Assembly: GCF_013358405.1 (NCBI RefSeq) | Contig: NZ_CP054836.1 | Span: forward strand, 2,356,001 to 2,420,000 | Source: Oricola thermophila | Lineage (GTDB): Bacteria > Pseudomonadota > Alphaproteobacteria > Rhizobiales > Rhizobiaceae | Reading direction: 5' to 3' | Length of the DNA: 64,000 nucleotides | In this document: positions 1-64,000 of the stretch, piece by piece | How the letters are laid out: each line of letters starts with the position of its first letter | Numbering within the stretch: the stretch's first letter is position 1 | Made by a program: the position numbers and the translations under genes | The notes under the pieces: generated by a model | What the model was told of the DNA's origin: nothing | What the model saw: the letters and a program-made list of their open reading frames with translations, nothing else | Databases searched by the model: none

Positions 1-411
1 ACAATGCGCGAGGACGGGATCAAGGAGATCCAGCAGATGCAGTACTCGCCCTACGGCACCTCGTTCCGCTTCCTGAGTTCGGAAGACGGACGTGCGCCCG
101 ACGCCAACACCCTTATCTCGGCGGGGATCGGATTTTGCTTCATGACCCAGTTCGGACGCTTCGTGTCGATGCTGAAGCTCGACCTGCCGGATTACAGGAT
201 CGTGCAGGATACACATTTCAGCCTCGGGGGAGCTTCCGGCGGCACGGGCAAGGCCGGCGAAGCAGACCCGGTGGAAACCCATGTCTACCTGGAAACCTCG
301 GAGTCCGACGAAACGGCACAGGAGATGCTGGATATTTCGGAGCAGACCTGCTTCCTGCACGCCTTCTGCCGCACAGACCTGAAGACAAAATTGAGAGTGC
401 AACGTATCTGA
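1..411 (+). CDS. OsmC-like family protein, 5' end outside the window
   Basis: This is the C-terminal part of an OsmC/Ohr-type protein. The reading frame is open from base 1, so the ATG at position 4 need not be the true start and the N-terminal strands probably lie outside the window. Two cysteine-bearing helices are visible: one around residues 39-55 (ISAGIGFCFMTQFGRF) and one near residues 111-121 (SEQTCFLHAFC). Their placement matches the peroxidatic/resolving cysteine pair of OsmC proteins, which reduce organic hydroperoxides in the cytoplasm. A third cysteine in the last helix is unusual. The sequence gives no partner or substrate. Family assignment is fairly good; exact function is open. 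Confidence 0.7.
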   Translation, partial: TMREDGIKEIQQMQYSPYGTSFRFLSSEDGRAPDANTLISAGIGFCFMTQFGRFVSMLKLDLPDYRIVQDTHFSLGGASGGTGKAGEADPVETHVYLETSESDETAQEMLDISEQTCFLHAFCRTDLKTKLRVQRI

Positions 412-1225
412 AGCACCAATTGCGCTGGACGACGGCGCTGACCTGAAACCAAGTCCCGTACGTCCCCAGGTTGCGCCGAACTCTGCCAATTGTGGGAGAC
501 GATCCGGTGGGGCAGGTCACTCTCGAAAGGGGCGGAAACAGGTTTTGCAGCCCTGCCCCTTTCCGGCTCGGAAGAATTTTCGGGGGCCGGCCCGGGACAA
601 GTCCGGATCCAAGCAGTGAGCCTGCAACAGCAGGAAGACTGGTTTTCCTCACCCCTCGACTTCGTGAACCGTTTCCGGAAGCAGCCTCTCCTCGTTTCCC
701 GCAGGAGCTGCAGAGCCGGGACCGACGTCCAAACTACCATGTCTGGTCCGGATCGCTCGCTTCGGCTTTCTTTGCCTTCGTGGCGGTCTCCCCGTCCGGT
801 TCGGCTACGTCCCCGGCTTTCGTCTCGCGGCCGATCGCCCATTCGAGCGTCTGGACGACTTCATCCACCAGCGAGATATGCGGGATTTTGGGTGATGCGG
901 CCTGATCAGGCGGCGCTGAGGATCGACTTGACAAGAAAACCGGGGCAGCCGCACGGACGGCCAAAAAACGCCCATCAGTCACCTCGGTCGCAGGCGGCAA
1001 TCAGCACTGTGAAAAGTTTTCGGAGGAGTTTTGAGGCAATGGAAAGTGACGCGATTCAGTCACTTGGTAAAATCGGCGCGTTCTGCTCCGACACCTTGGC
1101 CCGACCAAGATGGTTCAAAGATATCCTTAAGCTCGAGCCTACGCCTGAGAGGCCGACCTAAAAAATATAGTAATATTAGTAGGTTGTGGTTCCATCGGAT
1201 TTGCGAAGATTCGATTGAGAGCACG
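412..1225. other. Intergenic stretch without a convincing gene
   Basis: About 800 bases lie between the OsmC-like gene and the transposase remnant. Several open frames cross it, but none has protein-like composition throughout or a ribosome binding site. The most protein-like piece is a minus-strand stretch around 734-890 (IPHISLVDEVVQTLEW followed by a charged tail), which could be the end of a decayed gene. An AT-rich patch at about 1160-1185 interrupts otherwise GC-rich DNA just before the IS remnant. This looks like decayed or mobile-element-disturbed DNA. Confidence 0.4.
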
Positions 1226-1598
1226 ATGCCCTGGACTGATATCACCCGGTCTCACCATGTGCGCCGGCACTGCCGTTATGCAAGCGATCTCAGCGATGCG
1301 GAATGGCGATTGATTCAACCGTTGTGCCGTTGCGGCGCCGGCTCGGCAGCCCTCGCAAGGCCAACTTGCGCGAGGTAATGAACGCGATCCTTTACATGGC
1401 CTCGACCGGTTGCCAGTGGCGCATGCTGCCGAAGGAGTTTCCACCGTTTACGACGGCGCAGAACTATTTCCACGACTGGCGCGACAATGGCATCCTGCGC
1501 TTGATCAGCAACACCCCGGTGGCCCAGGCCCGCGAGAAGGATGGCCGGGAAGCCATCCCTTCGACCGGCGTGATCGACATCCAGCGCGCCGCAGTTGA
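1226..1598 (+). pseudogene. IS5-family transposase remnant (frameshifted, truncated)
   Basis: The start, MPWTDITRSHHVRRHCRYASDLSDAEW, has been split here for length: MPWTDITRSHH and RYASDLSDAEWRLIQP both match the N-terminus of IS5-type (DUF4096) transposases. Homology then moves to another frame near position 1325-1335 and continues as RRLGSPRKANLREVMNAILY, MASTGCQWRMLPKEFPPF and WRDNGILR, up to GREAIPSTGVID near 1580. The alignment stops there, so the DDE catalytic domain is missing. Both a frameshift and a 3' truncation are visible, so this cannot encode an active transposase. The downstream 1640-1710 segment looks like more mobile-element debris, but no terminal inverted repeats could be assigned. 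Confidence 0.8.
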
Positions 1599-1895
1599 AC
1601 GCGCCGGCTGCATTTTCAAACTGAGACACCGCCTGATCCCCCCCTAATGAAGTGGTCCGCCGTCATGTTTAGGAAAACGGAGGATCAATAGGGCAATGCT
1701 CCCGGTGCAGAGGCCTGACGATGGATTGCGGCCTGAAACTTAACATCCATTGATATTGTGCCCGGGAAGATTGCAGCCCAGAGCCGCCATCAAAAGCCAT
1801 AACTCACTGATATTTTTGCTCGCCCTCAGGCGAAGGTAACCGTTTCCTCACGAATTCCATTTCAGGTGTTCTTCGAGTTCAAGAGGGGCAACCCG

Positions 1896-3047
1896 ATGAC
1901 GGGCACATTGCTTCAAACGACCATAAATCCGATCATTTCCCTGTTCCTGTTTTCCGTGTTGTTTGTCGTTTGGCGCAGGCAGCCAGACCTTCTTCACGTG
2001 TTGAACTGGTCATTCACATACGCGGTGGCCGGGCTCGGATTCGTATTCGCGGGAATCACCGCGCACTTTGGCGGTTGGTGGCTCAGCTGGATCGTCAACC
2101 TCCTGTTCGGCCTGGTGAGCCTCTTTACCGCGAGAGGCATGCAGATCCGCTACCAAGGCAGGCCCAACGACCGGCAGCTATTTGCGATCTACGGCGGCCT
2201 GATAGCTGTGGCGTCATGGTTCTCCTTTGTGCATCAGGACGTACTCCTGCGCGGAACATCCGTAAGCATCGGCATTATCGCATTTCTCGTGGTATCGGCC
2301 CTGGCGCTGATCAGAGCGCCCAAACGGGATCGAATCGACCTGTTGCTTCTCGCAGGAATTTGCTTTGCCGTACTGCTCATAGCAGCAAGAATGGCCGGCA
2401 CGCTGGTCATGCGTGAACAACTCGATTCCGCGGGTCGGGTGGACTCGTTCTGGTTCCAGTCATTGCTGGTTGTTGCGCTATTCGGCTGGATTTCGCTAGC
2501 CATCCTGTTTCTGGTAAGGATCGCCACGGACGCCATGCGGGACGTCGCCGAGCAATCCGTGACGGACATGTTATCCGGTGTCAGAAACCGGCGTGGCTTC
2601 TTCAACGAAGCGGCAGCAATCTTGCACGGCAACCCAATGCATCGCCCGACTACCGTCGCCCTCTTCGACATTGATCACTTCAAACGGATAAATGATACCT
2701 GCGGACACGGTACCGGAGACAATGTCATCCGGGGACTCGCGCGGATTCTGAAGCAGACTGTCGCAGACCGAGGCATTGTCGGAAGATTGGGAGGCGAGGA
2801 GTTTGCCGTTATCCTGCCGGGGGTGGATGTCCCGACTACCCATGTGATTGCAGATGAAGTCAGAAATGCTTTCGCCAAGGGAAGGCATGAAGGAGTTCCG
2901 TCTTCCATTGCAACAACGGTTAGTGTGGGGGTCGCCGCCTGCCAGCATCAGGAAAAGATCGACGAGGTACTCGAGCGCGTCGATTCCGCTTTGTATGAGG
3001 CGAAGCGGAGCGGCCGAGACAGGGTGGTAATTTCAAAAGCGGCCTAA
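1896..3047 (+). CDS. Membrane-bound diguanylate cyclase (GGDEF domain)
   Basis: This protein probably makes c-di-GMP from two GTP at the inner membrane. Residues 1-210 form about six to seven hydrophobic segments with no recognised sensor signature. The GGDEF domain follows from about residue 220, with DIDHFKRINDTCGH and the active-site loop GGEEF at residues 299-303, so the cyclase should be competent. The usual inhibitory RxxD motif five residues upstream is absent (ADRG stands there), which suggests no product inhibition by that route. The ATG at 1896 is preferred over an in-frame GTG at 1866 because AGAGGGG lies just upstream. It stands alone, converging with the CoA-transferase operon. 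Confidence 0.88.
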   Translation: MTGTLLQTTINPIISLFLFSVLFVVWRRQPDLLHVLNWSFTYAVAGLGFVFAGITAHFGGWWLSWIVNLLFGLVSLFTARGMQIRYQGRPNDRQLFAIYGGLIAVASWFSFVHQDVLLRGTSVSIGIIAFLVVSALALIRAPKRDRIDLLLLAGICFAVLLIAARMAGTLVMREQLDSAGRVDSFWFQSLLVVALFGWISLAILFLVRIATDAMRDVAEQSVTDMLSGVRNRRGFFNEAAAILHGNPMHRPTTVALFDIDHFKRINDTCGHGTGDNVIRGLARILKQTVADRGIVGRLGGEEFAVILPGVDVPTTHVIADEVRNAFAKGRHEGVPSSIATTVSVGVAACQHQEKIDEVLERVDSALYEAKRSGRDRVVISKAA

Positions 3048-3367
3048 GAGACAAACCGCACCGCGCATACCGATCATGTTTTGGACCGGACACCGCCTTG
3101 TCCTCGGCCTCTGCACGGTGTCGCCGTCGAACGCCTCCTGGCCTTGGGCATTCCGATCACAGGAAGGCTGCGTGGATGGCCAGGCGCCTGAACACGCTGC
3201 TGCATGAAATGAAACCGGGGCCGGTAGAGCCAACAGCTCTACCGCATGACAGGCAGGGCCTATTGCGACCATGCACAGGATGTACCGACCGGCCTATATC
3301 GCAAAGCATGCACCGTCAGCGCCCATGAGACAATTGCGACAACGAGTCCTGACGCCCCGGAATTCAA
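3048..3367. other. Convergent intergenic region with a 9-bp stem-loop
   Basis: This stretch separates the convergent diguanylate cyclase and CoA-transferase genes. No credible gene is seen. A perfect inverted repeat, CGGTAGAGC / GCTCTACCG with a 5-nt loop, lies at 3222-3244 and may act as a bidirectional terminator, although it has no T-run. Confidence 0.45.
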
Positions 3368-4561
3368 TCAGGAACCTGTCGCCTTCAAACCCAGCTGCTC
3401 AAGCACTTCGCGATTGTGCTCGCCAAGCAGCGGAGGCGGTCGGTCAAAGCTCAGGGAGGCCTCGGCGAATTTCATGGGCGAGACAACACTTGGCACGGTT
3501 CCCGAGAGCGGATGCGGCAGATGCCGCAACATCTCGCGATGCAGAACCTGCGGTTCTCCAAGCACCTGCGGAACCGAATTGATCGGCGCACAAGGGACCT
3601 GTTTTTCCGTCAGGATTCGGCGCCAGTCCGCCATGTCGCGTTGAGCGAGCAGTTCGCATATCCTCGGATGCAGCGTGTCAAGATTCCGAACCCGTTCCGC
3701 GTTGGTGGCATAGCGCGGATCGTGCGCCATTTCCGGGTCTCCCAGCGCCTCCGCGAAGCGCGCGAATTGTTCGTCGTTGCCGACCGCGAGCACCATGTGG
3801 CCGTCCCGCACGGGAAAGATGTCCTGCGGCTGGATGTTGGGATGCTTGTTGCCCCTTCTCTTCGGCGTCTCCCCCGATACGAGATAGTTCATCGCCTGAT
3901 TGGCAAGCATGGACACCGCAACATCAAGCATTGCGATATCGACGAATTCCCCTCGTCCGGTTTCGTTCCTGCGCGACAGCGCTGCCAGTACAGCGACGCC
4001 GGCATACATGCCGGTCATGATATCGATGATCGGAATGCCTACCTTCTGGGGCCCCGCGCCGGGCTCGCCGTCCGGCACACCGGTGACAGACAACAGACCT
4101 CCCATGGCCTGGATCATGAAATCGTAGGCGACATCACCCGCCATCGGGCCGTCCTGGCCGAACCCGGTGATCGAGCAATAGACCAGCCGGGGATTCAGTG
4201 CGCGCAGCGCATCCGGCCCGAGTCCATATCGTGCGAGCGTGCCGGTCTTGAAATTTTCCAGAAGGATATCCGAACCGAGCGCAAGTTCACGAATGGCGTC
4301 CTGCCCGTCCGTGCTCGCGAGATCGATTTCCACCGACTTCTTCCCACGGTTGACCGAAAGGTAGTAACCGGATTCGCCGGTCTCCCTGCCGTCCCGGTCT
4401 TTCAGGTAAGGCGGGCCCCACCGGCGGGTATCGTCCCCCACCCCCTTTCGTTCGACCTTGATGACCTCTGCCCCCAGATCGGCAAGCAGCTGGCCGGCCC
4501 ACGGGCCGGCCATGATTCGGCTCATGTCCAATACACGGATGTGCGAAAGTGGTCCTGTCAT
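3368..4561 (-). CDS. CaiB/BaiF family CoA-transferase (class III)
   Basis: Class III CoA-transferase, moving CoA between a thioester donor and a carboxylic acid in the cytoplasm. The N-terminus (LSHIRVLDMSRIMAGPWAGQ, LADLGAEVIKVERKG) and NRGKKSVEIDL are typical, and the catalytic aspartate is D147 in AYDFMIQAMGG. The 397-residue length is usual. It is the last gene of a minus-strand cluster after enoyl-CoA hydratase, thiolase and hydratase/dehydrogenase genes, with a 40-bp gap to the previous gene. It most likely activates the acid degraded by that cluster. The substrate is not evident; dicarboxylates or branched acids are reasonable guesses given the 3-oxoadipyl-type thiolase nearby. Confidence 0.88.
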   Translation of the reverse strand: MTGPLSHIRVLDMSRIMAGPWAGQLLADLGAEVIKVERKGVGDDTRRWGPPYLKDRDGRETGESGYYLSVNRGKKSVEIDLASTDGQDAIRELALGSDILLENFKTGTLARYGLGPDALRALNPRLVYCSITGFGQDGPMAGDVAYDFMIQAMGGLLSVTGVPDGEPGAGPQKVGIPIIDIMTGMYAGVAVLAALSRRNETGRGEFVDIAMLDVAVSMLANQAMNYLVSGETPKRRGNKHPNIQPQDIFPVRDGHMVLAVGNDEQFARFAEALGDPEMAHDPRYATNAERVRNLDTLHPRICELLAQRDMADWRRILTEKQVPCAPINSVPQVLGEPQVLHREMLRHLPHPLSGTVPSVVSPMKFAEASLSFDRPPPLLGEHNREVLEQLGLKATGS

Positions 4562-4601
4562 GTCTGTCCCTGACTTGAATCGCTACAGCGAAAGGACGGT
4601 G

Positions 4602-5363
4602 TCAGCGCCCCTTGAAAATCGGCTCGCGTTTCTCGACGACAGCCGCCGTCGCTTCGCGGGCATCTTCGGTCTTCATGAGCAGCGTGCTGTATTGCTGCTC
4701 GATCTGGTAAGCCTCATCCACCGGCAGGAACTCGATCTGGTTGAGCGCCTGCTTGCCCAGACGCAGGCCGATCGGTGCCTTGGCCGCGATCTTTGCAGCC
4801 AGCGTGTGAGCGATATCCATCAGTTCCTCCGGTGCCGTGACCTCCTGCACGAAACCGAGCCGCCAAGCCTCCTGTGCATCGATCGGTTCACCGGTAAAGA
4901 ACATGCGTCGCAACATGCCCTGCGGGATGTGACGGCCCAGATGCGCTGCGCCACCGCAGCGCCCGACATTGATTTCGGGCATGGCAAAGCGCGCGTTACG
5001 GGAAGCTATGCGAATATCGCAGACCGACGCCAGGACCGCTCCCGCTCCCAGGGCCGGTCCATTGACAGCGGCGATGGTCGGTATCACGCAATCGCGGATC
5101 GACTTGAAACAACGACGCACAACGCGCGCGCGGGCAGGGTCCTCCTCGACCGTGGCGGCGAGGAACTCCTTCAGATCCAGCCCCGCGCAAAAGGCGCGCG
5201 TGCCGGCGGCGGTGAAGACGATGCAGTTGATGCCATCCCAACCGTCCGCATCCTCAAAGGTCTCCGCGATTTCCCGGTAGTCGGCAAGCGTGATCGCATT
5301 GACTGGCGGACAATCAATCGTGATCTCGGCGACTCCGCCCGAAAAGGTGGTCTGGATGCTCAT
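4602..5363 (-). CDS. Enoyl-CoA hydratase/isomerase family protein
   Basis: Crotonase-fold protein of 253 residues with the oxyanion-hole segments FCAGLDLKEF and AAVNGPALGAGAVL. The first of the two hydratase glutamates is missing (ALGAGAVLASVCD where hydratases have GGG-x-E), while the second is present in MPEINVG. Classical hydration needs both, so this member may be a delta-isomerase, a hydrolase or another crotonase-fold enzyme rather than a plain hydratase. The fused protein at 6604-8700 already supplies a two-glutamate hydratase. It lies in the minus-strand acyl-CoA cluster, 34 bp after the thiolase gene, and presumably acts on the same CoA ester. Confidence 0.85.
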   Translation of the reverse strand: MSIQTTFSGGVAEITIDCPPVNAITLADYREIAETFEDADGWDGINCIVFTAAGTRAFCAGLDLKEFLAATVEEDPARARVVRRCFKSIRDCVIPTIAAVNGPALGAGAVLASVCDIRIASRNARFAMPEINVGRCGGAAHLGRHIPQGMLRRMFFTGEPIDAQEAWRLGFVQEVTAPEELMDIAHTLAAKIAAKAPIGLRLGKQALNQIEFLPVDEAYQIEQQYSTLLMKTEDAREATAAVVEKREPIFKGR

Positions 5364-5397
5364 TCCGGTTTCCTCTCCAAAAGTCTCGTTACCTGTT

Positions 5398-6600
5398 TCA
5401 GACGGACTGCAGCGAAATCGCTATGCCCTGCCCCACACCGATGCACATGGTTGCGAGCGCCCGTCGGCCTTGCCCGTCGGCAAGCAACCGCGCCGCGGTA
5501 CCGGTGATGCGCGCCCCGCTCATTCCAAGCGGGTGACCCAAGGCGATCGCGCCACCATTCCGGTTCACATGTTCGGCATCGTCGGGCAGTCCAAGTCGAC
5601 GCAAGACAGCCAGTGCCTGGCTGGCAAACGCCTCATTGAGCTCGATCACGTCGAAATCGGTCACATGCAGCCCCTGCATCGCGCACAGTTTCTCGGTCGC
5701 CGGGGCAGGGCCGATACCCATGATGCGCGGAGCCACGCCGGCCGTCGCGCCGCCGGCAATGCGCGCTAGCGGCGAAAGTCCAAACCGCTCGACGCCGGCT
5801 GACGAGGCAAGCAGAAGCGCTGCGGCGCCGTCATTGACCCCGGAGGAATTGCCCGCGGTCACGCTGCCCCCGGCCCGGAACGGCGCCGGCAGGGATGACA
5901 GCTTTTCGATCGAAGTTTGTCGCGGATGCTCGTCCGCATCAAACAGACGTGGAGGGCCCTTTCGCTGAGGCACTTCCACCGGGATCGTTTCGCCTGCAAA
6001 GAAACCGGACGCGGCAGCGGCGGCTGCACGCTCCTGACTGCGCAGCGCAAACGCATCCTGGTCACCCCTGTCAATGCAGAACTCGGCGGCCACGTTCTCG
6101 GCGGTTTCCGGCATGGAGTCCGTCCCGTGGAGGCGGTGCATCTCAGGATTGACAAAACGCCAGCCGATCGTGGTGTCCTCTACGGTTGCCCGGCGGGAGA
6201 AGGCTGCTTCCGCCTTCGGCATGACAAACGGGGCGCGGCTCATGCTTTCGACGCCACCGGCAATGGCCAGATCCCCTTCGCCCAGCGCTAGCCGGCGCCA
6301 GGCAGCAAGAACGGCATCCATACCCGAACCGCAAAGCCTGTTGATCGTGGTACCCGAAACGGTCTCGGGCAATCCGGCAAGCAGCAGGGCCATGCGCGCG
6401 ACACAGCGATTGTCCTCGCCTGCCTGGTTCGCGCAACCGAGGATGACGTCAACCAGTTCGTCCCAGTCCAGACCGACATTGCGAGCCATGAGCGCACGAA
6501 TCGGCACGGCAGCAAGGTCGTCAGCCCGGACGGAAGACAGACCGCCGCCATAGCGCCCGATCGGTGTTCGGACATAGTCGCATATGAATACATCCCTCAT
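5398..6600 (-). CDS. Acetyl-CoA acyltransferase, 3-oxoadipyl-CoA thiolase type
   Basis: Thiolase of exactly 400 residues with catalytic C90 (NRLCGSGMDA), H356 (GGAIALGHPLG) and C386 (ATMCIGVGQG). The N-terminus (MRDVFICDYVRTPIGRYGG), the stretch GCANQAGEDNR and GWRFVNPEMH match PcaF/PaaJ-type enzymes closely. These cleave 3-oxoadipyl-CoA to succinyl-CoA and acetyl-CoA in the beta-ketoadipate and phenylacetate pathways. No other pca or paa ring-cleavage genes are in the window, so the cluster more likely degrades an aliphatic dicarboxyl-CoA. It is translated directly after the upstream fusion gene, with a 3-bp gap. Family assignment is strong; the exact chain length handled is inference. Confidence 0.9.
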   Translation of the reverse strand: MRDVFICDYVRTPIGRYGGGLSSVRADDLAAVPIRALMARNVGLDWDELVDVILGCANQAGEDNRCVARMALLLAGLPETVSGTTINRLCGSGMDAVLAAWRRLALGEGDLAIAGGVESMSRAPFVMPKAEAAFSRRATVEDTTIGWRFVNPEMHRLHGTDSMPETAENVAAEFCIDRGDQDAFALRSQERAAAAAASGFFAGETIPVEVPQRKGPPRLFDADEHPRQTSIEKLSSLPAPFRAGGSVTAGNSSGVNDGAAALLLASSAGVERFGLSPLARIAGGATAGVAPRIMGIGPAPATEKLCAMQGLHVTDFDVIELNEAFASQALAVLRRLGLPDDAEHVNRNGGAIALGHPLGMSGARITGTAARLLADGQGRRALATMCIGVGQGIAISLQSV

Positions 6601-6603
6601 CGG

Positions 6604-8700
6604 CTATGCCCCTGTCCCGGCATCGAGTTCCGACAGGACATCCGCCACGCCTCCCGCGCGATGGCCCGGGCCGACGGCGTCGGCGAGATCCGCGAGTGCG
6701 CACTCTATTGAAGTCCTGTCCTGGCGGGTCGCCCAGTAAAGTGGTCCGCCCCGCCAGCGCGGGAAGCCGTATCCGTTGACGAATGCCACATCGACGTCGG
6801 ATGCCCGCGCGGCAACGCCATCTTCGACGAGACACGCCGCCTCGTTGACAATTGCCGCCAGAAGCTGCTGTTGAATGGTCGATGTGTCGAAATCACGGGG
6901 AACCACGCCGGCGCGCGCCCGCGCCGCATCTATCAACGCATCGACTTCTGGATCGACCTTCGCACCGCCGCCGCTGTAGTCATACCAGCCCTTGCCGCTC
7001 TTGCGCCCTAGCCGTCCGGCCTCGCAAAGCAGGTCGGGGATCTCCACGTAGCGTGCCTCGGGATCGCGTGTCGCTGCCTGCCGCTTGCGCATCGCCCATG
7101 CGATATCGAGCCCCGACAGATCGGAGACCGCAAAGGGTCCCATGGCGAATCCGAACGCGGTTGCCGCCGCGTCCACGGCCTCCGGCGATGCGCCGTCGAG
7201 CACGAGCAATTCCGCCCGCCGGCGATATGCGGCATAAACGCGATTGCCTATGAAGCCCTCGGCGACCCTTGCGACAACCGGCTTCTTGTCCAGTTTTCGC
7301 GCAAGCTTCAGCGCCGTAGCCAGCACCGCATCGCTGGTTCGGCCCGCACGCACGATTTCCAGAAGCTTCATTATGTCGGCGGGACTGAAGAAATGCAGAC
7401 CCAGAACACGTTCCGGTCGTGCAGTTCCCTCCGCCATGGCATCGATGTCGAGATAGGACGTGTTGGTCGCAATCAATGCATCGGGCGCCAACACGCTCTC
7501 GAGAGCCGTCACAACCTGGCGTTTTGCGGCCATGTCCTCGTAAACGGCCTCGATCGCGACATCGCACCCACCAACCGCCGATATATCGGTAGCCCCGTGC
7601 AAATTAAAAATGTGCGCCTGGTGTTCGGCTGCAGATATGCGTCCTTTTCGGACCTGCTCCGAAAGGTTTTCGCGTATTCGCGACAACGCATGATCCAGTG
7701 CGGCCGCATCACGCTCTATCAAAGTAACGGTCAGCCCGGCGGCAAGGAAGGCGAGGGTGATGCCCTGCCCCATCGTGCCACCACCAATCACTCCCGCACG
7801 CTCAATCGGGCGTGCCTCTGCCCGATCCAGCCCTGGGACAGAACCCGCGCGCCGCTCGGCGAAGAAAAGGTAACGGAGTGCCTTCGCCTCGTCACTACGA
7901 CGCAACCTCTGAAACGTCGCACGCTCTTCGGCCAAAACACGGTCCGCATCCGGCTCTCTACTGCGACGGACAAGTTCCAGCGCAGCGACGACATTTGGGC
8001 GACGGCGCCCAAGGTGCAAAGCGCGCTCTGCAGCCGCTTCTATTTGCGTATCAGGCTCACGCGGCACTTCGATTGTCCGCAATACCCTTTTCGGTCGCCG
8101 TTCTGCGGACAAAAAATCCACGGCCGCCTGCAGCAAGTCTTCACCGGCCAGCATATCAATAAGATTCAAATCCAAGGCCTCTTCGGCCGAGATACGCTCC
8201 GATCCACAAACCATCGCGATAGCGCGACGGATCCCGATAAGTCGCGGAAGTCTCTGTGTGCCCCCCGCACCGGGCACAAAGCCGAGAGAAACTTCGGGTA
8301 GTCCCAGCTTGGTGCCGGGTGAAGCAATCCGATAGTCGCATCCCAGCGCCAGCTCCAGTCCTCCACCAAGAGCCACGCCATGCATAGCCGCAATGACCGG
8401 AAATGATACCGCTTCCAATGCCGCAATGACATCCGGAAGCTCGGGCCAGCGGAGCTTGTCATCAAACTCGCGCATGTCGGACCCCGCAACGAAGGTTCGC
8501 CCGGCCCCGATCAGAACCGCACCCTTCGCTCCCCGCATTTCCGCATCCTGCAGTGCCTTGATCAAGCCCGCGCGCACAGCGTGCGAACCGGCATTGACCG
8601 GCGGATTGTCGATGGTCAGGACAGCAATAGCGCCGCACATTTCCATGGTCACGCTCTGTTCGTCTTGAGGCGCGGCGGCTTGCTTGAGATGCGTGTTCAC
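6604..8700 (-). CDS. Enoyl-CoA hydratase / 3-hydroxyacyl-CoA dehydrogenase fusion
   Basis: Two-step beta-oxidation enzyme of FadB/FadJ type, 698 residues. The N-terminal hydratase half has both catalytic glutamates, E116 (GGGLELALGCD) and E136 (PEVSLGFVPGAGG). The NAD-binding Rossmann motif GVIGGGTMGQG begins near residue 303, followed by the dehydrogenase (HFFSPADIMKLLEIV) and its C-terminal helical domain. I take the GTG at 8700 as start because GGGAGGAG lies 8 bases upstream; an open frame reaches 8913, but that part covers the promoter region shared with the LysR gene. It is the first gene of the acyl-CoA operon. Together with the thiolase it gives hydration, oxidation and cleavage; no acyl-CoA dehydrogenase is present here. 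Confidence 0.9.
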   Translation of the reverse strand: MNTHLKQAAAPQDEQSVTMEMCGAIAVLTIDNPPVNAGSHAVRAGLIKALQDAEMRGAKGAVLIGAGRTFVAGSDMREFDDKLRWPELPDVIAALEAVSFPVIAAMHGVALGGGLELALGCDYRIASPGTKLGLPEVSLGFVPGAGGTQRLPRLIGIRRAIAMVCGSERISAEEALDLNLIDMLAGEDLLQAAVDFLSAERRPKRVLRTIEVPREPDTQIEAAAERALHLGRRRPNVVAALELVRRSREPDADRVLAEERATFQRLRRSDEAKALRYLFFAERRAGSVPGLDRAEARPIERAGVIGGGTMGQGITLAFLAAGLTVTLIERDAAALDHALSRIRENLSEQVRKGRISAAEHQAHIFNLHGATDISAVGGCDVAIEAVYEDMAAKRQVVTALESVLAPDALIATNTSYLDIDAMAEGTARPERVLGLHFFSPADIMKLLEIVRAGRTSDAVLATALKLARKLDKKPVVARVAEGFIGNRVYAAYRRRAELLVLDGASPEAVDAAATAFGFAMGPFAVSDLSGLDIAWAMRKRQAATRDPEARYVEIPDLLCEAGRLGRKSGKGWYDYSGGGAKVDPEVDALIDAARARAGVVPRDFDTSTIQQQLLAAIVNEAACLVEDGVAARASDVDVAFVNGYGFPRWRGGPLYWATRQDRTSIECALADLADAVGPGHRAGGVADVLSELDAGTGA

Positions 8701-8999
8701 GGAAGAACTCCTCCCGGCTTTAGTCGATCCGAGCACAAATCCCGCGGCAAAGACGGCCAAAGGGCCGTTCGCTGACACCGCATGGTTCGTCGATGAAAAG
8801 AAGCTAGTGTTTTGATTGTTGACGGTAAAAGCCCGAATGCGAAAAGGTCCTTTTAAGTTTTCGACATCCCCAGCAACCGCGATTTCGCTTCGGCTCCCTT
8901 CAGAATTTGACATGCGGTATTCCGCGTGCCGCTTGCCCGAGCCGCCAAGGGGCGTTATGGCGCGAAGGTGTTTCCTGCGGGCGAGGTATATTTGGCACC
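8701..8999. promoter_or_regulatory. Divergent promoter region between LysR gene and acyl-CoA operon
   Basis: Non-coding stretch between the divergent regulator (plus) and the operon (minus). A TTGACA at 8907-8912 is followed at once by an inverted repeat CATGCGG-TATT-CCGCGTG (8911-8928), suitable as a LysR-type dyad. LysR regulators usually bind such a site in the shared region to repress themselves and activate the neighbour with a co-inducer. No good -10 box could be assigned, so the exact promoters are uncertain. Confidence 0.45.
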
Positions 9000-9911
9000 A
9001 TGAACTGGTTGCATGCGGTCCGGGTCTTCCGCGAAGTCGCCCATCTTGGTTCCTTGTCAGCGGCAGGACGCAGACTGGGCATGTCGCCAGCCACCGTTTC
9101 CCGCCATGTCACCGCGCTGGAACACGCCCTGAATGCGAGCCTGTTCCACCGCAGCAGCCGCCAAATGAGCCTGACCGAGGCCGGACGTACCTACAAGACA
9201 ATGATCGAACCGATCATCGCCCAGATCGACGAGGCCAAACTGGCAGTCGAAGGTCTTCATTCGAATCCACGCGGCGTACTTCGTGTTCATTCACGGCAAA
9301 TGGTAGGTGCGCAGTATCTGACGCCGCTTCTCCCGAAATTCCTTGATCGGTACCCGGAAATCGACGTCGATCTTGCGATGTCAAATTACGAAATCGACAT
9401 CATCGAAAAAGGCATTGATGTCGACATCCGCATAGGAAAGTTGAGTGACAGCGCGCTCCACGCGCGCAAAATTGCCACGAGCAGGCGAATCGTTGTCGCG
9501 TCTCCCACCTTCCTCCAGATACATGGCGACCAGCTCAAGAGCCCATCAGGTCTCGTGAATGTCAGCTGCCTGACCTATCGGCTGAGCAAAGGCGCCGTCA
9601 TCTGGCGGTTCCGTCGCGGATCCGAAGAGATCGAGGTTCCGGTAACGGGACGCCTGCAGTCCGACAGCGGAATGACCCTGTTATCCGCAGTCATGGATGG
9701 CGTTGGCGTAGCGCTAATGTCGGACTGGGCGGTTCGAGAAGCAATAGCCGACGGTCGGCTGGTGCCGCTCTTTACGGATTACAGCGCGAGTCACAGCGAC
9801 TACGAAAACGGCATCTACGCGGTATTTGAGAAGCGCGAGTACTTGCCCCGCAAGACCAGGGTTTTCATCGACTTTCTATGTGACGAGTTGGCTTACCTGA
9901 ACGACGACTGA
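9000..9911 (+). CDS. LysR family transcriptional regulator
   Basis: 303-residue LysR-type regulator. The winged helix-turn-helix occupies residues 1-60 (FREVAHLGSLSAAGRRLG, MSPATVSRHVTALEHAL), followed by the periplasmic-binding-like effector domain from about residue 90. The effector-domain style (GVLRVHSRQMVG, FLDRYPEIDVDL, DVDIRIGKL) fits the DsdC/GcvA-like LysR branch. The ATG at 9000 places the conserved MNWLHAVRVFREV at the N-terminus; an in-frame upstream start at 8907 would add unrelated residues. It is divergent from the acyl-CoA operon and converges with tctA 11 bp away, so the operon and perhaps the Tct importer are the probable targets. Confidence 0.9.
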   Translation: MNWLHAVRVFREVAHLGSLSAAGRRLGMSPATVSRHVTALEHALNASLFHRSSRQMSLTEAGRTYKTMIEPIIAQIDEAKLAVEGLHSNPRGVLRVHSRQMVGAQYLTPLLPKFLDRYPEIDVDLAMSNYEIDIIEKGIDVDIRIGKLSDSALHARKIATSRRIVVASPTFLQIHGDQLKSPSGLVNVSCLTYRLSKGAVIWRFRRGSEEIEVPVTGRLQSDSGMTLLSAVMDGVGVALMSDWAVREAIADGRLVPLFTDYSASHSDYENGIYAVFEKREYLPRKTRVFIDFLCDELAYLNDD

Positions 9912-9922
9912 TCCTGCCCGGG

Positions 9923-11431
9923 TCATGCTGCCGGCTTTGCCACACGGAATCGGGTGGCGAGGGGGCGCAGGATGGGCAGCACAAGCATCACCACAGCCAG
10001 CCCCAGGAAGGTCGAGGAGATCGGGCTGGAGACAAGCGCCAGCGGATCGCCGCGCCCGATGAGCAGCGCCCGGCGGAGATTCTCCTCGATCATCGGTCCG
10101 AGCACGAACCCCAGCAGCAACGGGGCCGCGGGAAAGCCTCCGAGCATCATCAGAAAGCCCAGCGCGCCGAACCCTATCATCAGATAGACATCGAAGAAGC
10201 TGGCTCGCACCGTGTAGACACCAATGCAGATCAGGAACAGCATGCCCACGTAAAGCGCCCGGTATGGAATTTTCAGAATGCTGACGAACACGCCTATCAG
10301 CGGCAGGTTCAGCAGCAACAGCATCAGGTTGCCGAGCCAGAAGCTCATGATCAGACCCCAGAACAATTGCGGCTGATCCAACACCAGTCCCGGCCCCGGC
10401 GTGATGCCGTGGATCACCAACGCGCCCAGCAGAACCGCCATGATGGGGTCGCCGGGAATGCCGAGGCTGAGCGTCGGTACGAAGGCGGCCTGAACCGAGG
10501 CGTTGTTCGCGGATTCAGGGGCGGTGATCCCCTCGACGGCGCCCTTGCCGAATACTTCGGGCGTGCGGCTGACCCGCTTCTCGACCGCATAGGCAAGGAA
10601 GGAGGCAATGGTCGGGCCGGCACCGGGCAGCATCCCGATGAAATTGCCGATACCGGTCCCGCGCAGCATAGGCATTATGCTTTTGCGCACGTCTTCGCGG
10701 GTCGGCATCAGCGCCTTCAGGGAAACGCTGGTAACACGGGGATGGTTGGCGCTGCCAAGGACCAGATTATTGAGAATCTCGGCGACGCCGAACAGGCCCA
10801 TGACCAGTGCCACGAGGCTCACTCCCTCGGCCAATTCGTTGAAGCCGAACTGGTAGCGCAGCGTACCGGAATAGATGTCCATGCCCACGCCGCCGAAAAG
10901 CAGGCCGACCACCACCATCGAAAGACTCTTGATCCTGGAACCGGAGGACAGACTCGATGCCACGACCAGGCCGAAGACCATGATCGCGAAATACTCCGCG
11001 GCGCCAAATTCATAGGCGAAGGCGGCAATCAGCGGTGCGAGAAGCATGAGAACAATGATGGCCAGCGAACCGCCGACGAATGACGCAATCGTCGTCATGG
11101 CAAGCGCGACACCTGCCCGTCCCTGCTGGGCCATTGGGTAGCCGTCAAGGCATGTGATCGCGTTGGTCGCGGTACCCGGCATGTTGAGTAGTATGGATGC
11201 GGTGGAGCCGCCATACTGCGCGCCGTAGAAAATACCGGCCAGCATGATGATTGCCGTGGTCGGGTCCATGTAGAAAGTCAGCGGCAGAAGCAACGAGATC
11301 GTCGACAACGCGCCGATACCCGGCAACAGCCCGATTACCGTTCCGACCAGAACACCGACGAAACAGAAGAGCATGTTGCCCGGCGCGAAAGCGACCTGTG
11401 AACCCAGCGCGATATTGTGAAAGATGTCCAA
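9923..11431 (-). CDS. tctA: Tripartite tricarboxylate transporter permease TctA
   Basis: Large membrane subunit of a TTT-family importer, about 502 residues with some ten to twelve hydrophobic segments. The two signature repeats are visible: IGLLPGIGALSTISLLLP in the N-terminal half and GMLPGAGPTIASFLAYAVEK in the C-terminal half. A TTG at 11431 (TTG GAC ATC TTT) is chosen because it gives the usual family length and begins 12 bp after tctB. A longer frame reaches 11509 but overlaps tctB. It acts with TctB and the periplasmic TctC to import a carboxylate using the ion gradient. The substrate is unknown, though the neighbouring CoA-ester cluster suggests an organic acid. Confidence 0.92.
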   Translation of the reverse strand: MDIFHNIALGSQVAFAPGNMLFCFVGVLVGTVIGLLPGIGALSTISLLLPLTFYMDPTTAIIMLAGIFYGAQYGGSTASILLNMPGTATNAITCLDGYPMAQQGRAGVALAMTTIASFVGGSLAIIVLMLLAPLIAAFAYEFGAAEYFAIMVFGLVVASSLSSGSRIKSLSMVVVGLLFGGVGMDIYSGTLRYQFGFNELAEGVSLVALVMGLFGVAEILNNLVLGSANHPRVTSVSLKALMPTREDVRKSIMPMLRGTGIGNFIGMLPGAGPTIASFLAYAVEKRVSRTPEVFGKGAVEGITAPESANNASVQAAFVPTLSLGIPGDPIMAVLLGALVIHGITPGPGLVLDQPQLFWGLIMSFWLGNLMLLLLNLPLIGVFVSILKIPYRALYVGMLFLICIGVYTVRASFFDVYLMIGFGALGFLMMLGGFPAAPLLLGFVLGPMIEENLRRALLIGRGDPLALVSSPISSTFLGLAVVMLVLPILRPLATRFRVAKPAA

Positions 11432-11442
11432 GGTGGATCCGT

Positions 11443-11892
11443 TCAATACTTGAATGCTGCCAGTGTCAGCCCGAGTCCCTTCACGAAGAGCAGGTAGCCG
11501 GCCCCGCAAAGTACGACGATCAGGCCAAGCAGGAGGCTCGGCCTGGGCCGCCCCGCAGCGAAGGAGGCCGCCAGTACCAGTGCCACGGTTCCCGGAACGA
11601 GCCCGAAACTCGGCGTCAGCACCGCCCAGGCCAACAGGCCGCCGAATACGGACAGTGCGGCATGCCAGCGGATTTGCCGCACAGGCAATTCGTCCTGCTG
11701 GCCGCCCAGTAGCGACGCCAGCACCAGTCCCAGCCCCAGAAGGGTGAGCGCGATCCCCGAGACAAGGGGAAACAGTCCCGGACCGATAGACCGCAAATTG
11801 CCCAGCCCGTACGACACGGCCTGCGCGGTGACGAGGAGGCCGACGGCGGTAAGAATACCGCCACCGGCCATGTTGCTCTTGTTCACGGTCAC
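11443..11892 (-). CDS. tctB: Tripartite tricarboxylate transporter small subunit TctB
   Basis: 149-residue membrane protein with four predicted hydrophobic helices (about residues 8-28, 38-60, 80-108 and 118-140), the architecture of TctB. The segment SIGPGLFPLVSGIAL is characteristic of the family. It sits between the periplasmic binding protein and the large permease in the usual C-B-A order, and presumably forms the small membrane subunit of the importer. Sequence conservation in this family is low, so the call rests on topology, size and position. Confidence 0.88.
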   Translation of the reverse strand: MTVNKSNMAGGGILTAVGLLVTAQAVSYGLGNLRSIGPGLFPLVSGIALTLLGLGLVLASLLGGQQDELPVRQIRWHAALSVFGGLLAWAVLTPSFGLVPGTVALVLAASFAAGRPRPSLLLGLIVVLCGAGYLLFVKGLGLTLAAFKY

Positions 11893-11922
11893 TGCTTGTT
11901 CCGTCCCGGAAAAGGGCCTGGA

Positions 11923-12897
11923 CTACTTGATCGAAATGCCGGCCTCGCCGATCACCTTACTCCACAAGGCACGAGCGGAGGAGACGGTCTCGTCCAGATC
12001 TTCCGGCGTGCCGCCCTTCACGATCACGGACATGCTGGCGAGCTTCTCGCTTACCGCGGGATCGGCGAGCGCATCGTTGATCGCCGCGTTCAGCCAATTC
12101 ACCGCCTCATCAGGCATTCCATCGGGACCTATAACGTAGACCATACCCGAGGCGACGAAGCCCGGAAGCGTCTCGTCGATTGTCGGCAGGTCGGGTTGGG
12201 TGGCGACGCGGTCCGGCGTTCCGACAGCAAGAAGTCGCATGCTGCCATCCTTGACCAGCGGCATCATGGCCGAATAGCTGTCGATCGCCATTTCGACGCG
12301 GCCTGCCACGAGGTCAACGATCGCCGCACCCGTGCCCTGGTAGGGAATGTGCTGAATGTCGACATCCGCCATCGATTTGAACAATTCGCCCGCAAGGTGG
12401 CTGGACGAACCGACACCCGAGCTGGAAAAGCTCACCTCATCGGGATGCGCCTTCAGATATTCGATGAATTCCGGCACTGTTTCGACCGGAATTTCAGGGT
12501 TCACCACAAGCAGGTTCGGCACCATGCCAATGTCGGCGACCGGTTGGAAATCGGCGGCGGCGTCATACGGCAGGGAGGAATAGAGAAACGGATTCAGAAT
12601 CTGCACACCCGGCGTTGCGGTAAGAATGGTGTAACCGTCAGCCGCTGCAGAAGCCACACTCTGCGCCCCGACCGAGCCCCCCATACCGGGGCGGTTCTCG
12701 ATGACGAAGGTCGCGCCCGTCTGCTCGGAAATCTTGCCGGTCACCATCCGCGCGATGGAGTCCGTTGCCCCGCCCGCCGAAAAGGGAACGACCACGGTTA
12801 TCGGTTTTTCAGGGTACGATTGGGCGAACGACGCTCCCGACAAAAGCGACGCGCAAAGGCCGAGAGCAGTGGCCAGGACATGACGGCGAATAGGCAT
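11923..12897 (-). CDS. tctC: TctC/Bug family periplasmic binding protein
   Basis: Periplasmic solute-binding subunit of the TTT importer, about 324 residues. A signal peptide is clear (MPIRRHVLATALGLCASLL, cleavage after ASFAQS). The mature start YPEKPITVVVPFSAGGATD is the Bug-family hallmark, with the ligand carboxylate held by the first beta-alpha loop. The ATG at 12897 is preceded by GGAGGAGG; an in-frame ATG at 12912 is less well placed. First gene of tctCBA. Bug proteins bind di- and tricarboxylates, aromatic acids and other small acids, so specificity cannot be read from sequence. Its location beside a dicarboxyl-type beta-oxidation cluster makes a dicarboxylate an attractive candidate. 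Confidence 0.92.
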   Translation of the reverse strand: MPIRRHVLATALGLCASLLSGASFAQSYPEKPITVVVPFSAGGATDSIARMVTGKISEQTGATFVIENRPGMGGSVGAQSVASAAADGYTILTATPGVQILNPFLYSSLPYDAAADFQPVADIGMVPNLLVVNPEIPVETVPEFIEYLKAHPDEVSFSSSGVGSSSHLAGELFKSMADVDIQHIPYQGTGAAIVDLVAGRVEMAIDSYSAMMPLVKDGSMRLLAVGTPDRVATQPDLPTIDETLPGFVASGMVYVIGPDGMPDEAVNWLNAAINDALADPAVSEKLASMSVIVKGGTPEDLDETVSSARALWSKVIGEAGISIK

Positions 12898-13371
12898 GAT
12901 TTCCTCCTCCAAATCTCAATGGGTTGACCCTAAGGAGGCGACAGCGCCACGGGCAAGGCGCAGCGGACGACAAGCACCTTTTCAGAAAACAAAAATCAAG
13001 CGGTTCACCGCTCGGGATGCAGGAGTTTCGCAGCCCTGGACGAGCGCCAAAGCCTTGCGCCGGATGGAGACCGTGTGATGAGCGAGGCGCACAAGGCTCG
13101 GTTTTCCCTATCCGCGGGATATCGCATGGACGGAGAAGCGGGCATACGCACAAGAGGCAGGGCGGCACGAGTGAAGCATTTTTCCCGGCTTGACGCCGCA
13201 CCCCGATCTCAACACATGGCTGCTGCACAATGCGGTTCGGTCATGGCAACGCGACACGATCGGCAACAGGGTATCCCGGGTGCGCAGACATGGGCACTCG
13301 CATTTGACCTTGATCCGCCTTGAATGGCTAAACCGTCTCCCCGACGGTTTTCCCGTTTCCTTTGCGGAGGA
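12898..13371. other. Intergenic region between tctC and the histidine kinase gene
   Basis: No credible gene is seen in these 474 bases. The part next to tctC carries its strong ribosome binding site and must hold the tct promoter, but no clear -35/-10 pair was found. The part next to the kinase gene contains the stem-loop listed at 13330-13351. Confidence 0.4.
13330..13351 (-). terminator. Stem-loop terminator downstream of the HWE kinase gene
   Basis: Perfect 8-bp inverted repeat AAACCGTC / GACGGTTT with a 5-nt loop. The A/T ends could serve either strand, and the last bases run into TTTT on the plus strand. It lies about 20 bp after the stop of the minus-strand kinase gene. Confidence 0.5.
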
Positions 13372-14337
13372 TCATACGATTTCCAATGCGCCGATGGTCA
13401 GGGTGTAGGTTACCGCCTCATCGCTCAGATCGAGCCTGCCGGCTCCGTTGACTGCAGACGGCACGATGCGCTCGAGCATGATCTGCCCGAAGCTCTGCGG
13501 CCGCGACGCAGCATGAACCGCCCGGGGCGTTTCCGTCCATGTGAGAACGGCCCCCTCTTCGGACGGGCCCTGCTTGCAGCTAATGACGATCTTGCCGTCC
13601 GGCATGGTGAGGGCGCCATGGAGCACGGCGTTCGTCACCAGCTCGTGCAGGGCGAGCCCGACATGCATGGTTCCGTTGGGACCGAGCTCGAGATCGTCAC
13701 CCGCGAAAGTGATCTGACCGTCGACGACCGGCACGACATCCTGCACCTGGCGACCGATCAGATCGGTTAGCGTCGATCCGCGCCAATCGCGATCCGTGAT
13801 AATGTCCTGCGACTTGGAAAGCGACTGAAGCCGACCGGTGAAACGGCGCACGAACTCATCCTTGCTCGTGGCGACCCGCGCGGTCTGCGCAGACAGGCTC
13901 GACACCATTGCCAGCATGTTCTTGGAACGGTGCGCGATCTCGCGAAGAAGGTTCTTCAGTGTCTGCTCGCGCTGCACCTGTTCGGTGATGTCGATACAGG
14001 AGCAGATGAACCCCTCGATGCCTGATTGCTGGTCGACCGTCCTGTTGTATGTGAGGCGCAGGTTCCACTTCCGGACCCGGCCGTTCGCGGCAACCTCCCG
14101 CGCGACGATCTCGACCGTGCGCGGCTCGCCCGTCTCGGCAGCCTGCCGTCTCGTGCGGACCAGCCTCACGAGATCGGCATCGTCGACAATGTCCCGCTCG
14201 CAAGCGCCGACATGATCGCTCTGCGCCCATATCGACTGCGGATTGACGAACCACTGAAAAACGCCGGCCATGTCCTGGAAGAAGATGGTGACCGGCGTTC
14301 CGACAAGGGATTCGAGTATGATCGTCCGGTTCGGCAT
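13372..14337 (-). CDS. PAS-domain HWE-type sensor histidine kinase
   Basis: Cytoplasmic sensor kinase of 321 residues. A PAS domain covers about residues 10-118 and ends in the PAC-like GFICSCIDITEQVQREQTL. The HWE dimerisation/phosphoacceptor helix follows with H136 in LLREIAHRSKNMLAMVSSL. The ATP domain shows the altered N-box LALHELVTNAVLHGAL and the tryptophan-glutamate motif TWTETP that name the family. No membrane segment is present. Such kinases often phosphorylate the response regulator PhyR, whose gene lies 300 bp upstream, so a role as input to the general stress response is likely. It is separated from the DUF1328 gene by a terminator-like hairpin. Confidence 0.88.
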   Translation of the reverse strand: MPNRTIILESLVGTPVTIFFQDMAGVFQWFVNPQSIWAQSDHVGACERDIVDDADLVRLVRTRRQAAETGEPRTVEIVAREVAANGRVRKWNLRLTYNRTVDQQSGIEGFICSCIDITEQVQREQTLKNLLREIAHRSKNMLAMVSSLSAQTARVATSKDEFVRRFTGRLQSLSKSQDIITDRDWRGSTLTDLIGRQVQDVVPVVDGQITFAGDDLELGPNGTMHVGLALHELVTNAVLHGALTMPDGKIVISCKQGPSEEGAVLTWTETPRAVHAASRPQSFGQIMLERIVPSAVNGAGRLDLSDEAVTYTLTIGALEIV

Positions 14338-14353
14338 ATCTGGTACTGCCTAT

Positions 14354-14385
14354 GAAAATGGGCGGACCCGTCGGGATCCGCCCAT
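14354..14385 (-). terminator. Rho-independent terminator after the DUF1328 gene
   Basis: On the minus strand, the stem ATGGGCGGA / TCCGCCCAT with an inner GGG/CCC is followed directly by TTTT. It lies 11 bp after the DUF1328 stop codon and before the kinase gene. Confidence 0.65.
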
Positions 14386-14396
14386 GCTTCCGCTTT

Positions 14397-14561
14397 CTAT
14401 ATCCGCCGCGTGGCGCGAACGACGAGGCTGATCACGAAGAGGATCAGAAACACGAAGAACAAGATCTTCGCGATACCCGCCGATGCACCGGCGATACCGC
14501 CAAATCCGAGAGCCGCGGCGATAAGGGCGACAACGAGAAATGTAAGTGCCCATCCAAGCAT
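14397..14561 (-). CDS. DUF1328 family small membrane protein
   Basis: 54-residue, almost wholly hydrophobic protein: [20 protein letters not shown], then [19 protein letters not shown] and a short basic tail (RATRRI). This is the standard DUF1328/YtjA pattern with two membrane helices. The ATG at 14561 has AAGGAG 8 bases upstream and gives the family length; a longer in-frame start adds unrelated residues. The gene has its own EcfG-type promoter at 14593-14617. The function of the family is unknown. In alphaproteobacteria these genes are commonly among general-stress targets, which fits the promoter seen here. Confidence 0.9.
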
Positions 14562-14592
14562 GACGTATCTCCTTTTTCCTGCACGAGGGAAC

Positions 14593-14617
14593 AACGCTGG
14601 AAGGCATGTTCGGTTCC
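14593..14617 (-). promoter_or_regulatory. EcfG-type promoter of the DUF1328 gene
   Basis: Minus strand GGAAC (14617-14613), 16-nt spacer, CGTT (14596-14593). This is an exact match to the alphaproteobacterial general-stress sigma factor consensus, located 32 bp before the start codon. Confidence 0.85.
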
Positions 14618-14630
14618 CCTCTTTCCACGA

Positions 14631-15422
14631 TCAGGCGGCGTTTTTTGCGCCGTCGAGGAAAAAGAGCGCCTGGCTGATCAGGGCGGATACCGCGGACGGC
14701 TCGAACGGCTTGGTCACCAGGAAAGCCGGTTCGGGCCGCTCTCCGGACAGGAGCTTTTCCGGGAACGCCGTGATGAAGATCACCGGCACACTGATTTGCC
14801 GCAGCATCTCGTTGACCGCATCGAGGCCGGAGCTGCCGTCCGCAAGCTGGATGTCCGCCAGCACGATGCCGGGGCGTTCCTCGCCGAACATTCCGACGGC
14901 TTCGTCATGCGTCCGGGCGATTCCGGTCACCGTGTGCCCGAGGTCTTCCACCATCGCCTGAATATCCATGGCGATCAGGGGCTCGTCCTCGATGATCAGA
15001 ACCCTGGTCGCCACCTGAGCGGCGATGTCGCGATGCGCCCGGTCGAGCAGTTCGTCGAGTTCGGCCTCCTCGACGTCAAGAATGTAGGCGGCATCCTGTC
15101 GCGAAAATCCTTCGACGGAAACGAGAAGGAATGCCTGTCGGGGAAGCGGGGAAATTGCCTGCAGATTGCGCGTGGCGGTACTCTCCGTGCCGGCAACCCG
15201 GTTGTCGCGAAGGTTGATGTCGATCGAGGACCAGAGGGAAACGAACAACCTGTACAGATCCGATCTCGTATCCCTGAACCCGGTCAACGATGACGGATCG
15301 GATATGAGGGCTTCAAGCATCGCGGCGACGTAGTTGTCCGCACTCGCCTGGGATCCCATGACCGAGCGTGCGTAACGTCGCAAGTAGGGGATGTGGCCGG
15401 ATAACTCGGCTGCTAGCGACAT
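14631..15422 (-). CDS. phyR: General stress response regulator PhyR
   Basis: 263-residue anti-anti-sigma response regulator. Residues 1-135 form a sigma-like domain resembling regions 2 and 4 of ECF factors (HIPYLRRYARSVMGS at the start, SPLPRQAFLLVSVEGFS in the region-4 part). Residues 138-255 form a receiver domain with phosphoacceptor D190 (VLADIQLADGSSG), acidic pair E145/D146 and K in FLVTKPF. When phosphorylated, PhyR binds NepR through the sigma-like domain and releases EcfG. The gene is divergent from nepR-ecfG across 123 bp that contain EcfG-type promoters in both directions, the classical arrangement with positive feedback. No odd features. Confidence 0.97.
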   Translation of the reverse strand: MSLAAELSGHIPYLRRYARSVMGSQASADNYVAAMLEALISDPSSLTGFRDTRSDLYRLFVSLWSSIDINLRDNRVAGTESTATRNLQAISPLPRQAFLLVSVEGFSRQDAAYILDVEEAELDELLDRAHRDIAAQVATRVLIIEDEPLIAMDIQAMVEDLGHTVTGIARTHDEAVGMFGEERPGIVLADIQLADGSSGLDAVNEMLRQISVPVIFITAFPEKLLSGERPEPAFLVTKPFEPSAVSALISQALFFLDGAKNAA

Positions 15423-15456
15423 TTCGTTCCCTCCTGGTTGCCAATGTCCCCATCAA

Positions 15457-15481
15457 AACGGCTGCGGCGGAAAAAGGTTCC
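15457..15481 (-). promoter_or_regulatory. EcfG-type promoter of phyR
   Basis: Minus strand GGAAC (15481-15477), 16-nt spacer, CGTT (15460-15457). An exact match, 35 bp upstream of the phyR start, indicating that phyR is itself a target of the sigma factor it releases. Confidence 0.88.
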
Positions 15482-15491
15482 AACTTTTTTT

Positions 15492-15516
15492 GCAACCAAT
15501 CTTGTCCGCGCGCGTT
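15492..15516 (+). promoter_or_regulatory. EcfG-type promoter of nepR-ecfG
   Basis: Plus strand GCAAC (15492-15496), 16-nt spacer, CGTT (15513-15516). One mismatch from GGAAC in the -35 element, 30 bp upstream of nepR. It is only 10 bp from the divergent phyR promoter. Confidence 0.7.
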
Positions 15517-15545
15517 GAGCCCTAGATTGCAAAGGACATGAACCC

Positions 15546-15761
15546 ATGAGCGCAGTGAACAATCAGGCACAGGACGACATGCCGGGACGCGATAGAAAAA
15601 AGCCCAGGCTGAACGATCTCGCCGCATCGCAGATCGGCAAGAAACTGCGGGCACAATTCGACGAGGTGCTCGCGGAGCCGGTTCCCGATCGGTTCGTCGC
15701 CCTGCTGAACGAGCTCGAGGCCGCCGAAAAGAAGACGGCGAAGGATGGCGACGATGGATGA
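15546..15761 (+). CDS. nepR: NepR family anti-sigma factor
   Basis: 71-residue protein with the conserved core IGKKLRAQFDEVLAEPVPDRFVALLNELE, quoted here as IGKKLRAQFDEVLAEPVPDR followed by FVALLNELE. The two amphipathic helices joined by the EPVPDR turn are the NepR signature, and the N- and C-terminal tails are charged and disordered-looking. NepR holds EcfG inactive until phosphorylated PhyR captures it. The stop codon overlaps the start of ecfG, so the two proteins are translationally coupled, which keeps anti-sigma and sigma in balance. The divergent phyR gene completes the module. Confidence 0.96.
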   Translation: MSAVNNQAQDDMPGRDRKKPRLNDLAASQIGKKLRAQFDEVLAEPVPDRFVALLNELEAAEKKTAKDGDDG

Positions 15762-16314
15762 GGCGCAAAACTTCAAGAACGGCCTGCTCGCCGCCATCCC
15801 CGGTTTGCGCGCATTTGCGATTTCGCTAAGCGGCGCGGTGGACAAGGCGGATGACCTCGTGCAGGAAACGCTCGTCCGCGCCTGGGACAAGCAGGCCAGT
15901 TTCCAGCCCGGCACCAATCAGCGGGCATGGCTGTTCACCATACTGCGCAACGAATTCTACAGCCAGATGCGCAAACGGGGCCGCGAGGTCTCGGATGCCG
16001 ACGGCGCGTTGACGACCGCCATGGCCGCTCATCCCGAACAGAGCGGCAAGATGGACATGCAGGACTTCCGGACAGCCTTGGTGCAACTGCCGGAAGACCA
16101 GCGCGAGGCAATCGTCCTGGTCGGAGCCACGGGGCTCTCCTACGAGGAAGCGGCGGAAATCTGCGGCTGCGCGGTAGGCACGGTGAAAAGCCGTGTCTCG
16201 CGTGCGAGGACCCGGCTTTGCGAGATCCTGGGCGTCGATGACAGCAGCGAATACGGACCCGACGACGTGGCAACCCACGTGTTGAACCGCCCTTTGGTCG
16301 GTGACGCCGCCTGA
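15754..16314 (+). CDS. ecfG: EcfG-type general stress sigma factor (ECF15)
   Basis: ECF sigma factor of about 186 residues. Region 2 covers residues 10-75 (SGAVDKADDLVQETLVRAWD, then RAWLFTILRNEFYSQMRKR), and region 4 covers about 108-160 (LVQLPEDQREAIVLVGATGL, YEEAAEICGCAVGTVKSRVS). This is the pattern of EcfG/RpoE of Rhizobiales. The ATG at 15754 has AAGGA 8 bases upstream; another in-frame ATG lies at 15745. Either overlaps the nepR stop. The factor should direct RNA polymerase to the GGAAC-N16-CGTT promoters seen five times within 3 kb. Two stem-loop terminators follow. Confidence 0.96.
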   Translation: MDEAQNFKNGLLAAIPGLRAFAISLSGAVDKADDLVQETLVRAWDKQASFQPGTNQRAWLFTILRNEFYSQMRKRGREVSDADGALTTAMAAHPEQSGKMDMQDFRTALVQLPEDQREAIVLVGATGLSYEEAAEICGCAVGTVKSRVSRARTRLCEILGVDDSSEYGPDDVATHVLNRPLVGDAA

Positions 16315-16350
16315 CCGGGCGGAGCGACTTTCCGGACACCCCGCCCCACC

Positions 16351-16387
16351 ACGGCGCGCCTCTTCCAGAAAGGGGCGCGCCGTTTTC
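16351..16387 (+). terminator. Rho-independent terminator of nepR-ecfG
   Basis: 10-bp stem ACGGCGCGCC (16351-16360) / GGCGCGCCGT (16374-16383) followed by a T-run (TTTTCC), 36 bp after the ecfG stop. Confidence 0.8.
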
Positions 16388-16456
16388 CTGTTGCGGCACG
16401 GAACCGGCAGTGTCGGAACGCGACGGCGTCGATGCCCGTCGCGGCCTCGCAAGGCG

Positions 16457-16486
16457 AAAAGCCCGCCTTTTGGGAGGCGGGCTTTT
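16457..16486. terminator. Bidirectional stem-loop terminator
   Basis: 12-bp stem beginning AAAAGCCCGCC (16457-16467) and closing GGCGGGCTTTT (16476-16486). The terminal A and T runs let it work on both strands, between ecfG (plus) and the dps operon (minus, ending at 16513). Confidence 0.85.
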
Positions 16487-16512
16487 CCGAGGTGGCAGAC
16501 GGATTACTGCGT

Positions 16513-16695
16513 TTACCTGCCGCGGGGGCCTATGAACAGCCAGAGCAGGAAGCCCAGCACCGGCAGCAGCAGGATGATGACCACCCACAGCACCTTGCGG
16601 CCCGTGGAAACGCCCGAACCCAGCGTCTTGATGATCGCGTAGATGTCGGCGATCAGGACGAGGAGTCCGAACAATCCTGTAACTTCGATTCCCAT
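16513..16695 (-). CDS. Small membrane protein with PLDc_N domain
   Basis: 60-residue protein: MGIEVTGLFGLLVLIADIYA, a short polar loop (SGVSTGRK), then VLWVVIILLLPVLGFLLWLF and the ending IGPRGR. Two membrane helices and the terminal P-x-x-G-x-x-x-W-x-x-x-G-P-R pattern match the PLDc_N (phospholipase_D-nuclease N-terminal) family, which occurs alone in many small membrane proteins of unknown role. The ATG at 16695 follows the dps stop by 4 bp and has GGAG upstream, so it is co-transcribed with dps from the EcfG promoter and probably belongs to the stress regulon. Confidence 0.82.
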   Translation of the reverse strand: MGIEVTGLFGLLVLIADIYAIIKTLGSGVSTGRKVLWVVIILLLPVLGFLLWLFIGPRGR

Positions 16696-16699
16696 CAGC

Positions 16700-17206
16700 T
16701 TACTCCGTAACCAGCGCGCGAAGCATCCAGACAGCCTTCTCATGGAAGGTCAGCCGGGCGACCAGCATGTCATGCGAAACGAAGTCCTCATGTCCTTCGG
16801 CAACCTCTGCCGCATCACGCATTCTCCGGATCGTCGCTTCGTGCTCGTCGATCAGGTCGGCCACCATGTCGTGGGCGCTCTTCGCGGAGGTGTTCAGCGA
16901 AACGACCGCCTTGTCCGGACCGGCGGCATCCGCGATCGGGGCGTGGAAGCCCAGCGCCCGGATACGCTCCGCGATGACGTCGGCGGCAGCGAAGAGATCG
17001 CTGTAATGTTCCTCCGTAAGCACGTGAATTGCATGGAACATCGGCCCCACAACGTTCCAGTGGTAGACGTGCGACTTGATCGTAAGGAAATAGGTATCGG
17101 TCAGGACTGCGGAGAGATGCTCCGCGACTTCCCTTCGACCATCCTTCGACAGGCCGGTGTCGGGTTTCTCGGTTGCCGGTTTCGGTTTGAGGACGGCGTG
17201 CGGCAT
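16700..17206 (-). CDS. dps: Dps family ferritin-like DNA-protection protein
   Basis: 168-residue Dps/bacterioferritin-comigratory type protein. The four-helix bundle carries the inter-subunit ferroxidase residues H49 (HVYHWNV), H61 (FHAIHVL), D76 and E80 (ADVIAERIRALG). Dps dodecamers oxidise and store iron with peroxide and may shield DNA during starvation. The N-terminal 20 residues are basic (AVLKPKPATEKP), as in DNA-binding members. AAGGAG lies upstream of the ATG, and an exact EcfG-type promoter is at 17249-17273. It is the first gene of a two-gene unit with the PLDc_N membrane protein. Confidence 0.94.
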   Translation of the reverse strand: MPHAVLKPKPATEKPDTGLSKDGRREVAEHLSAVLTDTYFLTIKSHVYHWNVVGPMFHAIHVLTEEHYSDLFAAADVIAERIRALGFHAPIADAAGPDKAVVSLNTSAKSAHDMVADLIDEHEATIRRMRDAAEVAEGHEDFVSHDMLVARLTFHEKAVWMLRALVTE

Positions 17207-17248
17207 GGCTTTCTCCTTTTCCGTTCATTCGTTGTGCGCATGGGAAGC

Positions 17249-17273
17249 AACGTCCGCGAAAGGACATGGTTCC
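17249..17273 (-). promoter_or_regulatory. EcfG-type promoter of dps
   Basis: Minus strand GGAAC (17273-17269), 16-nt spacer, CGTT (17252-17249). An exact consensus match, 43 bp before the dps start codon. Confidence 0.85.
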
Positions 17274-17398
17274 GGACTGGAATTGCGAATGGTGAGAGAA
17301 GGGTCGGCCGGCGCGAAGGCTAATCCGGCCGCCGTCAGTGTGCGCGGAAGGTATTGATGCCCCGATCAACGGGTGCGACCCGATTCCCCGACAAATTT

Positions 17399-17423
17399 GG
17401 AACCAGCGCCGCGACGGCGCGTT
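17399..17423 (+). promoter_or_regulatory. EcfG-type promoter of the PRC-barrel gene
   Basis: Plus strand GGAAC (17399-17403), 16-nt spacer, CGTT (17420-17423). An exact match, 84 bp upstream of the PRC-barrel start codon and divergent from the dps promoter. Confidence 0.83.
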
Positions 17424-17506
17424 GATGGCAGGTACCCGGCAGCCAGTTCCTGGAAAGTCGTGGCCGCCGGGCATGCGAGCAGAAACACTCACAAAAGGAA
17501 TTTACG

Positions 17507-18394
17507 ATGAAAAAGCATCTCCTGGCCACCACCGCCGCCCTTGCGCTGATCGCGAAACCGGCTGCCTTCGCCCAGGACGCGTCAGGTGCAACGGAATCGT
17601 CGCCCGTGTTCTCGCGGGATTCCGGGCAATACCTGTCGCCCGTCGACGGTTTCTACAATGCCGACCCGAGCCAGGTGCTCGCCACCCGTTTCATCGGCGC
17701 CAACATCCACACGTCCACCGCCGAGAGCGCGGAAACGATCGGCGATGTCAACGACATCATCATGACGCCCGACGGTCGGGCCGTTGCCGTGATCGTCGGC
17801 GTGGGCGGTTTCCTCGGCATCGGCGAGAAGGAAGTCGCGATGTCGATCGACGAGTTGCAGTGGCAGAGCGGCGCGGATGGCGAGATGGTCCTGGTCGGCG
17901 GCTTGAGCAAGCAGGACCTGGAAGGCGCCCCGGCATTCGACCGCTCCGCCCTAGAACGCGACGAGATGGCTAGCGCCGAGACGCGCATGGAGGGCGACGC
18001 CGCGATGGACAAGGACGACACGATGACGTCGGCGACGCCGAAAATGGAAACGGTGCCGGCGAGCGAGGCACAGCTGGAAGCCAGCGAAATCATCGGCATG
18101 TCGGTCACCGGCGCCGGGGATGAAACGGTCGGCGAGGTCTCCGAGATCCTGATCGACAACGGTGGCAGGATCGAAGCCTTAATCATCGATGTCGGCGGCT
18201 TTCTCGGCATCAACGAGAAGCCGACCGCCGTCTCGCTGAACGACCTGCAATTCGCCCGTGCCGAGGGTTCGGACGGATGGTCGACCATCCGGACCGGCCT
18301 GACAAGGGAAAGCCTGGAGAGCCAGCCGGCATACTCCGAGGAAACGTACAAGTCCGACAGGGACGCGGTCATACTGATCGCTCCCGTCGAGTAA
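17507..18394 (+). CDS. Exported protein with two PRC-barrel domains
   Basis: 295-residue protein with a signal peptide (MKKHLLATTAALALIAKPAA, cleavage near FAQ-D). Two copies of the PRC-barrel fold are visible: one around residues 62-125 (IGDVNDIIMTPDGRAVAVIV, GGFLGIGEKEVAMS) and one around 192-260 (VGEVSEILIDNGGRIEALII, GGFLGINEKPTAVS). An acidic, methionine-rich linker joins them. Two-domain periplasmic PRC proteins are common in Rhizobiales and have no settled function. The EcfG promoter places it in the general stress response. It is followed by a hairpin and then the AI-2E family gene in the same direction. Confidence 0.87.
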   Translation: MKKHLLATTAALALIAKPAAFAQDASGATESSPVFSRDSGQYLSPVDGFYNADPSQVLATRFIGANIHTSTAESAETIGDVNDIIMTPDGRAVAVIVGVGGFLGIGEKEVAMSIDELQWQSGADGEMVLVGGLSKQDLEGAPAFDRSALERDEMASAETRMEGDAAMDKDDTMTSATPKMETVPASEAQLEASEIIGMSVTGAGDETVGEVSEILIDNGGRIEALIIDVGGFLGINEKPTAVSLNDLQFARAEGSDGWSTIRTGLTRESLESQPAYSEETYKSDRDAVILIAPVE

Positions 18395-18403
18395 CACCAA
18401 CCC

Positions 18404-18430
18404 GGCCGCGCCCCGTTCCGGGGTGCGGCC
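18404..18430 (+). terminator. GC-rich stem-loop after the PRC-barrel gene
   Basis: Stem GGCCGC-g-CCCCG / CGGGG-t-GCGGCC with a 3-nt loop, followed only by ATTCCTT. It may be a weak terminator or an mRNA 3'-end stabiliser before the AI-2E gene. Confidence 0.5.
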
Positions 18431-18454
18431 ATTCCTTATGCGGGAGCGACCGGA

Positions 18455-19591
18455 ATGCTCACATTCGACAGCCTGCTGTTCCGCTCGCTCGCGACCCTCG
18501 CGCTCCTGATCGCGATCGTCGCGGCCCTTTATTTCGCCAGGCCGGCATTCCTGCCTATCGCGCTCGGCCTGCTGACAGCGCTGGTCCTGCATCTGCCGAG
18601 CAATGCGCTGGCAAGGCTCGGCATCCCCCGAACGATCGCCACCGGCCTTCTGCTCGCCGTCGTGGCCGCACTGCTGGTACTGGTGCTCGTGCTCATGGCC
18701 GGACCGGTGAACCGGATCGTCGACGCCTATCCCGAGATCATCACCGAGCTGCGGGCGAAACTGTTTCACCTGCGCCAGACCTTTGCCGCGGCCGAGCAGG
18801 CAGGCGACGCCATCTCGAGAGTCGCGGAAGACATGCAGGGCATGGCGAATGATCCGGGCGTCCAGGAAGTCATCGTACGCGAACCGGGCTTCCTGACACG
18901 GGCCGCCATTTCGTTCGCCGATGCCGTGACCGGTATTGTTGCGACGCTCACCATCGCTGCATTCGTCCTTGCGATACGAAGACCGTTCCTCACGCTGGCA
19001 ACGATGCCATTCGCGAGCCGTGCCTCGAAACTGAATGCGGCCCGCATATGGAAGTGCATCGAGAGCGAGGTGAGCCACTATTTCCTCGTAACCACCCTGA
19101 TCAACGCCGCGCTCGGCACCGCCGTAGGGCTGGTCCTCTGGGCATCCGGCGTGCCGCTGCCACACGCATGGGGGATAGGAGCCGCCCTGCTCAACTATGT
19201 CCTTTTCGTCGGGCCGGCGATCGGCATCCTCTCCCTGCTCGCCGCATCCATCATCCAGTTCGACACCCTGTTCCAGGTACTGGTGCCGCCTGCGGCCTAT
19301 CTGACGATCAATTTCATCGAAGCGAATGTCGTCACGCCGCACTTCCTCGGCCGCCGGCTGAACATCGCGCCACTGGCAATCCTGCTTTCGCTCCTGTTCT
19401 GGGGATGGCTGTGGGGGATCGCCGGGCTGATTGTCGCCCTGCCCTTCCTTGTCGTGCTCAAGTCCATCGCCGACCGTGTGCCGGCGCTTGAAGGCGTTCG
19501 CAGGATCATCACGCCAAGACGACCAGCCGGCACGGCGATGGAACCAGCACGGCCGGCAGGCGTTGTTACTCCAGAAAGGAGATCATCATGA
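18455..19591 (+). CDS. AI-2E family transporter
   Basis: 378-residue inner-membrane protein of the AI-2E/PerM family. It has an N-terminal hydrophobic block (residues 8-45 and 63-85), a long soluble loop of about residues 90-145 and a C-terminal block of four to five helices containing AALLNYVLFVGPAIGILSLL and NFIEANVVTPHFLGRRLNI, which are family signatures. Members export the AI-2 signal or work as Na+/H+ antiporters; which applies here cannot be told. The stop overlaps the start of the DUF883 gene by 4 bases (ATGA), so the genes form an operon, probably within the stress island. Confidence 0.88.
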   Translation: MLTFDSLLFRSLATLALLIAIVAALYFARPAFLPIALGLLTALVLHLPSNALARLGIPRTIATGLLLAVVAALLVLVLVLMAGPVNRIVDAYPEIITELRAKLFHLRQTFAAAEQAGDAISRVAEDMQGMANDPGVQEVIVREPGFLTRAAISFADAVTGIVATLTIAAFVLAIRRPFLTLATMPFASRASKLNAARIWKCIESEVSHYFLVTTLINAALGTAVGLVLWASGVPLPHAWGIGAALLNYVLFVGPAIGILSLLAASIIQFDTLFQVLVPPAAYLTINFIEANVVTPHFLGRRLNIAPLAILLSLLFWGWLWGIAGLIVALPFLVVLKSIADRVPALEGVRRIITPRRPAGTAMEPARPAGVVTPERRSS

Positions 19592-19929
19592 CTGCAACCA
19601 CTGCAACGAAATCCGCACGCACGAGCAAGAATGGCCGTGCCGGCGAAGTCGAACTGGCGCGCGAGGTCGAGGGGCTTCGCGAGGATCTTGCCGCACTTAC
19701 CGAACGGTTTTCCAGTGTCAGCGACCTGGGGCTTCGCACCGCGCGCGATTTCACCCGCGAGAAAGGCGACGAAGCGTTCCGCCGGGGGGAAGCCGCCTAT
19801 GAGGAAATCTCCGCACATGCCAGCGAACTGGAACGAAAGGCCGCGAACTCCATCCGCGAACACCCGCTGCAGGCGCTCGGCATTGCGGCCGGTGTGGGCT
19901 TTCTTGCCGCCCTGCTGACACGGCGCTGA
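19588..19929 (+). CDS. DUF883 (ElaB/YqjD-like) membrane-anchored protein
   Basis: 113-residue protein with a charged, helical N-terminal 85 residues (VELAREVEGLREDLAALTER) and a single C-terminal membrane helix of the type PLQALGIAAGVGFLAALLTR. This is the ElaB/YqjD/YgaM layout; the Escherichia coli proteins are ribosome-associated inner-membrane proteins made in stationary phase. It is translationally coupled to the preceding transporter gene and followed 2 bp later by a YqjE-like gene, like yqjD-yqjE in enterobacteria. This supports an envelope stress function. Confidence 0.87.
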   Translation: MTATTATKSARTSKNGRAGEVELAREVEGLREDLAALTERFSSVSDLGLRTARDFTREKGDEAFRRGEAAYEEISAHASELERKAANSIREHPLQALGIAAGVGFLAALLTRR

Positions 19930-19931
19930 AC

Positions 19932-20363
19932 ATGCTGGCCGGATTGCACATTCTCGCGCGGGCGGTGGGAACGGACATCGCCCGACTGCGCCAGCGCATG
20001 GCGACGACGGCCATCTGCTACGCCATCGCCGTCGTGGCCTTCGCCGCAGCCTTCGGGCTCGGCGTGGCCGCGGCCGTCATCATCCTCGTTGAGATTTACG
20101 GGGCCGCTGGCGGCCTCGTCTCGGCGGCCGTCATCCTGCTCCTCGCGGGAGTCGCAGCTCTGGCCGTGAATGCCGTCCTGCGGGTCCGCCAGCAGCGCCT
20201 GAAGCAACGTGCCACCGCGCTACGAACGGCGGCGATCGCCCAAACGGCGACCACCGGCGCCGCGCGAGCGCGGGAAGCGACGCCGGCCCTGCTGCCCGTC
20301 GCCGCCATTCTCGCCTTCGCATTCGCGAGTTCCCTGCTGAAACCGACCGACCGCGATCGCTAG
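19932..20363 (+). CDS. YqjE-like (holin superfamily III type) membrane protein
   Basis: 143-residue protein with two strong hydrophobic helices in the centre (about residues 27-55 and 58-80), an alanine-rich polar region and another weak hydrophobic segment near the C-terminus (LLPVAAILAFAFASSLL). Size, topology and position right after an ElaB/YqjD-like gene match YqjE and the phage holin superfamily III group. The role is unknown. Last gene of the plus-strand stress unit; it converges with the CHASE kinase gene 17 bp away. Confidence 0.7.
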   Translation: MLAGLHILARAVGTDIARLRQRMATTAICYAIAVVAFAAAFGLGVAAAVIILVEIYGAAGGLVSAAVILLLAGVAALAVNAVLRVRQQRLKQRATALRTAAIAQTATTGAARAREATPALLPVAAILAFAFASSLLKPTDRDR

Positions 20364-20380
20364 GTGATGCCGATGTCCGC

Positions 20381-21997
20381 CTAGCCGATCGCGCTTGCAG
20401 GTATGGTGAAGGTGACGCTCATCCCGTCCGGGCCGAAACTGCGGTCGATCTCGCCGCCCAGTTCGCCGCGGATACTGGCCTCGACGAGACGGGATCCGAA
20501 ACCTTTTCCTTCCGGCTCGCCCTCGACCACGTTGCCATCTTCGGTCCAGGTGAGCACGAGCGCGCAGCCCGGACCCTTGCCTTCATAGCGCCAATTCACC
20601 GACAATTCCGCCTCGCCATCGGCAACGCCACTGTATTTCAAGGCATTCGTTGCCATCTCGTGAAAGACGAGACCCAGCGCCTGCGTGGCCCGTTCGTTGA
20701 GATTGATTTCCGGTCCGTCGGCGATGGACCGCTGCCCTTCTTCACCGAACACCTGGCCCAGCTCGGTGCTCAGGAGGTCCGCGAGCTTCGCGCGCGCCCA
20801 GTGCGACCTTGCAAGCAGGTCCTGCGCCTTGGCCATCGCGCTCATTCGCGCCGAGAAGGACGTGTTGAAGTCTTCGAGACTGTCGGAGGAGGAAGCCGTC
20901 TGGCGGGCGATCGCCATCATGCGCGATATGGAATTCTTGATGCGATGCCGCATCTCCTGGACCAGCAGTTCCTTTTCCTCAAGCCCGCGCCGCGCGTTCT
21001 CGTGCAAGGCGAGGACGGATTCCACCGCCTTGTGCTGCCAGTGCACGCCGGCGGCGAGCGAGGCCGCCAGCACGGTCAGCACCACGCTCAAGGCATAGAC
21101 CGGCAGGAAATCGGCATATTTGGCAATGCTGCCGGTCGAGTGCACCTCGAAACGCCAGTTGCGCCCGGCGACATCCGTATCGATCGTCGTCACAAGACCG
21201 TTCGCCGCTCCCAATCGCGCGAACGCCGGCGAACGGTAGAGCTCAACCGGCCCGTCACCGGACAGGTCGTAGACCTTCATGACGACCGGCATGACGGGCG
21301 GCGCTTCCAGTGCGGCGGCATGCAGGTCGCCCGCCCGGAACGGCGCATAGACGAAACCGTCCGGCATGCCATCTGCATCGGGTACCGCTCCCGTCTTCCG
21401 AAACGGCGCATAGACGAGAAATCCGACCTGCTTGACGCTGGTGATCTCCTGGACGAGTTCAACCGGTGCCGAAGCCGTCGCCAAGCCTGTTGCCATCGCG
21501 ACCTGCATTGCCTGGCGCCGCGTCGCCTCGGAAAACATGTCGAAGCCGAGCGCGGTGTCGTTTCGTGGATCACGCGGCTCGAGGAGAACGATCGGCGTAC
21601 GCCATTGCTGAGCGGTTTCCGCCGGCCATATCGCGCGCGGCAGATCGTATTCGGTTCTCACTTCGCTTTCGAAACGTCCGTCGCCGCTGGCCCCGAGTTT
21701 CGCATAGCCGATACCCTGGATGCCGTCATGACGCCCCTCGATATCCAGCCCCGACACGAAGATACGGAATGCAGCCGCATCCACCCGGCCGCCGCTTGCC
21801 TGCATGAAGGCCCTCGTCGCCGTGAGCAATGACAGGTGCTTGTCGAGCCGGCCGGTTACGCGGTCGACCGCGCCTTCGGCGAGCGACTGGAATTCCGCCT
21901 GCGCGGTATCGCTGATCGCCTTGTAAACGATCCACGTGATGCCGGCGCCCAGCAGTGCCACAACGACAAACACCAACGCGGAAAGATGACGCTTCAT
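20381..21997 (-). CDS. CHASE-domain HWE-type sensor histidine kinase
   Basis: 538-residue membrane sensor kinase. It has an N-terminal membrane helix (residues 6-28), a periplasmic CHASE domain of about residues 75-250 (DIEGRHDGIQGIGYAKLG, LGFDMFSEATRRQAMQ), a second helix near 305-325, a short coiled coil, then the HWE dimerisation helix with H351 (LVQEMRHRIKNSISRMMAIA) and an ATP domain with VFHEMATNALKYSG and LTWTEDG. CHASE domains sense small extracellular molecules. There is no receiver of its own, and the gene closes the stress island, so PhyR is the natural candidate partner. No EcfG promoter is visible upstream. Confidence 0.9.
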   Translation of the reverse strand: MKRHLSALVFVVVALLGAGITWIVYKAISDTAQAEFQSLAEGAVDRVTGRLDKHLSLLTATRAFMQASGGRVDAAAFRIFVSGLDIEGRHDGIQGIGYAKLGASGDGRFESEVRTEYDLPRAIWPAETAQQWRTPIVLLEPRDPRNDTALGFDMFSEATRRQAMQVAMATGLATASAPVELVQEITSVKQVGFLVYAPFRKTGAVPDADGMPDGFVYAPFRAGDLHAAALEAPPVMPVVMKVYDLSGDGPVELYRSPAFARLGAANGLVTTIDTDVAGRNWRFEVHSTGSIAKYADFLPVYALSVVLTVLAASLAAGVHWQHKAVESVLALHENARRGLEEKELLVQEMRHRIKNSISRMMAIARQTASSSDSLEDFNTSFSARMSAMAKAQDLLARSHWARAKLADLLSTELGQVFGEEGQRSIADGPEINLNERATQALGLVFHEMATNALKYSGVADGEAELSVNWRYEGKGPGCALVLTWTEDGNVVEGEPEGKGFGSRLVEASIRGELGGEIDRSFGPDGMSVTFTIPASAIG

Positions 21998-22134
21998 ATG
22001 GCAGTTCCGGTGCGGCGATCCGAACCACTATGCGCCAAACGCGCGGCGATTGATAGCCGCGTCGGTCCCGTGTCCCGCGTGACAGCCATGGGGTGGCCGG
22101 GAACAGACACCCGCAACCAGGATGACGGAGCACG

Positions 22135-22163
22135 TTGACTCGTTTCGCCATCCCGAATAACCA
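22135..22163 (+). promoter_or_regulatory. Likely housekeeping promoter of the ribH leader
   Basis: TTGACT (22135-22140), 17-nt spacer, TAACCA (22158-22163). A start site about 7 bases downstream would coincide with the first base of the FMN riboswitch. Confidence 0.6.
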
Positions 22164-22170
22164 GTCACGT

Positions 22171-22295
<125 letters not shown>

Positions 22296-22367
22296 AAACG
22301 GTTCGGGTTAACGTCCGAGGCGTTTCTTTTGCTCTGGGATCTTGTCATGAGGAAAGGATCTGGAGCT

Positions 22368-22838
22368 ATGGCAATATCCCCCAAATTCGCATTCATCAAG
22401 GCAGGCTGGCACGCGGAGATCGTCGACAAGGCACTTGTCGGTTTCAATGCACGCTTGGCCGAATTGCGCTGCGATGCCGAGGTCTCGGTGTTCGATGTTC
22501 CGGGCGCGTTCGAAATGCCGCTCCTGGCGCAGAAACTTGCCGAAACAGGAGCGTATGACGCCATCGCCGCAGCGGCATTCGTGGTTGACGGCGGAATCTA
22601 TCGCCACGATTTCGTGGCGCAGGCGGTGGTCTCGGGGTTGATGGAAGTCGGACTGAAGACCGGTGTCCCGGTCCTCTCGGTGTCGCTCACGCCACACAAT
22701 TTCCAGCCGAAGAGCGAGCACGAGGAATTCTTCCTCGCCCATTTCGTGACCAAGGGGCGGGAAGCAGCAGATGCGGCCATCGAGACATTGAAGGCTCACG
22801 CTGCAATCGAAACCGAACAGAGAAATGCGGCGGCCTGA
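22368..22838 (+). CDS. ribH: 6,7-dimethyl-8-ribityllumazine synthase, type II
   Basis: 156-residue lumazine synthase that condenses 5-amino-6-ribitylamino-uracil with dihydroxybutanone phosphate in riboflavin synthesis. The segments FAFIKAGWHAEIVDKAL, FDVPGAFEMPLLAQ, AAFVVDGGIYRHDFVAQAVV and PVLSVSLTPHNF match the RibH2 group of Rhizobiales, known from Brucella as decameric rather than icosahedral. The ATG at 22368 is chosen for length and for AGGAAAGGA upstream. The gene stands alone under an FMN riboswitch. RibH2 is commonly a second isozyme beside an operon-borne ribH1, which is not in this window. Confidence 0.95.
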   Translation: MAISPKFAFIKAGWHAEIVDKALVGFNARLAELRCDAEVSVFDVPGAFEMPLLAQKLAETGAYDAIAAAAFVVDGGIYRHDFVAQAVVSGLMEVGLKTGVPVLSVSLTPHNFQPKSEHEEFFLAHFVTKGREAADAAIETLKAHAAIETEQRNAAA

Positions 22839-22853
22839 CGCGAACGAATTGTC

Positions 22854-22880
22854 GTATCGGACCGCATCGCGGTCCGATAC
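22854..22880. terminator. Perfect 12-bp stem-loop between ribH and the sugar operon
   Basis: GTATCGGACCGC (22854-22865), 3-nt loop, GCGGTCCGATAC (22869-22880). It lies between two convergent genes, 16 bp after ribH and 7 bp after the end of the permease gene. There is no T-run, but its symmetry suits a bidirectional terminator. Confidence 0.65.
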
Positions 22881-22886
22881 GGAGTG

Positions 22887-23885
22887 TTATCGGCGCCGGA
22901 ACAGATCGACCAGGATCGCGATCAGCACAACCAAACCGATAATCACGCGCTCCCAGTAGCCAGATACGTTCATCAGAACGATGCCGTTGGCGAGCACGGC
23001 CATCAAAAGCGCTCCGAAGATCGTGCCGGCGATGCTGCCTTGGCCACCCCTCAGGCTGGTGCCGCCGATAATGGCAGCGGTTATCGCCCCCATCAGCCAC
23101 CCCTCGCCCACCGATGGCTGACCGGAGTCCATCCGGCTCGCATAGAGTATTCCAGCCAAGGCGGCGAGCATGCCGGCGAGTCCGAACACGATGAACTCGA
23201 CCCGCCAGACCCGGATACCGACCAGTTCCGCCGCATCGCGATTTCCCCCGATGGCGTAGATGTTTCGGCCGAAGCGTGTGCGCGTAAGAACGAAGGTCAG
23301 AATCGCTCCTGCCACCAGAAATATCACGACCGGCACGGGCACGCCCCAGATGTCTCCCTGGCCAAAGACTCGAAAATCCTCACCGAGAGGGCGAATGGGA
23401 TATCCACGCGTGATCACAAGTGTCGCCCCCGCGAATATCTCCCAGGATGCAAGCGTCACGATGAAGGGGTTCAACCGGAGACGCGCGACAAAGAAGCCGT
23501 TTATGCATCCGATGGCGAAACCGAACATCGCGGTCAGCGGCAGCACCAGATAGGGGTGGATTCCGGCCTTGGTCAGCATGAGAGACCCGACAATGGCCGA
23601 GAGTCCGGCTGCAGCGCCGACCGAAAGGTCTATGCCCCCGATCAGCAGCACCAGGGTCTGACCGAGCGCAACCAACCCCACGAAGGACGCCTGACGTGCG
23701 ACGACACTCAGATTGTACTGCGAAAGGAATGCCGGCGCGGCAATGGCCAGCACCACGCAAAGGAAAACAAGCGCGACAAGGATGCCGCTGGCTTCCCAGC
23801 TGCGAAACCTTTCCAACGGCGCCTTCCCGCCAGAATTGCCGGCACGGATTTCCGGGTTCGCCGCGTCCTTCATCGATTTCTCCAT
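22887..23885 (-). CDS. Sugar ABC transporter permease (RbsC type)
   Basis: 332-residue membrane permease of the ribose/xylose importer family (BPD_transp_2). It has eight to ten hydrophobic segments, the family motif LLIGGIDLSVGAAAGLSAIV in the second quarter and AIIGGTSLRGGQGSIAGTIF near the end. It should form a homodimeric channel with the ATPase encoded just upstream (1-bp gap) and the binding protein at 25430. It is the last gene of the minus-strand kinase/transketolase operon, so the imported sugar is expected to feed that pathway. Confidence 0.92.
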   Translation of the reverse strand: MEKSMKDAANPEIRAGNSGGKAPLERFRSWEASGILVALVFLCVVLAIAAPAFLSQYNLSVVARQASFVGLVALGQTLVLLIGGIDLSVGAAAGLSAIVGSLMLTKAGIHPYLVLPLTAMFGFAIGCINGFFVARLRLNPFIVTLASWEIFAGATLVITRGYPIRPLGEDFRVFGQGDIWGVPVPVVIFLVAGAILTFVLTRTRFGRNIYAIGGNRDAAELVGIRVWRVEFIVFGLAGMLAALAGILYASRMDSGQPSVGEGWLMGAITAAIIGGTSLRGGQGSIAGTIFGALLMAVLANGIVLMNVSGYWERVIIGLVVLIAILVDLFRRR

Positions 23886-23886
23886 T

Positions 23887-25371
23887 TTAGCTCATCGCCA
23901 GGGCGAGCAGAGATTCCTGCGTCGCACTGTCAGCAAATTCGGTTCCCTTGACCCGTCCCTCGTGCATGACAAGAATCCGGTCGGAGACATCCAGCACCTC
24001 CTGCAACTCGGAGGAGATGTAGACGATGGACAGTCCCTCCTCGGCCAGTCCGCGGAGCAGAGCCTGGATTTCCAGCTTGGCATTGACGTCAATGCCGCGC
24101 GTGGGTTCATCGAGGATCAGGATGCGTGACTCGCGCAGCAGCCAGCGAGCAAGGATCACTTTCTGCTGGTTTCCACCGCTCAGGCTCGTAATCGGGTCAC
24201 TCGCTTGGCCGACCTTGATCGGAATGCGCCGGATATAGCTTTCGACTTCCCGGAGCAGGTCGGAATGGCGAAGCCCCAGGAGGCCGCTCCACTTGCCCAT
24301 AGTGGCTATGCCCATGTTCTCCGCAATCGAGAGCAAAGGGAATATGCCGTCCTGCTTCCGTTCTTCCGGCAGATAGACAAGGCCAGCGGCTATCGCATCA
24401 GCCGGGTGGCTAATGCGGCGCTCGGACCCGAAGACTTCAACCGTGCCGGAATGCGCCCGCGTCACGCCAAAGAGGCAACGCCCCACTTCGGTGCGGCCAG
24501 ATCCCATCAGGCCCGCGACCCCGAGGACCTCACCGCGCCGGAGTTCGAAGCTTATGTCGCTGAACTCGCCTTCCCGGCTCAGGCCGTCGACACGGAGCAC
24601 GACTTCTCCGTGATCACGCGAGATACCGTGCGGTTCGCGCTCGCCGACATCTCGACCGGCCATGAGACGCACCATCTCGTTCTTGTCGGTCTTGGCCGGG
24701 TCGAGTTCCCCCACCAACGCGCCATCCCGCAAGACGGATATGCGATCGGCCAGGGCGAGTATCTCCTCGAGACGGTGGGATATGTAGAAAACGGTTCCGC
24801 CTTGATCACGGAAGTGACGAATGAAGGCGAACAGACGATCAGACTCACGCTGGGTCAGCGCTGCCGTCGGCTCGTCGAAAATCAGCATGCGAGCGTCGGT
24901 CGCCACCGCCCTTGCTATCTGGACGAGTTGCTGCTGGGCCTTGCTGAGAGTGGATACCGGGGCATCAGGATCGATAGTCTCGTCGATCTTTTGCAAGTTT
25001 TCCATCGCGCTCGCCCGGGTCGCCTTCCAATCGATGCCGAAAGGAGTGGTCACGTGCGCACCAAGCGCCACGTTTTCGGCAACCGTCAGGAGCGGAACAA
25101 GGTTGATCTCCTGCGGCGCGATCGCGATGCCTGCATTTTGTGCATCTATCGGCGTCTGGAAATTCACCGACGCGCCATTGCAGAAGAGTTGGCCGGATGT
25201 CGGCCTGAACCTGCCACAGAACAGGTTCATCAACGTACTCTTGCCGGCACCGTTCTCGCCGATGACCGCATGCACCTCCCCAGGTGCCGCTCCCAGGCTG
25301 ACGTCGCGAAGGGCTTGGACCACGCCAAAGGATTTTGAAACGTTCCGAGCTTCGAAAAAGAAGGATTGCAT
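23887..25371 (-). CDS. Sugar ABC transporter ATPase (RbsA type, two NBDs)
   Basis: 494-residue double-domain ATPase. NBD1 has Walker A GENGAGKST, Walker B MLIFDEPTAAL and the reduced signature VSTLSKAQQQLVQIARA. NBD2 has a degenerate Walker A (GLMGSGRTE), a full signature LSGGNQQKVILARW and Walker B ILILDEPTRGID. This asymmetry is normal for RbsA/XylG/MglA. It energises uptake through the adjacent permease. A strong stem-loop with a T-run separates it from the binding-protein gene upstream. Confidence 0.94.
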   Translation of the reverse strand: MQSFFFEARNVSKSFGVVQALRDVSLGAAPGEVHAVIGENGAGKSTLMNLFCGRFRPTSGQLFCNGASVNFQTPIDAQNAGIAIAPQEINLVPLLTVAENVALGAHVTTPFGIDWKATRASAMENLQKIDETIDPDAPVSTLSKAQQQLVQIARAVATDARMLIFDEPTAALTQRESDRLFAFIRHFRDQGGTVFYISHRLEEILALADRISVLRDGALVGELDPAKTDKNEMVRLMAGRDVGEREPHGISRDHGEVVLRVDGLSREGEFSDISFELRRGEVLGVAGLMGSGRTEVGRCLFGVTRAHSGTVEVFGSERRISHPADAIAAGLVYLPEERKQDGIFPLLSIAENMGIATMGKWSGLLGLRHSDLLREVESYIRRIPIKVGQASDPITSLSGGNQQKVILARWLLRESRILILDEPTRGIDVNAKLEIQALLRGLAEEGLSIVYISSELQEVLDVSDRILVMHEGRVKGTEFADSATQESLLALAMS

Positions 25372-25383
25372 TACATCATCCGG

Positions 25384-25414
25384 AAAAATCGCGCGCGGAT
25401 CGACCGCGCGCGAT
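25384..25414 (-). terminator. Stem-loop with T-run between binding-protein and ATPase genes
   Basis: On the minus strand, ATCGCGCGCGG, 5-nt loop, CCGCGCGCGAT, then TTTT. This perfect 11-bp stem lies in the 58-bp gap between the binding-protein and ATPase genes and looks like an intrinsic terminator. Partial read-through would make the binding protein far more abundant than the membrane parts. Confidence 0.75.
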
Positions 25415-25429
25415 GGGGCTGCAATGGGA

Positions 25430-26392
25430 TTACTGGGTCAGCAATTCCTTGGTCAGGATCTGCGACCCTGTCGCGTGCTCCTGCGGCGTGGTGTGGTTCT
25501 GGTTCATTGCCACCAGATACTTGACCGCCCAGTAGCCGATCTCCCACTGCCGTTGCGCCTTGACACCGGCGATAACGCCATCCTCGATGAACTGGAGCGT
25601 TTCCGGAAGATCGTCCATCCCGACGATAGTCACCTGATCGGTCTTGCCAGCATTCACGACTGCGCGTGCCGCGCCGATCGGGTTGGAGGCGTTTGATCCG
25701 AATATGCCCTTGATATCCGGATTGGCCTGCAGGGCGTTCTCGGTGAGGCTGACGGCCTTTTCCAAATCGTCGTCATCGGGCTGTTCGAACACGATCTCGA
25801 TGCCGGGATGCCTGGCCATCTCGTCCTTGAAACCCTGCACCCGTGCGGCATGGTTGGCTGCCGTCAAGCTGCCGGCAAGTATTCCGACCTTTCCTTCATC
25901 GCCAATCTTTTCGGCAAGAAACGCAGCGAGATCCGCACCATCCTTGGCATCGTTCTTGTGCCCGACGAACTTGAAGTCGTCCGAGCAGAACGTATCGAAG
26001 GTGATTACGTTGGTACCGGCTTCCACCGCTTCGCCAAGCAGCTGCACATTGGTCGATGGATCCAGGCAAGACACCGCCAGTCCGTCGGGCCGACGGCCGA
26101 TATTGGTTTCGATACGGCGATTGTGGTCGGCAACATCCGCCTGCGGCAGCTCGTCCCAGATCACATCGATTTCAACGCCCTGGGCCGCGAATTCCTCGGC
26201 TGCGGTAGCCGCACCCGCCTTAACGACCTCATACCAGGGGTGGATGACCTTCGGGATAAAAACGAAAGTCAGCTTGCCTTCGATCGGCTTGATCAGATCG
26301 CCCTGGTCGAAAGCCTGGGCAGGCTGACCGGCGATTGCCACTGCGGCAGCCACGAACCCGGCTACCGCCCAGGTTGCCATACGATTTTTCAT
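25430..26392 (-). CDS. Sugar ABC transporter substrate-binding protein (RbsB type)
   Basis: 320-residue periplasmic binding protein of the Peripla_BP_4 family. A signal peptide is clear (MKNRMATWAVAGFVAAAVAI, cleavage after AQA). The mature protein begins FDQGDLIKPIEGKLTFVFIP, then VIHPWYEVVKAGAATAAEEF. Ligand-site type residues include HPWYE, ISCLDPSTN-like SCLDPSTN and GMDDLPETLQFI. AAGGAGG precedes the ATG at 26392. It lies downstream of the SorC regulator gene in the same operon, with an operator-like palindrome at 26461. The ligand is unknown; the neighbouring kinase and split transketolase point to a ketose or an aldose convertible to one. Confidence 0.92.
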   Translation of the reverse strand: MKNRMATWAVAGFVAAAVAIAGQPAQAFDQGDLIKPIEGKLTFVFIPKVIHPWYEVVKAGAATAAEEFAAQGVEIDVIWDELPQADVADHNRRIETNIGRRPDGLAVSCLDPSTNVQLLGEAVEAGTNVITFDTFCSDDFKFVGHKNDAKDGADLAAFLAEKIGDEGKVGILAGSLTAANHAARVQGFKDEMARHPGIEIVFEQPDDDDLEKAVSLTENALQANPDIKGIFGSNASNPIGAARAVVNAGKTDQVTIVGMDDLPETLQFIEDGVIAGVKAQRQWEIGYWAVKYLVAMNQNHTTPQEHATGSQILTKELLTQ

Positions 26393-26460
26393 GATACTCC
26401 TCCTTGTCATCTCGCTACTCCTCCCCCCGACCCGGCACCCAGAGCCGAAATCATCATGAG

Positions 26461-26476
26461 ATGAATATTTATTCAT
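26461..26476. promoter_or_regulatory. SorC operator candidate, site 1
   Basis: ATGAATA-TT-TATTCAT, perfect 7-bp arms. It lies 69 bp upstream of the binding-protein gene. The same GAATA-N2-TATTC core occurs at 27673 and 30942. Confidence 0.65.
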
Positions 26477-26666
26477 CGCCGGAAGTTTTTTCATAGTAGA
26501 TACAGGGCGACGGTCAGTCAAGCGCAGAAACCTCATGGACGAGGCAAAACCGCGCCATTTTCCTTGGTATGCATAACTGCATATATATTCACGGTCGATT
26601 GCGCGAATTTCGCGAGTCGGGACCGATCCGGGCCGTCTCCGCAGCCCCGCAACGATGCAGATGCCG

Positions 26667-27644
26667 TTAGCCGGCGGCCTCGCGCGCGCCGGAGGAGCCG
26701 ACGAGGCGCCCAGCAGTAAATCTGTCGGTAATCAGGATATCGATGACACCCGTACGAAGCGCGCCGCGGATGGCGGCTGTTTTCGACCGGCCGCCCGCCA
26801 GCGCAATTACCCGGTCGACTTTCGACAGCTCCTCGAACGACATGCCGATCACCCGCTCGTCCAGCGGCGTCTTCACCAAGCCACCTTGCTCGTCGAAGAA
26901 GCGCAGGCTTATGTCTCCGACGCCACCGGCCTCGGCGATCTCCGCCAACTCCCGCGACGAAAAGACATTGCCACTTCGCGCCAGCATGCTCGATGGCTCC
27001 ATTGCCCCGATTCCCACGATCGACAGGGTGATCTTGCCGAACAGGTTCATGGTTTCCCGAACAAAGGAATCGCTGAGGAGGACGAGTTTGGCCTCGCGCG
27101 ACTGGGCCACGCCGGGCGCGCTCAACAGATGCGGCTCGGCCCCGGTCAGTTTCGCCAGCCTCGTCGTTAGCTGGTTGGCGTGCGTTTGAACTCTCGGATC
27201 CCCCATGCCGCCAAGCGTCTGCACGACGTACTTGGCCTTCCCGCTCTTCATCGGGTGAATGTTCTCCACCATCCGGAGAATCGTTTCCGACCAGCTGGAT
27301 ACCCCGATAATTTCGTCGGGCTGGAGCGTCGCTTCGACGAAATGCGCCGCGGCCTCCCCGATGCGCGCCATGATGGCGCCTTCGCGATCCTCCTGACATT
27401 CGACAACGACAGCCTCGGAAATCCCGAACCGCGTCCGCAATTCCGCTTCGAGCTCGGCATAGGTTCCCGACGGCGCGACCACCGTCGTGCGCACGATCTC
27501 CTCTTCCTGCGCCCGCTTGAGCATTCGCGAAACGGTCGCCTGCGATATGCGAAGATGCGAGGCGATCTCGGCCTGCCGCAGGCCTTCGATATGGTACATC
27601 TGAGCAACCCTGGCGATCATGCGGAGTTCGTTCAGACGGGACAT
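26667..27644 (-). CDS. SorC family sugar-responsive transcriptional regulator
   Basis: 325-residue SorC/DeoR-C type regulator. The N-terminal helix-turn-helix is EGLRQAEIASHLRISQATVS (about residues 20-40) and the rest is the sugar-phosphate-binding Rossmann-like domain (DEIIGVSSWSETILRMVENI, GIGAMEPSSMLARSG, ALAGGRSKTAAIRGAL). These proteins are usually released from DNA by a phosphorylated sugar, here probably the product of the adjacent FGGY kinase. The gene is inside the operon it should control, 41 bp after the kinase gene and before the binding-protein gene. GAATA-N2-TATTC palindromes on both sides are the likely operators. Confidence 0.92.
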   Translation of the reverse strand: MSRLNELRMIARVAQMYHIEGLRQAEIASHLRISQATVSRMLKRAQEEEIVRTTVVAPSGTYAELEAELRTRFGISEAVVVECQEDREGAIMARIGEAAAHFVEATLQPDEIIGVSSWSETILRMVENIHPMKSGKAKYVVQTLGGMGDPRVQTHANQLTTRLAKLTGAEPHLLSAPGVAQSREAKLVLLSDSFVRETMNLFGKITLSIVGIGAMEPSSMLARSGNVFSSRELAEIAEAGGVGDISLRFFDEQGGLVKTPLDERVIGMSFEELSKVDRVIALAGGRSKTAAIRGALRTGVIDILITDRFTAGRLVGSSGAREAAG

Positions 27645-27672
27645 GGAGCAAAACCTTCAGACAATATGCATT

Positions 27673-27684
27673 GAATATTTATTC
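27673..27684. promoter_or_regulatory. SorC operator candidate, site 2
   Basis: GAATA-TT-TATTC, perfect 5-bp arms in an AT-rich patch (ATGCATTGAATATTTATTCG). It lies 28 bp upstream of the sorC start, suited to autoregulation. Confidence 0.65.
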
Positions 27685-27685
27685 G

Positions 27686-29149
27686 CTACACTTCCAGCGT
27701 CGTACGGGCAATGGCCCTGGCCCAGGCCGCAAGGCCGTCTTCCCGTTTTTCCCTTGATATGGACGGCAAAATTTCCGCGCCGTGATCGACAAGCCCGGAT
27801 ATGACGTCAATATCCGACCAGAACCCGACTGCCAGTCCAGCCAAGTAGGCAGCGCCCATGGCGGAGGCTTCGGAATTCCTGCTGGGCGCAACCGGACGGT
27901 CGATATAGTCAGCCACGAGCTGCATCAGGAATCTGTTTCGGCTCGGCCCGCCATCGACGAAGACACGCCCGACACCCTTCGCCGCCGAGGCGACGAGGGA
28001 GAGGATGTCATTGACCTGGAACGCCATGCTTTCCGCAGCGGCTCGGGCCAAGTGACCGGGCCCGGAATTGAAGGAAAGCCCGCAAACCAGACCGCGCGCA
28101 TCAGCATTCCAGTGCGGAGATCCCAGACCGACATGCGCGGGCACCAGCGAGACGCCCTGTGCATCTTCCACGCTTTGCGCGAGATCGAGCAGGGCATCAA
28201 CATTTCCAAGCCCCAGCATTTCCGCCGCCCAGGGAAGAATAGACGCGCTAACGAGGATGTTGCCTTCGAAAGCGAAGGTGGAACGACCACCCAACGACCA
28301 TGCGATCGTGGTCGTGATGCCTGCTGGCGGCAGGGTGAATTCCGGCATCGTGGTCATGATCGACGACCCCGTGCCGAATGTGATCTTGCCGTCGCCCGCG
28401 CCGAAAGCTCCGTGACCAAAGAGCGCCGCATGCGAATCCCCGATCGCGGAAGCGACCGGAATGCCATCAGGCAAGCCCCCGACACCTGCTGTCTTTCCGA
28501 AGACATGCGCGGAATCGCGTACTTGCGGCAGCATCTCGACAGGCACGCCGAAGAGATCGCACAGATCTTGATCCCAGTGCCCTTCGGCGAGGTTGAACAA
28601 CTGGGTGCGCGCGGCGTTCGACCGGTCGGTCTCGTGGACAACGCAGCCGGTGAGTTTCCAGATCAGCCAGCTGTCGACCGTACCGATACAAATGTCGCCG
28701 CCGGCCCCCGCACAATTCCCGAGCAGCCAGGCCGCCTTCGTCGCGGGGAAAAGCGGATCGAGCGGCAAGCCAGTGCGCGCGATGACATCGGGTTCATGCC
28801 CGGCCTGCCTGAGAGCGTCGCAGACTGCAGATGTGCGGCGGCATTGCCAGGTCACGACCGGCCCCAACGGGGCGCCAGTCGCGCGGTCCCAGATCAGTAT
28901 CGACTCTCGCTGGTTCGATATTCCCAGCGCGACAATCTCGACCTCGGGCACCGATTTCAGGCAACCGGCAATGGCCGCCCTCGTAGCCATCCAGATCTCG
29001 CTTGCATCCTGCTCGACCCAGCCCGATCGCGGATGCCGGATCGGTACGGGCGCAGAGCTGGCGGCAACGATCTCGCCGGAGGCGGACACGAGCACGGCCT
29101 TGGAATTGGTCGTCCCCTCATCGATCGCCAGCACGGCCGCACGCGGCAT
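27686..29149 (-). CDS. FGGY-family carbohydrate kinase
   Basis: 487-residue sugar kinase of the glycerol kinase/xylulokinase superfamily. FGGY_N begins AVLAIDEGTTNSKAVLV with the phosphate-binding loop. TVDSWLIWKLTG and IGDSHAALFGHG carry the substrate-side acidic residues, and GKITFGTGSSIMT opens the C-terminal domain. It phosphorylates a small sugar or polyol with ATP in the cytosol. Genes 5' of it encode a split transketolase (3-bp gap), so the product is likely a ketose phosphate cleaved by two-carbon transfer. D-apulose, D-xylulose and related ketoses are the known substrates of such pairs; sequence alone does not decide. Confidence 0.9.
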   Translation of the reverse strand: MPRAAVLAIDEGTTNSKAVLVSASGEIVAASSAPVPIRHPRSGWVEQDASEIWMATRAAIAGCLKSVPEVEIVALGISNQRESILIWDRATGAPLGPVVTWQCRRTSAVCDALRQAGHEPDVIARTGLPLDPLFPATKAAWLLGNCAGAGGDICIGTVDSWLIWKLTGCVVHETDRSNAARTQLFNLAEGHWDQDLCDLFGVPVEMLPQVRDSAHVFGKTAGVGGLPDGIPVASAIGDSHAALFGHGAFGAGDGKITFGTGSSIMTTMPEFTLPPAGITTTIAWSLGGRSTFAFEGNILVSASILPWAAEMLGLGNVDALLDLAQSVEDAQGVSLVPAHVGLGSPHWNADARGLVCGLSFNSGPGHLARAAAESMAFQVNDILSLVASAAKGVGRVFVDGGPSRNRFLMQLVADYIDRPVAPSRNSEASAMGAAYLAGLAVGFWSDIDVISGLVDHGAEILPSISREKREDGLAAWARAIARTTLEV

Positions 29150-29152
29150 CGC

Positions 29153-30112
29153 CTATCCTTTCCGGTCCAGGAGCCGTATTGCGCCTTCAACAATACCATC
29201 GGGCGACATGCCGAATTCGTCCAGCAGGAAATTGGCCGATCCGGTGGGAGCGAATATCCCCGGCACCCCCAGCATCTTCATCGGAACGGGATGTGTCTCG
29301 ACCACGACCTCGGCGACCGCGCTGCCTAGCCCGCCAAAGACTGTATGCTCCTCGCAGGTAATTATGGCACCGGTTTGCACTGCAGCTGCCCTGATCGCAT
29401 CAACATCGGCGGGCCGGACGGTTGCCATGTTTAGAACACGTGCCTGTATTCCACGGCCCTCCAGGATTTCGGCGGCCTGCAATGCTCGATGGGTGAGTAC
29501 GCCGTTGGCAATGATCGTCAGGTCGGTGCCCTCATGCAGAACATTTGCCTTCCCCACCTCGAATGCATGATCCTCGGGAAAGACATCCGGTACGCCGACC
29601 CGGCTCAGCCGCAGAAAACAGGGGCCATCATGCTGCGCGGCCCATTTCACCGCGGCTGCGGTTTCGATGCGGTCCGCCGGCGCGATTACCGGGATGTTCG
29701 GCAAGGCGCGTATCCAGGCGAAATCTTCAATGGAATGGTGGGTGGGACCAAGTTCGCCGTAGGCCATGCCCGAGCTGATCCCGACCAACTTCACATTTGC
29801 CAGGGAATAGGCGACATCGGCCTTGATCTGCTCGAGGGCGCGCCCCGTGAGAAACGGCGAAGCCCCGCAAACAAACGGCACCTTGCCCCCATTGGCCATG
29901 CCGGCACCAACACCGACCATGTTCTGCTCGGCAATTCCCACATTGATCAGCCGTTCGGGAAACTTCTCCCGGAACCCGCCAAGTTTCGACGACCCCACCG
30001 AGTCGTTGCAGACAGCAACGATATCCCTGTTCGCGCGCCCCAGTTCTTCAAGCGTTTGGGCGAAAGCATCGCGGCAGTCGTGAAGCTCAGATGCATCGAA
30101 AAGAGCACTCAT
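29153..30112 (-). CDS. Transketolase, C-terminal subunit
   Basis: 319-residue split transketolase subunit holding the pyrimidine-binding and C-terminal domains. The TPP-activating glutamate is in NVGIAEQNMVGVGAGMAN, with SGMAYGELGPTHHSIEDFAW and the C-terminal domain from about residue 190. It works as a heterodimer with the N-terminal subunit, whose stop codon overlaps its start by 4 bases. Two-carbon ketol transfer from a ketose phosphate to an aldose phosphate is expected. Dedicated split transketolases in sugar operons are known for D-apulose 4-phosphate (AptAB) and sulfofructose. The housekeeping enzyme is a single chain, so this pair is probably catabolic. Confidence 0.92.
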   Translation of the reverse strand: MSALFDASELHDCRDAFAQTLEELGRANRDIVAVCNDSVGSSKLGGFREKFPERLINVGIAEQNMVGVGAGMANGGKVPFVCGASPFLTGRALEQIKADVAYSLANVKLVGISSGMAYGELGPTHHSIEDFAWIRALPNIPVIAPADRIETAAAVKWAAQHDGPCFLRLSRVGVPDVFPEDHAFEVGKANVLHEGTDLTIIANGVLTHRALQAAEILEGRGIQARVLNMATVRPADVDAIRAAAVQTGAIITCEEHTVFGGLGSAVAEVVVETHPVPMKMLGVPGIFAPTGSANFLLDEFGMSPDGIVEGAIRLLDRKG

Positions 30113-30933
30113 TGGACCGCACCTTCGAGTTCGGCCATGGCCAGCTTGTACTGTTCCGCGTTCGGCACCTTGTGATGCCAGGCGACATTATCGGACATGA
30201 ACGATATGCCCTGCCCCTTGTTGGTGTGGGCTACCACGCATTTCGGCCTTCCGGCGGTCACCGCGTCACGCGACAATGCCCGGCATATCTGCTCCATGTC
30301 ATGACCGTCGACTTCCTCTACGGCCCAGCCGAACGCCGCGAGCTTGGGAGGCAGGGGGGCGATTTCGTTCGTGTCGGCCAGGCGAGCGCCCTGCTGCAGC
30401 CTGTTGTGGTCGATGATCAAGGTGAGATTATCCAATCCAAACTGGGAAGCAGCCATGATCGCCTCCCAATTGGAACCTTCCTGCATTTCGCCGTCCCCGG
30501 TAACGACGAAGGTCCGCCAGCCGTCTCCGTTCAGCCTTGCCGCCTTGGCCATACCGACGCCGACCGGCAGCCCATGCCCGAGCGGACCCGTGTTCGTCTC
30601 GACGCCGGGCACCTTGACCCGGTTCGGATGGCCGTTCAAACGGGAATACGGCTTCAGAAATGTGGAAATCTCGTCCCTGGGAATGAAGCCACGCTCTGCC
30701 AGCACAATGTAGAGTGCGAGCGCCGTGTGCCCCTTGCTGAGGACCAACCGATCCCGCTTCGGATCCAACGGCTCCTCCGGATTCACGGACATCGTGTGGA
30801 AATAGAGGACGGTCAGGATGTCGATCACCGACATTTCTCCGCCGATGTGGCCCGCTCCCGCCTCGTAGACAGCCTGGAGATCACGCCGCCTGACGCCGTT
30901 TGCAATCCTGCGGAGTTGTTCAATATCCATCAT
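30109..30933 (-). CDS. Transketolase, N-terminal TPP-binding subunit
   Basis: 274-residue subunit with the diphosphate-binding domain of transketolase. GHIGGEMSVIDILTVLYFHT and VLSKGHTALALYIVL are family signatures, and the TPP motif is GDGEMQEGSNWEAIMAASQF through to IIDHNRLQQG. First gene of the minus-strand sugar operon, with GAGG before the ATG pair at 30933/30930 and an operator-like palindrome only 9 bp upstream. Partner and pathway are as for the C-terminal subunit. Confidence 0.92.
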   Translation of the reverse strand: MMDIEQLRRIANGVRRRDLQAVYEAGAGHIGGEMSVIDILTVLYFHTMSVNPEEPLDPKRDRLVLSKGHTALALYIVLAERGFIPRDEISTFLKPYSRLNGHPNRVKVPGVETNTGPLGHGLPVGVGMAKAARLNGDGWRTFVVTGDGEMQEGSNWEAIMAASQFGLDNLTLIIDHNRLQQGARLADTNEIAPLPPKLAAFGWAVEEVDGHDMEQICRALSRDAVTAGRPKCVVAHTNKGQGISFMSDNVAWHHKVPNAEQYKLAMAELEGAVQ

Positions 30934-30941
30934 GTACCTCT

Positions 30942-30953
30942 GAATAAATATTC
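30942..30953. promoter_or_regulatory. SorC operator candidate, site 3
   Basis: GAATA-AA-TATTC, the reverse form of site 2, directly upstream of the transketolase N subunit and thus at the head of the operon. Confidence 0.68.
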
Positions 30954-31082
30954 TATGCTAATTAGACATGCATTCACTGCCAATGTCAACAACCAGGAAC
31001 CTGGCGCGTACCCACCCTCGACAGCGGATCGAGAAAGCGCTGAACGCAGCGATTTCACCGCAAGGAATGTATAGGCTTAACC

Positions 31083-31094
31083 GAATAAATATAC
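31083..31094. promoter_or_regulatory. SorC operator candidate, site 4 (imperfect)
   Basis: GAATAAATATAC, one mismatch from the palindrome at 30942 and 141 bp from it. A distance of this order would allow looping between two bound regulators. Confidence 0.45.
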
Positions 31095-31428
31095 ATTTGA
31101 TACGATACCATCGACGGCACGCAGGCTTGAAACAGCCTCAACACAAACCTCGCTGACGGCGCAATTTCGCCCCGGTTCTCGAAAGCGGCAGCTTCGGAAA
31201 CCGCAAGAAGGGCGCGAGCACCATGCGTCCCATTGAAGCCATGGCGGGTGGCCTGTCTTTCAGCCGGAACAAGCGCTCCGCCTTGCTGCAGACAGCGCCT
31301 TCGCGGCGCCCCTCACGAAGGGCAGCACATCATCGACACAGCAGGCCCGGTCGAGGCAACGGGTCTCGCCGAGACCCTGCCGATTTCAGCCGACAGCATG
31401 AAGGCTTGCCCCCATCGGGGACCCGATT

Positions 31429-31437
31429 TTGGTCCAA
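31429..31437. promoter_or_regulatory. FadR-type GntR operator candidate, distal
   Basis: TTGGTCCAA followed by TAA. The run TGGTCCAATAA fits the FadR-subfamily consensus TNGTNNNACNA with one mismatch. It lies 217 bp before the GntR gene. Confidence 0.5.
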
Positions 31438-31590
31438 TAAATTGCAGATCGTCCCTGACGCCTCACGCATTTTATCTTTGGATATTCGTCGCCATCCCGC
31501 TGTTTTTATGCAATATTTCTGTGTTCTTCACATGAATCCAAGAACTTCAGCCAAATAGATTGACACAATCGTAAACCCGCCTTACCAGTA

Positions 31591-31599
31591 TTGGTCCAA
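31591..31599. promoter_or_regulatory. FadR-type GntR operator candidate, proximal
   Basis: TTGGTCCAA followed by CAA. The run TGGTCCAACAA fits TNGTNNNACNA exactly. It overlaps the expected start-site region downstream of TTGACA (31560-31565), a position suited to autorepression. Confidence 0.6.
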
Positions 31600-31653
31600 C
31601 AAATGGGCTGGAACTGCCCGTTTGCCGAATTGGATCAGTGGGCGGAGAAGAGC

Positions 31654-32376
31654 GTGAACAAGTATGCAACCCGCCCAGACCTGTCTCGCATCAAGGACTC
31701 CGCCGTCGATATCGTCGTACGCCAGATCCGCGACCTGATTGCGGAAGAAGGGCTGAAGGTGGGAGACCGCCTGCCGACGGAACGCGAACTGTGTACCCGC
31801 TTCAATGCGGCCCGCAACACGGTACGCGAAGCAATGCGCATCCTGAAGGCTTACGGCATGGTCGAAGTACGTCCGAAGGTCGGCGCGACCATCGCCGACA
31901 ACCGCATGTCCCGGGCCTTCGAACTGTTCTCCTTCAACACCATGGAAGTGTCGCGCAAGACCTTCACCGACATCCAGGCCTTCCGCGATCTCCTGGAGGT
32001 CGGCTCGGCGGAGGCGATACTCGAACGCTGCTCGGATCAGGACATCGAGGAATTGCGGAGCATCAACCTGCAACTGGCCGAAATCCATGATCTCGAAGAG
32101 GCCTCCGAGTTCGATTTCGCCTTCCATGTGCGATTGATCTCGATCCTCGACAACGCTGCGATCCTCGACGTCTACACCGTCATGAAGCCAGTCATTCTCC
32201 GGATCATGCTGAAGGGAAAGACCCGCCGGACATTCAAGACGGAAACCTACAACGAACATGAGGGCGTCCTCGAGGCGATGGCTGCGCGCGACCGGCTGGC
32301 ATTCCAGTACAGGCTCCGCAACCACCTCATGAAGGGCTTCAGAAACTTCAGCGAAGAATTGGAAGCTTCGATCTGA
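31654..32376 (+). CDS. GntR family regulator, FadR subfamily
   Basis: About 240 residues. The winged helix domain (residues 12-75) has IRDLIAEEGLKVGDRLPTER and FNAARNTVREAMRILKAYGM, and an FCD effector domain follows, with DLLEVGSAEAI and FHVRLISI plus later histidines for metal-dependent ligand binding. The GTG at 31654 is chosen for GGAGAAG just upstream; a TTG at 31591 lies inside the operator site. It precedes a sugar ABC operon in the same direction with 96 bp between, and is probably its repressor, relieved by a sugar acid or sugar. Two TTGGTCCAA sites lie upstream. Confidence 0.9.
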   Translation: MNKYATRPDLSRIKDSAVDIVVRQIRDLIAEEGLKVGDRLPTERELCTRFNAARNTVREAMRILKAYGMVEVRPKVGATIADNRMSRAFELFSFNTMEVSRKTFTDIQAFRDLLEVGSAEAILERCSDQDIEELRSINLQLAEIHDLEEASEFDFAFHVRLISILDNAAILDVYTVMKPVILRIMLKGKTRRTFKTETYNEHEGVLEAMAARDRLAFQYRLRNHLMKGFRNFSEELEASI

Positions 32377-32472
32377 GGGTGGGAGCGCCACGGGCGCTCC
32401 GGTCAACGCGGAATGAACGTGCCGACCATTCGGCCAATCCGTGAAATGCCGAATTCCAAGGGAGGAAATGCA

Positions 32473-33585
32473 ATGAAATCACTGCTGAGATACACGACAT
32501 CCGTCGCCGCGCTCGCTCTCGCCACACAAATGGCCGTGGCAGGTCCCGAAACAGTATCGGGGCCGGGAGCCGATCCGGAATGTTTCGCGCCGGTGTCCGA
32601 AGACACGCCCCACTTCAAGTGGGAAGCCCGCGAAGGGCCGTACAAGGTCGCGCTGGTAAACGGCTTCATCGCCAATGACTGGCGGGTGCAGATGATAGCG
32701 GTCGCCAAGGCTTATGCCCAGCAACCCGATGTCGCTGCCGAGCTCGAGGAGTTCAAGGTCGTCTCGGTAGGCGAGGATATCGCCGCCCAGATCGCCGCCG
32801 CCAACAACTTCATCGACCAGGGCTTCGACGCCATCATCATCAATGCCAACAACACCGCGGCCTTCGGCTCCGTGGTCCGCAAGGCCAATGCCGCCAATGT
32901 GGTGGTGCTGTCCTTCGACAACGTGATCGACGATCCGAACCAGATCGCCATCAATGTCGACCAGAAGGGCCTCGGCAAGTCCGCCGCGGAATTCCTGCTC
33001 TCCAAGACCGACGCAGACCCGGCCAAATTCCTGCATGTGCGCGGTCCTGCCGGCCAGCCCGTGGACATCGCCCGCAACGAGGGCTTCCATGAGGTCATCG
33101 ACGCGTCGGGCCGCACGGTCGAGGTGACCGATGTCGTGGGGAACTGGGCGCCCGGCGATTCCCAGAAGGTCACGGCGGATGCAATCGCTGCCGGCGGCGT
33201 CTTCGACGGCATCTATGTGCAGGGTGGCTCGCAGGGGGCAACGACCGCGCTTCTCGATGCCGGCCATCCCTTGGTGCCGATCACCGGCGAGACGGAGAAC
33301 GCCTTCCGCCAGCTCTGCAATGAAAAGGGCCTGGAATGCCAGTCCGGCGGAACGGGACCGGCCCAGTCATCCGTGACGATCAAGACCGCCATCGCCGCGC
33401 TGAAGGGCGAGGTCGTTCCGCAGCAGATCGCGCTGCCCACCTCGATCTCGTACGCACCGTTCGAGGAAGGCGTCGATGTCTTTCCCGAACTGCCGGGCAG
33501 CTTCTTTGCCGGCAACAACTTCGATGCCTGCAACATCGGCTTCACAGCGGAGGAGATCGCATCTCAGACCGGTGACGACAACTAG
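32473..33585 (+). CDS. Sugar ABC transporter substrate-binding protein
   Basis: 370-residue periplasmic binding protein of the RbsB/Peripla_BP_4 class, with a signal peptide (MKSLLRYTTSVAALALATQM, cleavage after AVAG or nearby). The mature part contains YKVALVNGFIANDWRVQMIA, INANNTAAFGSVVRKANAAN and FIDQGFDAIII, typical of the first lobe. GGGAGGAAATGCA precedes the ATG at 32473. It heads an importer with an ATPase and two distinct permeases. Four cysteines in the mature protein, two of them near the ligand lobe (LCNEKGLECQ), could form disulfides. The ligand is unknown. Confidence 0.9.
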   Translation: MKSLLRYTTSVAALALATQMAVAGPETVSGPGADPECFAPVSEDTPHFKWEAREGPYKVALVNGFIANDWRVQMIAVAKAYAQQPDVAAELEEFKVVSVGEDIAAQIAAANNFIDQGFDAIIINANNTAAFGSVVRKANAANVVVLSFDNVIDDPNQIAINVDQKGLGKSAAEFLLSKTDADPAKFLHVRGPAGQPVDIARNEGFHEVIDASGRTVEVTDVVGNWAPGDSQKVTADAIAAGGVFDGIYVQGGSQGATTALLDAGHPLVPITGETENAFRQLCNEKGLECQSGGTGPAQSSVTIKTAIAALKGEVVPQQIALPTSISYAPFEEGVDVFPELPGSFFAGNNFDACNIGFTAEEIASQTGDDN

Positions 33586-33603
33586 CCTTTCACACAACCA
33601 GGC

Positions 33604-33630
33604 GCCGCCGGTGATCGACTTGCCGGCGGC
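33604..33630 (+). repeat. Intercistronic stem-loop after the binding-protein gene
   Basis: GCCGCCGG / CCGGCGGC with an 11-nt loop, 18 bp after the binding-protein stop and 25 bp before the ATPase start. No T-run. It probably protects the upstream mRNA from 3' decay. Confidence 0.5.
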
Positions 33631-33655
33631 AGCCCTGTCACGGGACTTATCTGAG

Positions 33656-35221
33656 ATGGCGGATTCCAATGCCGCGCCGCTGCTGCGCATGTCGGGCATC
33701 ACCAAGAGTTACGGCGGTGTACGGGCACTTCAGGACGTGCATTTCGAGGCGAACCGGGGAACCATTCACGCCCTGCTGGGAGAGAATGGCGCGGGCAAGT
33801 CAACCCTGATAAAGGTCCTGTCGGGCGTGGTGCGGCCCGATTCCGGCTCGATCGAGCTAGACGGGAAACCGGTCCGGTTCGCCAATCCCACCGAGGCGAA
33901 CGACGCCGGCATTGCCTGCATTTTCCAAGAGCTCTCATTGCTTCCGGACCTTACGGTCGCGGACAATATCGGCATTACCCGGCCGCCGAAGCGCTTCGGC
34001 CTTATCGACTTCCGTGCCCAGCGGCGGCTTGCCGAGGAAGCGCTGGCGCGCGTCGGCGGCGAAAGCATCCATCCATCGACCACGGTCCGCGAACTGCCGC
34101 TTTCGCGCCGCCAGATGGTGGAAATCGCCAAGGCGCTGGCCCGCGATCCGAAAATCCTGATCCTCGACGAGGCCACATCCGCGCTGACGGCAGCGGACGT
34201 CGAGAAGGTTTTCGTCATGCTGAACAGGCTGCGCGAAGAGGGTATGGCGATCATCTACATCTCTCACCGCATGAACGAGATCGCCGAACTCGCCGATGTC
34301 TGCACTGTCTGCCGCAACGGCCAGAAGGTCGAGACGTTCATGGCGGGCACGAGGTCGGACAACGCCATTGTCGAGATGATGATCGGCCGCGAATATGAAA
34401 GTGTGTTTCCGCCGAAGGCCAAAGACAAGCCGGATGTCGCGCCGATCCTCAAGGTCCGAAACCTGTCATGGCAGGGCGAGCTGAACGGGATCGACCTCGA
34501 TATACGGCCGGGCGAGATCGTCGGCCTCGGCGGTCTTGACGGACAGGGTCAGCGGCAATTGCTGCTGGGATTGTTCGGCACGCTCATCGGCACGACCGGA
34601 ACCGTCGAAATCGGCGGCAGGAAGGTCAATCTCACGAGTCCGAAGCGGGCCAAGTCGGGCGAGATCGGGATGGCACTGATCCCCGAGGACCGCAAGGCGG
34701 AAGGACTGATGCTGCCGATGACCGTGCGCGAGAACCTGTCGTTTGCAGCCGTCGAGAAGGTAAGCCGCTTCGGCATTGTCGATCTCGCCGCAGAGGAGCG
34801 TGCGATCGACGACATGGTCGCGCTGCTGAAGATCAAGGCCGCCGGCATCGACGGTCCGGTCGGTGCGCTGTCGGGCGGCAACCAGCAAAAGGTCGTGATC
34901 GGCAAATGGCTGATGACGAAGCCGAGCATCATCCTGCTCAACGACCCGACCCGCGGCATCGACGTCGGCACGAAGCAGGAGATCTACCAGCTCCTGCAGA
35001 AGCTCGCGGCCGACGGCGCAGCGATCCTTTTCTATTCGACCGACTACGACGAACTGATCGGCTGCTGCGACCGCGTGCTGGTCATGTATGGCGGCAAGGT
35101 GGTGCGCAGCCTCGCGGGCAGCCAACTTAACGAGACAAACCTCGTGTCCGCCGCACTCAACCTGCCGGCCGGCACCGACGAGTTGGCATTGGCCGCCCAT
35201 GCAAGGGAAGCTGCACAATGA
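33656..35221 (+). CDS. Sugar ABC transporter ATPase with degenerate second NBD
   Basis: 521-residue double ATPase of the RbsA family. NBD1: Walker A GENGAGKST, Walker B ILILDEATSAL, signature region ELPLSRRQMVEIAKAL. NBD2: degenerate Walker A GLDGQGQRQ, intact signature LSGGNQQKVVIGKW, but Walker B reads IILLNDPTRGID, so the usual Asp-Glu pair is Asn-Asp. The catalytic glutamate is therefore replaced in NBD2, unlike the canonical protein at 23887. The ATG at 33656 has no strong ribosome binding site, and an upstream in-frame start is possible. Its stop overlaps the permease start (ATGA). Confidence 0.92.
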   Translation: MADSNAAPLLRMSGITKSYGGVRALQDVHFEANRGTIHALLGENGAGKSTLIKVLSGVVRPDSGSIELDGKPVRFANPTEANDAGIACIFQELSLLPDLTVADNIGITRPPKRFGLIDFRAQRRLAEEALARVGGESIHPSTTVRELPLSRRQMVEIAKALARDPKILILDEATSALTAADVEKVFVMLNRLREEGMAIIYISHRMNEIAELADVCTVCRNGQKVETFMAGTRSDNAIVEMMIGREYESVFPPKAKDKPDVAPILKVRNLSWQGELNGIDLDIRPGEIVGLGGLDGQGQRQLLLGLFGTLIGTTGTVEIGGRKVNLTSPKRAKSGEIGMALIPEDRKAEGLMLPMTVRENLSFAAVEKVSRFGIVDLAAEERAIDDMVALLKIKAAGIDGPVGALSGGNQQKVVIGKWLMTKPSIILLNDPTRGIDVGTKQEIYQLLQKLAADGAAILFYSTDYDELIGCCDRVLVMYGGKVVRSLAGSQLNETNLVSAALNLPAGTDELALAAHAREAAQ

Positions 35222-36246
35222 GCGCGCCCGTCGAAACCGTCGGAACCAACGAAGCTCCCGCGCCGCGTCGTCGGTTCTCCGTCCGCCTGTCGGCCGCCCA
35301 GCGCGGCATCCTGATCGCCGTCACGATATTCGCCGTCATGTTCGCGGTCTACGGATGGAAGCAGCCGGTCGGCCTCACCGCGAATGTCATCAACACGGCG
35401 TCCAACAAGGGGGCGCTGCTCGCCCTCGTCGCCATGGCGCAAACGCTGCCGGTACTGACGGGCGGTCTCGACCTTTCTGTGGGGGCCATATTCGTGCTGG
35501 CGAACTGCCTGGCGTCCACCATCGTCGTCGGCGACCCGGTTTCGACCGCGCTCGGCATCGTCGCCGTGCTGTTCGTCGGGTTCCTGTGCGGCGCCACCAA
35601 CGGGATCGTCATCGTCTATGGCCGACTGCAGCCGCTGATCGTCACGCTCGCAATGGGGGCGGTCTATTTCGGAATCGCCCTGGCGCTGCGACCGCAACCC
35701 GGCGGATCGGTCAATTTCGAGCTTGCCGATTTCATGACCCGTTCCACTTTCGCGATCCCCCACTCGGCCATCCTGCTGCTGCTGGTCGTGCTGATCGTGT
35801 GGATCCCCTACAGGCGCTCGGTGCCGGGCCGCGCCGCCTATGCGATCGGCTCCTCCGAACAGGCCGCCTACATGTCCGGCGTTCCAATCGACCGGGCGAA
35901 GGTCCTGGCCTATGCGCTGTCCGGGCTGCTGGCAGCGATCGGCGGGCTTCTGCTCACCGCCATCACCTATTCGGGCGCCGCGAAACTGTCCATCGCCAAT
36001 GACTACACGCTCAATTCGATCGGTGCGGTGGTGATCGGTGGCACGTCGCTGTTCGGCGGCATGGGCAGCGCCATCGGCTCGATATTCGGCGCCTTCGTCA
36101 TGCGCACCGTCGGCGACCTGCTGATCGTCTTCGACATCAACCCGGTTCTCCAGCCGCTGTTCGTCGGCATCGTGCTCCTTGCCGCCGTCTGCATCGGCTC
36201 TCTCAGGGTGCTGCGCATCAAGAACAAACTCGATCTATACAGATAG
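35218..36246 (+). CDS. Sugar ABC transporter permease, subunit 1
   Basis: 342-residue BPD_transp_2 permease. It has an N-terminal cytoplasmic tail of about 35 residues and some ten membrane segments. LPVLTGGLDLSVGAIFVLAN and VVIGGTSLFGGMGSAIGSIF are the family motifs. It is translationally coupled to the ATPase. A second, clearly different permease follows within 10 bp, so the channel is likely a heterodimer rather than the homodimer of classical ribose importers. Confidence 0.92.
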   Translation: MSAPVETVGTNEAPAPRRRFSVRLSAAQRGILIAVTIFAVMFAVYGWKQPVGLTANVINTASNKGALLALVAMAQTLPVLTGGLDLSVGAIFVLANCLASTIVVGDPVSTALGIVAVLFVGFLCGATNGIVIVYGRLQPLIVTLAMGAVYFGIALALRPQPGGSVNFELADFMTRSTFAIPHSAILLLLVVLIVWIPYRRSVPGRAAYAIGSSEQAAYMSGVPIDRAKVLAYALSGLLAAIGGLLLTAITYSGAAKLSIANDYTLNSIGAVVIGGTSLFGGMGSAIGSIFGAFVMRTVGDLLIVFDINPVLQPLFVGIVLLAAVCIGSLRVLRIKNKLDLYR

Positions 36247-36256
36247 GATAGCGGTG

Positions 36257-37261
36257 ATGGGTCCCGTGGACATCATACTCAGGCAGTTCGACAGGGCGAC
36301 CGTCATCGCCTTCGCCTGCATCGTCGTGCTTCTCTTCATAGGCGCGCTGGCGGAACCGGCGTTCCTGTCACCGAAGTACCTTGTACAGCAGCTTCACGTG
36401 GCCTCGTTTCTCGGCGTGGTCGCCACCGGCGTGATGCTGGTCATCCTGCTCGGCCATATCGACCTGTCGATTCCGTGGACAATCGGCGTCGGCGGCATGA
36501 TGGCAACGGGCGCCGCCGGCATTCTGGGGCCCGAACTGGGCGTTCCGCTGGCCATCCCGTTCGGCATATCTTGTGGTGCCGCCATCGGCTTCATCAACGG
36601 TCTGGGGGTTGCCTATCTGCGCGCTCCGGCAATGATCTTCACGCTTGGAATGAACGCCGTGGCGCAGGGGCTGATGGTCTATCACACCGGCGGCTTCGCG
36701 CCTCAGGACCGGGCGACGGAGTTCATGCGCGAACTCGCCGTCGGCCATCTCGTGCCCGGCGTGCCCAATCCGCTGCTGATCTGGCTGGTGCTCGGCGCCG
36801 CGACCATGTTCATGCTCAACCGCACGACCCTGGGGCGGCGGATATACGCCATCGGCAACCAGGAACGCGCGGTGTTCCTGAGCGGCGTCGATACCCGAAG
36901 AGTGGTCCTGATATGCTTCGTGATTTCGGGCGCCTGCGCCGCGGCGGCGGGCGTTCTGCTCGCGGGATGGGCCAACCGGTCCTACCAGGCGATGGGCGAC
37001 CCCTATCTCCTGCCGACCATCGCGGCGATCATCCTCGGCGGCACCAACGTGCTCGGCGGACGCGGCAAGTACATCGGCACCGTGGCGGGCGTGATCCTGA
37101 TCACCATCCTGCAATCGATGCTCTCGGTGGTGCAGCCCCAGCGCTATTTCGTCCAGCTCGGCCTCGACATGCCGGCGGACACGTTCCGGCAGGTGGTGTT
37201 CGGCCTCGTCATCATAGCGATGCTGCTGCTCTACGGCCGCAACCAGCGCGTCACGGCTTGA
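36257..37261 (+). CDS. Sugar ABC transporter permease, subunit 2
   Basis: 334-residue BPD_transp_2 permease. MLVILLGHIDLSIPWTIGVG and IAAIILGGTNVLGGRGKYIG occupy the motif positions; the first departs from the usual G-G-I-D-L-S (it reads GHIDLS), showing it is not a recent copy of subunit 1. The ATG at 36257 is preferred; a GTG three bases upstream is possible. Last gene of the four-gene importer that starts at 32473. Confidence 0.92.
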   Translation: MGPVDIILRQFDRATVIAFACIVVLLFIGALAEPAFLSPKYLVQQLHVASFLGVVATGVMLVILLGHIDLSIPWTIGVGGMMATGAAGILGPELGVPLAIPFGISCGAAIGFINGLGVAYLRAPAMIFTLGMNAVAQGLMVYHTGGFAPQDRATEFMRELAVGHLVPGVPNPLLIWLVLGAATMFMLNRTTLGRRIYAIGNQERAVFLSGVDTRRVVLICFVISGACAAAAGVLLAGWANRSYQAMGDPYLLPTIAAIILGGTNVLGGRGKYIGTVAGVILITILQSMLSVVQPQRYFVQLGLDMPADTFRQVVFGLVIIAMLLLYGRNQRVTA

Positions 37262-37403
37262 CGGCGTCACCGAACTTGCCGGGAGCACCTCCGGCCGACC
37301 GGACGATCGCCCGCCTGGCAGATCCGGTGACGCAGACTCTCACGAAATGCCGAACCGCGCGCCGGCATGTGCGCGGTGTCGCGATCAAGTCGCACCGCTA
37401 AAC

Positions 37404-37432
37404 TTGACATCATGAGGTATACATATCATACA
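37404..37432 (+). promoter_or_regulatory. Promoter and GntR-type operator before importer 2
   Basis: TTGACA at 37404-37409 is followed at 37416-37432 by GGTATACATATCATACA. The latter differs at two positions from the site at 44422 (GGTATACTTATCATACC). It overlaps the expected -10 region, so a bound regulator would block RNA polymerase. The GntR protein encoded at 43374 is the likely binder. Confidence 0.6.
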
Positions 37433-37560
37433 AGTTATATTCGCATAAGATGTAATAACTGTATCTTGGGCACATCTAATGCAGGAGGGCTCCTGCCAGG
37501 GAATCCGGATGACGTTCCGGTGGCACAGTCTTCGACACCGTTTTGGGAGGAATGGGAGGA

Positions 37561-38640
37561 ATGCACGTGAAACTATTCAATCGTCTCACAAGACTGGCGG
37601 CAGCGTCCGCTCTGGTCGTAACGGCGGCGGTGATGCCGTCTTCGGTGTCCGCCATGGACAAGGAAGCCCCCAGCGTCGCGCTCAGCAACGCATTTCTCGG
37701 CAACGCCTGGCGCCGCTCGATGATCACGGCTTTCGAGGAAGCCGCCGCCAAGGCGCAGGAAGACGGGCTCATCAGCTCTTGGAAAGTGTCGAACGCGCCG
37801 GGCGAGAACTCGGCAACCGAACAGATCGCCCAGCTCAAGGCGCTTCTGCTTGACGAGCCGGATATCCTGCTCGTTAACCCGGCCTCTCCGACAGCGCTGA
37901 ATCCGACACTGCAGCAGGCGTGCGATCAGGGCATCGTCGTCGCCGTGTTCGACAGTTCAACCGATCTCGAATGCGCCTATGTCGTGACCAACAGCTTCAG
38001 CGACTGGGCGCGGCTGTCGACCCAGGCCATCATCGACGGCATCGGCGGCAAGGGTAATGTCGTTCTGGCACGCGGTGTTCAGGGTTCACCGCCCGAGATC
38101 GAGATGTACGGCGTGCAGAAGGCAATGCTGGACGCGAACCCCGATATCGAGGTTGTCGCCGAACTCTACACATTCTGTGATTCCGCCAAGGCGCAGGAAG
38201 CCCTGCTTGGCACCATCGCAAGCCTTCCCGACGTCCACGGTGTCGTCGGCTGCGGCGAAGGTCTCGGTGCCGTCCAGGCGTTCCAGACCGCAGGGCGGGA
38301 ACCGCCGGTCGTCGCTTTCGCGCCGAGCGGCCGTGCCCTGAAATTCTGGGGAGAGGGTAATGGCGCGCCGGGCTCGGTTGCGGTCATGTCCGACCCCGGC
38401 CAGGGGGTAGCGGCGCTCTTCACCGCCATCAATGTTTACCAGGGACAGGAAGTTCCGCGGACCACGATCTTTCCGCCGGTGGTGGTAAGCGACGACGCTC
38501 GCGACAAGTGGATTGCCGCCGTCGGCGATGACGAGATCGCCTCCTGGCAGTGGACAAAGGAACTGGTCGACGCACAGATCAAGGCCAATATCGACGGGAC
38601 GGTTGAAGACGCCCCGCTCCCGCCGGTTCCTGTCAGGTAA
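37561..38640 (+). CDS. Sugar ABC transporter substrate-binding protein
   Basis: About 359 residues; periplasmic binding protein of the RbsB class with a signal peptide (start MHVKLFNRLTRLAAASALVV, cleavage after SVSA). The mature part begins MDKEAPSVALSNAFLGNAWR, and LLDEPDILLVNPASPTALNP is typical of sugar-binding members. Several starts compete: ATG at 37561 (TTGGGAGGA 10 bases upstream) and GTG at 37567 (GGGAGGA 6 bases upstream). It is first in a second four-gene importer. A strong hairpin follows the gene. Ligand unknown; the lactonase gene at the end of the cluster suggests an aldose that is oxidised after uptake. Confidence 0.9.
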   Translation: MHVKLFNRLTRLAAASALVVTAAVMPSSVSAMDKEAPSVALSNAFLGNAWRRSMITAFEEAAAKAQEDGLISSWKVSNAPGENSATEQIAQLKALLLDEPDILLVNPASPTALNPTLQQACDQGIVVAVFDSSTDLECAYVVTNSFSDWARLSTQAIIDGIGGKGNVVLARGVQGSPPEIEMYGVQKAMLDANPDIEVVAELYTFCDSAKAQEALLGTIASLPDVHGVVGCGEGLGAVQAFQTAGREPPVVAFAPSGRALKFWGEGNGAPGSVAVMSDPGQGVAALFTAINVYQGQEVPRTTIFPPVVVSDDARDKWIAAVGDDEIASWQWTKELVDAQIKANIDGTVEDAPLPPVPVR

Positions 38641-38657
38641 CACAGTGACCAATCGCG

Positions 38658-38690
38658 GACCGGCCAGCGCCGACATGGCGCCGGCCGGTC
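38658..38690 (+). repeat. Long intercistronic stem-loop after the binding-protein gene
   Basis: GACCGGCC-a-GCGCC / GGCGC-c-GGCCGGTC, 14-bp stem with one mismatch and a 5-nt loop, then TTCCTT. It sits in the 60-bp gap between binding-protein and ATPase genes; terminator-like with weak T content. Confidence 0.6.
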
Positions 38691-38700
38691 TTCCTTACCG

Positions 38701-40218
38701 ATGCCAGCCGAATACAGTCGATCGCCGATTGCCATGCACGCCACCGTGAATGACATGAACTCCAAAGACGACGTTCCGCTCGCGCGGATCCAAAGCGCGG
38801 TCAAGACATATGGACCGACACGAGCCCTTTCCGGTGTCACGCTAGACATATATGCGGGCGAAGTGCTGGGAATCGTCGGCCACAACGGCGCAGGCAAGAG
38901 CACGCTCATGCGGGTGCTGAGCGGTCTGGAAGCCATCGATTCCGGCTCGGTCACGATCGGGGGCATTTCCTCGCCTCCGCATACCGGGTATCCCGGCGTG
39001 CGAATGGCATATCAGGAAGGCTCGCTCGCACCCGAACTATCGGTGAAGGAAAACATCTATATCTCGAGCGCCGCCTGGATGCCGCGCTGGCGGTGGCACC
39101 GGCCCGCGGCCGAACACGCCGCCGCGCGTCTGGCGGAGATTTTCCCGGACCACTCGATACGACCCGCCGACTTCGTGGACGACCTGCCTCTCGCCGACCG
39201 CCAGCGTGTCGAAATCGCCCGTGCGACGATCACCGACGACCTGCGCCTGCTCATACTAGACGAGCCGACAGAGTCCCTGAGCGGAAGCGCCGTCGACCAG
39301 CTCTACGACTATGTCCGAAAGCTGCGCGCCGGCGGAACCGGCATCATCCTGGTGTCGCATCGCCTCACCGAGATACTCTCCGTCTGCGACCGCGTCGCGG
39401 TAATGAAGGACGGGGCCGTCGTTTCGGTCTACCGCGCGGCAGACGTGTCGGAGCGGGACCTGTTCATGGCGATGGGAGGCGAGGTCGTCGTCACGGAGAC
39501 GGTCGATGCGGCGGCCGCGCCCGCCGCCGACGGCTCGCGTCCCGTTGCGGCGCGCATACCGATGACGACTGTCGACGCGGAGCCAGCGGAGATCATCGCC
39601 TACAAGGGCGAGGTCATCGGCCTGGCCGGCATTGCCGGGCAAGGACAGGAACAGGTGCTCGACCGCCTTTGGCGCGGATCGGGCGGCGATGTCAAAGTCA
39701 GCGCCCGTCGCGCCTATGTCCCGGGCGACCGGCAACGATCGGGTATCCTGCCGCTATGGGACGTTGCGGCAAACCTGTCGATTACCGCTATTCCGGGCCT
39801 CGCGCGACACGGCATTCGCCGGATCGACCGGGAGGCGTCGCTTGTCTCCAAATGGGTGGACCTTCTGAATGTGCGAGGCGGCGCGCGCGCGCCGATCACC
39901 GGCCTTTCGGGAGGCAACCAGCAAAAGGTGATCGTGGCGCGCGCATTCGCGTCCGATGCCGAAGTCATCCTGCTTGACGATCCGTTTCGTGGCGTCGACA
40001 TTCACACCAAGGCAGAACTTTACCAGCTGATCCGGAAGGAAGCCGATAAAGGCCGCACGATCCTGTGGTACTCCAGCGAGAACTCCGAAATGCAGCATTG
40101 CGACCGCGCCTATGTGCTGCGCGCAAACCGCATCGCGGGCGAGCTTCGCGGCGCGCAGATCTCGGACGAACGGATCATTTCGCTTTCATTCATCGAATCC
40201 AAGGAAACCGCCGCGTGA
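38701..40218 (+). CDS. Sugar ABC transporter ATPase (RbsA type)
   Basis: Up to 505 residues, double ATPase. NBD1 has Walker A GHNGAGKST and Walker B LLILDEPTESL, with a reduced signature (DDLPLADRQRVEIARA). NBD2 has a degenerate Walker A (GIAGQGQEQ), signature LSGGNQQKVIVARA and Walker B VILLDDPFRGVD with Asp in place of the catalytic Glu. NBD2 is about 30 residues shorter than usual because the linker region is reduced. The start is uncertain: ATGs at 38701, 38734 and 38755 are all in frame and none has a good ribosome binding site. The stop overlaps the next gene (GTGA). Confidence 0.9.
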   Translation: MPAEYSRSPIAMHATVNDMNSKDDVPLARIQSAVKTYGPTRALSGVTLDIYAGEVLGIVGHNGAGKSTLMRVLSGLEAIDSGSVTIGGISSPPHTGYPGVRMAYQEGSLAPELSVKENIYISSAAWMPRWRWHRPAAEHAAARLAEIFPDHSIRPADFVDDLPLADRQRVEIARATITDDLRLLILDEPTESLSGSAVDQLYDYVRKLRAGGTGIILVSHRLTEILSVCDRVAVMKDGAVVSVYRAADVSERDLFMAMGGEVVVTETVDAAAAPAADGSRPVAARIPMTTVDAEPAEIIAYKGEVIGLAGIAGQGQEQVLDRLWRGSGGDVKVSARRAYVPGDRQRSGILPLWDVAANLSITAIPGLARHGIRRIDREASLVSKWVDLLNVRGGARAPITGLSGGNQQKVIVARAFASDAEVILLDDPFRGVDIHTKAELYQLIRKEADKGRTILWYSSENSEMQHCDRAYVLRANRIAGELRGAQISDERIISLSFIESKETAA

Positions 40219-41186
40219 ATACCGCCAGTAGCGTTCTGGTTCCCAGCAGTCTGCCCAAGGGCTTAGCACGCCGCACTCTGCCGGGCCTCCTCACCTTGCT
40301 TGCAATGATCGTAATCCTGATAGTCTGCGGCATCATCCAGCCACGTATCTGGTCGCAGGGCGGCATGACGCTGATCATGTCGCCGATCGTCGCACTCGCC
40401 ATTGCCGCCATGGCACAGATGGTGCTGATGAGTATCGGCGACATCGATTTGAGCATCGGTTATTTCGTCGGCATGGTGACGACCATCGTCGCCACCCTGA
40501 TGCGCGAAACGCCGCTCATCGGCGTCATGGCACTGATCGGATGCGTCATTGCCTATGCCCTCATGGGCGCCCTCGTCCAGCTGCGCGAAGTACCCTCGCT
40601 GATCGCGACACTCGGCGCGTCATTCGTCTGGCTCGGCATAGGCCTGTTCATCCTGCCGGTGCCCGGAGGCCTGCCACCCGACTGGCTGTTCAAATACGCC
40701 CTGTGGAGGCCGCCCCTGTCGATACCGGCCCCCATCATCACGATGGTGGCGGCCACGGCCATCACTTGGTTCGTCATGCAGCGTACGCGACTCGGCACGC
40801 GCTTCCGCAGCCTTGGCAGCAATCCGGCAGCGCTTGCGCGGACCGGCGTGTCCCTGCTGGTCACGCGGATGCTGGCGTACACCACTGTCGGCATACTCGG
40901 AGTGCTGGCCGGCTTTACGCTGACCGCCGAAATCGGCGGCGGCGACGTCAACGCCGTACCCGGTTACACGCTGACAACCATCGCGGCGGTGATCCTCGGC
41001 GGCGGGATGTTTACCGGTGGCCGTGGCGTCGCCTGGGGCACGTTGTTCGGGGCGATCACGCTCGGATTGATGACAGTGCTGCTCACGCTCCTGAACCTGT
41101 CCTCGAACCTGCAACCGGCCGTCCAGGGATCCATTGTCATTGCGGTCATGGCCGGCCGCCTTTTCGTGGAGCGCATCAGCCGATGA
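40215..41186 (+). CDS. Sugar ABC transporter permease, subunit 1
   Basis: About 323 residues from a GTG at 40215 that overlaps the ATPase stop by 4 bases; a longer open frame inside the ATPase gene is discounted. It has eight or nine membrane helices. QMVLMSIGDIDLSIGYFVGM and AAVILGGGMFTGGRGVAWGT are the BPD_transp_2 motifs. It pairs with the different permease encoded immediately downstream. Confidence 0.92.
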   Translation: MNTASSVLVPSSLPKGLARRTLPGLLTLLAMIVILIVCGIIQPRIWSQGGMTLIMSPIVALAIAAMAQMVLMSIGDIDLSIGYFVGMVTTIVATLMRETPLIGVMALIGCVIAYALMGALVQLREVPSLIATLGASFVWLGIGLFILPVPGGLPPDWLFKYALWRPPLSIPAPIITMVAATAITWFVMQRTRLGTRFRSLGSNPAALARTGVSLLVTRMLAYTTVGILGVLAGFTLTAEIGGGDVNAVPGYTLTTIAAVILGGGMFTGGRGVAWGTLFGAITLGLMTVLLTLLNLSSNLQPAVQGSIVIAVMAGRLFVERISR

Positions 41187-42223
41187 GAAGCCTGAGCGAA
41201 ATTTCCTTCCCGCCTTGGACCTGGTCGTTCCTCGCAGCGGTGATCGTACTCATACTGACATTCATGGTTTCGGGCAGCGGCGGCACCCAGACGCTCACGC
41301 TCGCCTTCACCGTGGCGCCCTATCTCGTGCTGGTCGGCCTGGGACAGATGCTGGTGATGAGTACCGGCCCCGGCAATATCGACGTCTCGGTGGCGAAGGT
41401 GTTTTCGCTCGGCGGTCTTCTGTCGATCGCGGTCGGCGAAGCAACCGGATCGTGGGTCCTCGGCATCGGGGCGGCCATGGCCGCCGGCCTTGCACTTTCC
41501 ACCATCAGCGTCCTGGCAATCCTGTACATACGCATTCCGCCGATCGTTGCCACGCTGGCCACGAGCCTGATCACATCCGCAATTTCGCTGACGCTCGCGA
41601 AAGGCTTCCAGGGATCCGCCGACCCGGCGCTGAAGGGCTTCCTCAGCTGGGCTCCGTTCGGCGTGCCCGCTTTCGCTGTCGTCGTGATCGCCTTCACCGT
41701 GCTTGTTTCATTCCTGCTGAAATGGACCGTCTGGGGCACACAGACCCTCGCCTACGGGCAGGCACGCCGCGCCGCGGAATATGCCGGCATCAACTCCACC
41801 AGGGCCCTCGCCGTGGTCTACCTGACAAGCGGCGTGCTCGCGGCGCTGGCGGGCGCCCTGCGCGCGGCGTTCTCCGCTCCGAATGTCGAGCTCGGCAACG
41901 ACTATCTGCTCGACTCGATCGCCGTTGTCGTGATCGGCGGCACGCTCATCACCGGCGGGCGCGCGGTGCCGTGGGGTGTCTGGGGCGGCGCCCTCTTCTT
42001 CATTCTGCTGGACGGCCTGCTGAACCTGATCGGCTGGAACTATGCCGGACAGAACGTGCTCAAGGGCTTTCTTGTCCTTGGGGTACTCTTCCTGGCGGGC
42101 GGCGCACCGGTTCTCCGCCGACGCAGCAGCAAGGCCCCGGAGCAGATCGCCGATGGCGGTCCTCCCGATGAATCGGCCAGTATGCCCGCGGCCGCGGCAG
42201 AATCGCAGCCGTCCGGGAACTAG
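41183..42223 (+). CDS. Sugar ABC transporter permease, subunit 2
   Basis: 346-residue permease, start ATG at 41183 overlapping the previous stop (ATGA). MLVMSTGPGNIDVSVAKVFS replaces the usual G-G-I-D-L-S-V motif, while VVVIGGTLITGGRAVPWGVW is normal. The C-terminal 30 residues are polar and end ESQPSGN. The two permeases and degenerate ATPase suggest an asymmetric importer. Followed after 20 bp by the lactonase gene. Confidence 0.92.
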   Translation: MRSLSEISFPPWTWSFLAAVIVLILTFMVSGSGGTQTLTLAFTVAPYLVLVGLGQMLVMSTGPGNIDVSVAKVFSLGGLLSIAVGEATGSWVLGIGAAMAAGLALSTISVLAILYIRIPPIVATLATSLITSAISLTLAKGFQGSADPALKGFLSWAPFGVPAFAVVVIAFTVLVSFLLKWTVWGTQTLAYGQARRAAEYAGINSTRALAVVYLTSGVLAALAGALRAAFSAPNVELGNDYLLDSIAVVVIGGTLITGGRAVPWGVWGGALFFILLDGLLNLIGWNYAGQNVLKGFLVLGVLFLAGGAPVLRRRSSKAPEQIADGGPPDESASMPAAAAESQPSGN

Positions 42224-42243
42224 CGCCAACGAAGGGATTCGAC

Positions 42244-43167
42244 ATGACAGGGCCAATCGAGGGAACCGGTTTCGAGGTGCTGGACAAGGAGTTCAAGTCC
42301 CTGTTCGCCGCCCATATCCACGTGGAGCGCCTGTGGACAGGTGCGCGATGGAGCGAGGGACCCGCATGGTTCGCCGCCGGACGATATCTCGTCTGGTCGG
42401 ACATACCGAACAACAGGATGATGCGCTGGGACGAGACCGACGGGTCGGTCTCCGTGTTCAGGTTCCCCTCCAACAATTCCAACGGAAACACCGTCGACCG
42501 CCAGGGACGGCTCGTGACCTGCGAGCATCTCACGCGGCGGGTCACGCGGACGGAACACGACGGCTCGGTCACGGTTCTCGCCGACAGCTATGACGGCAGG
42601 CGGCTCAATTCACCCAATGACGTCGTCGTCTCGTCCGACGGCAGCATCTGGTTCACGGACCCGTTCTACGGCATCATGACCGACTACGAGGGCGACCTCA
42701 GCCCGATGGAACAGGACGGGTGCCACGTCTACCGGATCGATCCGGACGGGACGATCGACCGCGTGGCCGACGATTTCGTGCAGCCGAACGGGCTGGCGTT
42801 CTCGCCCGACGAGAGCCTTCTCTACATCGCCGACACCGGGAGAAGCCACGATGAGGACGGCCCCGCCCATATCCGGAAGTTCAAGGTCGACGCAAACGGT
42901 CGCCTCTCCGGCGGCGAAGTTTTCTCGGAGAGCACGAGCGGCCTTTACGACGGCTTCCGTGTCGATCGCGACGGACGGGTCTGGACCAGCGTCGCCGAGG
43001 GCGTGCACTGCATAAACCCGGACGGCGCCGTGATCGGGAAGATCAGGATTCCGGAAATCGTCGCGAATGTCACCTTCGGAGGCGCCAAGCGCAATCGCCT
43101 GTTCATCTGCGGCACAACCTCCCTGTACTCGGTCTACGTCTTCACCAACGGCACCACCCCGGGCTAG
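42244..43167 (+). CDS. SMP-30/gluconolactonase family lactonase
   Basis: 307-residue six-bladed beta-propeller hydrolase. The metal-site elements ARWSEGPAWFAAGRYLVWSD (Glu of the first blade), RRLNSPNDVVVSSDGSIWFT (Asn of SPND), and QPNGLAFSPDESLLYIADTG (Asn and Asp) are all present, so a Ca2+/Zn2+-dependent sugar lactonase is expected. It hydrolyses an aldonolactone such as xylono- or gluconolactone in the cytosol. It ends the importer 2 operon. With the SDR, XylD-like, XylX-like and aldehyde dehydrogenase genes at 50-56 kb, it would supply the lactonase step of a Weimberg-type pathway. Confidence 0.92.
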   Translation: MTGPIEGTGFEVLDKEFKSLFAAHIHVERLWTGARWSEGPAWFAAGRYLVWSDIPNNRMMRWDETDGSVSVFRFPSNNSNGNTVDRQGRLVTCEHLTRRVTRTEHDGSVTVLADSYDGRRLNSPNDVVVSSDGSIWFTDPFYGIMTDYEGDLSPMEQDGCHVYRIDPDGTIDRVADDFVQPNGLAFSPDESLLYIADTGRSHDEDGPAHIRKFKVDANGRLSGGEVFSESTSGLYDGFRVDRDGRVWTSVAEGVHCINPDGAVIGKIRIPEIVANVTFGGAKRNRLFICGTTSLYSVYVFTNGTTPG

Positions 43168-43373
43168 GAGGCTTCAGCGGGAAGGCGCCGCACGCACAGC
43201 GCAAACGGGCTGCTTCTTGCAGATATCCCCGACCTGCTTCGGGACGGCATCGGGCGAGAACACCTCGCCCATCCACCCTTTTCGGAACATGACGTTTCGC
43301 GCCTTTTCGAAGGCAATCAATCCGCCGTCGTAAAACCGGCCCTCCGGGAACACGCCGAACGCTATGGCCAAGC

Positions 43374-44108
43374 CTAAGCCGACATAGCCTGCAGGTTCAG
43401 GTGTTTCTGATGGTAGAGCTTGTTGGCACGATTGAGATGATCACGCATCCGGTTCGCGGCAGCTTCGCTGTCACCCGCAGCAATGGCATCGAGGATGCTG
43501 CGATGCTCTTCGAGCGTCAGTTCCTCGTTACCCGGCATGCGGACGAAATCAACGTGGAAATGCGCGAGCCAATTGAACAAGGCCGCGCTTAGCGACTCGA
43601 ATATCGGGTTCCCGCTCATCTTCGCGATACGGCGATGAAATTCGCCATCCTGGCGCAAAAACCGGTCGGGTTCCGCCTTGAGGGCTGCCTGCTTTTCCAG
43701 AGCCTCCCTCAGGGCCGCAATGTCGGCTTCCGTCCGGTTGCGGGCAGCGGCGCTCGCCATCGCCGTCTCGAAGGCGACGCGAGCGCCCTTGAGATGCTCC
43801 ATCGTGGTCGTCGAATGGGCGAGCAAATGCTGCATGGATTGGGCCATCTGCCCTACGAGCGTTTCAATCGACGGCTCGGCCACCGTCGGACGCTCCCCCT
43901 GGCGCACGCGGACCATGCCCATCCATTGCAGGTTCTGCATGGCTTCGCGGATCGCAGGACGACCCACTTCGTAGAGGTTCATGAGTTCGCGTTCTGATGG
44001 CAGCGGATCTCCGGGTTTCAGCCCGTTGGCCTGAATATAGGAGATGATGCGATCGTGCACTTCATCCGCAAGCTTGCGGCGTCGAATCGGCACTGGTTGA
44101 CTTGTCAT
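43374..44108 (-). CDS. GntR family regulator, FadR/FCD type
   Basis: About 244 residues from the ATG at 44108; a longer frame to 44282 lacks a sensible N-terminus. The winged helix has LADEVHDRIISYIQANGLKP, GDPLPSERELMNLYEVGRPA and IREAMQNLQWMGMV. The FCD domain has FRRQDGEFHRRIAK-type DGEFHRRI and EEHRSILDAIAAGDSEAA with conserved His for metal. The start resembles NanR-like members (PIRRRKLADEVHDRI). NanR binds GGTATA repeats, and GGTATAC-containing sites lie upstream of the two importers at 37416 and 44422. It is divergent from the MalE-like importer at 44517. Confidence 0.9.
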   Translation of the reverse strand: MTSQPVPIRRRKLADEVHDRIISYIQANGLKPGDPLPSERELMNLYEVGRPAIREAMQNLQWMGMVRVRQGERPTVAEPSIETLVGQMAQSMQHLLAHSTTTMEHLKGARVAFETAMASAAARNRTEADIAALREALEKQAALKAEPDRFLRQDGEFHRRIAKMSGNPIFESLSAALFNWLAHFHVDFVRMPGNEELTLEEHRSILDAIAAGDSEAAANRMRDHLNRANKLYHQKHLNLQAMSA

Positions 44109-44516
44109 ATGTGTCCATTGCCACGGTCCTGCGGCTCGTGCAACTGGTTCCAGGCTCCTTTCATCCCCTCGAAATTCGCCAGCTATAGGGTGCACCCCCA
44201 AGCGAATCCGGTCGACTTTCGCTCCCCCGATGGAAGCCTCGACCGCCAGCAACTTACGCAGCGGAACACAATCTGCCGGCATCTCCTTTATGGAGCTGAA
44301 ATATCACGCGAATCTCCGCCGGCCACGGTTCGAGCATCATGAGAAACCGCCTGCCCTTTCCACGGCCACGACCCAAAACACCGCCGCGCGTGCGCATGAC
44401 GGGCGACCGCGACCAATTCAAGGTATACTTATCATACCTGTTGACAAAATGATCATCAGCCCGGATGGTTGAAAATACAAAATACCAAATGCACAGAACC
44501 TTGGGAGGGAATTGTG
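44109..44516. promoter_or_regulatory. Divergent region with GntR-type operator at 44422-44438
   Basis: 408 bases without a credible gene. GGTATACTTATCATACC (44422-44438, 5-bp arms GGTAT/ATACC) is followed by TTGACA at 44441-44446. The ribosome binding site GGGAGGGA for the binding-protein gene is near 44502-44509. The operator closely matches the site before importer 2. No clear -10 box was found. Confidence 0.6.
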
Positions 44517-45755
44517 ATGAGGGTTGCAAAACTGGTTGGCGGCTCGCTGGCGGGCTGCCTCGCGCTTGGAGGCGCGGCACTGGCTGAAGATCTTACGGTC
44601 TGGACGCTGAACTATTCTTCGGAAGCGCAGGTTGCTGCCCTTGATGCCGCAGAAGCGAAATTCGAGGAGCTGCATCCGGGTGTGAACGTCGAAATCGTCA
44701 AGCGCGGCACCGACGAGCACAAGACCGCGCTTCGCGTCGCCACCGGATCCGACACGGGGCCGGATGTCTACTTCATGTGGGCCGGCCTTGGTCTCGGCGG
44801 TGAATACGTCAAAGCAGGCCTCAGCCTCGACCTTACCGGGTATTATGAAAAATACGGCTGGAAGGATCGCGTTTCCACGCCCTCGCTCGCCTTCGTCGAG
44901 GCCTTCGGCCCGGGAATGCACGGCGCGCCGTACCGGTTTACCGGCGAGGCCATCTACTACAACAAGGGTCTCTACGAGAAGGCGGGCATCACCGAGGAGC
45001 CGAAGACCTACGAGGAACTCGTCGCCGCGGCGAAGAAGCTCAAGGAAGCCGGCATACCCGCATTCACCTTCGGCGGCACCGTCAACTGGCACGTAATGCG
45101 GCTGATGGACGTCCTGCTGGAGACAACCTGCGGCGTCGAGACCCATGACGCGCTGACCGGCATGGAAGCGGACTGGAGCACAACGCCCTGCGCCGCCGAG
45201 GCATTCCAGGAACTGAAGATGTGGTCCACGGAGTACATCCTCGCGCCGTTCATGGGCATCGACAACCGGCAGTCGACCAACCTGTTCCTCACCAACCGGG
45301 CAGCCATGATGCTGGAAGGCGACTGGCAGGTGAACGTCATCAAGGAAGGCGCGAATCTGGACGATTTCGCGGTCTATCCGTTCCCCACCGGCACAGACCG
45401 TCTCTACGGCTTCGCTGAATATCTCTACATCTCGAACAAGTCGAAGAACCCGGATCTGGCCGCGGAATTCCTCGACATGTTCAGCTCCACCGACTTCCAG
45501 AACCAGATCAAGGGTGCTTTCGGCGCGTTGTCGGTCAACAAGGAGGTGGAACTCGGCGACGACGTGCCCGAATTGTACAAGACGTGGAAGGAAATCTTCG
45601 CCAACGCAAAGGGCACCTTTGTCAATGGCGACCAGGCTTTCCCGCTTGACGTGACGACCGAGTATTTCCGCATCATCAACGAGGTTGCATCTGGCAACAT
45701 GGAGCCGCAAGCGGCCGCCGATGCGATGCAGGCTTTCATCAGCAAGCGCTCGTGA
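44517..45755 (+). CDS. Extracellular solute-binding protein, family 1 (MalE/UgpB-like)
   Basis: 412-residue periplasmic oligosaccharide-type binding protein. The signal peptide is MRVAKLVGGSLAGCLALGGA, cleavage after ALA. The mature protein begins EDLTVWTLNYSSEAQVAALD and has FEELHPGVNVEIVKRG and TDEHKTALRVATGSDTGPDV. Two cysteines (TTCGVETHD and STTPCAAEAF) may form a disulfide. GGGAGGGA precedes the ATG at 44517. It serves two MalF/MalG-like permeases and the UgpC-like ATPase downstream. Because a cytoplasmic glycosidase gene lies in the same operon, a short glycoside rather than a free sugar is the likely ligand. Confidence 0.93.
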   Translation: MRVAKLVGGSLAGCLALGGAALAEDLTVWTLNYSSEAQVAALDAAEAKFEELHPGVNVEIVKRGTDEHKTALRVATGSDTGPDVYFMWAGLGLGGEYVKAGLSLDLTGYYEKYGWKDRVSTPSLAFVEAFGPGMHGAPYRFTGEAIYYNKGLYEKAGITEEPKTYEELVAAAKKLKEAGIPAFTFGGTVNWHVMRLMDVLLETTCGVETHDALTGMEADWSTTPCAAEAFQELKMWSTEYILAPFMGIDNRQSTNLFLTNRAAMMLEGDWQVNVIKEGANLDDFAVYPFPTGTDRLYGFAEYLYISNKSKNPDLAAEFLDMFSSTDFQNQIKGAFGALSVNKEVELGDDVPELYKTWKEIFANAKGTFVNGDQAFPLDVTTEYFRIINEVASGNMEPQAAADAMQAFISKRS

Positions 45756-45780
45756 TGCGTGAATAAAGCTCGCGACAGCT

Positions 45781-45812
45781 ACGCCGCGGGACCTTTTTCG
45801 GCGGCGTCCCGC
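45781..45812 (+). repeat. Intercistronic inverted repeats after the binding-protein gene
   Basis: GCGGGAC (45786-45792) / GTCCCGC (45806-45812) and the alternative ACGCCGC (45781-45787) / GCGGCGT (45801-45807) share bases, so two competing hairpins are possible. They lie between the binding-protein stop and the permease start. Confidence 0.5.
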
Positions 45813-45829
45813 ACAAGGCGGGGCGTCCC

Positions 45830-46747
45830 GTGTTCCGGACTGACAGCATGTTCCACACTGCGTATCTGAAAACTCCCCGCGCCCAGGCCCTGATCCTGCT
45901 TGTGCCCGCTTTCGGCGCCTACACGGTATTCGCGATCTGGCCGATGATCGACGTCGTGATCCTGAGTTTCCAGCGTTGGAACGGGCTGTCTGCCGACCGC
46001 TTGTGGGTCGGGCTGGACAATTACCGTCACATCTTCACCCACGACCCGGTCTACTGGATCGCTTTCAACAACACCGTGATCTGGACCATCCTGTCGGTGA
46101 TCTTCCCCCCGTTTGTCGGACTGCTGCTCGCCCTGGGCCTGAACGAAAAGCTGTTCGCCCGCGGCACGATGCGCGCCATCTACTACCTGCCTGTCATCAT
46201 TGCCCCGATCGCCGTCGCCACGATGTGGCGCTGGATGTACGACCCGTTCTTCGGGCTCTTCAACCAGGTGATGACGAGCTTCGGCCTGCAGTCGTGGATT
46301 CAGGACTGGCTGGGCGATCGCGACGTCGCGCTCTATTCGATGTTCGTCGCCTTCACCTGGCAGAATGTCGGCTTCTCAATGGTGCTGTTCCTGGCCGGGC
46401 TACAGAACGTCGACCGTTCGCTCGTCGAGGCCGCGCGCATCGACGGCGCGGGCCGCTGGCAGGTGTTTCGCCATGTCACGCTGCCGGCGCTTCAGGTGAC
46501 AGTGACCATCGTCATCGTGCTGTCGACGATTTCCTCGCTGAAAGCATTCGACATCGTCTACGGGATGACCGGCGGCGGCCCGGCGCAATCGACGCAGATG
46601 CTGGCGCTGTGGGCGTTCACCCAGTCAATGCAGATCTTCGACTTCGGCCGCGGCTCGGCAATTTCCGTGACGCTGCTGCTCATCACCCTCGCAGTCGTCG
46701 TCCCCTACCTGCGCTGGTCGCAGAAGCGCGAGGAGGCAGCCCGGTGA
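45830..46747 (+). CDS. Sugar ABC transporter permease, MalF/LacF type
   Basis: About 300-305 residues with six membrane helices. The EAA loop, which docks the ATPase, is LVEAARIDGAGRWQVFRHVT followed by LPALQVTV. The N-terminus after either candidate start (GTG 45830 or ATG 45848) leads into TPRAQALILLVPAFGAYTVF, typical of the family. The GTG has AAGGCGGGG upstream, so it is kept here, but the ATG is possible. The stop overlaps the next permease start (GTGA). Confidence 0.92.
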   Translation: MFRTDSMFHTAYLKTPRAQALILLVPAFGAYTVFAIWPMIDVVILSFQRWNGLSADRLWVGLDNYRHIFTHDPVYWIAFNNTVIWTILSVIFPPFVGLLLALGLNEKLFARGTMRAIYYLPVIIAPIAVATMWRWMYDPFFGLFNQVMTSFGLQSWIQDWLGDRDVALYSMFVAFTWQNVGFSMVLFLAGLQNVDRSLVEAARIDGAGRWQVFRHVTLPALQVTVTIVIVLSTISSLKAFDIVYGMTGGGPAQSTQMLALWAFTQSMQIFDFGRGSAISVTLLLITLAVVVPYLRWSQKREEAAR

Positions 46748-47622
46748 CCGCATTGTCCGCTTCAACTGTCCGCGACGAGGAGAAGGTCGTGCGGCTGCGG
46801 CGCGACCCGCTGCTGATTGCGCTCTGGATTCTGCTCGCCGCAGTCGCGCTTGTCTGGATCGCGCCGTTCATCTTCATCACGTTCACGGCGCTCAAGACCG
46901 GCTCCGAGATCATGACCACCAACGCGTTCGCGCCGCCAAGCACGGTTGCCGTGGAGAATTTCTCCGGAGCATGGGTCAAGGGCAACTTCTCGACCACCTT
47001 CTTCAACAGCGTGATCATCACCGTGATCAAGGTGCCGCTCGGCCTGATGATATCGGCCATGGCTGCCTATGCACTGGCGCGCATCAAGCTGCGCTGGAAC
47101 AAGCTGCTCCTGGTTTTCGTCCTGTTCGGCGCCATGATCCCGTTCCAGGTCATGCTGGCGCCGCTCTTCACGCTGGTGAACTCGCTCGGCCTGATCGACA
47201 CCTATATCGGCATCATCCTCCCCTATCTTGCCTTCGGCGTTCCCTACCAGGTGTTCATTCTGCACGGCTTCTTCAATGCAATCCCCAAGGAACTGAGCGA
47301 GGCCGCGCTGATCGACGGGGCGTCGCATCTGACAACCTTCCGAAGGATATTCCTGCCCATCTCGCTGCCGGTTCTGGCCGCCTTGCTCATTCTCGATTTC
47401 GTGGCCACCTGGAACGAGTTCGCCATGGCGCTGGTCCTGCTTCAGGACAAGCACATGTGGACCCTTCCGCTGGGCCTGATGTCATTCCAGGGACAATTCT
47501 CCAACAATTACGGCCAGTTGAACGCGGCCATCGTCATGACGGTGATCCCTGCCGTCATCGTTTACCTGATCTTCCAACGCTACTTCGTTTCGGGCCTGAC
47601 ATCGGGCGCGATCAAAGGGTGA
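46744..47622 (+). CDS. Sugar ABC transporter permease, MalG/LacG type
   Basis: 292 residues from a GTG overlapping the previous stop; the longer open frame inside the upstream gene is a shadow. Six membrane helices. The EAA loop is LSEAALIDGASHLTTFRRIF, then LPISLPVLAALLIL, and the C-terminal segment ends YFVSGLTSGAIKG, as usual for MalG-like proteins. It forms the heterodimeric channel with the preceding permease. The glycosidase gene follows after 37 bp. Confidence 0.93.
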   Translation: MTALSASTVRDEEKVVRLRRDPLLIALWILLAAVALVWIAPFIFITFTALKTGSEIMTTNAFAPPSTVAVENFSGAWVKGNFSTTFFNSVIITVIKVPLGLMISAMAAYALARIKLRWNKLLLVFVLFGAMIPFQVMLAPLFTLVNSLGLIDTYIGIILPYLAFGVPYQVFILHGFFNAIPKELSEAALIDGASHLTTFRRIFLPISLPVLAALLILDFVATWNEFAMALVLLQDKHMWTLPLGLMSFQGQFSNNYGQLNAAIVMTVIPAVIVYLIFQRYFVSGLTSGAIKG

Positions 47623-47659
47623 CGGAAGGTCTCCAACCAGAAAGAAAGAAAGCCAGACC

Positions 47660-49189
47660 ATGACCAATTCGACCGTCGCCCTGTGGGACATATTCGAGTT
47701 TTCCGCCCAGGGCCCCTCGAATGGCAATCCCTTCGTGGATGTCTCCTTCAAGGCGGAGTTCATTTTCGGCAACCGCCGGGTATACGTCCCGGGTTTCTAT
47801 GATGGCGACGGAACCTATCGCCTGCGTTTCAGCCCCGACACTGAGGGCGAGTGGCGGTTCGTTACCTCGTCCAACGCTGCCGAACTCGACGGGCTGGAAG
47901 GAACGCTGACGGCCGGGCCGCCTCGCAAGGGCGTTCGCGGTCCGGTCCGGGTGCAAAACCGGCATCATTTCGCCTATGCCGACGGAACCCCCTACCTGCC
48001 GTTCGGAACCACCTGCTATGCGTGGACCCACCAGCCGGAAGCGATGCAGGACGAGACGCTCGCCACGCTGGCCAAGGCCGGGTTCAACAAGATCCGGATG
48101 GCGGTGTTTCCCAAGCACTATCCATACAACTCCAATCCCGCCCTGCATAACATCTACGAGAAGACCGGCGACGGCGAGGCGGACATGGATTTCGACCGTC
48201 CCAACCCGGTGGCGTTCAGGCATTTCGAGAACCAGATCGGCAAGCTGGCGGAGATGGGAATCGAGGCGGACATCATCCTGTTCCATCCCTATGACCGGTG
48301 GGGCTATGCGGACATGACGCCCGAGCAGGATTGCCGTTTCCTCGAATATATCGCGGCGCGGATTTCGGCCTACCGCAATGTCTGGTGGTCGCTTGCCAAC
48401 GAGTATGACTTCCTGCTCAACACCAAGCCGATGGAACTGTGGCACAAGTTCTGCCATGTGCTGGAAGAGAACGACCACATGCAGCACCTGCGCTCGATCC
48501 ATAACGGCAACCCGGCCAAGAACTACAACCACCGGCTGCCCTGGATCACCCATGTCTGCATCCAGCATTGGGACGTCAAGCAGACGCCGCTGTGGATCGA
48601 GGCCTATGACAAGCCGGTCATCAACGACGAGCCCGAATACGAGGGAAATCTCTACCAGAGCTGGGGCAACATCTCGGCCGAGGAACTGACGCACCGGTTC
48701 TGGACCACGACGATGCGCGGCGGCTACGCCGGTCACGGCGAGACCTACAACGATCCCGACGACCTGATCTGGTGGGCCAAGGGCGGCAAGCTGCACGGCG
48801 AAGCGTGGAAGCGGATCAAGTGGATGCGCGAACTGCTCGAAGAGGACGTGAAACACGGGCTGACGATGCTGGGCGACTACTACGCCTTTCCCTATAGCCG
48901 CATTTCGGCATGCCAGGATGGCGAGGACGGAACACGGTACTTCTATTTCGGCGAGCACCAGCCCGCACGCTGGGCCACGGGATTGCCGAATGATGGCGGT
49001 CAGTACGACGTCGACCTGATCGACACATGGAACATGACCATCGAGCCGGCGAAGATCGTGGACGCATACTACGTGCCGCCGACGCGCCACGGCAATGTCA
49101 CCAGGGGCGGGGGCGTGGAATCCGATTTCGCCGTTGAACTGCCCGGGCGGCCGCGACTGGCTCTCAGGGTTCGGCCCCGCAAGACATAG
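47660..49189 (+). CDS. Cytoplasmic DUF5060/DUF4038 glycoside hydrolase
   Basis: 509-residue enzyme without a signal peptide. Residues 1-95 form a beta-sandwich (DUF5060-like: VALWDIFEFSAQGPSNGNPF, VPGFYDGDGTYRLRFSPDTE). Residues 100-420 form a TIM barrel of DUF4038 type (FAYADGTPYLPFGTTCYAWT). Clan GH-A catalytic residues are visible: acid/base E248 in VWWSLANEYDF and nucleophile E324 or E326 in KPVINDEPEYEG. A C-terminal DUF5605-like sandwich closes the chain. Related DUF4038 enzymes include GH140 apiosidases, but most members are uncharacterised. The position between importer permeases and their ATPase implies hydrolysis of an imported glycoside inside the cell. Confidence 0.85.
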   Translation: MTNSTVALWDIFEFSAQGPSNGNPFVDVSFKAEFIFGNRRVYVPGFYDGDGTYRLRFSPDTEGEWRFVTSSNAAELDGLEGTLTAGPPRKGVRGPVRVQNRHHFAYADGTPYLPFGTTCYAWTHQPEAMQDETLATLAKAGFNKIRMAVFPKHYPYNSNPALHNIYEKTGDGEADMDFDRPNPVAFRHFENQIGKLAEMGIEADIILFHPYDRWGYADMTPEQDCRFLEYIAARISAYRNVWWSLANEYDFLLNTKPMELWHKFCHVLEENDHMQHLRSIHNGNPAKNYNHRLPWITHVCIQHWDVKQTPLWIEAYDKPVINDEPEYEGNLYQSWGNISAEELTHRFWTTTMRGGYAGHGETYNDPDDLIWWAKGGKLHGEAWKRIKWMRELLEEDVKHGLTMLGDYYAFPYSRISACQDGEDGTRYFYFGEHQPARWATGLPNDGGQYDVDLIDTWNMTIEPAKIVDAYYVPPTRHGNVTRGGGVESDFAVELPGRPRLALRVRPRKT

Positions 49190-49201
49190 AGGCTGCGTAG
49201 C

Positions 49202-50269
49202 ATGGCGACGGTCGAACTTTCAGCTGTTCGAAAATCCTACGGTGCCGCGGAAGTCATCCACGGCATCGACATCGACATCGAGGATGGCGAATTCGTCATC
49301 CTTGTCGGCCCGTCCGGCTGCGGCAAGTCCACCTTGCTTCGGATGATCGCCGGGCTCGAGGAAATCAACGCCGGAACGATCAGGATCGGCGAAAGGGTGG
49401 TCAACAACCTGACGCCGAAAGAGCGCAACATCGCGATGGTTTTCCAGAACTACGCGCTTTACCCGCAAATGACGGTGGCGCAGAATCTCGGCTTCTCTCT
49501 GGAGATTTCGGGGCTGGCCAAGGCCGACATCAAAACCAAGGTCGAGGACACCGCCGAGATACTGGGTCTGACGCCGCTATTGTCGCGCAAACCTTCGCAG
49601 TTGTCGGGCGGCCAGCGTCAGCGGGTCGCGATGGGCCGGGCGATCGTACGCGACCCCGATGTCTTTCTGTTCGACGAACCGCTGTCCAACCTCGATGCCA
49701 ACCTGCGCGTCCAGATGCGCGCGGAAATCAAGGCCCTGCACCAGCGGCTGGGCTCCACCATCGTCTATGTCACGCATGACCAGATCGAAGCGATGACGAT
49801 GGCGGACCGGATCGTCGTGCTGCGCGCCGGGGTGGTCGAACAGGTCGGCACACCGCTCGATCTCTACGAGCGGCCCGCGAATGTTTTCGTGGCAAGCTTT
49901 CTCGGATCGCCTTCGATGAACTTCCTGCACGGACGGCTTGCCAATGGAGGCGAACCGACCCTGATCCTGTCCGACGATTGCAGGCTGCGTCTGCATTCGA
50001 GCTTCAAGGCGAGACCCGGGGAGAAGGTCATCATGGGCATACGCCCGCAAGACATCGTCGAGGACCAGGAGAACGGCACGGCCGCAACCGTTCTCGTGGT
50101 CGAACCGACCGGCGCCGACACCCATGTGACCGTTGAATTGGCCGGCAATAGGCTGACCTGCGTGCTGCCGGCCCATTTCAACAAGGCTGTCGGCGACGAG
50201 ATCATGCTGTCGGCGGCGACGCCGAAAGCGCATTTCTTCGATGCCGACAGCCAGACCAGGCTCGATTGA
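49202..50269 (+). CDS. ABC transporter ATPase, UgpC/MsmX (MalK) type
   Basis: 355-residue MalK-like ATPase. Walker A GPSGCGKST (residues 38-46), Q-loop FQNYALYPQM, signature LSGGQRQRVAMGRA, Walker B VFLFDEPLSNLDA, switch histidine in VYVTHDQIEAMT. A TOBE-type regulatory domain follows from about residue 235 (FVASFLGSPSMNFLHGRLAN). It closes the operon of the importer begun at 44517 and converges with the SDR gene. Members of this group can serve several MalFG-type permeases, so other importers in the cell may share it. Confidence 0.95.
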   Translation: MATVELSAVRKSYGAAEVIHGIDIDIEDGEFVILVGPSGCGKSTLLRMIAGLEEINAGTIRIGERVVNNLTPKERNIAMVFQNYALYPQMTVAQNLGFSLEISGLAKADIKTKVEDTAEILGLTPLLSRKPSQLSGGQRQRVAMGRAIVRDPDVFLFDEPLSNLDANLRVQMRAEIKALHQRLGSTIVYVTHDQIEAMTMADRIVVLRAGVVEQVGTPLDLYERPANVFVASFLGSPSMNFLHGRLANGGEPTLILSDDCRLRLHSSFKARPGEKVIMGIRPQDIVEDQENGTAATVLVVEPTGADTHVTVELAGNRLTCVLPAHFNKAVGDEIMLSAATPKAHFFDADSQTRLD

Positions 50270-50338
50270 CGGTTTGGCCCCGCTTTGCGGGACCAGCACC
50301 ACGCCAGCGCGCGCGCCGGGGCGCGTCGCCGTGATGGC

Positions 50339-51148
50339 CTAGTCGCGCAGTTCGACCGTGAACTCGCCGTCAATCGGCCAGTTGATGCCCGCCGAGGCGC
50401 CGCCATCCACCCGGATGACCTGGCCGGTCAGGAAAGCAGCCGCGGGCGAAGCCAGGAAGATCGCCGCGCCGATCAGGTCTTCCACCGCGCCCATGCGGCC
50501 CATCGGGGTAACGGTCTTGTTCCAGGCCTGCAGGTTCGGATCGCTCCAGAGCTTCCCGGTCAGGTCGGTCAGGATGAACCCCGGCGCCACCTCGTTCACC
50601 CGCACACCGTGCCTGCCCCATTCGAGCGCCATGACACGGGTCATCGAGGACAGGGCGGACTTCGACATGCCGTAGGGAGCAACCTGGGCCAGCGACCCGT
50701 AGGTCGACAGGCTGCCGATATTGATCTGGCTGCCGCTGCCCTGCTTCACCATCTGCCTGCCGACCGTCTGCGCCATGAAGAACGCGCCGCGCAGATTGGT
50801 GTCGATGATGCGGTCGAAATCCTCCGGCGTGTAGTCCAGAGCGGGCATCCGCTTGTTGATGCCCGCGCAATTGACCAGCGTGTCGATGCGTCCGTGATCG
50901 GCGATGACGGCATCGACGCAGGCGGAAATCGCGTCCGTGTCGGCGACATCGCAGGGTTGGTACGTCATAGCGAAGGGCGCGGGCGTGACGGCATCGCAGG
51001 CCGCACGCAGCGTATCCTCGTTCCGGCCGGTGATGATGACCTTCGCCCCGCGGGACAGGAACGCTTTCGCGATGGCAAGCCCTATGCCCCTGCTGCCGCC
51101 TGAAACCAGAACCACGGTCCCCGATACATCGAAAAGCGCGTCCGTCAT
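50339..51148 (-). CDS. SDR family oxidoreductase (sugar or deoxy-sugar-acid dehydrogenase)
   Basis: 269-residue classical short-chain dehydrogenase. The cofactor site is VSGGSRGIGLAIAKAFLSRG near residue 14, NCAGIN follows, and the catalytic Ser-Tyr-Lys are in GSLSTYGSLAQVAPYGMSKS. The form resembles KduD/gluconate 5-dehydrogenase types. The ATG at 51148 overlaps the aldehyde dehydrogenase stop (ATGA); a longer open frame upstream is a shadow. As last gene of a Weimberg-type set it may oxidise a pentose such as D-xylose or L-arabinose to the lactone, although oxidation of an intermediate is equally possible. Confidence 0.9.
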   Translation of the reverse strand: MTDALFDVSGTVVLVSGGSRGIGLAIAKAFLSRGAKVIITGRNEDTLRAACDAVTPAPFAMTYQPCDVADTDAISACVDAVIADHGRIDTLVNCAGINKRMPALDYTPEDFDRIIDTNLRGAFFMAQTVGRQMVKQGSGSQINIGSLSTYGSLAQVAPYGMSKSALSSMTRVMALEWGRHGVRVNEVAPGFILTDLTGKLWSDPNLQAWNKTVTPMGRMGAVEDLIGAAIFLASPAAAFLTGQVIRVDGGASAGINWPIDGEFTVELRD

Positions 51149-52668
51149 GACAGGCCTCCCCCTTGCGCAAGGTCTTCCGGCAGGACGTCCGGCGGGATGT
51201 TCTGGTAGCAGACCGGACGCAGGAAGCGCCGGATCGAGAGCGTGCCGACGGAGGTCGCGCCGAAATTGGTCGATGCCGGATACGGGCCGCCATGAACCAT
51301 CGCGTCGCAAACCTCGACCCCGGTGGGGAACCCGTTGGCCAGCAGGCGGCCGGCCTTGCGTTCGAGGATCGGCATGAGCGCCCTGGCCTGCGCGCTGTCG
51401 GCGTCGTCCATGTGCAGCGTGCAGGTCAGCTGCCCGCGCAACGATCTTGCGACGGCGATCACCTCGTCCATGTCGCGGGCGGTGACGATCAGGCCGAGCG
51501 GACCGAACACCTCCTCGCCCAGTTCCGCGTTGGCCAGCCATTCGGCGGCCGTGGTGGAGAACAGGTAGGGCGTCGCGTTACGCATGTCGCAAGTGGTGGT
51601 CAGCACGTCCTGCACGCCCTTGGTGGCGGCGATCCGATCGGTGCCCCGGTGATAGGCGTCGGCGATGCCGTCGGTCAGCATGGTCTGCGCACCGGTCTTT
51701 TCGAGAGCGGCCCGCGCGGCGTCGGCGAAAGCCTTTGCCTCCGGTCCGTCGATGACAACCGCCACGCCCGGATTGGTGCAGAACTGCCCTGCCCCCATGG
51801 TCAGCGAGCCGGCCCAGCCGGCAGCGATCTCGCCGCCACGGCTGGCCAGCGCGCCGTCGAGGATGAACATCGGATTGACCGAGCCCAGTTCGCCGAAAAA
51901 CGGAATGGGTTCCGGACGGGCCGCGCAAAGGTCGAAGAGTGCCCGCCCGCCGGCGAGCGAGCCGGTAAAGCCGACGGCGCGGATCAGCGGATGCTGTACC
52001 AGCGCCTGCCCGACTGCACGGTCGCCGCCCTGTATCTGGCTGAACACGCCGGGATGGACGCCACGGGCCCTGATCGCCGCGTCGATCGCCTGGGCCACGA
52101 GATCCGAGGTGCCGGGATGGGCCGAATGGCCCTTGACCACGACCGGGCAGCCGGCAGCCAGCGCGGCGGCGGTGTCGCCGCCGGCGGTGGAGAAGGCCAG
52201 CGGAAAGTTCGAGGCGCCGAACACGGCCACCGGGCCGATTGGGCGCTGCATCATGCGGATGTCCGGACGCGGCAGCGGCGCGCGGTCCGGCAGCGCCGGA
52301 TCGTGGCGCCGGTCGAGGTAGTCACCCGCCTCGACATGGTCCGCGAACTGGTTGAGCTGCCCCGTTGTCCGGCCGCGTTCTCCGACCAGCCGGGCTTCCG
52401 GCAGGCCGGTTTCCCGGCAGCCCATTGCGGTGATCTCGTCGCCGCGCGCATTGATCTCGCTGGCGATGGCGCGCAGGAACGCGGCGCGTTCTGCGCGGGA
52501 CGAATAGCCGTAGGACCGGAATGCCTCTTCCGCGGCCCGCGCGGCCTTGTCGACGAGACCGACGGTGCCGACAGCAAATGTATCGGCATCCCCCGCAACC
52601 GGCCGGTTTGTGAATGTCTTCTCGCCGCCAATCCATTGGCCGGCTATCAGGTGAGTGCCTCTAAGCAT
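51145..52668 (-). CDS. Alpha-ketoglutaric semialdehyde (2,5-dioxovalerate) dehydrogenase
   Basis: 507-residue aldehyde dehydrogenase. Catalytic C297 (MGAGQFCTNPG) and E260 (PIPFFGELGSVNP) are present, with the cofactor loop FTGSLAGGRAL. The segments FGASNFPLAFSTAGGDTAAA and GCPVVVKGHSAHPGTSDLVA are typical of the ketoglutarate-semialdehyde group used in oxidative pentose and hydroxyproline breakdown. It oxidises 2,5-dioxopentanoate to 2-oxoglutarate, the last step of the Weimberg route. It follows the XylX-like gene by 19 bp and overlaps the SDR gene. Substrate assignment is supported by the operon. Confidence 0.92.
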   Translation of the reverse strand: MLRGTHLIAGQWIGGEKTFTNRPVAGDADTFAVGTVGLVDKAARAAEEAFRSYGYSSRAERAAFLRAIASEINARGDEITAMGCRETGLPEARLVGERGRTTGQLNQFADHVEAGDYLDRRHDPALPDRAPLPRPDIRMMQRPIGPVAVFGASNFPLAFSTAGGDTAAALAAGCPVVVKGHSAHPGTSDLVAQAIDAAIRARGVHPGVFSQIQGGDRAVGQALVQHPLIRAVGFTGSLAGGRALFDLCAARPEPIPFFGELGSVNPMFILDGALASRGGEIAAGWAGSLTMGAGQFCTNPGVAVVIDGPEAKAFADAARAALEKTGAQTMLTDGIADAYHRGTDRIAATKGVQDVLTTTCDMRNATPYLFSTTAAEWLANAELGEEVFGPLGLIVTARDMDEVIAVARSLRGQLTCTLHMDDADSAQARALMPILERKAGRLLANGFPTGVEVCDAMVHGGPYPASTNFGATSVGTLSIRRFLRPVCYQNIPPDVLPEDLAQGGGLS

Positions 52669-52687
52669 TGTTCCGTCTTTCCGTGTT

Positions 52688-53827
52688 CTAAAGCAGGCCG
52701 CGACGCGCCAGGTTGCGCATCAGTTCGCGTATTCCGAATGTCCATTCCGCGCACTCGGTAGACAGGCGAACGGTGTTGGTCAGGCAGCCCAGCATCGGCG
52801 ACGAGATGGACACGACATCGCCGAGCTTGTGGGTGAATCCCTCGCCGGGGACGTCGCGGTCCCGGGTCGGCGCGAAGAGTGTGCCGAGGAAAAGCATGAA
52901 GCCGTCCGGGTACTGGTGATGACGGCCAATGGTCTGGCGGACCAGGTCGAGAGGATCGCGGCTGATCTCCTTCATGGAGGACGAGCCCTCCAGCCTGTAG
53001 CCGTCGATGCCGGTCACGGTCAGGTCCAGCTCGGCAGCGCGCACGTCGTCCAGCGAGAAACCGTCGTCGAACAGGCGGATCATCGGGCCGATGGCGCAGG
53101 AGGCGTTGTTGTCCTTGGCCTTGGAAAGCAGCAGGGCCGAACGCCCCTCGACGTCGCGCAGGTTCACATCGTTGCCGAGGGTCGCGCCGACGATCCGGCC
53201 GGCTGACGACACCGCCAGCACCACCTCCGGTTCCGGGTTGTTCCAGTTCGAGATCGGATGCAGCCCGACATCCGCGCCGGGTCCCACCGAAGACAGGGTT
53301 TGCGATTTCGAGAAAACCTCGGCATCGGGCCCTATGCCGACCTCGAGATATTGCGACCACAGCCCTTCGCCGATCAGCGCCGCCTTGACCTTCGCCGCCT
53401 CGTCCGATCCGGCCTTGATGTTGTTCAGGCTGTCGCCGATCACCGCCCTGACGCGTTCGCGGATGGCGGAAGCCTTCTGGACGTCGCCGGCAGCCTGTTC
53501 CTCGATAACCCGCTCGACCATCGACCTGGCAAACGTTACCCCGCAGGCCTTGATCGCCTGCAGGTCGCAAGGGGCGAGAAAATGCGTCTGGCCGGCGTCC
53601 CCTGCCCTTGCATTCAAAATCGCGTCGACCGTGCCAAGGGACGGGCCTTCGGCGGTGCGCACGTAATCCGCAGGTTCGGCCATTTCGCAGATATCGCGGA
53701 CCAGCGGTGCGTTCCTTGCGGTGATGTCGATCACCTGCCCGTCGCGGACCGTCACCACTGCGGGCCCTTGTATCTCGGCATTCCAGACGCGCCCCAGCAG
53801 TGTCGCGTTTTCCGGCAGAATGTTCAT
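52688..53827 (-). CDS. 2-keto-3-deoxy-pentonate dehydratase, XylX-like (FAH family)
   Basis: 379-residue fumarylacetoacetate hydrolase-fold enzyme. GPGADVGLHPISNWNNPEPE carries the metal-binding acidic pair (NPEPE), followed by GATLGNDVNLRDVEGRSALL and SPMLGCLTNTVRLS. Length and pattern match Caulobacter XylX-type dehydratases, which turn 2-keto-3-deoxy-pentonate into 2,5-dioxovalerate. The ATG at 53827 has GAGGAG 6 bases upstream; a longer open frame is not supported. It lies between the XylD-like gene and the semialdehyde dehydrogenase gene, exactly in reaction order. Confidence 0.9.
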   Translation of the reverse strand: MNILPENATLLGRVWNAEIQGPAVVTVRDGQVIDITARNAPLVRDICEMAEPADYVRTAEGPSLGTVDAILNARAGDAGQTHFLAPCDLQAIKACGVTFARSMVERVIEEQAAGDVQKASAIRERVRAVIGDSLNNIKAGSDEAAKVKAALIGEGLWSQYLEVGIGPDAEVFSKSQTLSSVGPGADVGLHPISNWNNPEPEVVLAVSSAGRIVGATLGNDVNLRDVEGRSALLLSKAKDNNASCAIGPMIRLFDDGFSLDDVRAAELDLTVTGIDGYRLEGSSSMKEISRDPLDLVRQTIGRHHQYPDGFMLFLGTLFAPTRDRDVPGEGFTHKLGDVVSISSPMLGCLTNTVRLSTECAEWTFGIRELMRNLARRGLL

Positions 53828-53921
53828 TGCGCGCTCCTCGTTGCAGTGCGGGGATGCGACTGGCGCGCGCTGCCACATGCGCCCGTCCCGGCAGCCCTCC
53901 TCCCCGTCGGCCGCGGATTTC

Positions 53922-55715
53922 CTAGTGGCTGTGACGCGGCATGAGCCGTCTGACCTTCTGGTACGCGGTCGCCAGTTCCAGGCACCCCCCGTCGGCCAGT
54001 TGCCCCACATTGGTGCGGTAGATCTCCTGCCACGGCGTCTGGTTCGTCAGTTCGGGCGGCACCCAGTTCGCGCTCCGCTCGGCCCATTCCTCGTCGTCAA
54101 CCAAGGCGTCGAGCGTACGCGCATTCAGGTCGAGCCTGACCCTGTCGCCGGTCTTCAGAAGCGCCAGTCCTCCGCCGACAACGGCTTCCGGCGAGGCATT
54201 GAGAACCGAGGGGCTCTCCGACGTACCGGACTGTCGGCCGTCCCCGACTGTCGGCAGATGCATGATTCCCGCCTTGAGAATGGCGTCCGGCGGCTGCATG
54301 TTCACGACCTCGGCCGACCCCGGATAGCCGACGCAACCGGTCCCGCGGATGAACAGAATGCAGTTTTCGTCGATCTCGAGCGCCGGATCGTTCAGCGCCG
54401 CATGATAGTGTTCAGGGCCATCGAAGACGACCGCCCTTGCCTCGTAGACATTCTCGGCATCCGGCCTGTTCAGATAGCGCTCCCGAAAGGCGTCGGAGAT
54501 CACGCTGGTTTTCATGAGGGCGGAATCGAACAGGTTTCCGCTCAGTACGAGGAATCCGGCATTCTCGCGCAGCGGCTTGTCGACGGTCGCGATCACATCG
54601 TGGTCACGGCTGCGGCAGCCGTCGAGGGTATCGCCGAGCGTTTTCCCCGAGACCGTCACCACGTCCCTGTGCAGCAGGCCCGCCTGGTCGAGCTCACCCA
54701 TCACCGCCGGGATTCCGCCTGCCCTGTAGAAGCTCTCGCCGAGATACCTGCCGGATGGCTGCATGTTGAGCAGAAGCGGCAATTCGTAGCCGATCTCCTG
54801 CCAGTCATGGACGTCCAGTTCGACGCCGACGTGACGAGCGATGGCCTGCAAATGGGGAGGCGCGTTGGTGGAACCGCCAATCGCGGTATTCACCCGGATG
54901 GCGTTCTCGAATGCCTTTCGCGTCAACACCTTCGACGGTGTCAGATCCTCGGCAACCATGGCGACGATACGCTTGCCGGTTTCGTAGGCCATGTTCATGC
55001 GCTCGCGAAACGGCGCCGGGATCGCCGCGCAACCTGGCAGGCTCATTCCGAGGGCCTCGGCCATCGCGTTCATCGTGCTGGCCGTGCCCATCGTGTTGCA
55101 GTGCCCCAGCGACGGGGCCGAGGCGCAGGCGCGGCTGATGAACTCGTCATAGTCGATCTCGCCCTCGGCAAGCAGGCGGCGACTTTCCCAGATGATGGTA
55201 CCCGAGCCGGCCAGCTCGCCCTTCCACCAGCCGTCGAGCATGGGTCCGCCGGACAGCACGATCGCCGGCAGATCGACCGTGGATGCGCCCATCAGCATCG
55301 CCGGCGTGGTCTTGTCGCAACCCGTCGTCAGGACGACCCCGTCAAGCGGGTAGCCATGCAGGACCTCGACCAGGCTCAGATAGGCGAGGTTGCGATCCAG
55401 CGCCGCCGTCGGACGTTTGCCGTTCTCGTGGATCGGGTGGACCGGGAATTCCATCGGAATTCCGCCGCCGTCGCGGATTCCCGCCTTGATCCGGTGCATC
55501 AGGAACACATGGATCTTGTTGCAGGGCGCGAGATCCGACCCGGTCTGCGCAATACCGATGATCGGTCGCCCGGACTGCAGTTCCTCGCGCGTGTATTCGT
55601 GATTCTGATAACGCTCCAGGTAGAGCGCGGTCATTCCGGGATTGGTCCGGTCGTCGAACCAGTCACGAGAGCGCAGTCTTGCCTTCGCACCTTTCTCCGG
55701 GTCGTCGTCATCCAT
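53922..55715 (-). CDS. xylD: Sugar-acid dehydratase, XylD-like (IlvD/Edd family)
   Basis: 597-residue Fe-S dehydratase. C65 (LAPCNKIH), C133 (TTGCDKTTPA) and C206 (SLGHCNTMGTAST) are the cluster ligands expected of pentonate dehydratases, and SPSVLNASPEAVVGGGLALL holds the active-site serine. LRSRDWFDDRTNPGMTALYL and PMEFPVHPIHENGKRPTAAL are near-identical in style to Caulobacter D-xylonate dehydratase. It removes water from D-xylonate or a similar aldonate to give the 2-keto-3-deoxy acid. The ATG at 55715 overlaps the GntR stop by 8 bases, with CTGGAG upstream. Several sugar acids are accepted by this family. Confidence 0.93.
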   Translation of the reverse strand: MDDDDPEKGAKARLRSRDWFDDRTNPGMTALYLERYQNHEYTREELQSGRPIIGIAQTGSDLAPCNKIHVFLMHRIKAGIRDGGGIPMEFPVHPIHENGKRPTAALDRNLAYLSLVEVLHGYPLDGVVLTTGCDKTTPAMLMGASTVDLPAIVLSGGPMLDGWWKGELAGSGTIIWESRRLLAEGEIDYDEFISRACASAPSLGHCNTMGTASTMNAMAEALGMSLPGCAAIPAPFRERMNMAYETGKRIVAMVAEDLTPSKVLTRKAFENAIRVNTAIGGSTNAPPHLQAIARHVGVELDVHDWQEIGYELPLLLNMQPSGRYLGESFYRAGGIPAVMGELDQAGLLHRDVVTVSGKTLGDTLDGCRSRDHDVIATVDKPLRENAGFLVLSGNLFDSALMKTSVISDAFRERYLNRPDAENVYEARAVVFDGPEHYHAALNDPALEIDENCILFIRGTGCVGYPGSAEVVNMQPPDAILKAGIMHLPTVGDGRQSGTSESPSVLNASPEAVVGGGLALLKTGDRVRLDLNARTLDALVDDEEWAERSANWVPPELTNQTPWQEIYRTNVGQLADGGCLELATAYQKVRRLMPRHSH

Positions 55716-56448
55716 CCGTTTGCTCCAGCTTCCTGTCCGCCGGAGCTGTCGGATCATTCCTGCTCTCTTCCTGCACGTAGATGCTCCTGATGTTCTCGAT
55801 CGCCGTACGCAGGTGCTCCTTCAATCTCGTGGATACGAGTTCCTTGTCGCGCCGGCGAAGGCCCTCGACGATCCGTCCGTGCTCGATCATCGCCGCCTCG
55901 CGGGCAGCCTTGTGCTGCGCAGACAGGAACCGGGCACGCCACAGCCGGGCGTGGTATTGCTTGTGTGTCTTGATCAGCGAGAGGTTCTTGGTCGAAGCGA
56001 CGATCGCCTCATGGAATCCCATGTCGATCTGGAAGAACTCAATGGGATCCGGGTTGTCCACGGTGGCGAGCATGGTCTGGTGCATCGACTCGATCTCGTC
56101 GACCTCATCGTCCGAGGCCTCGTCACAGGCACACTCCCCCGCGAGCGCCTCCAGCGCGGATTGAACCAGCAGCAGATGAGTCACCTCGACCAGCGACGGC
56201 TTCGCGACAATCGGACTGCGGGCAGGCGACATCTCCACCAGGCCTTCCGCCTCGAGCATCAGCAATGCCTCGCGAAGGGGAGTACGACTGACGCCCAATG
56301 CAGCCGAGGTTTCCCGTTCAGGGATGTTGTCGCCGGGCTTCAGGTCTCCCAGCAGGATCTGCTGGCGCAGGATGTCCGCAATCTGATCGCCAAGACGCTG
56401 GCGCGGCAGGGTTGGAAGATCGATCGACGTAGATTTCTTCGGTGCCAC
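55708..56448 (-). CDS. GntR family regulator, FCD type
   Basis: 246-residue FadR-like regulator. The winged helix has LGDQIADILRQQILLGDLKP, GDNIPERETSAALGVSRTPL and REALLMLEAEGLVEM. The FCD domain has GFHEAIVASTKNL-type FHEAIVAS and RIVEGLRRRDKELV. First gene of the minus-strand Weimberg operon, overlapping xylD, and divergent from the TRAP transporter. Two GGTATACC palindromes lie in the shared region (56520 and 56553), so one regulator may control both pentonate breakdown and the TRAP importer in answer to a sugar acid. Confidence 0.91.
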   Translation of the reverse strand: MAPKKSTSIDLPTLPRQRLGDQIADILRQQILLGDLKPGDNIPERETSAALGVSRTPLREALLMLEAEGLVEMSPARSPIVAKPSLVEVTHLLLVQSALEALAGECACDEASDDEVDEIESMHQTMLATVDNPDPIEFFQIDMGFHEAIVASTKNLSLIKTHKQYHARLWRARFLSAQHKAAREAAMIEHGRIVEGLRRRDKELVSTRLKEHLRTAIENIRSIYVQEESRNDPTAPADRKLEQTDG

Positions 56449-56518
56449 TTCTAATTCCTTGTTTCGAATAATGATTCTCCGCTCTTACACAACCATCCCG
56501 AATGCGGCGAGCGCAATA

Positions 56519-56561
56519 TGGTATACCGTATTATTGACCGTATTTTGCATATGGTATACCA
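56519..56561. promoter_or_regulatory. Pair of GGTATACC operators between GntR and TRAP genes
   Basis: TGGTATACCG with core 56520-56527 and TGGTATACCA with core 56553-56560. The 8-bp palindromes are 33 bp apart centre to centre, about three helical turns, and lie in an unusually AT-rich stretch of the divergent promoter region. Confidence 0.7.
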
Positions 56562-56646
56562 AGATGGCGTGACCATGGCAATCTCTGTGCCGTATGACTT
56601 GGAGGAGGTCGGAGGTCGCGAGAGACATTCACCCCGGGAGGAAAAC

Positions 56647-57660
56647 ATGAAGATTGCTAAACTCGCCGCCGGCCTTGCCGCCTCGTCGCTCTTGACCACG
56701 GCCAGCTTCGCCGCCGAATTCAACCTGCGCATGCAGACGCAGTACGCAGCCGAAACGGTATCGGGCAAACTCGCCCAGGAATTCATCAAGAATGTCGAGA
56801 CCATGTCCGGCGGACGCGTCGACATAGAGATGTTCTGGTCGTCGGCCGTCGTCGCAACCGTGGAGGGATTCGACGCAGCAGCCACAGGCGTTCTCGACGG
56901 CGAAATGCATGGCGGCGCCTACCAGACCGGCAAGAACCCCGCCTTCCAGTTCGTCGGCGATCCGATGGGCGGCTACGACACCCCGTACGAGCTCTACAGC
57001 TTCTTCTACTTCGGTGGCGGCCGCGAGGCTGCGAACGAGCTCTACGAGGCATACAACATGCACCTCGTCGGCTGGTGGACAGGCGGACAGGAATCCCTGT
57101 CTTCGTCCAAGCCGATCCGCGGCCCCGAGGATCTCAAGGACTGGAAGTTCCGCTCGCCTCCGGGCCTCGAGACCGAAATCTTCGCCGAGCTGGGGGCTTC
57201 CCCGATCGTCATGGACTTCACCGAAGTCTTCACGTCGCTAGAAACCGGCATCATCGACGGCGCCGATGCGTCCAGCCTGGCCAACAATGTGGGCCTCGGA
57301 CTCTATGACATCGTCGAACATGCCACCTATCCCGGCTTCCACTCCATGCCCGTCGACCACGTGACGTTGAACCTCGACGTCTGGAACAGCTTCCCGGATG
57401 ACATCAAGGCGATCTTCGACGTGGCAACGCAGGCACTTGCCCTGCAGACCGCGATGACGATCGAGATCGCCAATGCGGAAGCCGCGACGCAGCTCCAGGC
57501 AAAGGGCGTGACACTACACGACTGGTCGCCCGAGGACCGTGCCGAGTTCCGTGCCGGTGCACAACGCGCATGGGACGGATGGGCGGCCAAGACACCGGAA
57601 GCCAATGCGCTGGTCGAAGCGCATCGCGCCTTCCTGCGCCGGACAGGCAAGATCGACTAG
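56647..57660 (+). CDS. TRAP transporter substrate-binding protein (DctP type)
   Basis: 337-residue periplasmic binding protein. The signal peptide is MKIAKLAAGLAASSLLTTAS, cleavage after FAA. The mature start EFNLRMQTQYAAETVSGKLA and the carboxylate-binding arginine region LKDWKFRSPPGLETEIFAEL are TRAP hallmarks; FHSMPVDHVTLNLDVWNSFP fits the TakP-like branch for keto acids and related ligands. CGGGAGGAAAAC precedes the ATG. Because TRAP binding proteins need a carboxylate, a sugar acid such as an aldonate or a keto acid is the probable ligand, in keeping with the flanking sugar-acid dehydratases. Confidence 0.93.
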   Translation: MKIAKLAAGLAASSLLTTASFAAEFNLRMQTQYAAETVSGKLAQEFIKNVETMSGGRVDIEMFWSSAVVATVEGFDAAATGVLDGEMHGGAYQTGKNPAFQFVGDPMGGYDTPYELYSFFYFGGGREAANELYEAYNMHLVGWWTGGQESLSSSKPIRGPEDLKDWKFRSPPGLETEIFAELGASPIVMDFTEVFTSLETGIIDGADASSLANNVGLGLYDIVEHATYPGFHSMPVDHVTLNLDVWNSFPDDIKAIFDVATQALALQTAMTIEIANAEAATQLQAKGVTLHDWSPEDRAEFRAGAQRAWDGWAAKTPEANALVEAHRAFLRRTGKID

Positions 57661-57749
57661 TCCGGGCCTACTTGCCCTCGAAACGAGCGACGGGCCCAGC
57701 GGGCTCGTCGTGATATGCTGACTACCTGACAACCCGTGGGACGGCATCA

Positions 57750-58562
57750 ATGGCCGAAAAAGCTGAAAGTGTGTGGCTTGGACCCGCGCGGAGGCCGATG
57801 CGCCTGGTCATGCTGGCCGGTGCGCTCTGCACCGGCGCCATGGTCCTGCTACTGGTTCTGGGCCAGTTCTTCTTCGATACCGGCGTTACCTTGCGGGCCT
57901 TCCTTTCTCCCGCCGACAAGCCCCTTGTGCTGGTGACCATGATCGCCGGCACCGTCGCACTGCTGTCGGCCAGCATCTACCTGTCCGATACGCGTGGAGC
58001 GATCGAGTCGGAGCCGGCCGGCTTCTTCGACATTGTCAGCCTAGTGTGCTCGCGCCTGGCAATGATTGCCACTGCCGCCATCGTCGTGGTCATGTTCTAC
58101 GAGGTGGTGTCGCGCTACGTGTTCCAGAAACCCACCTTGTGGGCGAACGAGTTGTCGCTGTGGATCGCCGGTTTCGTGTTCCTGCTTTCCGGCCTCTACG
58201 CCATGCAGCAACGCAGCCATATCCGCATCTATGTGGTCTATGACCTGTTTCCGCGGCGGCTCCAGCAGCTCTCCGACATCGCCTCCGTCATTCTGATCTG
58301 GGTGTTCACCGTCCTTCTCATCTGGGGCGGATACAACGAGGCGCGCGACAAGCTGCTGCGCTGGGAGACGTTCGGCACGGCATGGGATCCGCCGATCCCG
58401 GCCACCATCAAGCCCGCCATCCTCGTCATCGTCGCCCTCGTGGCGCTGCAGGCGCTGTCCAACCTCATTGCAGACTGGAACAAGTTGCCCGAGCACCACA
58501 CGCCTCTGGACGAAATCGATGAGGCGGAGATCGACGATATCCGCAAGAGCATCGGGGAATAA
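57750..58562 (+). CDS. TRAP transporter small permease (DctQ type), extended
   Basis: 270 residues, about 90 longer than ordinary DctQ. The DctQ core is residues 95-240 with four helices and VVVMFYEVVSRYVFQKPTLW, the usual Y-x-V-x-x-R-Y-x-F motif, then ANELSLWIAGFVFLLSGLYA. An N-terminal addition holds two further helices (about residues 17-40 and 58-80). The C-terminus is acidic. It lies between DctP and DctM genes, 4 bp before the latter. What the two extra helices do is unknown. Confidence 0.88.
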   Translation: MAEKAESVWLGPARRPMRLVMLAGALCTGAMVLLLVLGQFFFDTGVTLRAFLSPADKPLVLVTMIAGTVALLSASIYLSDTRGAIESEPAGFFDIVSLVCSRLAMIATAAIVVVMFYEVVSRYVFQKPTLWANELSLWIAGFVFLLSGLYAMQQRSHIRIYVVYDLFPRRLQQLSDIASVILIWVFTVLLIWGGYNEARDKLLRWETFGTAWDPPIPATIKPAILVIVALVALQALSNLIADWNKLPEHHTPLDEIDEAEIDDIRKSIGE

Positions 58563-58566
58563 TCAG

Positions 58567-60159
58567 ATGGATATTGGTACGCTTTCGCTGATCCTGCTGA
58601 TTGGCCTCTTCGTGCTCCTCGCGATGGGCATGCCGCTCGGCTTTGCCTCGGCCTCGCTGGCCTGCGCTGCGCTGGTCATGAAATTCGGACCGGACATACT
58701 GTTCCGCGATTTCGGGCGCGGGCCGCTGGCGGTGGTGGCGCAGGCGGTCTACCGCCAGATGACCAATTACGTCCTGATATCGGTTCCCCTGTTCATCTTC
58801 ATGGCCGCGCTTCTGGAACGCAGCGGCATCGCCAGGGACATGTATTCCTCGCTGAATGTGTGGCTGAGCCGTACCCGGGGCGGCATAGCCATCGTGACTT
58901 CCGTCATGGCGGTGATCATGGCAGCCATGTCGGGAATCGTCGGCGGTGAGGTGGTGCTGCTGGGCCTGATCGCCCTGCCCCAGATGCTGCGGCTGGGGTA
59001 CAACCAGAACCTGGCGATCGGCACGATCTGCGCCAGCGGCTCCCTCGGCACGATGATCCCGCCGTCCATCGTCCTGATCTTCTACGGGCTGGTGACGGAG
59101 ACCTCGATCAAGGCGCTGTTCACCGCGTCCTTCCTGCCGGGCTTCATGCTGGCATCGTTCTTCATCATCTACATCGTCGCCCGCACCCGGCTGAACCCCG
59201 AACAGGCTCCCCTGCCCGAGCCGGATCCCGACGATCCGCCCGGCCCGGAAAAGGCAATCCTGTTCGCCGGCTTCATGACCGTCATCGTCGCGGCAGCCAC
59301 CGCCCTGCTGCTGGTGCGGGCGCTGTTCCTGACCGTGACCGGGGGAAACATCATCGAGGAAGGCGGCGACCCCGCCCGGCTCGGCATGGTCGCCGACATT
59401 CCCTACCTGCTCGCCGTGCTGGCCGGCTGCGCCCTGTTCGCGCAATTCGCGATCGGGCGCGAACGCGTGCGCACCGGATGGCAGATGGGCAAGGGCCTCG
59501 TCGCGCCACTGGTCGTCATCGGGGTCGTGCTGGGCTCCATCTACGGAGGCATCACCGGCATCACCGAGGCCGCGGCCATGGGCGTCGTCGCGGTGTTCGT
59601 GATCACACTGGTGCGCGGTGAAATGACATTCGACGTCGTCTGGGTCTCGCTGATGCGGACCATGAAGTCGACGGGTACGATCATCTGGGTGACCGTCGGC
59701 GCGGCTGCGCTGGCGGCGTCCTACACGCTTGTCGGCGGGCCGACCTATGTCGCCAACCTGATCGTCGGCGCGGAGCTGCCTACCATGGGTGTCATCCTGG
59801 TCATGATGCTGGTGTTCCTGGTCATGGGCATGTTCATGGACTGGGTCGGCATCGTGCTGCTGATCATGCCCGTCTTCCTGCCGATCGTCATGGTTCTGCC
59901 GGTCGAGGAGCTGGGCTTCATCGGCACTCTCGAGCCGAAACATGTGGCGATCTGGTTCGGCGTGCTCTTCACGATGAACATGCAGGTCAGTTTCCTGTCG
60001 CCCCCCTTCGGCCCGGCGGCGTTCTACCTGAAATCCGTCGCCCCGTCGCACATCTCCCTGACCGACATCTTCAAGGGCTTCCTGCCCTTCATCGGCATCC
60101 AGCTGCTGGCCTTGTTGGTGTTGTTGTTGTGGCCGAACCTGATCGCAGTCTTCTTCTGA
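58567..60159 (+). CDS. TRAP transporter large permease (DctM type), extended
   Basis: 530 residues against about 430 in ordinary DctM. The N-terminal half has MDIGTLSLILLIGLFVLLAM, GMPLGFASASLACAALVM and ASGSLGTMIPPSIVLIFYGL; the C-terminal half has TGITEAAAMGVVAVFVITLV and MFMDWVGIVLLIMPVFLPIV. An insertion of about 90 residues (roughly 205-300), with a proline-rich acidic loop (PEPDPDDPPGPEK) and two helices, separates the halves. It is coupled to the small permease. It moves the solute delivered by DctP using a sodium gradient. Confidence 0.9.
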   Translation: MDIGTLSLILLIGLFVLLAMGMPLGFASASLACAALVMKFGPDILFRDFGRGPLAVVAQAVYRQMTNYVLISVPLFIFMAALLERSGIARDMYSSLNVWLSRTRGGIAIVTSVMAVIMAAMSGIVGGEVVLLGLIALPQMLRLGYNQNLAIGTICASGSLGTMIPPSIVLIFYGLVTETSIKALFTASFLPGFMLASFFIIYIVARTRLNPEQAPLPEPDPDDPPGPEKAILFAGFMTVIVAAATALLLVRALFLTVTGGNIIEEGGDPARLGMVADIPYLLAVLAGCALFAQFAIGRERVRTGWQMGKGLVAPLVVIGVVLGSIYGGITGITEAAAMGVVAVFVITLVRGEMTFDVVWVSLMRTMKSTGTIIWVTVGAAALAASYTLVGGPTYVANLIVGAELPTMGVILVMMLVFLVMGMFMDWVGIVLLIMPVFLPIVMVLPVEELGFIGTLEPKHVAIWFGVLFTMNMQVSFLSPPFGPAAFYLKSVAPSHISLTDIFKGFLPFIGIQLLALLVLLLWPNLIAVFF

Positions 60160-60284
60160 CAGCCGGCGGCAGGCCCGCGGCGTGAATCACGGTCCTTGCG
60201 AATCCGGAACCAGGGACACGAAGTGCCCCTTGGGCGGCGTAGGCAACCGGGCCCGTTCCGCCGCCTACCCTTCCCGTCGCTGCA

Positions 60285-61127
60285 TCAGGCGTCGGCGATG
60301 ACATCCTGGCGCTGGCTGCCCAAGCCCTCGATACCGAGCTCGACCACATCGCCGGGTTTCAGGAACTGCTGCGGCTTCATGCCGAGACCGACACCGGGCG
60401 GCGTGCCGGTGGAGATGATGTCGCCGGGCTGAAGGGTGAAGAACTGGCTGAGATAGGAGACGACATGGGCCACGCCGTAGACCATCGTCCGCGTCGAACC
60501 GTCCTGCATGCGCTTTCCGTTGACATCCAGCCACATGCCGAGGTCCTGCGGGTCGGGCACCTCGTCGCGGGTGACAAGCCAGGGTCCCGTCTGACCGAAA
60601 TTGTCGCAGGACTTGCCCTTGGTCCACTGGCCCGCGCGCTCGGCCTGGAAGGCGCGCTCCGACACGTCGTTGATAACGCAATAGCCGGCCACGTGTTCGA
60701 GCGCCTCCGCTTCCGAAACATACTTGGCCGGCTTGCCGATCACCACGCCAAGCTCGACCTCCCAGTCGGTCTTCTGCGAGTTGCGGGGAATGATGATCGG
60801 ATCGTTCGGCCCGCAGATCGCGCTAGTCGCCTTCATGAAGATCACCGGCTCCGGCGGCACCTCGGCACCGGTCTCGGCGGCATGGTCGGAATAGTTCAGG
60901 CCGATGCAGATGAACTTGCCGACCTGTCCGACGCACGGGCCGATGCGACCGCCGTCGAGTTCGGGAAGGTCCGACGGGTCGAGCGCCTCCAGCCTGGCCA
61001 TCGTTTCCGGCAGCAGTGTATCGCCGGCAATGTCGGCAACCACAGACGACAGGTCGCGCGGTATTCCGTTTCCGTCGAGGATGGCAGGTTTTTCCCTTCC
61101 GGGCTCGCCGATGCGAAGCAGTTTCAT
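60285..61127 (-). CDS. 2,4-diketo-3-deoxy-L-fuconate hydrolase-like FAH family protein
   Basis: 280-residue fumarylacetoacetate hydrolase-fold enzyme. GKFICIGLNYSDHAAETGAE opens the catalytic domain, metal ligands are in KTDWEVELGVVIGKPAKYVS, and ISTGTPPGVGLGMKPQQFLK closes it. It groups by pattern with hydrolases that split 2,4-diketo-3-deoxy-fuconate or -rhamnonate to pyruvate and lactate. The next genes upstream encode L-fuconate dehydratase and a ketodeoxyfuconate-type SDR, so this is the natural last enzyme of the route. Ureidoglycolate lyase-like annotation is an alternative for the family but not for this context. Confidence 0.9.
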   Translation of the reverse strand: MKLLRIGEPGREKPAILDGNGIPRDLSSVVADIAGDTLLPETMARLEALDPSDLPELDGGRIGPCVGQVGKFICIGLNYSDHAAETGAEVPPEPVIFMKATSAICGPNDPIIIPRNSQKTDWEVELGVVIGKPAKYVSEAEALEHVAGYCVINDVSERAFQAERAGQWTKGKSCDNFGQTGPWLVTRDEVPDPQDLGMWLDVNGKRMQDGSTRTMVYGVAHVVSYLSQFFTLQPGDIISTGTPPGVGLGMKPQQFLKPGDVVELGIEGLGSQRQDVIADA

Positions 61128-61151
61128 TTTTCTTTCCTTGCTGTCTTGAAT

Positions 61152-62444
61152 TCAGGCGGCCTTGGTCTGGCCGCGGAAGACGTTCTGCTCGATGGAAGCG
61201 GGCTTCATCTCGATCGAGAATCCCGGCTTCACGGGCGGCATGTAGGCCGCGTTGCGAATGTCGCAGGGGTCGACGAAATGCTCGTGCAGGTGGTCGACAT
61301 ACTCGATAACCCGCCCCTCCATCGTGCCCGACACGGCGACGAAATCGATCATCGACAGGTGCTGCACATACTCGCAAAGCCCCACACCGCCGGCATGGGG
61401 CCAGACGGGGAGACCGAACTTGGCGGCCATGAGAAGCACGGCCAGCACCTCGTTCAGCCCGCCCATGCGGCAGGAATCGATCTGCACGATGTCGATGGCG
61501 CCGCCGGAGATCATCTGCTTGAAGACGATGCGGTTCTGGCACATCTCGCCCGTCGCGACCTTCACGGGCGCGACCGCCTCGCGGATGCGGCGATGCCCGG
61601 CAATGTCGTCGGGACTTGTCGGCTCCTCGATGAAGAAGGGATTGGCAAAGGACAGCTGCCGCACCCAATCGATAGCCTGATCGACCTCCCACACCTGGTT
61701 GGCGTCGATCATGAGAAAGCGGTCGGGCCCCAGTTCCTCGCGCGCGATGCGGAGGCGGCGGATGTCATCCTCGAGATCGCGCCCGACCTTCAGCTTGACG
61801 TGGTTGAAACCGGCCTCGACGGCCTCGCGACAGAGACGGCGCAGCTTGTCGTCCGGATAACCTAGCCATCCCGCGGACGTCGTGTAGCAGGGATAGCCTG
61901 TCTCTTCGAGCCGGGCGATGCGCTCGGCCTTGCCCGGCTCGGCGGCCTTCAATATCGCCAGCGCTTCCTCGCGGGTGATTGCATCGGTCAGGTAGCGGAA
62001 ATCGACGATGTCGACGATCTCCTCCGGGCTCATGTCGGCGACCAGCCGCCAGACCGGCTTGCCGGCCTGCTTGGAAAGAAGGTCCCAGACAGCGTTGACG
62101 ACCGCGCCGGTGGCCAGGTGCATCGCGCCCTTGTCCGGTCCGATCCATCGCAGCTGGCTGTCCGATGTCACATGACGCCAGAAACGACCGGGATTTTCCG
62201 CGATCCAGTCAAGATCGAGCCCCGCCACGAGATGGCGCATCGCCTCGATCGCCGCGACGCAGACCTCGTTTCCGCGCCCTATCGTGAAAGTCAGCCCGTG
62301 CCCCTCCAGGCCGTCCTGGTCGGTTGCGAGCACGACATATGCCGCCGAATAGTCGGGGTCCGGATTCATCGCGTCTGAACCGTCGAGGTTCTGCGAGGTC
62401 GGGAAACGGAGATCGAATGTCTTGAGGCCGGTAATCTTGGTCAC
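61152..62444 (-). CDS. L-fuconate dehydratase (enolase superfamily)
   Basis: About 430 residues from a GTG at 62444 with AGGGA upstream. The sequence follows characterised fuconate dehydratases (Xanthomonas FucD, human ENOSF1) throughout: [40 protein letters not shown] and [20 protein letters not shown]. Catalytic K219 (VKLKV), Mg ligands D247 (MIDANQ), E273 (FIEEP) and E300 (VATGE), and H350 (WPHAGG) are all present. It converts L-fuconate, and often related sugar acids, to 2-keto-3-deoxy-L-fuconate. It sits 24 bp before the diketo-hydrolase gene in the minus-strand operon. Confidence 0.95.
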
Positions 62445-62466
62445 GGAATTGGTCCCTGGGTGGGTT

Positions 62467-63201
62467 TCAGATCGTCCAGCCGCCGTCGATGGCGTAGGCT
62501 TGGCCGGTGGTATAGGTTGCGTTGGCGAGATGGACCGCGAGATCGGCGATCTCGTCGGGGGTGCCGATCCGGCCCATGGGCTGGCGGGCGATGAACGCGG
62601 CGCGCGCCGCCTCGAAATCGCCCTGCGCGCGCATCCGGTCATGCAGCGACGGGCTTTCGACCGTGCCGGGACAGATGGCGTTGCAGCGGATACCCTGCCC
62701 GACATAATCGGCGGCCACCGCCTTGGTCAGCCCGATCACCGCCGCCTTGGTCGTACCGTAGGCGAAGCGGTTCGGCACGCCCTTCATCGAGCTTGCCACC
62801 GACGACATGTTGATGATCGCCCCGCTGCCACGCTCGAGCATGCCGGGCAGCACCGCCCGGATCGTCCGGATCATCGAACGGACATTCAGATCGACGGCAA
62901 AATCGAAATCCTCGTCCTTCATCTCGAGGATCGATCCGGAGTGCACGAAGCCGGCACCGTTGAAAAGAACGTCAACCGGTCCGACTTCCGCGACCGCGTC
63001 GCGGACATCCGCGTCTTTCAGCACGTCGAGCCGGCGCGTTTCGATACCGCTTGCCTCCGCGAGTTCCGCGAGCGCCGTCTCGTTGATGTCGGTCGCGACC
63101 GTTCGCGCGCCGGCGGCGGCGAAAGCAAGCGCGGTCGCGCGGCCGATTCCTTGTCCGGCTGCCGTTACCAACACGGTCCTGCCCTTGACCCAGTCTGCCA
63201 T
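62467..63201 (-). CDS. 2-keto-3-deoxy-L-fuconate dehydrogenase-like SDR
   Basis: 244-residue SDR. The cofactor loop is [20 protein letters not shown] with acidic DINE selecting NAD, then [15 protein letters not shown] and catalytic [20 protein letters not shown] followed by K. The pattern [20 protein letters not shown] and [20 protein letters not shown] is that of BDH2/ketodeoxyfuconate dehydrogenases. It oxidises 2-keto-3-deoxy-L-fuconate to the 2,4-diketo form, the step between its two operon neighbours. The ATG at 63201 has GGAGA upstream. Confidence 0.93.
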
Positions 63202-63220
63202 GTTCTCTCCGTTCGGCCCG

Positions 63221-63673
63221 TCAGGCGGGCTTCTTCCTGCGTTCGACGATGTAGATGTGATCCGCGACAAGAACGACCTCGTCGCGCTGGTTGAGCACTT
63301 CCGTGCGCTCCACGACCCGCCCGCAATCGGGACGCTTCGGGTCGTCTTCCTTCGAGATGATGGTCGCCCGGGTGCGGATGGTGTCCCCGATGAAGACCGG
63401 CCTGACGAAGCGCAGACGGTCGTAGCCGTAGGAAAAGGCGACCGGGTTGATGACGCTCGCCGTCAGTCCGACACCGATGGAAAAGACCATCGTGCCGTGG
63501 GCGATACGCTGGCCGAAGGGTTGCGTCTTCATGAACTCGGCGTCCATGTGGTGGGGGAAGAAATCGCCCGTGTGACCGGCATGAACCACGAAGTCCGTCT
63601 CCGTGATCGTGCGGCCCGACGTAACGCGCTCGGAGCCGATTTCGTATTCCTCGAAGTAGACGGCCTGTTCCAT
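63221..63673 (-). CDS. MaoC-like hot-dog dehydratase family protein
   Basis: 150-residue single hot-dog fold protein. The hydratase motif is [20 protein letters not shown] with [20 protein letters not shown], giving the Asp/His dyad of R-specific enoyl-CoA hydratases. It lies in a sugar-acid operon where no CoA ester is expected, so either it acts on a CoA compound made from a pathway end product or it has taken up a new substrate. The ATG at 63673 directly follows the oxidoreductase stop (2-bp gap), which indicates co-translation. The true substrate is unknown. Confidence 0.87.
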
Positions 63674-63675
63674 CG

Positions 63676-64000
63676 TCAGGGCTTTCTCGCGAGCGGGGTC
63701 GCCGGGGATGCCGAAGAGGCATAGGCGGCCTCGACCAGAGCCATGGTGTTCCACGCGTCCTCCACCGAGCTCACCAGTTCGGCGTCCTCGCCGGAAACGA
63801 AGCGCTGCAGGTTGGCCATCCGGCCGACGAAGGCGTCCGGGAACCATGCACCCCTGAGCGGCACCGTCACCCAGTCGTCCCCTCCCTTCGGGAATATCTC
63901 CAGGATATCCGGCTCGCCGCGCGGATAATCGAGGTTGACGCCGAGCTGGAGGTAGGCCGCTCCCTCGGTGCCGCAGATCCGGAACTCGCAGGCCTGGTGC
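63676..64000 (-). CDS. Gfo/Idh/MocA-type oxidoreductase, C-terminal part
   Basis: The window edge cuts this gene; only the last 107 codons are present and the frame is open to base 64000. [20 protein letters not shown], the acidic linker and [20 protein letters not shown] resemble the end of Gfo/Idh/MocA family dehydrogenases, where [12 protein letters not shown] strands line the substrate side of the beta-sheet. As first visible gene of the fuconate operon it could be the sugar dehydrogenase, but the N-terminal Rossmann fold cannot be checked here. Confidence 0.65.

Follow-up and report, generated by a model that had tools for sequence, protein, structure and literature searches.

Which compound is brought into the cell by an ABC importer operon that carries a glycoside hydrolase gene among its own genes, and which bond does this hydrolase cut? 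The question is raised by a locus in the window, i.e., the 64,000-nucleotide stretch of the Oricola thermophila genome that was analysed here. According to PMC10602602, apiose is a constituent of pectin and also of over 1,200 plant metabolites. Routes for the use of free apiose are already known. In the literature searched, no description turned up of the way in which bacteria lacking the RG-II machinery of Bacteroides obtain apiose, and the import-first setting for an apiosidase that is described below seems to be new.

Judging from gene content and gene order, we regard it as likely that the operon imports an apioside, that its cytoplasmic hydrolase frees D-apiose, and that catabolism of the sugar follows. 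A wider proposal is one that we believe only slightly more than we doubt: the DUF5060-PF13204-DUF5605 proteins would form a GH family of their own, consisting of cytoplasmic apiosidases with Glu as acid/base, and would provide a dedicated import-first entry in several phyla, which in some of the Rhizobiaceae would belong to an apiose regulon with a GntR operator of its own. If this is true, thousands of unnamed proteins would at once acquire a function along with a substrate, a regulator, and an operator; whether rhizobia and gut Lachnospiraceae use apiosides would become directly testable; and an import-first apioside economy would exist in soil, rhizosphere, and gut bacteria.

The importer operon and its hydrolase

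Table 1. Features of the window that are discussed in the text. Percentages are identities to the homologs named.
Feature	Position	Strand	Remarks
RbsCAB-type monosaccharide importer, AptAB cluster	22887..26536	-	Homologs in E. coli apiose cluster
RbsCAB permease	22887..23885	-	37% to E. coli
RbsCAB ATPase	23887..25371	-	36% to E. coli
RbsCAB binding protein	25430..26536	-	29% to E. coli
DeoR/LsrR-type (SorC family) regulator	26667..27644	-	40% to E. coli apiose-cluster regulator
AplK-like FGGY kinase	27686..29149	-	42% to E. coli AplK, E 5e-112
AptB-like split transketolase subunit B	29153..30112	-	41% to E. coli AptB, E 6e-59
AptA-like split transketolase subunit A	30109..30933	-	45% to E. 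coli SE15 AptA, E 1e-72
SMP-30 lactonase, Weimberg-type set	42244..43167	+	Near importer operon
GntR/FadR regulator	43374..44282	-	NF003011 NanR subfamily; divergent from importer operon
Putative operator/promoter ATCATACCTGTTGACAAAATGAT	44431..44453	+	Sole other genomic copy in ApnL cluster
MalE-type substrate-binding protein	44532..45755	+	61% to pRL12 homolog
MalF-type permease	45830..46747	+	76% to pRL12
MalG-type permease	46744..47622	+	79% to pRL12
Apiosidase candidate (hydrolase)	47660..49189	+	DUF5060-PF13204-DUF5605 protein, predicted cytoplasmic
UgpC/MalK-type ATPase	49202..50269	+	NF008653 504 bits, cut-off 432
Weimberg-type set: SDR, aldehyde dehydrogenase, FAH-type dehydratase, IlvD-type dehydratase	50339..55757	-	Converging on operon

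The hydrolase gene starts 37 bp past the MalG-type permease gene and ends 12 bp short of the ATPase gene (Table 1). Thus the coordinates bear out the original prediction, which placed it between the permease and ATPase genes of a MalEFG-like importer. The importer is of the MalEFGK type (CUT1), with an SBP_bac_1 binding protein, two BPD_transp_1 permeases, and a MalK-type ATPase that has OB/TOBE domains. The ORF of the binding protein opens with a TTG codon at 44469; the likelier start is the ATG at 44532, which is preceded by GGGAGG. The position of the hydrolase gene within the importer genes is conserved in 22 of the 23 Rhizobiaceae loci compared.

The hydrolase ORF begins with ATG and encodes a product of 509 amino acids. 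Pfam finds in it DUF5060 (residues 5–72, 75.4 bits), PF13204, which is named “Apiosidase-like, catalytic domain” (residues 99–367, 67.8 bits with the cut-off at 26.5), and DUF5605 (residues 426–505, 49.8 bits). A genome-wide search gave no other PF13204 match. The protein was aligned with 40 relatives (41 sequences in total, 42–85% identity). N247, E248, D323, E324, and E328 do not vary in this alignment, and dozens of other residues are likewise invariant down to 42% identity. Asn-Glu is the usual acid/base motif of clan GH-A. We regard E248 as the candidate acid/base and E324 as the candidate nucleophile; E324 was chosen rather than E326 because the latter varies among the 41 sequences. No signal peptide is visible at the start of the protein or in the 20 in-frame codons preceding the ATG, since DUF5060 begins already at residue 5 and these codons encode a charged, non-hydrophobic stretch.

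Most of what had been said about this protein beforehand therefore holds: the three-domain layout, the absence of a visible signal peptide (for the reasons just given), and intact clan GH-A residues, of which E248 is invariant in the alignment and also matched in the solved structure 4n0r. Of the pair E324/E326 named as the second catalytic position, the invariant E324 is retained and the variable E326 is dropped. The same prediction envisaged intact uptake of a glycoside and its hydrolysis inside the cell, and this is supported by the lack of a visible signal peptide together with the importer order in the 22 loci. The gene anatomy backs such a reading, in which the binding protein, the two permeases, and the ATPase would import a small apiose-containing glycoside intact. 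The imported compound would be an apiosyl disaccharide or another small glycoside. In the cytoplasm, a retaining barrel of the clan GH-A type, in which E248 would be the acid/base and E324 the nucleophile, would cleave the apiosyl bond and release D-apiose.

Relation to GH140 apiosidases

The window hydrolase has the PF13204-type catalytic barrel in common with the beta-apiosidase BT1012 (structures 3kzs and 5msy) and with 8t9w, which is named “Apiosidase”. BT1012 is assigned to GH140. A 2014 paper describes PF13204 as a family of TIM-barrel hydrolases and gives, for the position of the catalytic Asp, Asp in 82% and Glu in 17.3% of the members. BT1012 serves the breakdown of RG-II in Bacteroides, where it is reported to cut Api from GalA (PMC7939467).

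There are also differences. Where GH140 proteins have the catalytic Asp of a GGD motif, the window hydrolase has Asn247-Glu248; when the two proteins are aligned via a bridging protein, E248 stands opposite Asp187 of BT1012. GH140-type proteins carry PF12904 and have no DUF5060, whereas the window hydrolase has DUF5605 and DUF5060. Its PF13204 score is only 67.8 bits, compared with 255 bits for a GH140-like protein of a related genome. Neither phmmer nor a profile of the 41 sequences reached 3kzs, 5msy, or 8t9w in the PDB at E<=1; these searches found 4n0r, and the other hits at this threshold were unrelated. The link to GH140 is seen solely via the Pfam profile or via the bridging protein, from which the solved PF13204 members reached include 8t9w, 3kzs, and 5msy.

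Because Glu stands in place of Asp, the C-terminal domain is another one, DUF5060 is extra, and direct similarity is lacking, we describe the hydrolase as GH140-like and do not file it in GH140. Beta-apiosidase activity is predicted for it, with apiose as the sugar in the -1 subsite, as in GH140. The comparison with GH140 made in the original prediction is thus sound with respect to the PF13204 domain, but it does not extend to the Asp signature and the domain layout. The hint towards apiose that it contained is much strengthened by the gene context.

The closest solved relative is 4n0r, a “putative glycoside hydrolase” (residues 6–462, E 2.7e-108). It keeps both catalytic positions, with NE and DE matching N247-E248 and D323-E324. 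Among the papers listed in the literature searched, there was no function for 4n0r and no characterised apiosidase of the DUF5060 type. A cluster of Lactobacillus jensenii with rhamnosidase, DUF4038, and DUF5060 genes likewise combines such genes with transporters and an isomerase (PMC10711310). It is read there as amylase-like, GH13/GH14, a reading that the family evidence does not support.

Linkage to D-apiose pathways

We use a scheme of two D-apiose routes with the names ApsD, ApdH, and ApsI; ApnL, OiaX, and OiaK are NCBIfam names. A 2018 paper by Carter and others is said to deal with D-apiose pathways. The first three names and the two-route scheme also rest on PMC11747546 and PMC13001218. 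Genes homologous to those of the published apiose clusters (AplK/AptA/AptB of E. coli SE15, ApnL of Rhizobium, and the cluster of Rhodobacteraceae strain LCG007) are present in the window or elsewhere in the genome. Growth on D-apiose was reported for carriers of such clusters (PMC13001218, PMC11747546). As far as these reports describe them, the clusters concern free D-apiose; a glycoside importer and a cytoplasmic hydrolase are added here. The D-apiose freed by the hydrolase would enter an oxidative route (the ApnL cluster) and/or a kinase-transketolase route (AplK, AptA, AptB).

The second route is represented in the window itself, where the AptAB cluster has the gene set of E. coli SE15: AptA, AptB, AplK, an RbsABC importer, and a SorC-type regulator (Table 1). 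Carriers of the SE15 cluster grow on D-apiose (PMC13001218). Neither a D-apiose isomerase nor the SDRs proposed to replace it were found beside the window AptAB cluster, and the FucI-like isomerase candidate has just a partial homolog (31%) in the genome. Between this cluster and the importer operon, at 32413–42223 on the plus strand, two more monosaccharide importers of the RbsABC type are encoded.

For the oxidative route, a first clue came from Rhizobium. On pRL12 of R. johnstonii, the five genes of the importer operon have the same order as in the window (61, 76, 79, 63, and 63% identity). They are preceded by an RbsA-type importer, a Gfo/Idh/MocA dehydrogenase, a 620-aa “hypothetical protein”, DhaK, and DhaL. 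The “hypothetical protein” (L086:3198-5060) is the D-apionate lactonase ApnL (NCBIfam NF049900, 1060.9 bits, cut-off 750). The gene order in TAL182 is as on pRL12. Aureimonas AU20 is a counter-example to the apiose linkage: the five genes are conserved there, but aromatic-degradation genes adjoin them.

O. thermophila has an ApnL of its own (900 bits against the cut-off of 750), encoded in a cluster 0.6 Mb from the window. This cluster includes a Gfo/Idh dehydrogenase, which shares 64% identity with that encoded next to ApnL on pRL12, and an RbsABC importer with a binding protein 47.5% identical to its counterpart in the E. coli apiose cluster. Two further proteins have OiaX (418.9 bits) and OiaK (426.1 bits) as their best families, both scores being under the NCBIfam cut-off of 700. 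From its position the Gfo/Idh gene may be ApsD-like, and the NAD-binding gene that separates the importer from the OiaX-like gene may likewise be ApdH-like; neither has a specific NCBIfam hit. GH36 and GH42 genes, an SDR gene, and kinase-like and aldolase-like genes adjoin the cluster (L135:1775-8262), the last two being identified by eye in the sequence.

The importer operon and the distant ApnL cluster are connected in two ways. The closest paralog of the window GntR regulator in the genome adjoins ApnL (43%, 194 bits), and the next best match has 68 bits. Furthermore, a 23-bp pattern, ATCATACC-N-GTTGACAA-N-ATGAT, occurs at up to three mismatches in two places of the 4.0-Mb genome and its reversed version in none; this search is a test of rarity and not a blind one, because the pattern was defined from the same two sites. 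One copy lies in the window, approximately 80–100 bp ahead of the binding-protein gene, and the other between the ApdH-like and OiaX-like genes, upstream of the latter.

In 33 related loci we found 11 distinct sites at up to four mismatches, that of the O. thermophila ApnL cluster included. All 11 are situated about 60–210 bp upstream of either a binding-protein gene (8) or an OiaX-like gene (3), and L131 has the site at both places. With up to five mismatches allowed, three single-base shuffles of the same bases gave 0, 3, and 2 sites. At that threshold the site is absent from 19 of the 33 loci, and L125 has only an out-of-place one; the AptAB-linked loci are among those without a properly placed site. 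The importer operon and the ApnL cluster are thus tied by a rare common site and by GntR regulators that are closest paralogs, and we infer that regulators and site belong together. If so, the paralogous regulators would join importer, hydrolase, and oxidative pathway in one regulon.

Linkage with D-apiose genes was assessed more widely by tblastn with a panel of markers over 107 hydrolase loci, of which 106 are distinct because L006 duplicates L111. In 19 of the 106 loci, AptA and AptB genes lie next to each other on the same strand, and 10 have an ApnL-family gene, with no overlap, so that 29 distinct loci have one or the other within about 10 kb. By record titles, these 29 include members of Pseudomonadota, Bacillota, Actinomycetota, and Planctomycetota. 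The remaining 77 have neither nearby, and since many of the loci are short contigs, 29 of 106 is a lower bound. At E<=1e-15, the counts of individual markers among the 107 loci are 21 for AptA, 22 for AptB, 20 for AplK, and 10 for ApnL. The length and start of the AptA match in L023 mark it as a classical full-length transketolase, which was excluded from the 19 pairs. Three ApnL-like genes of Arthrobacter, located directly 3' of the hydrolase gene, are distant: in L027, where the gene was scored, the match reaches 181 bits and falls short of the ApnL cut-off. In a tree built without other split transketolases and with a classical transketolase as root, E. coli AptA groups among the linked AptA proteins, with some low internal supports.

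A protein of the L-fucose-isomerase fold (PF02952; for example L129:11444-12910, minus strand) is encoded in 8 of the 107 loci, five of which have AptAB pairs (L028, L051, L129, L130, L132). It is a candidate for an alternative D-apiose isomerase. L127 has an AP_endonuc_2-type isomerase, and L129 and L130 have SDR2-like genes.

Within a sample of 394 Rhizobiaceae genomes, the hydrolase gene is patchy, being present in 24 genomes of 13 genera and absent from 370. ApnL was found in 109 of the 394 genomes (above the NCBIfam cut-off in 83), namely in 20 of the 24 with the hydrolase and in 89 of the 370 without it. AptA-like proteins (E<=1e-80) are present in 20 of the 24 and 53 of the 370; this threshold was set after the scores had been seen, and 113 genomes pass 1e-50. 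At least one of the two markers is found in all 24 genomes with the hydrolase, compared with 119 of the 370 without it (Fisher p 7e-12, which treats genomes as independent, with phylogeny uncorrected). Five congeners of O. thermophila lack the hydrolase, ApnL, and the AptA-like gene altogether.

Co-occurrence alone could stem from genome size; linkage is harder to explain in this way. Within 15 kb of the hydrolase gene, ApnL is encoded in 6 of the 24 genomes and AptAB in 4. The latter are exactly the four genomes that lack ApnL (G544, G647, G670, G719), each of which encodes a split transketolase pair together with an FGGY kinase no more than about 8 kb away. The other 14 have neither within 15 kb, including O. 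thermophila, where AptA is 16.7 kb away.

A protein search gave at least 8000 homologs of the hydrolase, the best being 85% identical; their sources include, among the matches listed, Hoeflea, Frigidibacter, Celeribacter, Devosia, Rhizobium, Sinorhizobium, and Mesorhizobium. A scan of genome contigs, from which 80 of 122 loci were kept, covers several phyla; Paenibacillus, Arthrobacter, and gut Lachnospiraceae are among the sources. Matches are found in 91 plasmid records, 80 of them from Rhizobium. In a thinly spread sample of the class, the hydrolase is present in one of 385 genomes, that of O. thermophila. Thus the original statement that the setting is barely described is right for the searchable literature, in which “DUF4038” is rare, but the arrangement is common in genomes.

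Devosia soli (L033) has two tandem DUF5060 genes (8427–9938 and 10001–11503), 44–47% and 63% identical to that of the window. An extra N-terminal segment of approximately 80–100 residues may be present in some members from Paenibacillus, Cohnella, and Arthrobacter (L012, L015, L016, L022, L025, and others). The rough script behind this used a poor motif, and it suggests that the N-terminus may be extended in some members from Bacillota and Actinomycetota.

Alternative substrates and activities

The context shows only that apiose feeds into a pathway, and the hydrolase might cut another bond of an imported apioside, for example one between rhamnose and apiose, with apiose being freed by something else. 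In RG-II degradation BT1012 releases Rha-Api, which is then cut by an alpha-rhamnosidase, so that more than one bond is involved, as described in PMC7939467. Homologs of chosen GH78, GH43, GH127, and GH42 proteins are encoded in 11, 9, 7, and 7 of the 107 loci, respectively. However, the catalytic domain of the hydrolase belongs to the apiosidase-like family PF13204, and in the 23 Rhizobiaceae loci L111–L133 a panel of five glycosidase families detected a second glycosidase only in L124. We therefore consider cleavage of another bond unlikely, and prefer release of D-apiose by the hydrolase itself.

Whole RG-II is not favoured as the substrate of this strain. GH28 has no match in the genome, and the rhamnosidase family has one, which is partial (27.2 bits against a cut-off of 24.5). 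Therefore scavenged small apiosides are probably the likelier source.

Another possible clue is the Weimberg-type pentose oxidation genes, which are the neighbours of the hydrolase operon in the window and for which the hydrolase could release D-xylose or L-arabinose. We sought four of the five genes of this set, and all four queries recovered their own genes in the window. Yet none of these markers (IlvD, FAH, SMP-30, and aldehyde dehydrogenase) was found in the 107 hydrolase loci at E<=1e-15, and at E<=1e-3 there are only two weak aldehyde dehydrogenase matches (L087, L125). Moreover, the 23-bp site connects the importer operon to the ApnL cluster and not to the Weimberg-type set. As its markers are absent from the related loci, we rejected this set as a clue to the substrate, and release of xylose or arabinose appears very improbable beside release of D-apiose.

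Finally, it is hardly credible that the protein is a catalytically dead barrel with a sugar-binding or regulatory role in the importer: the GH140-type Asp is indeed missing, but the Asn-Glu motif of clan GH-A is present, and E248, E324, and dozens more residues are invariant across the alignment down to its most distant members.

The window also has genes for a TRAP transporter, an FAH hydrolase, an enolase-superfamily dehydratase, an SDR, and a MaoC protein (56518–63847). The FAH hydrolase has 412 bits to NF053535, whose cut-off is 500. This gene set looks like a deoxysugar-acid route.
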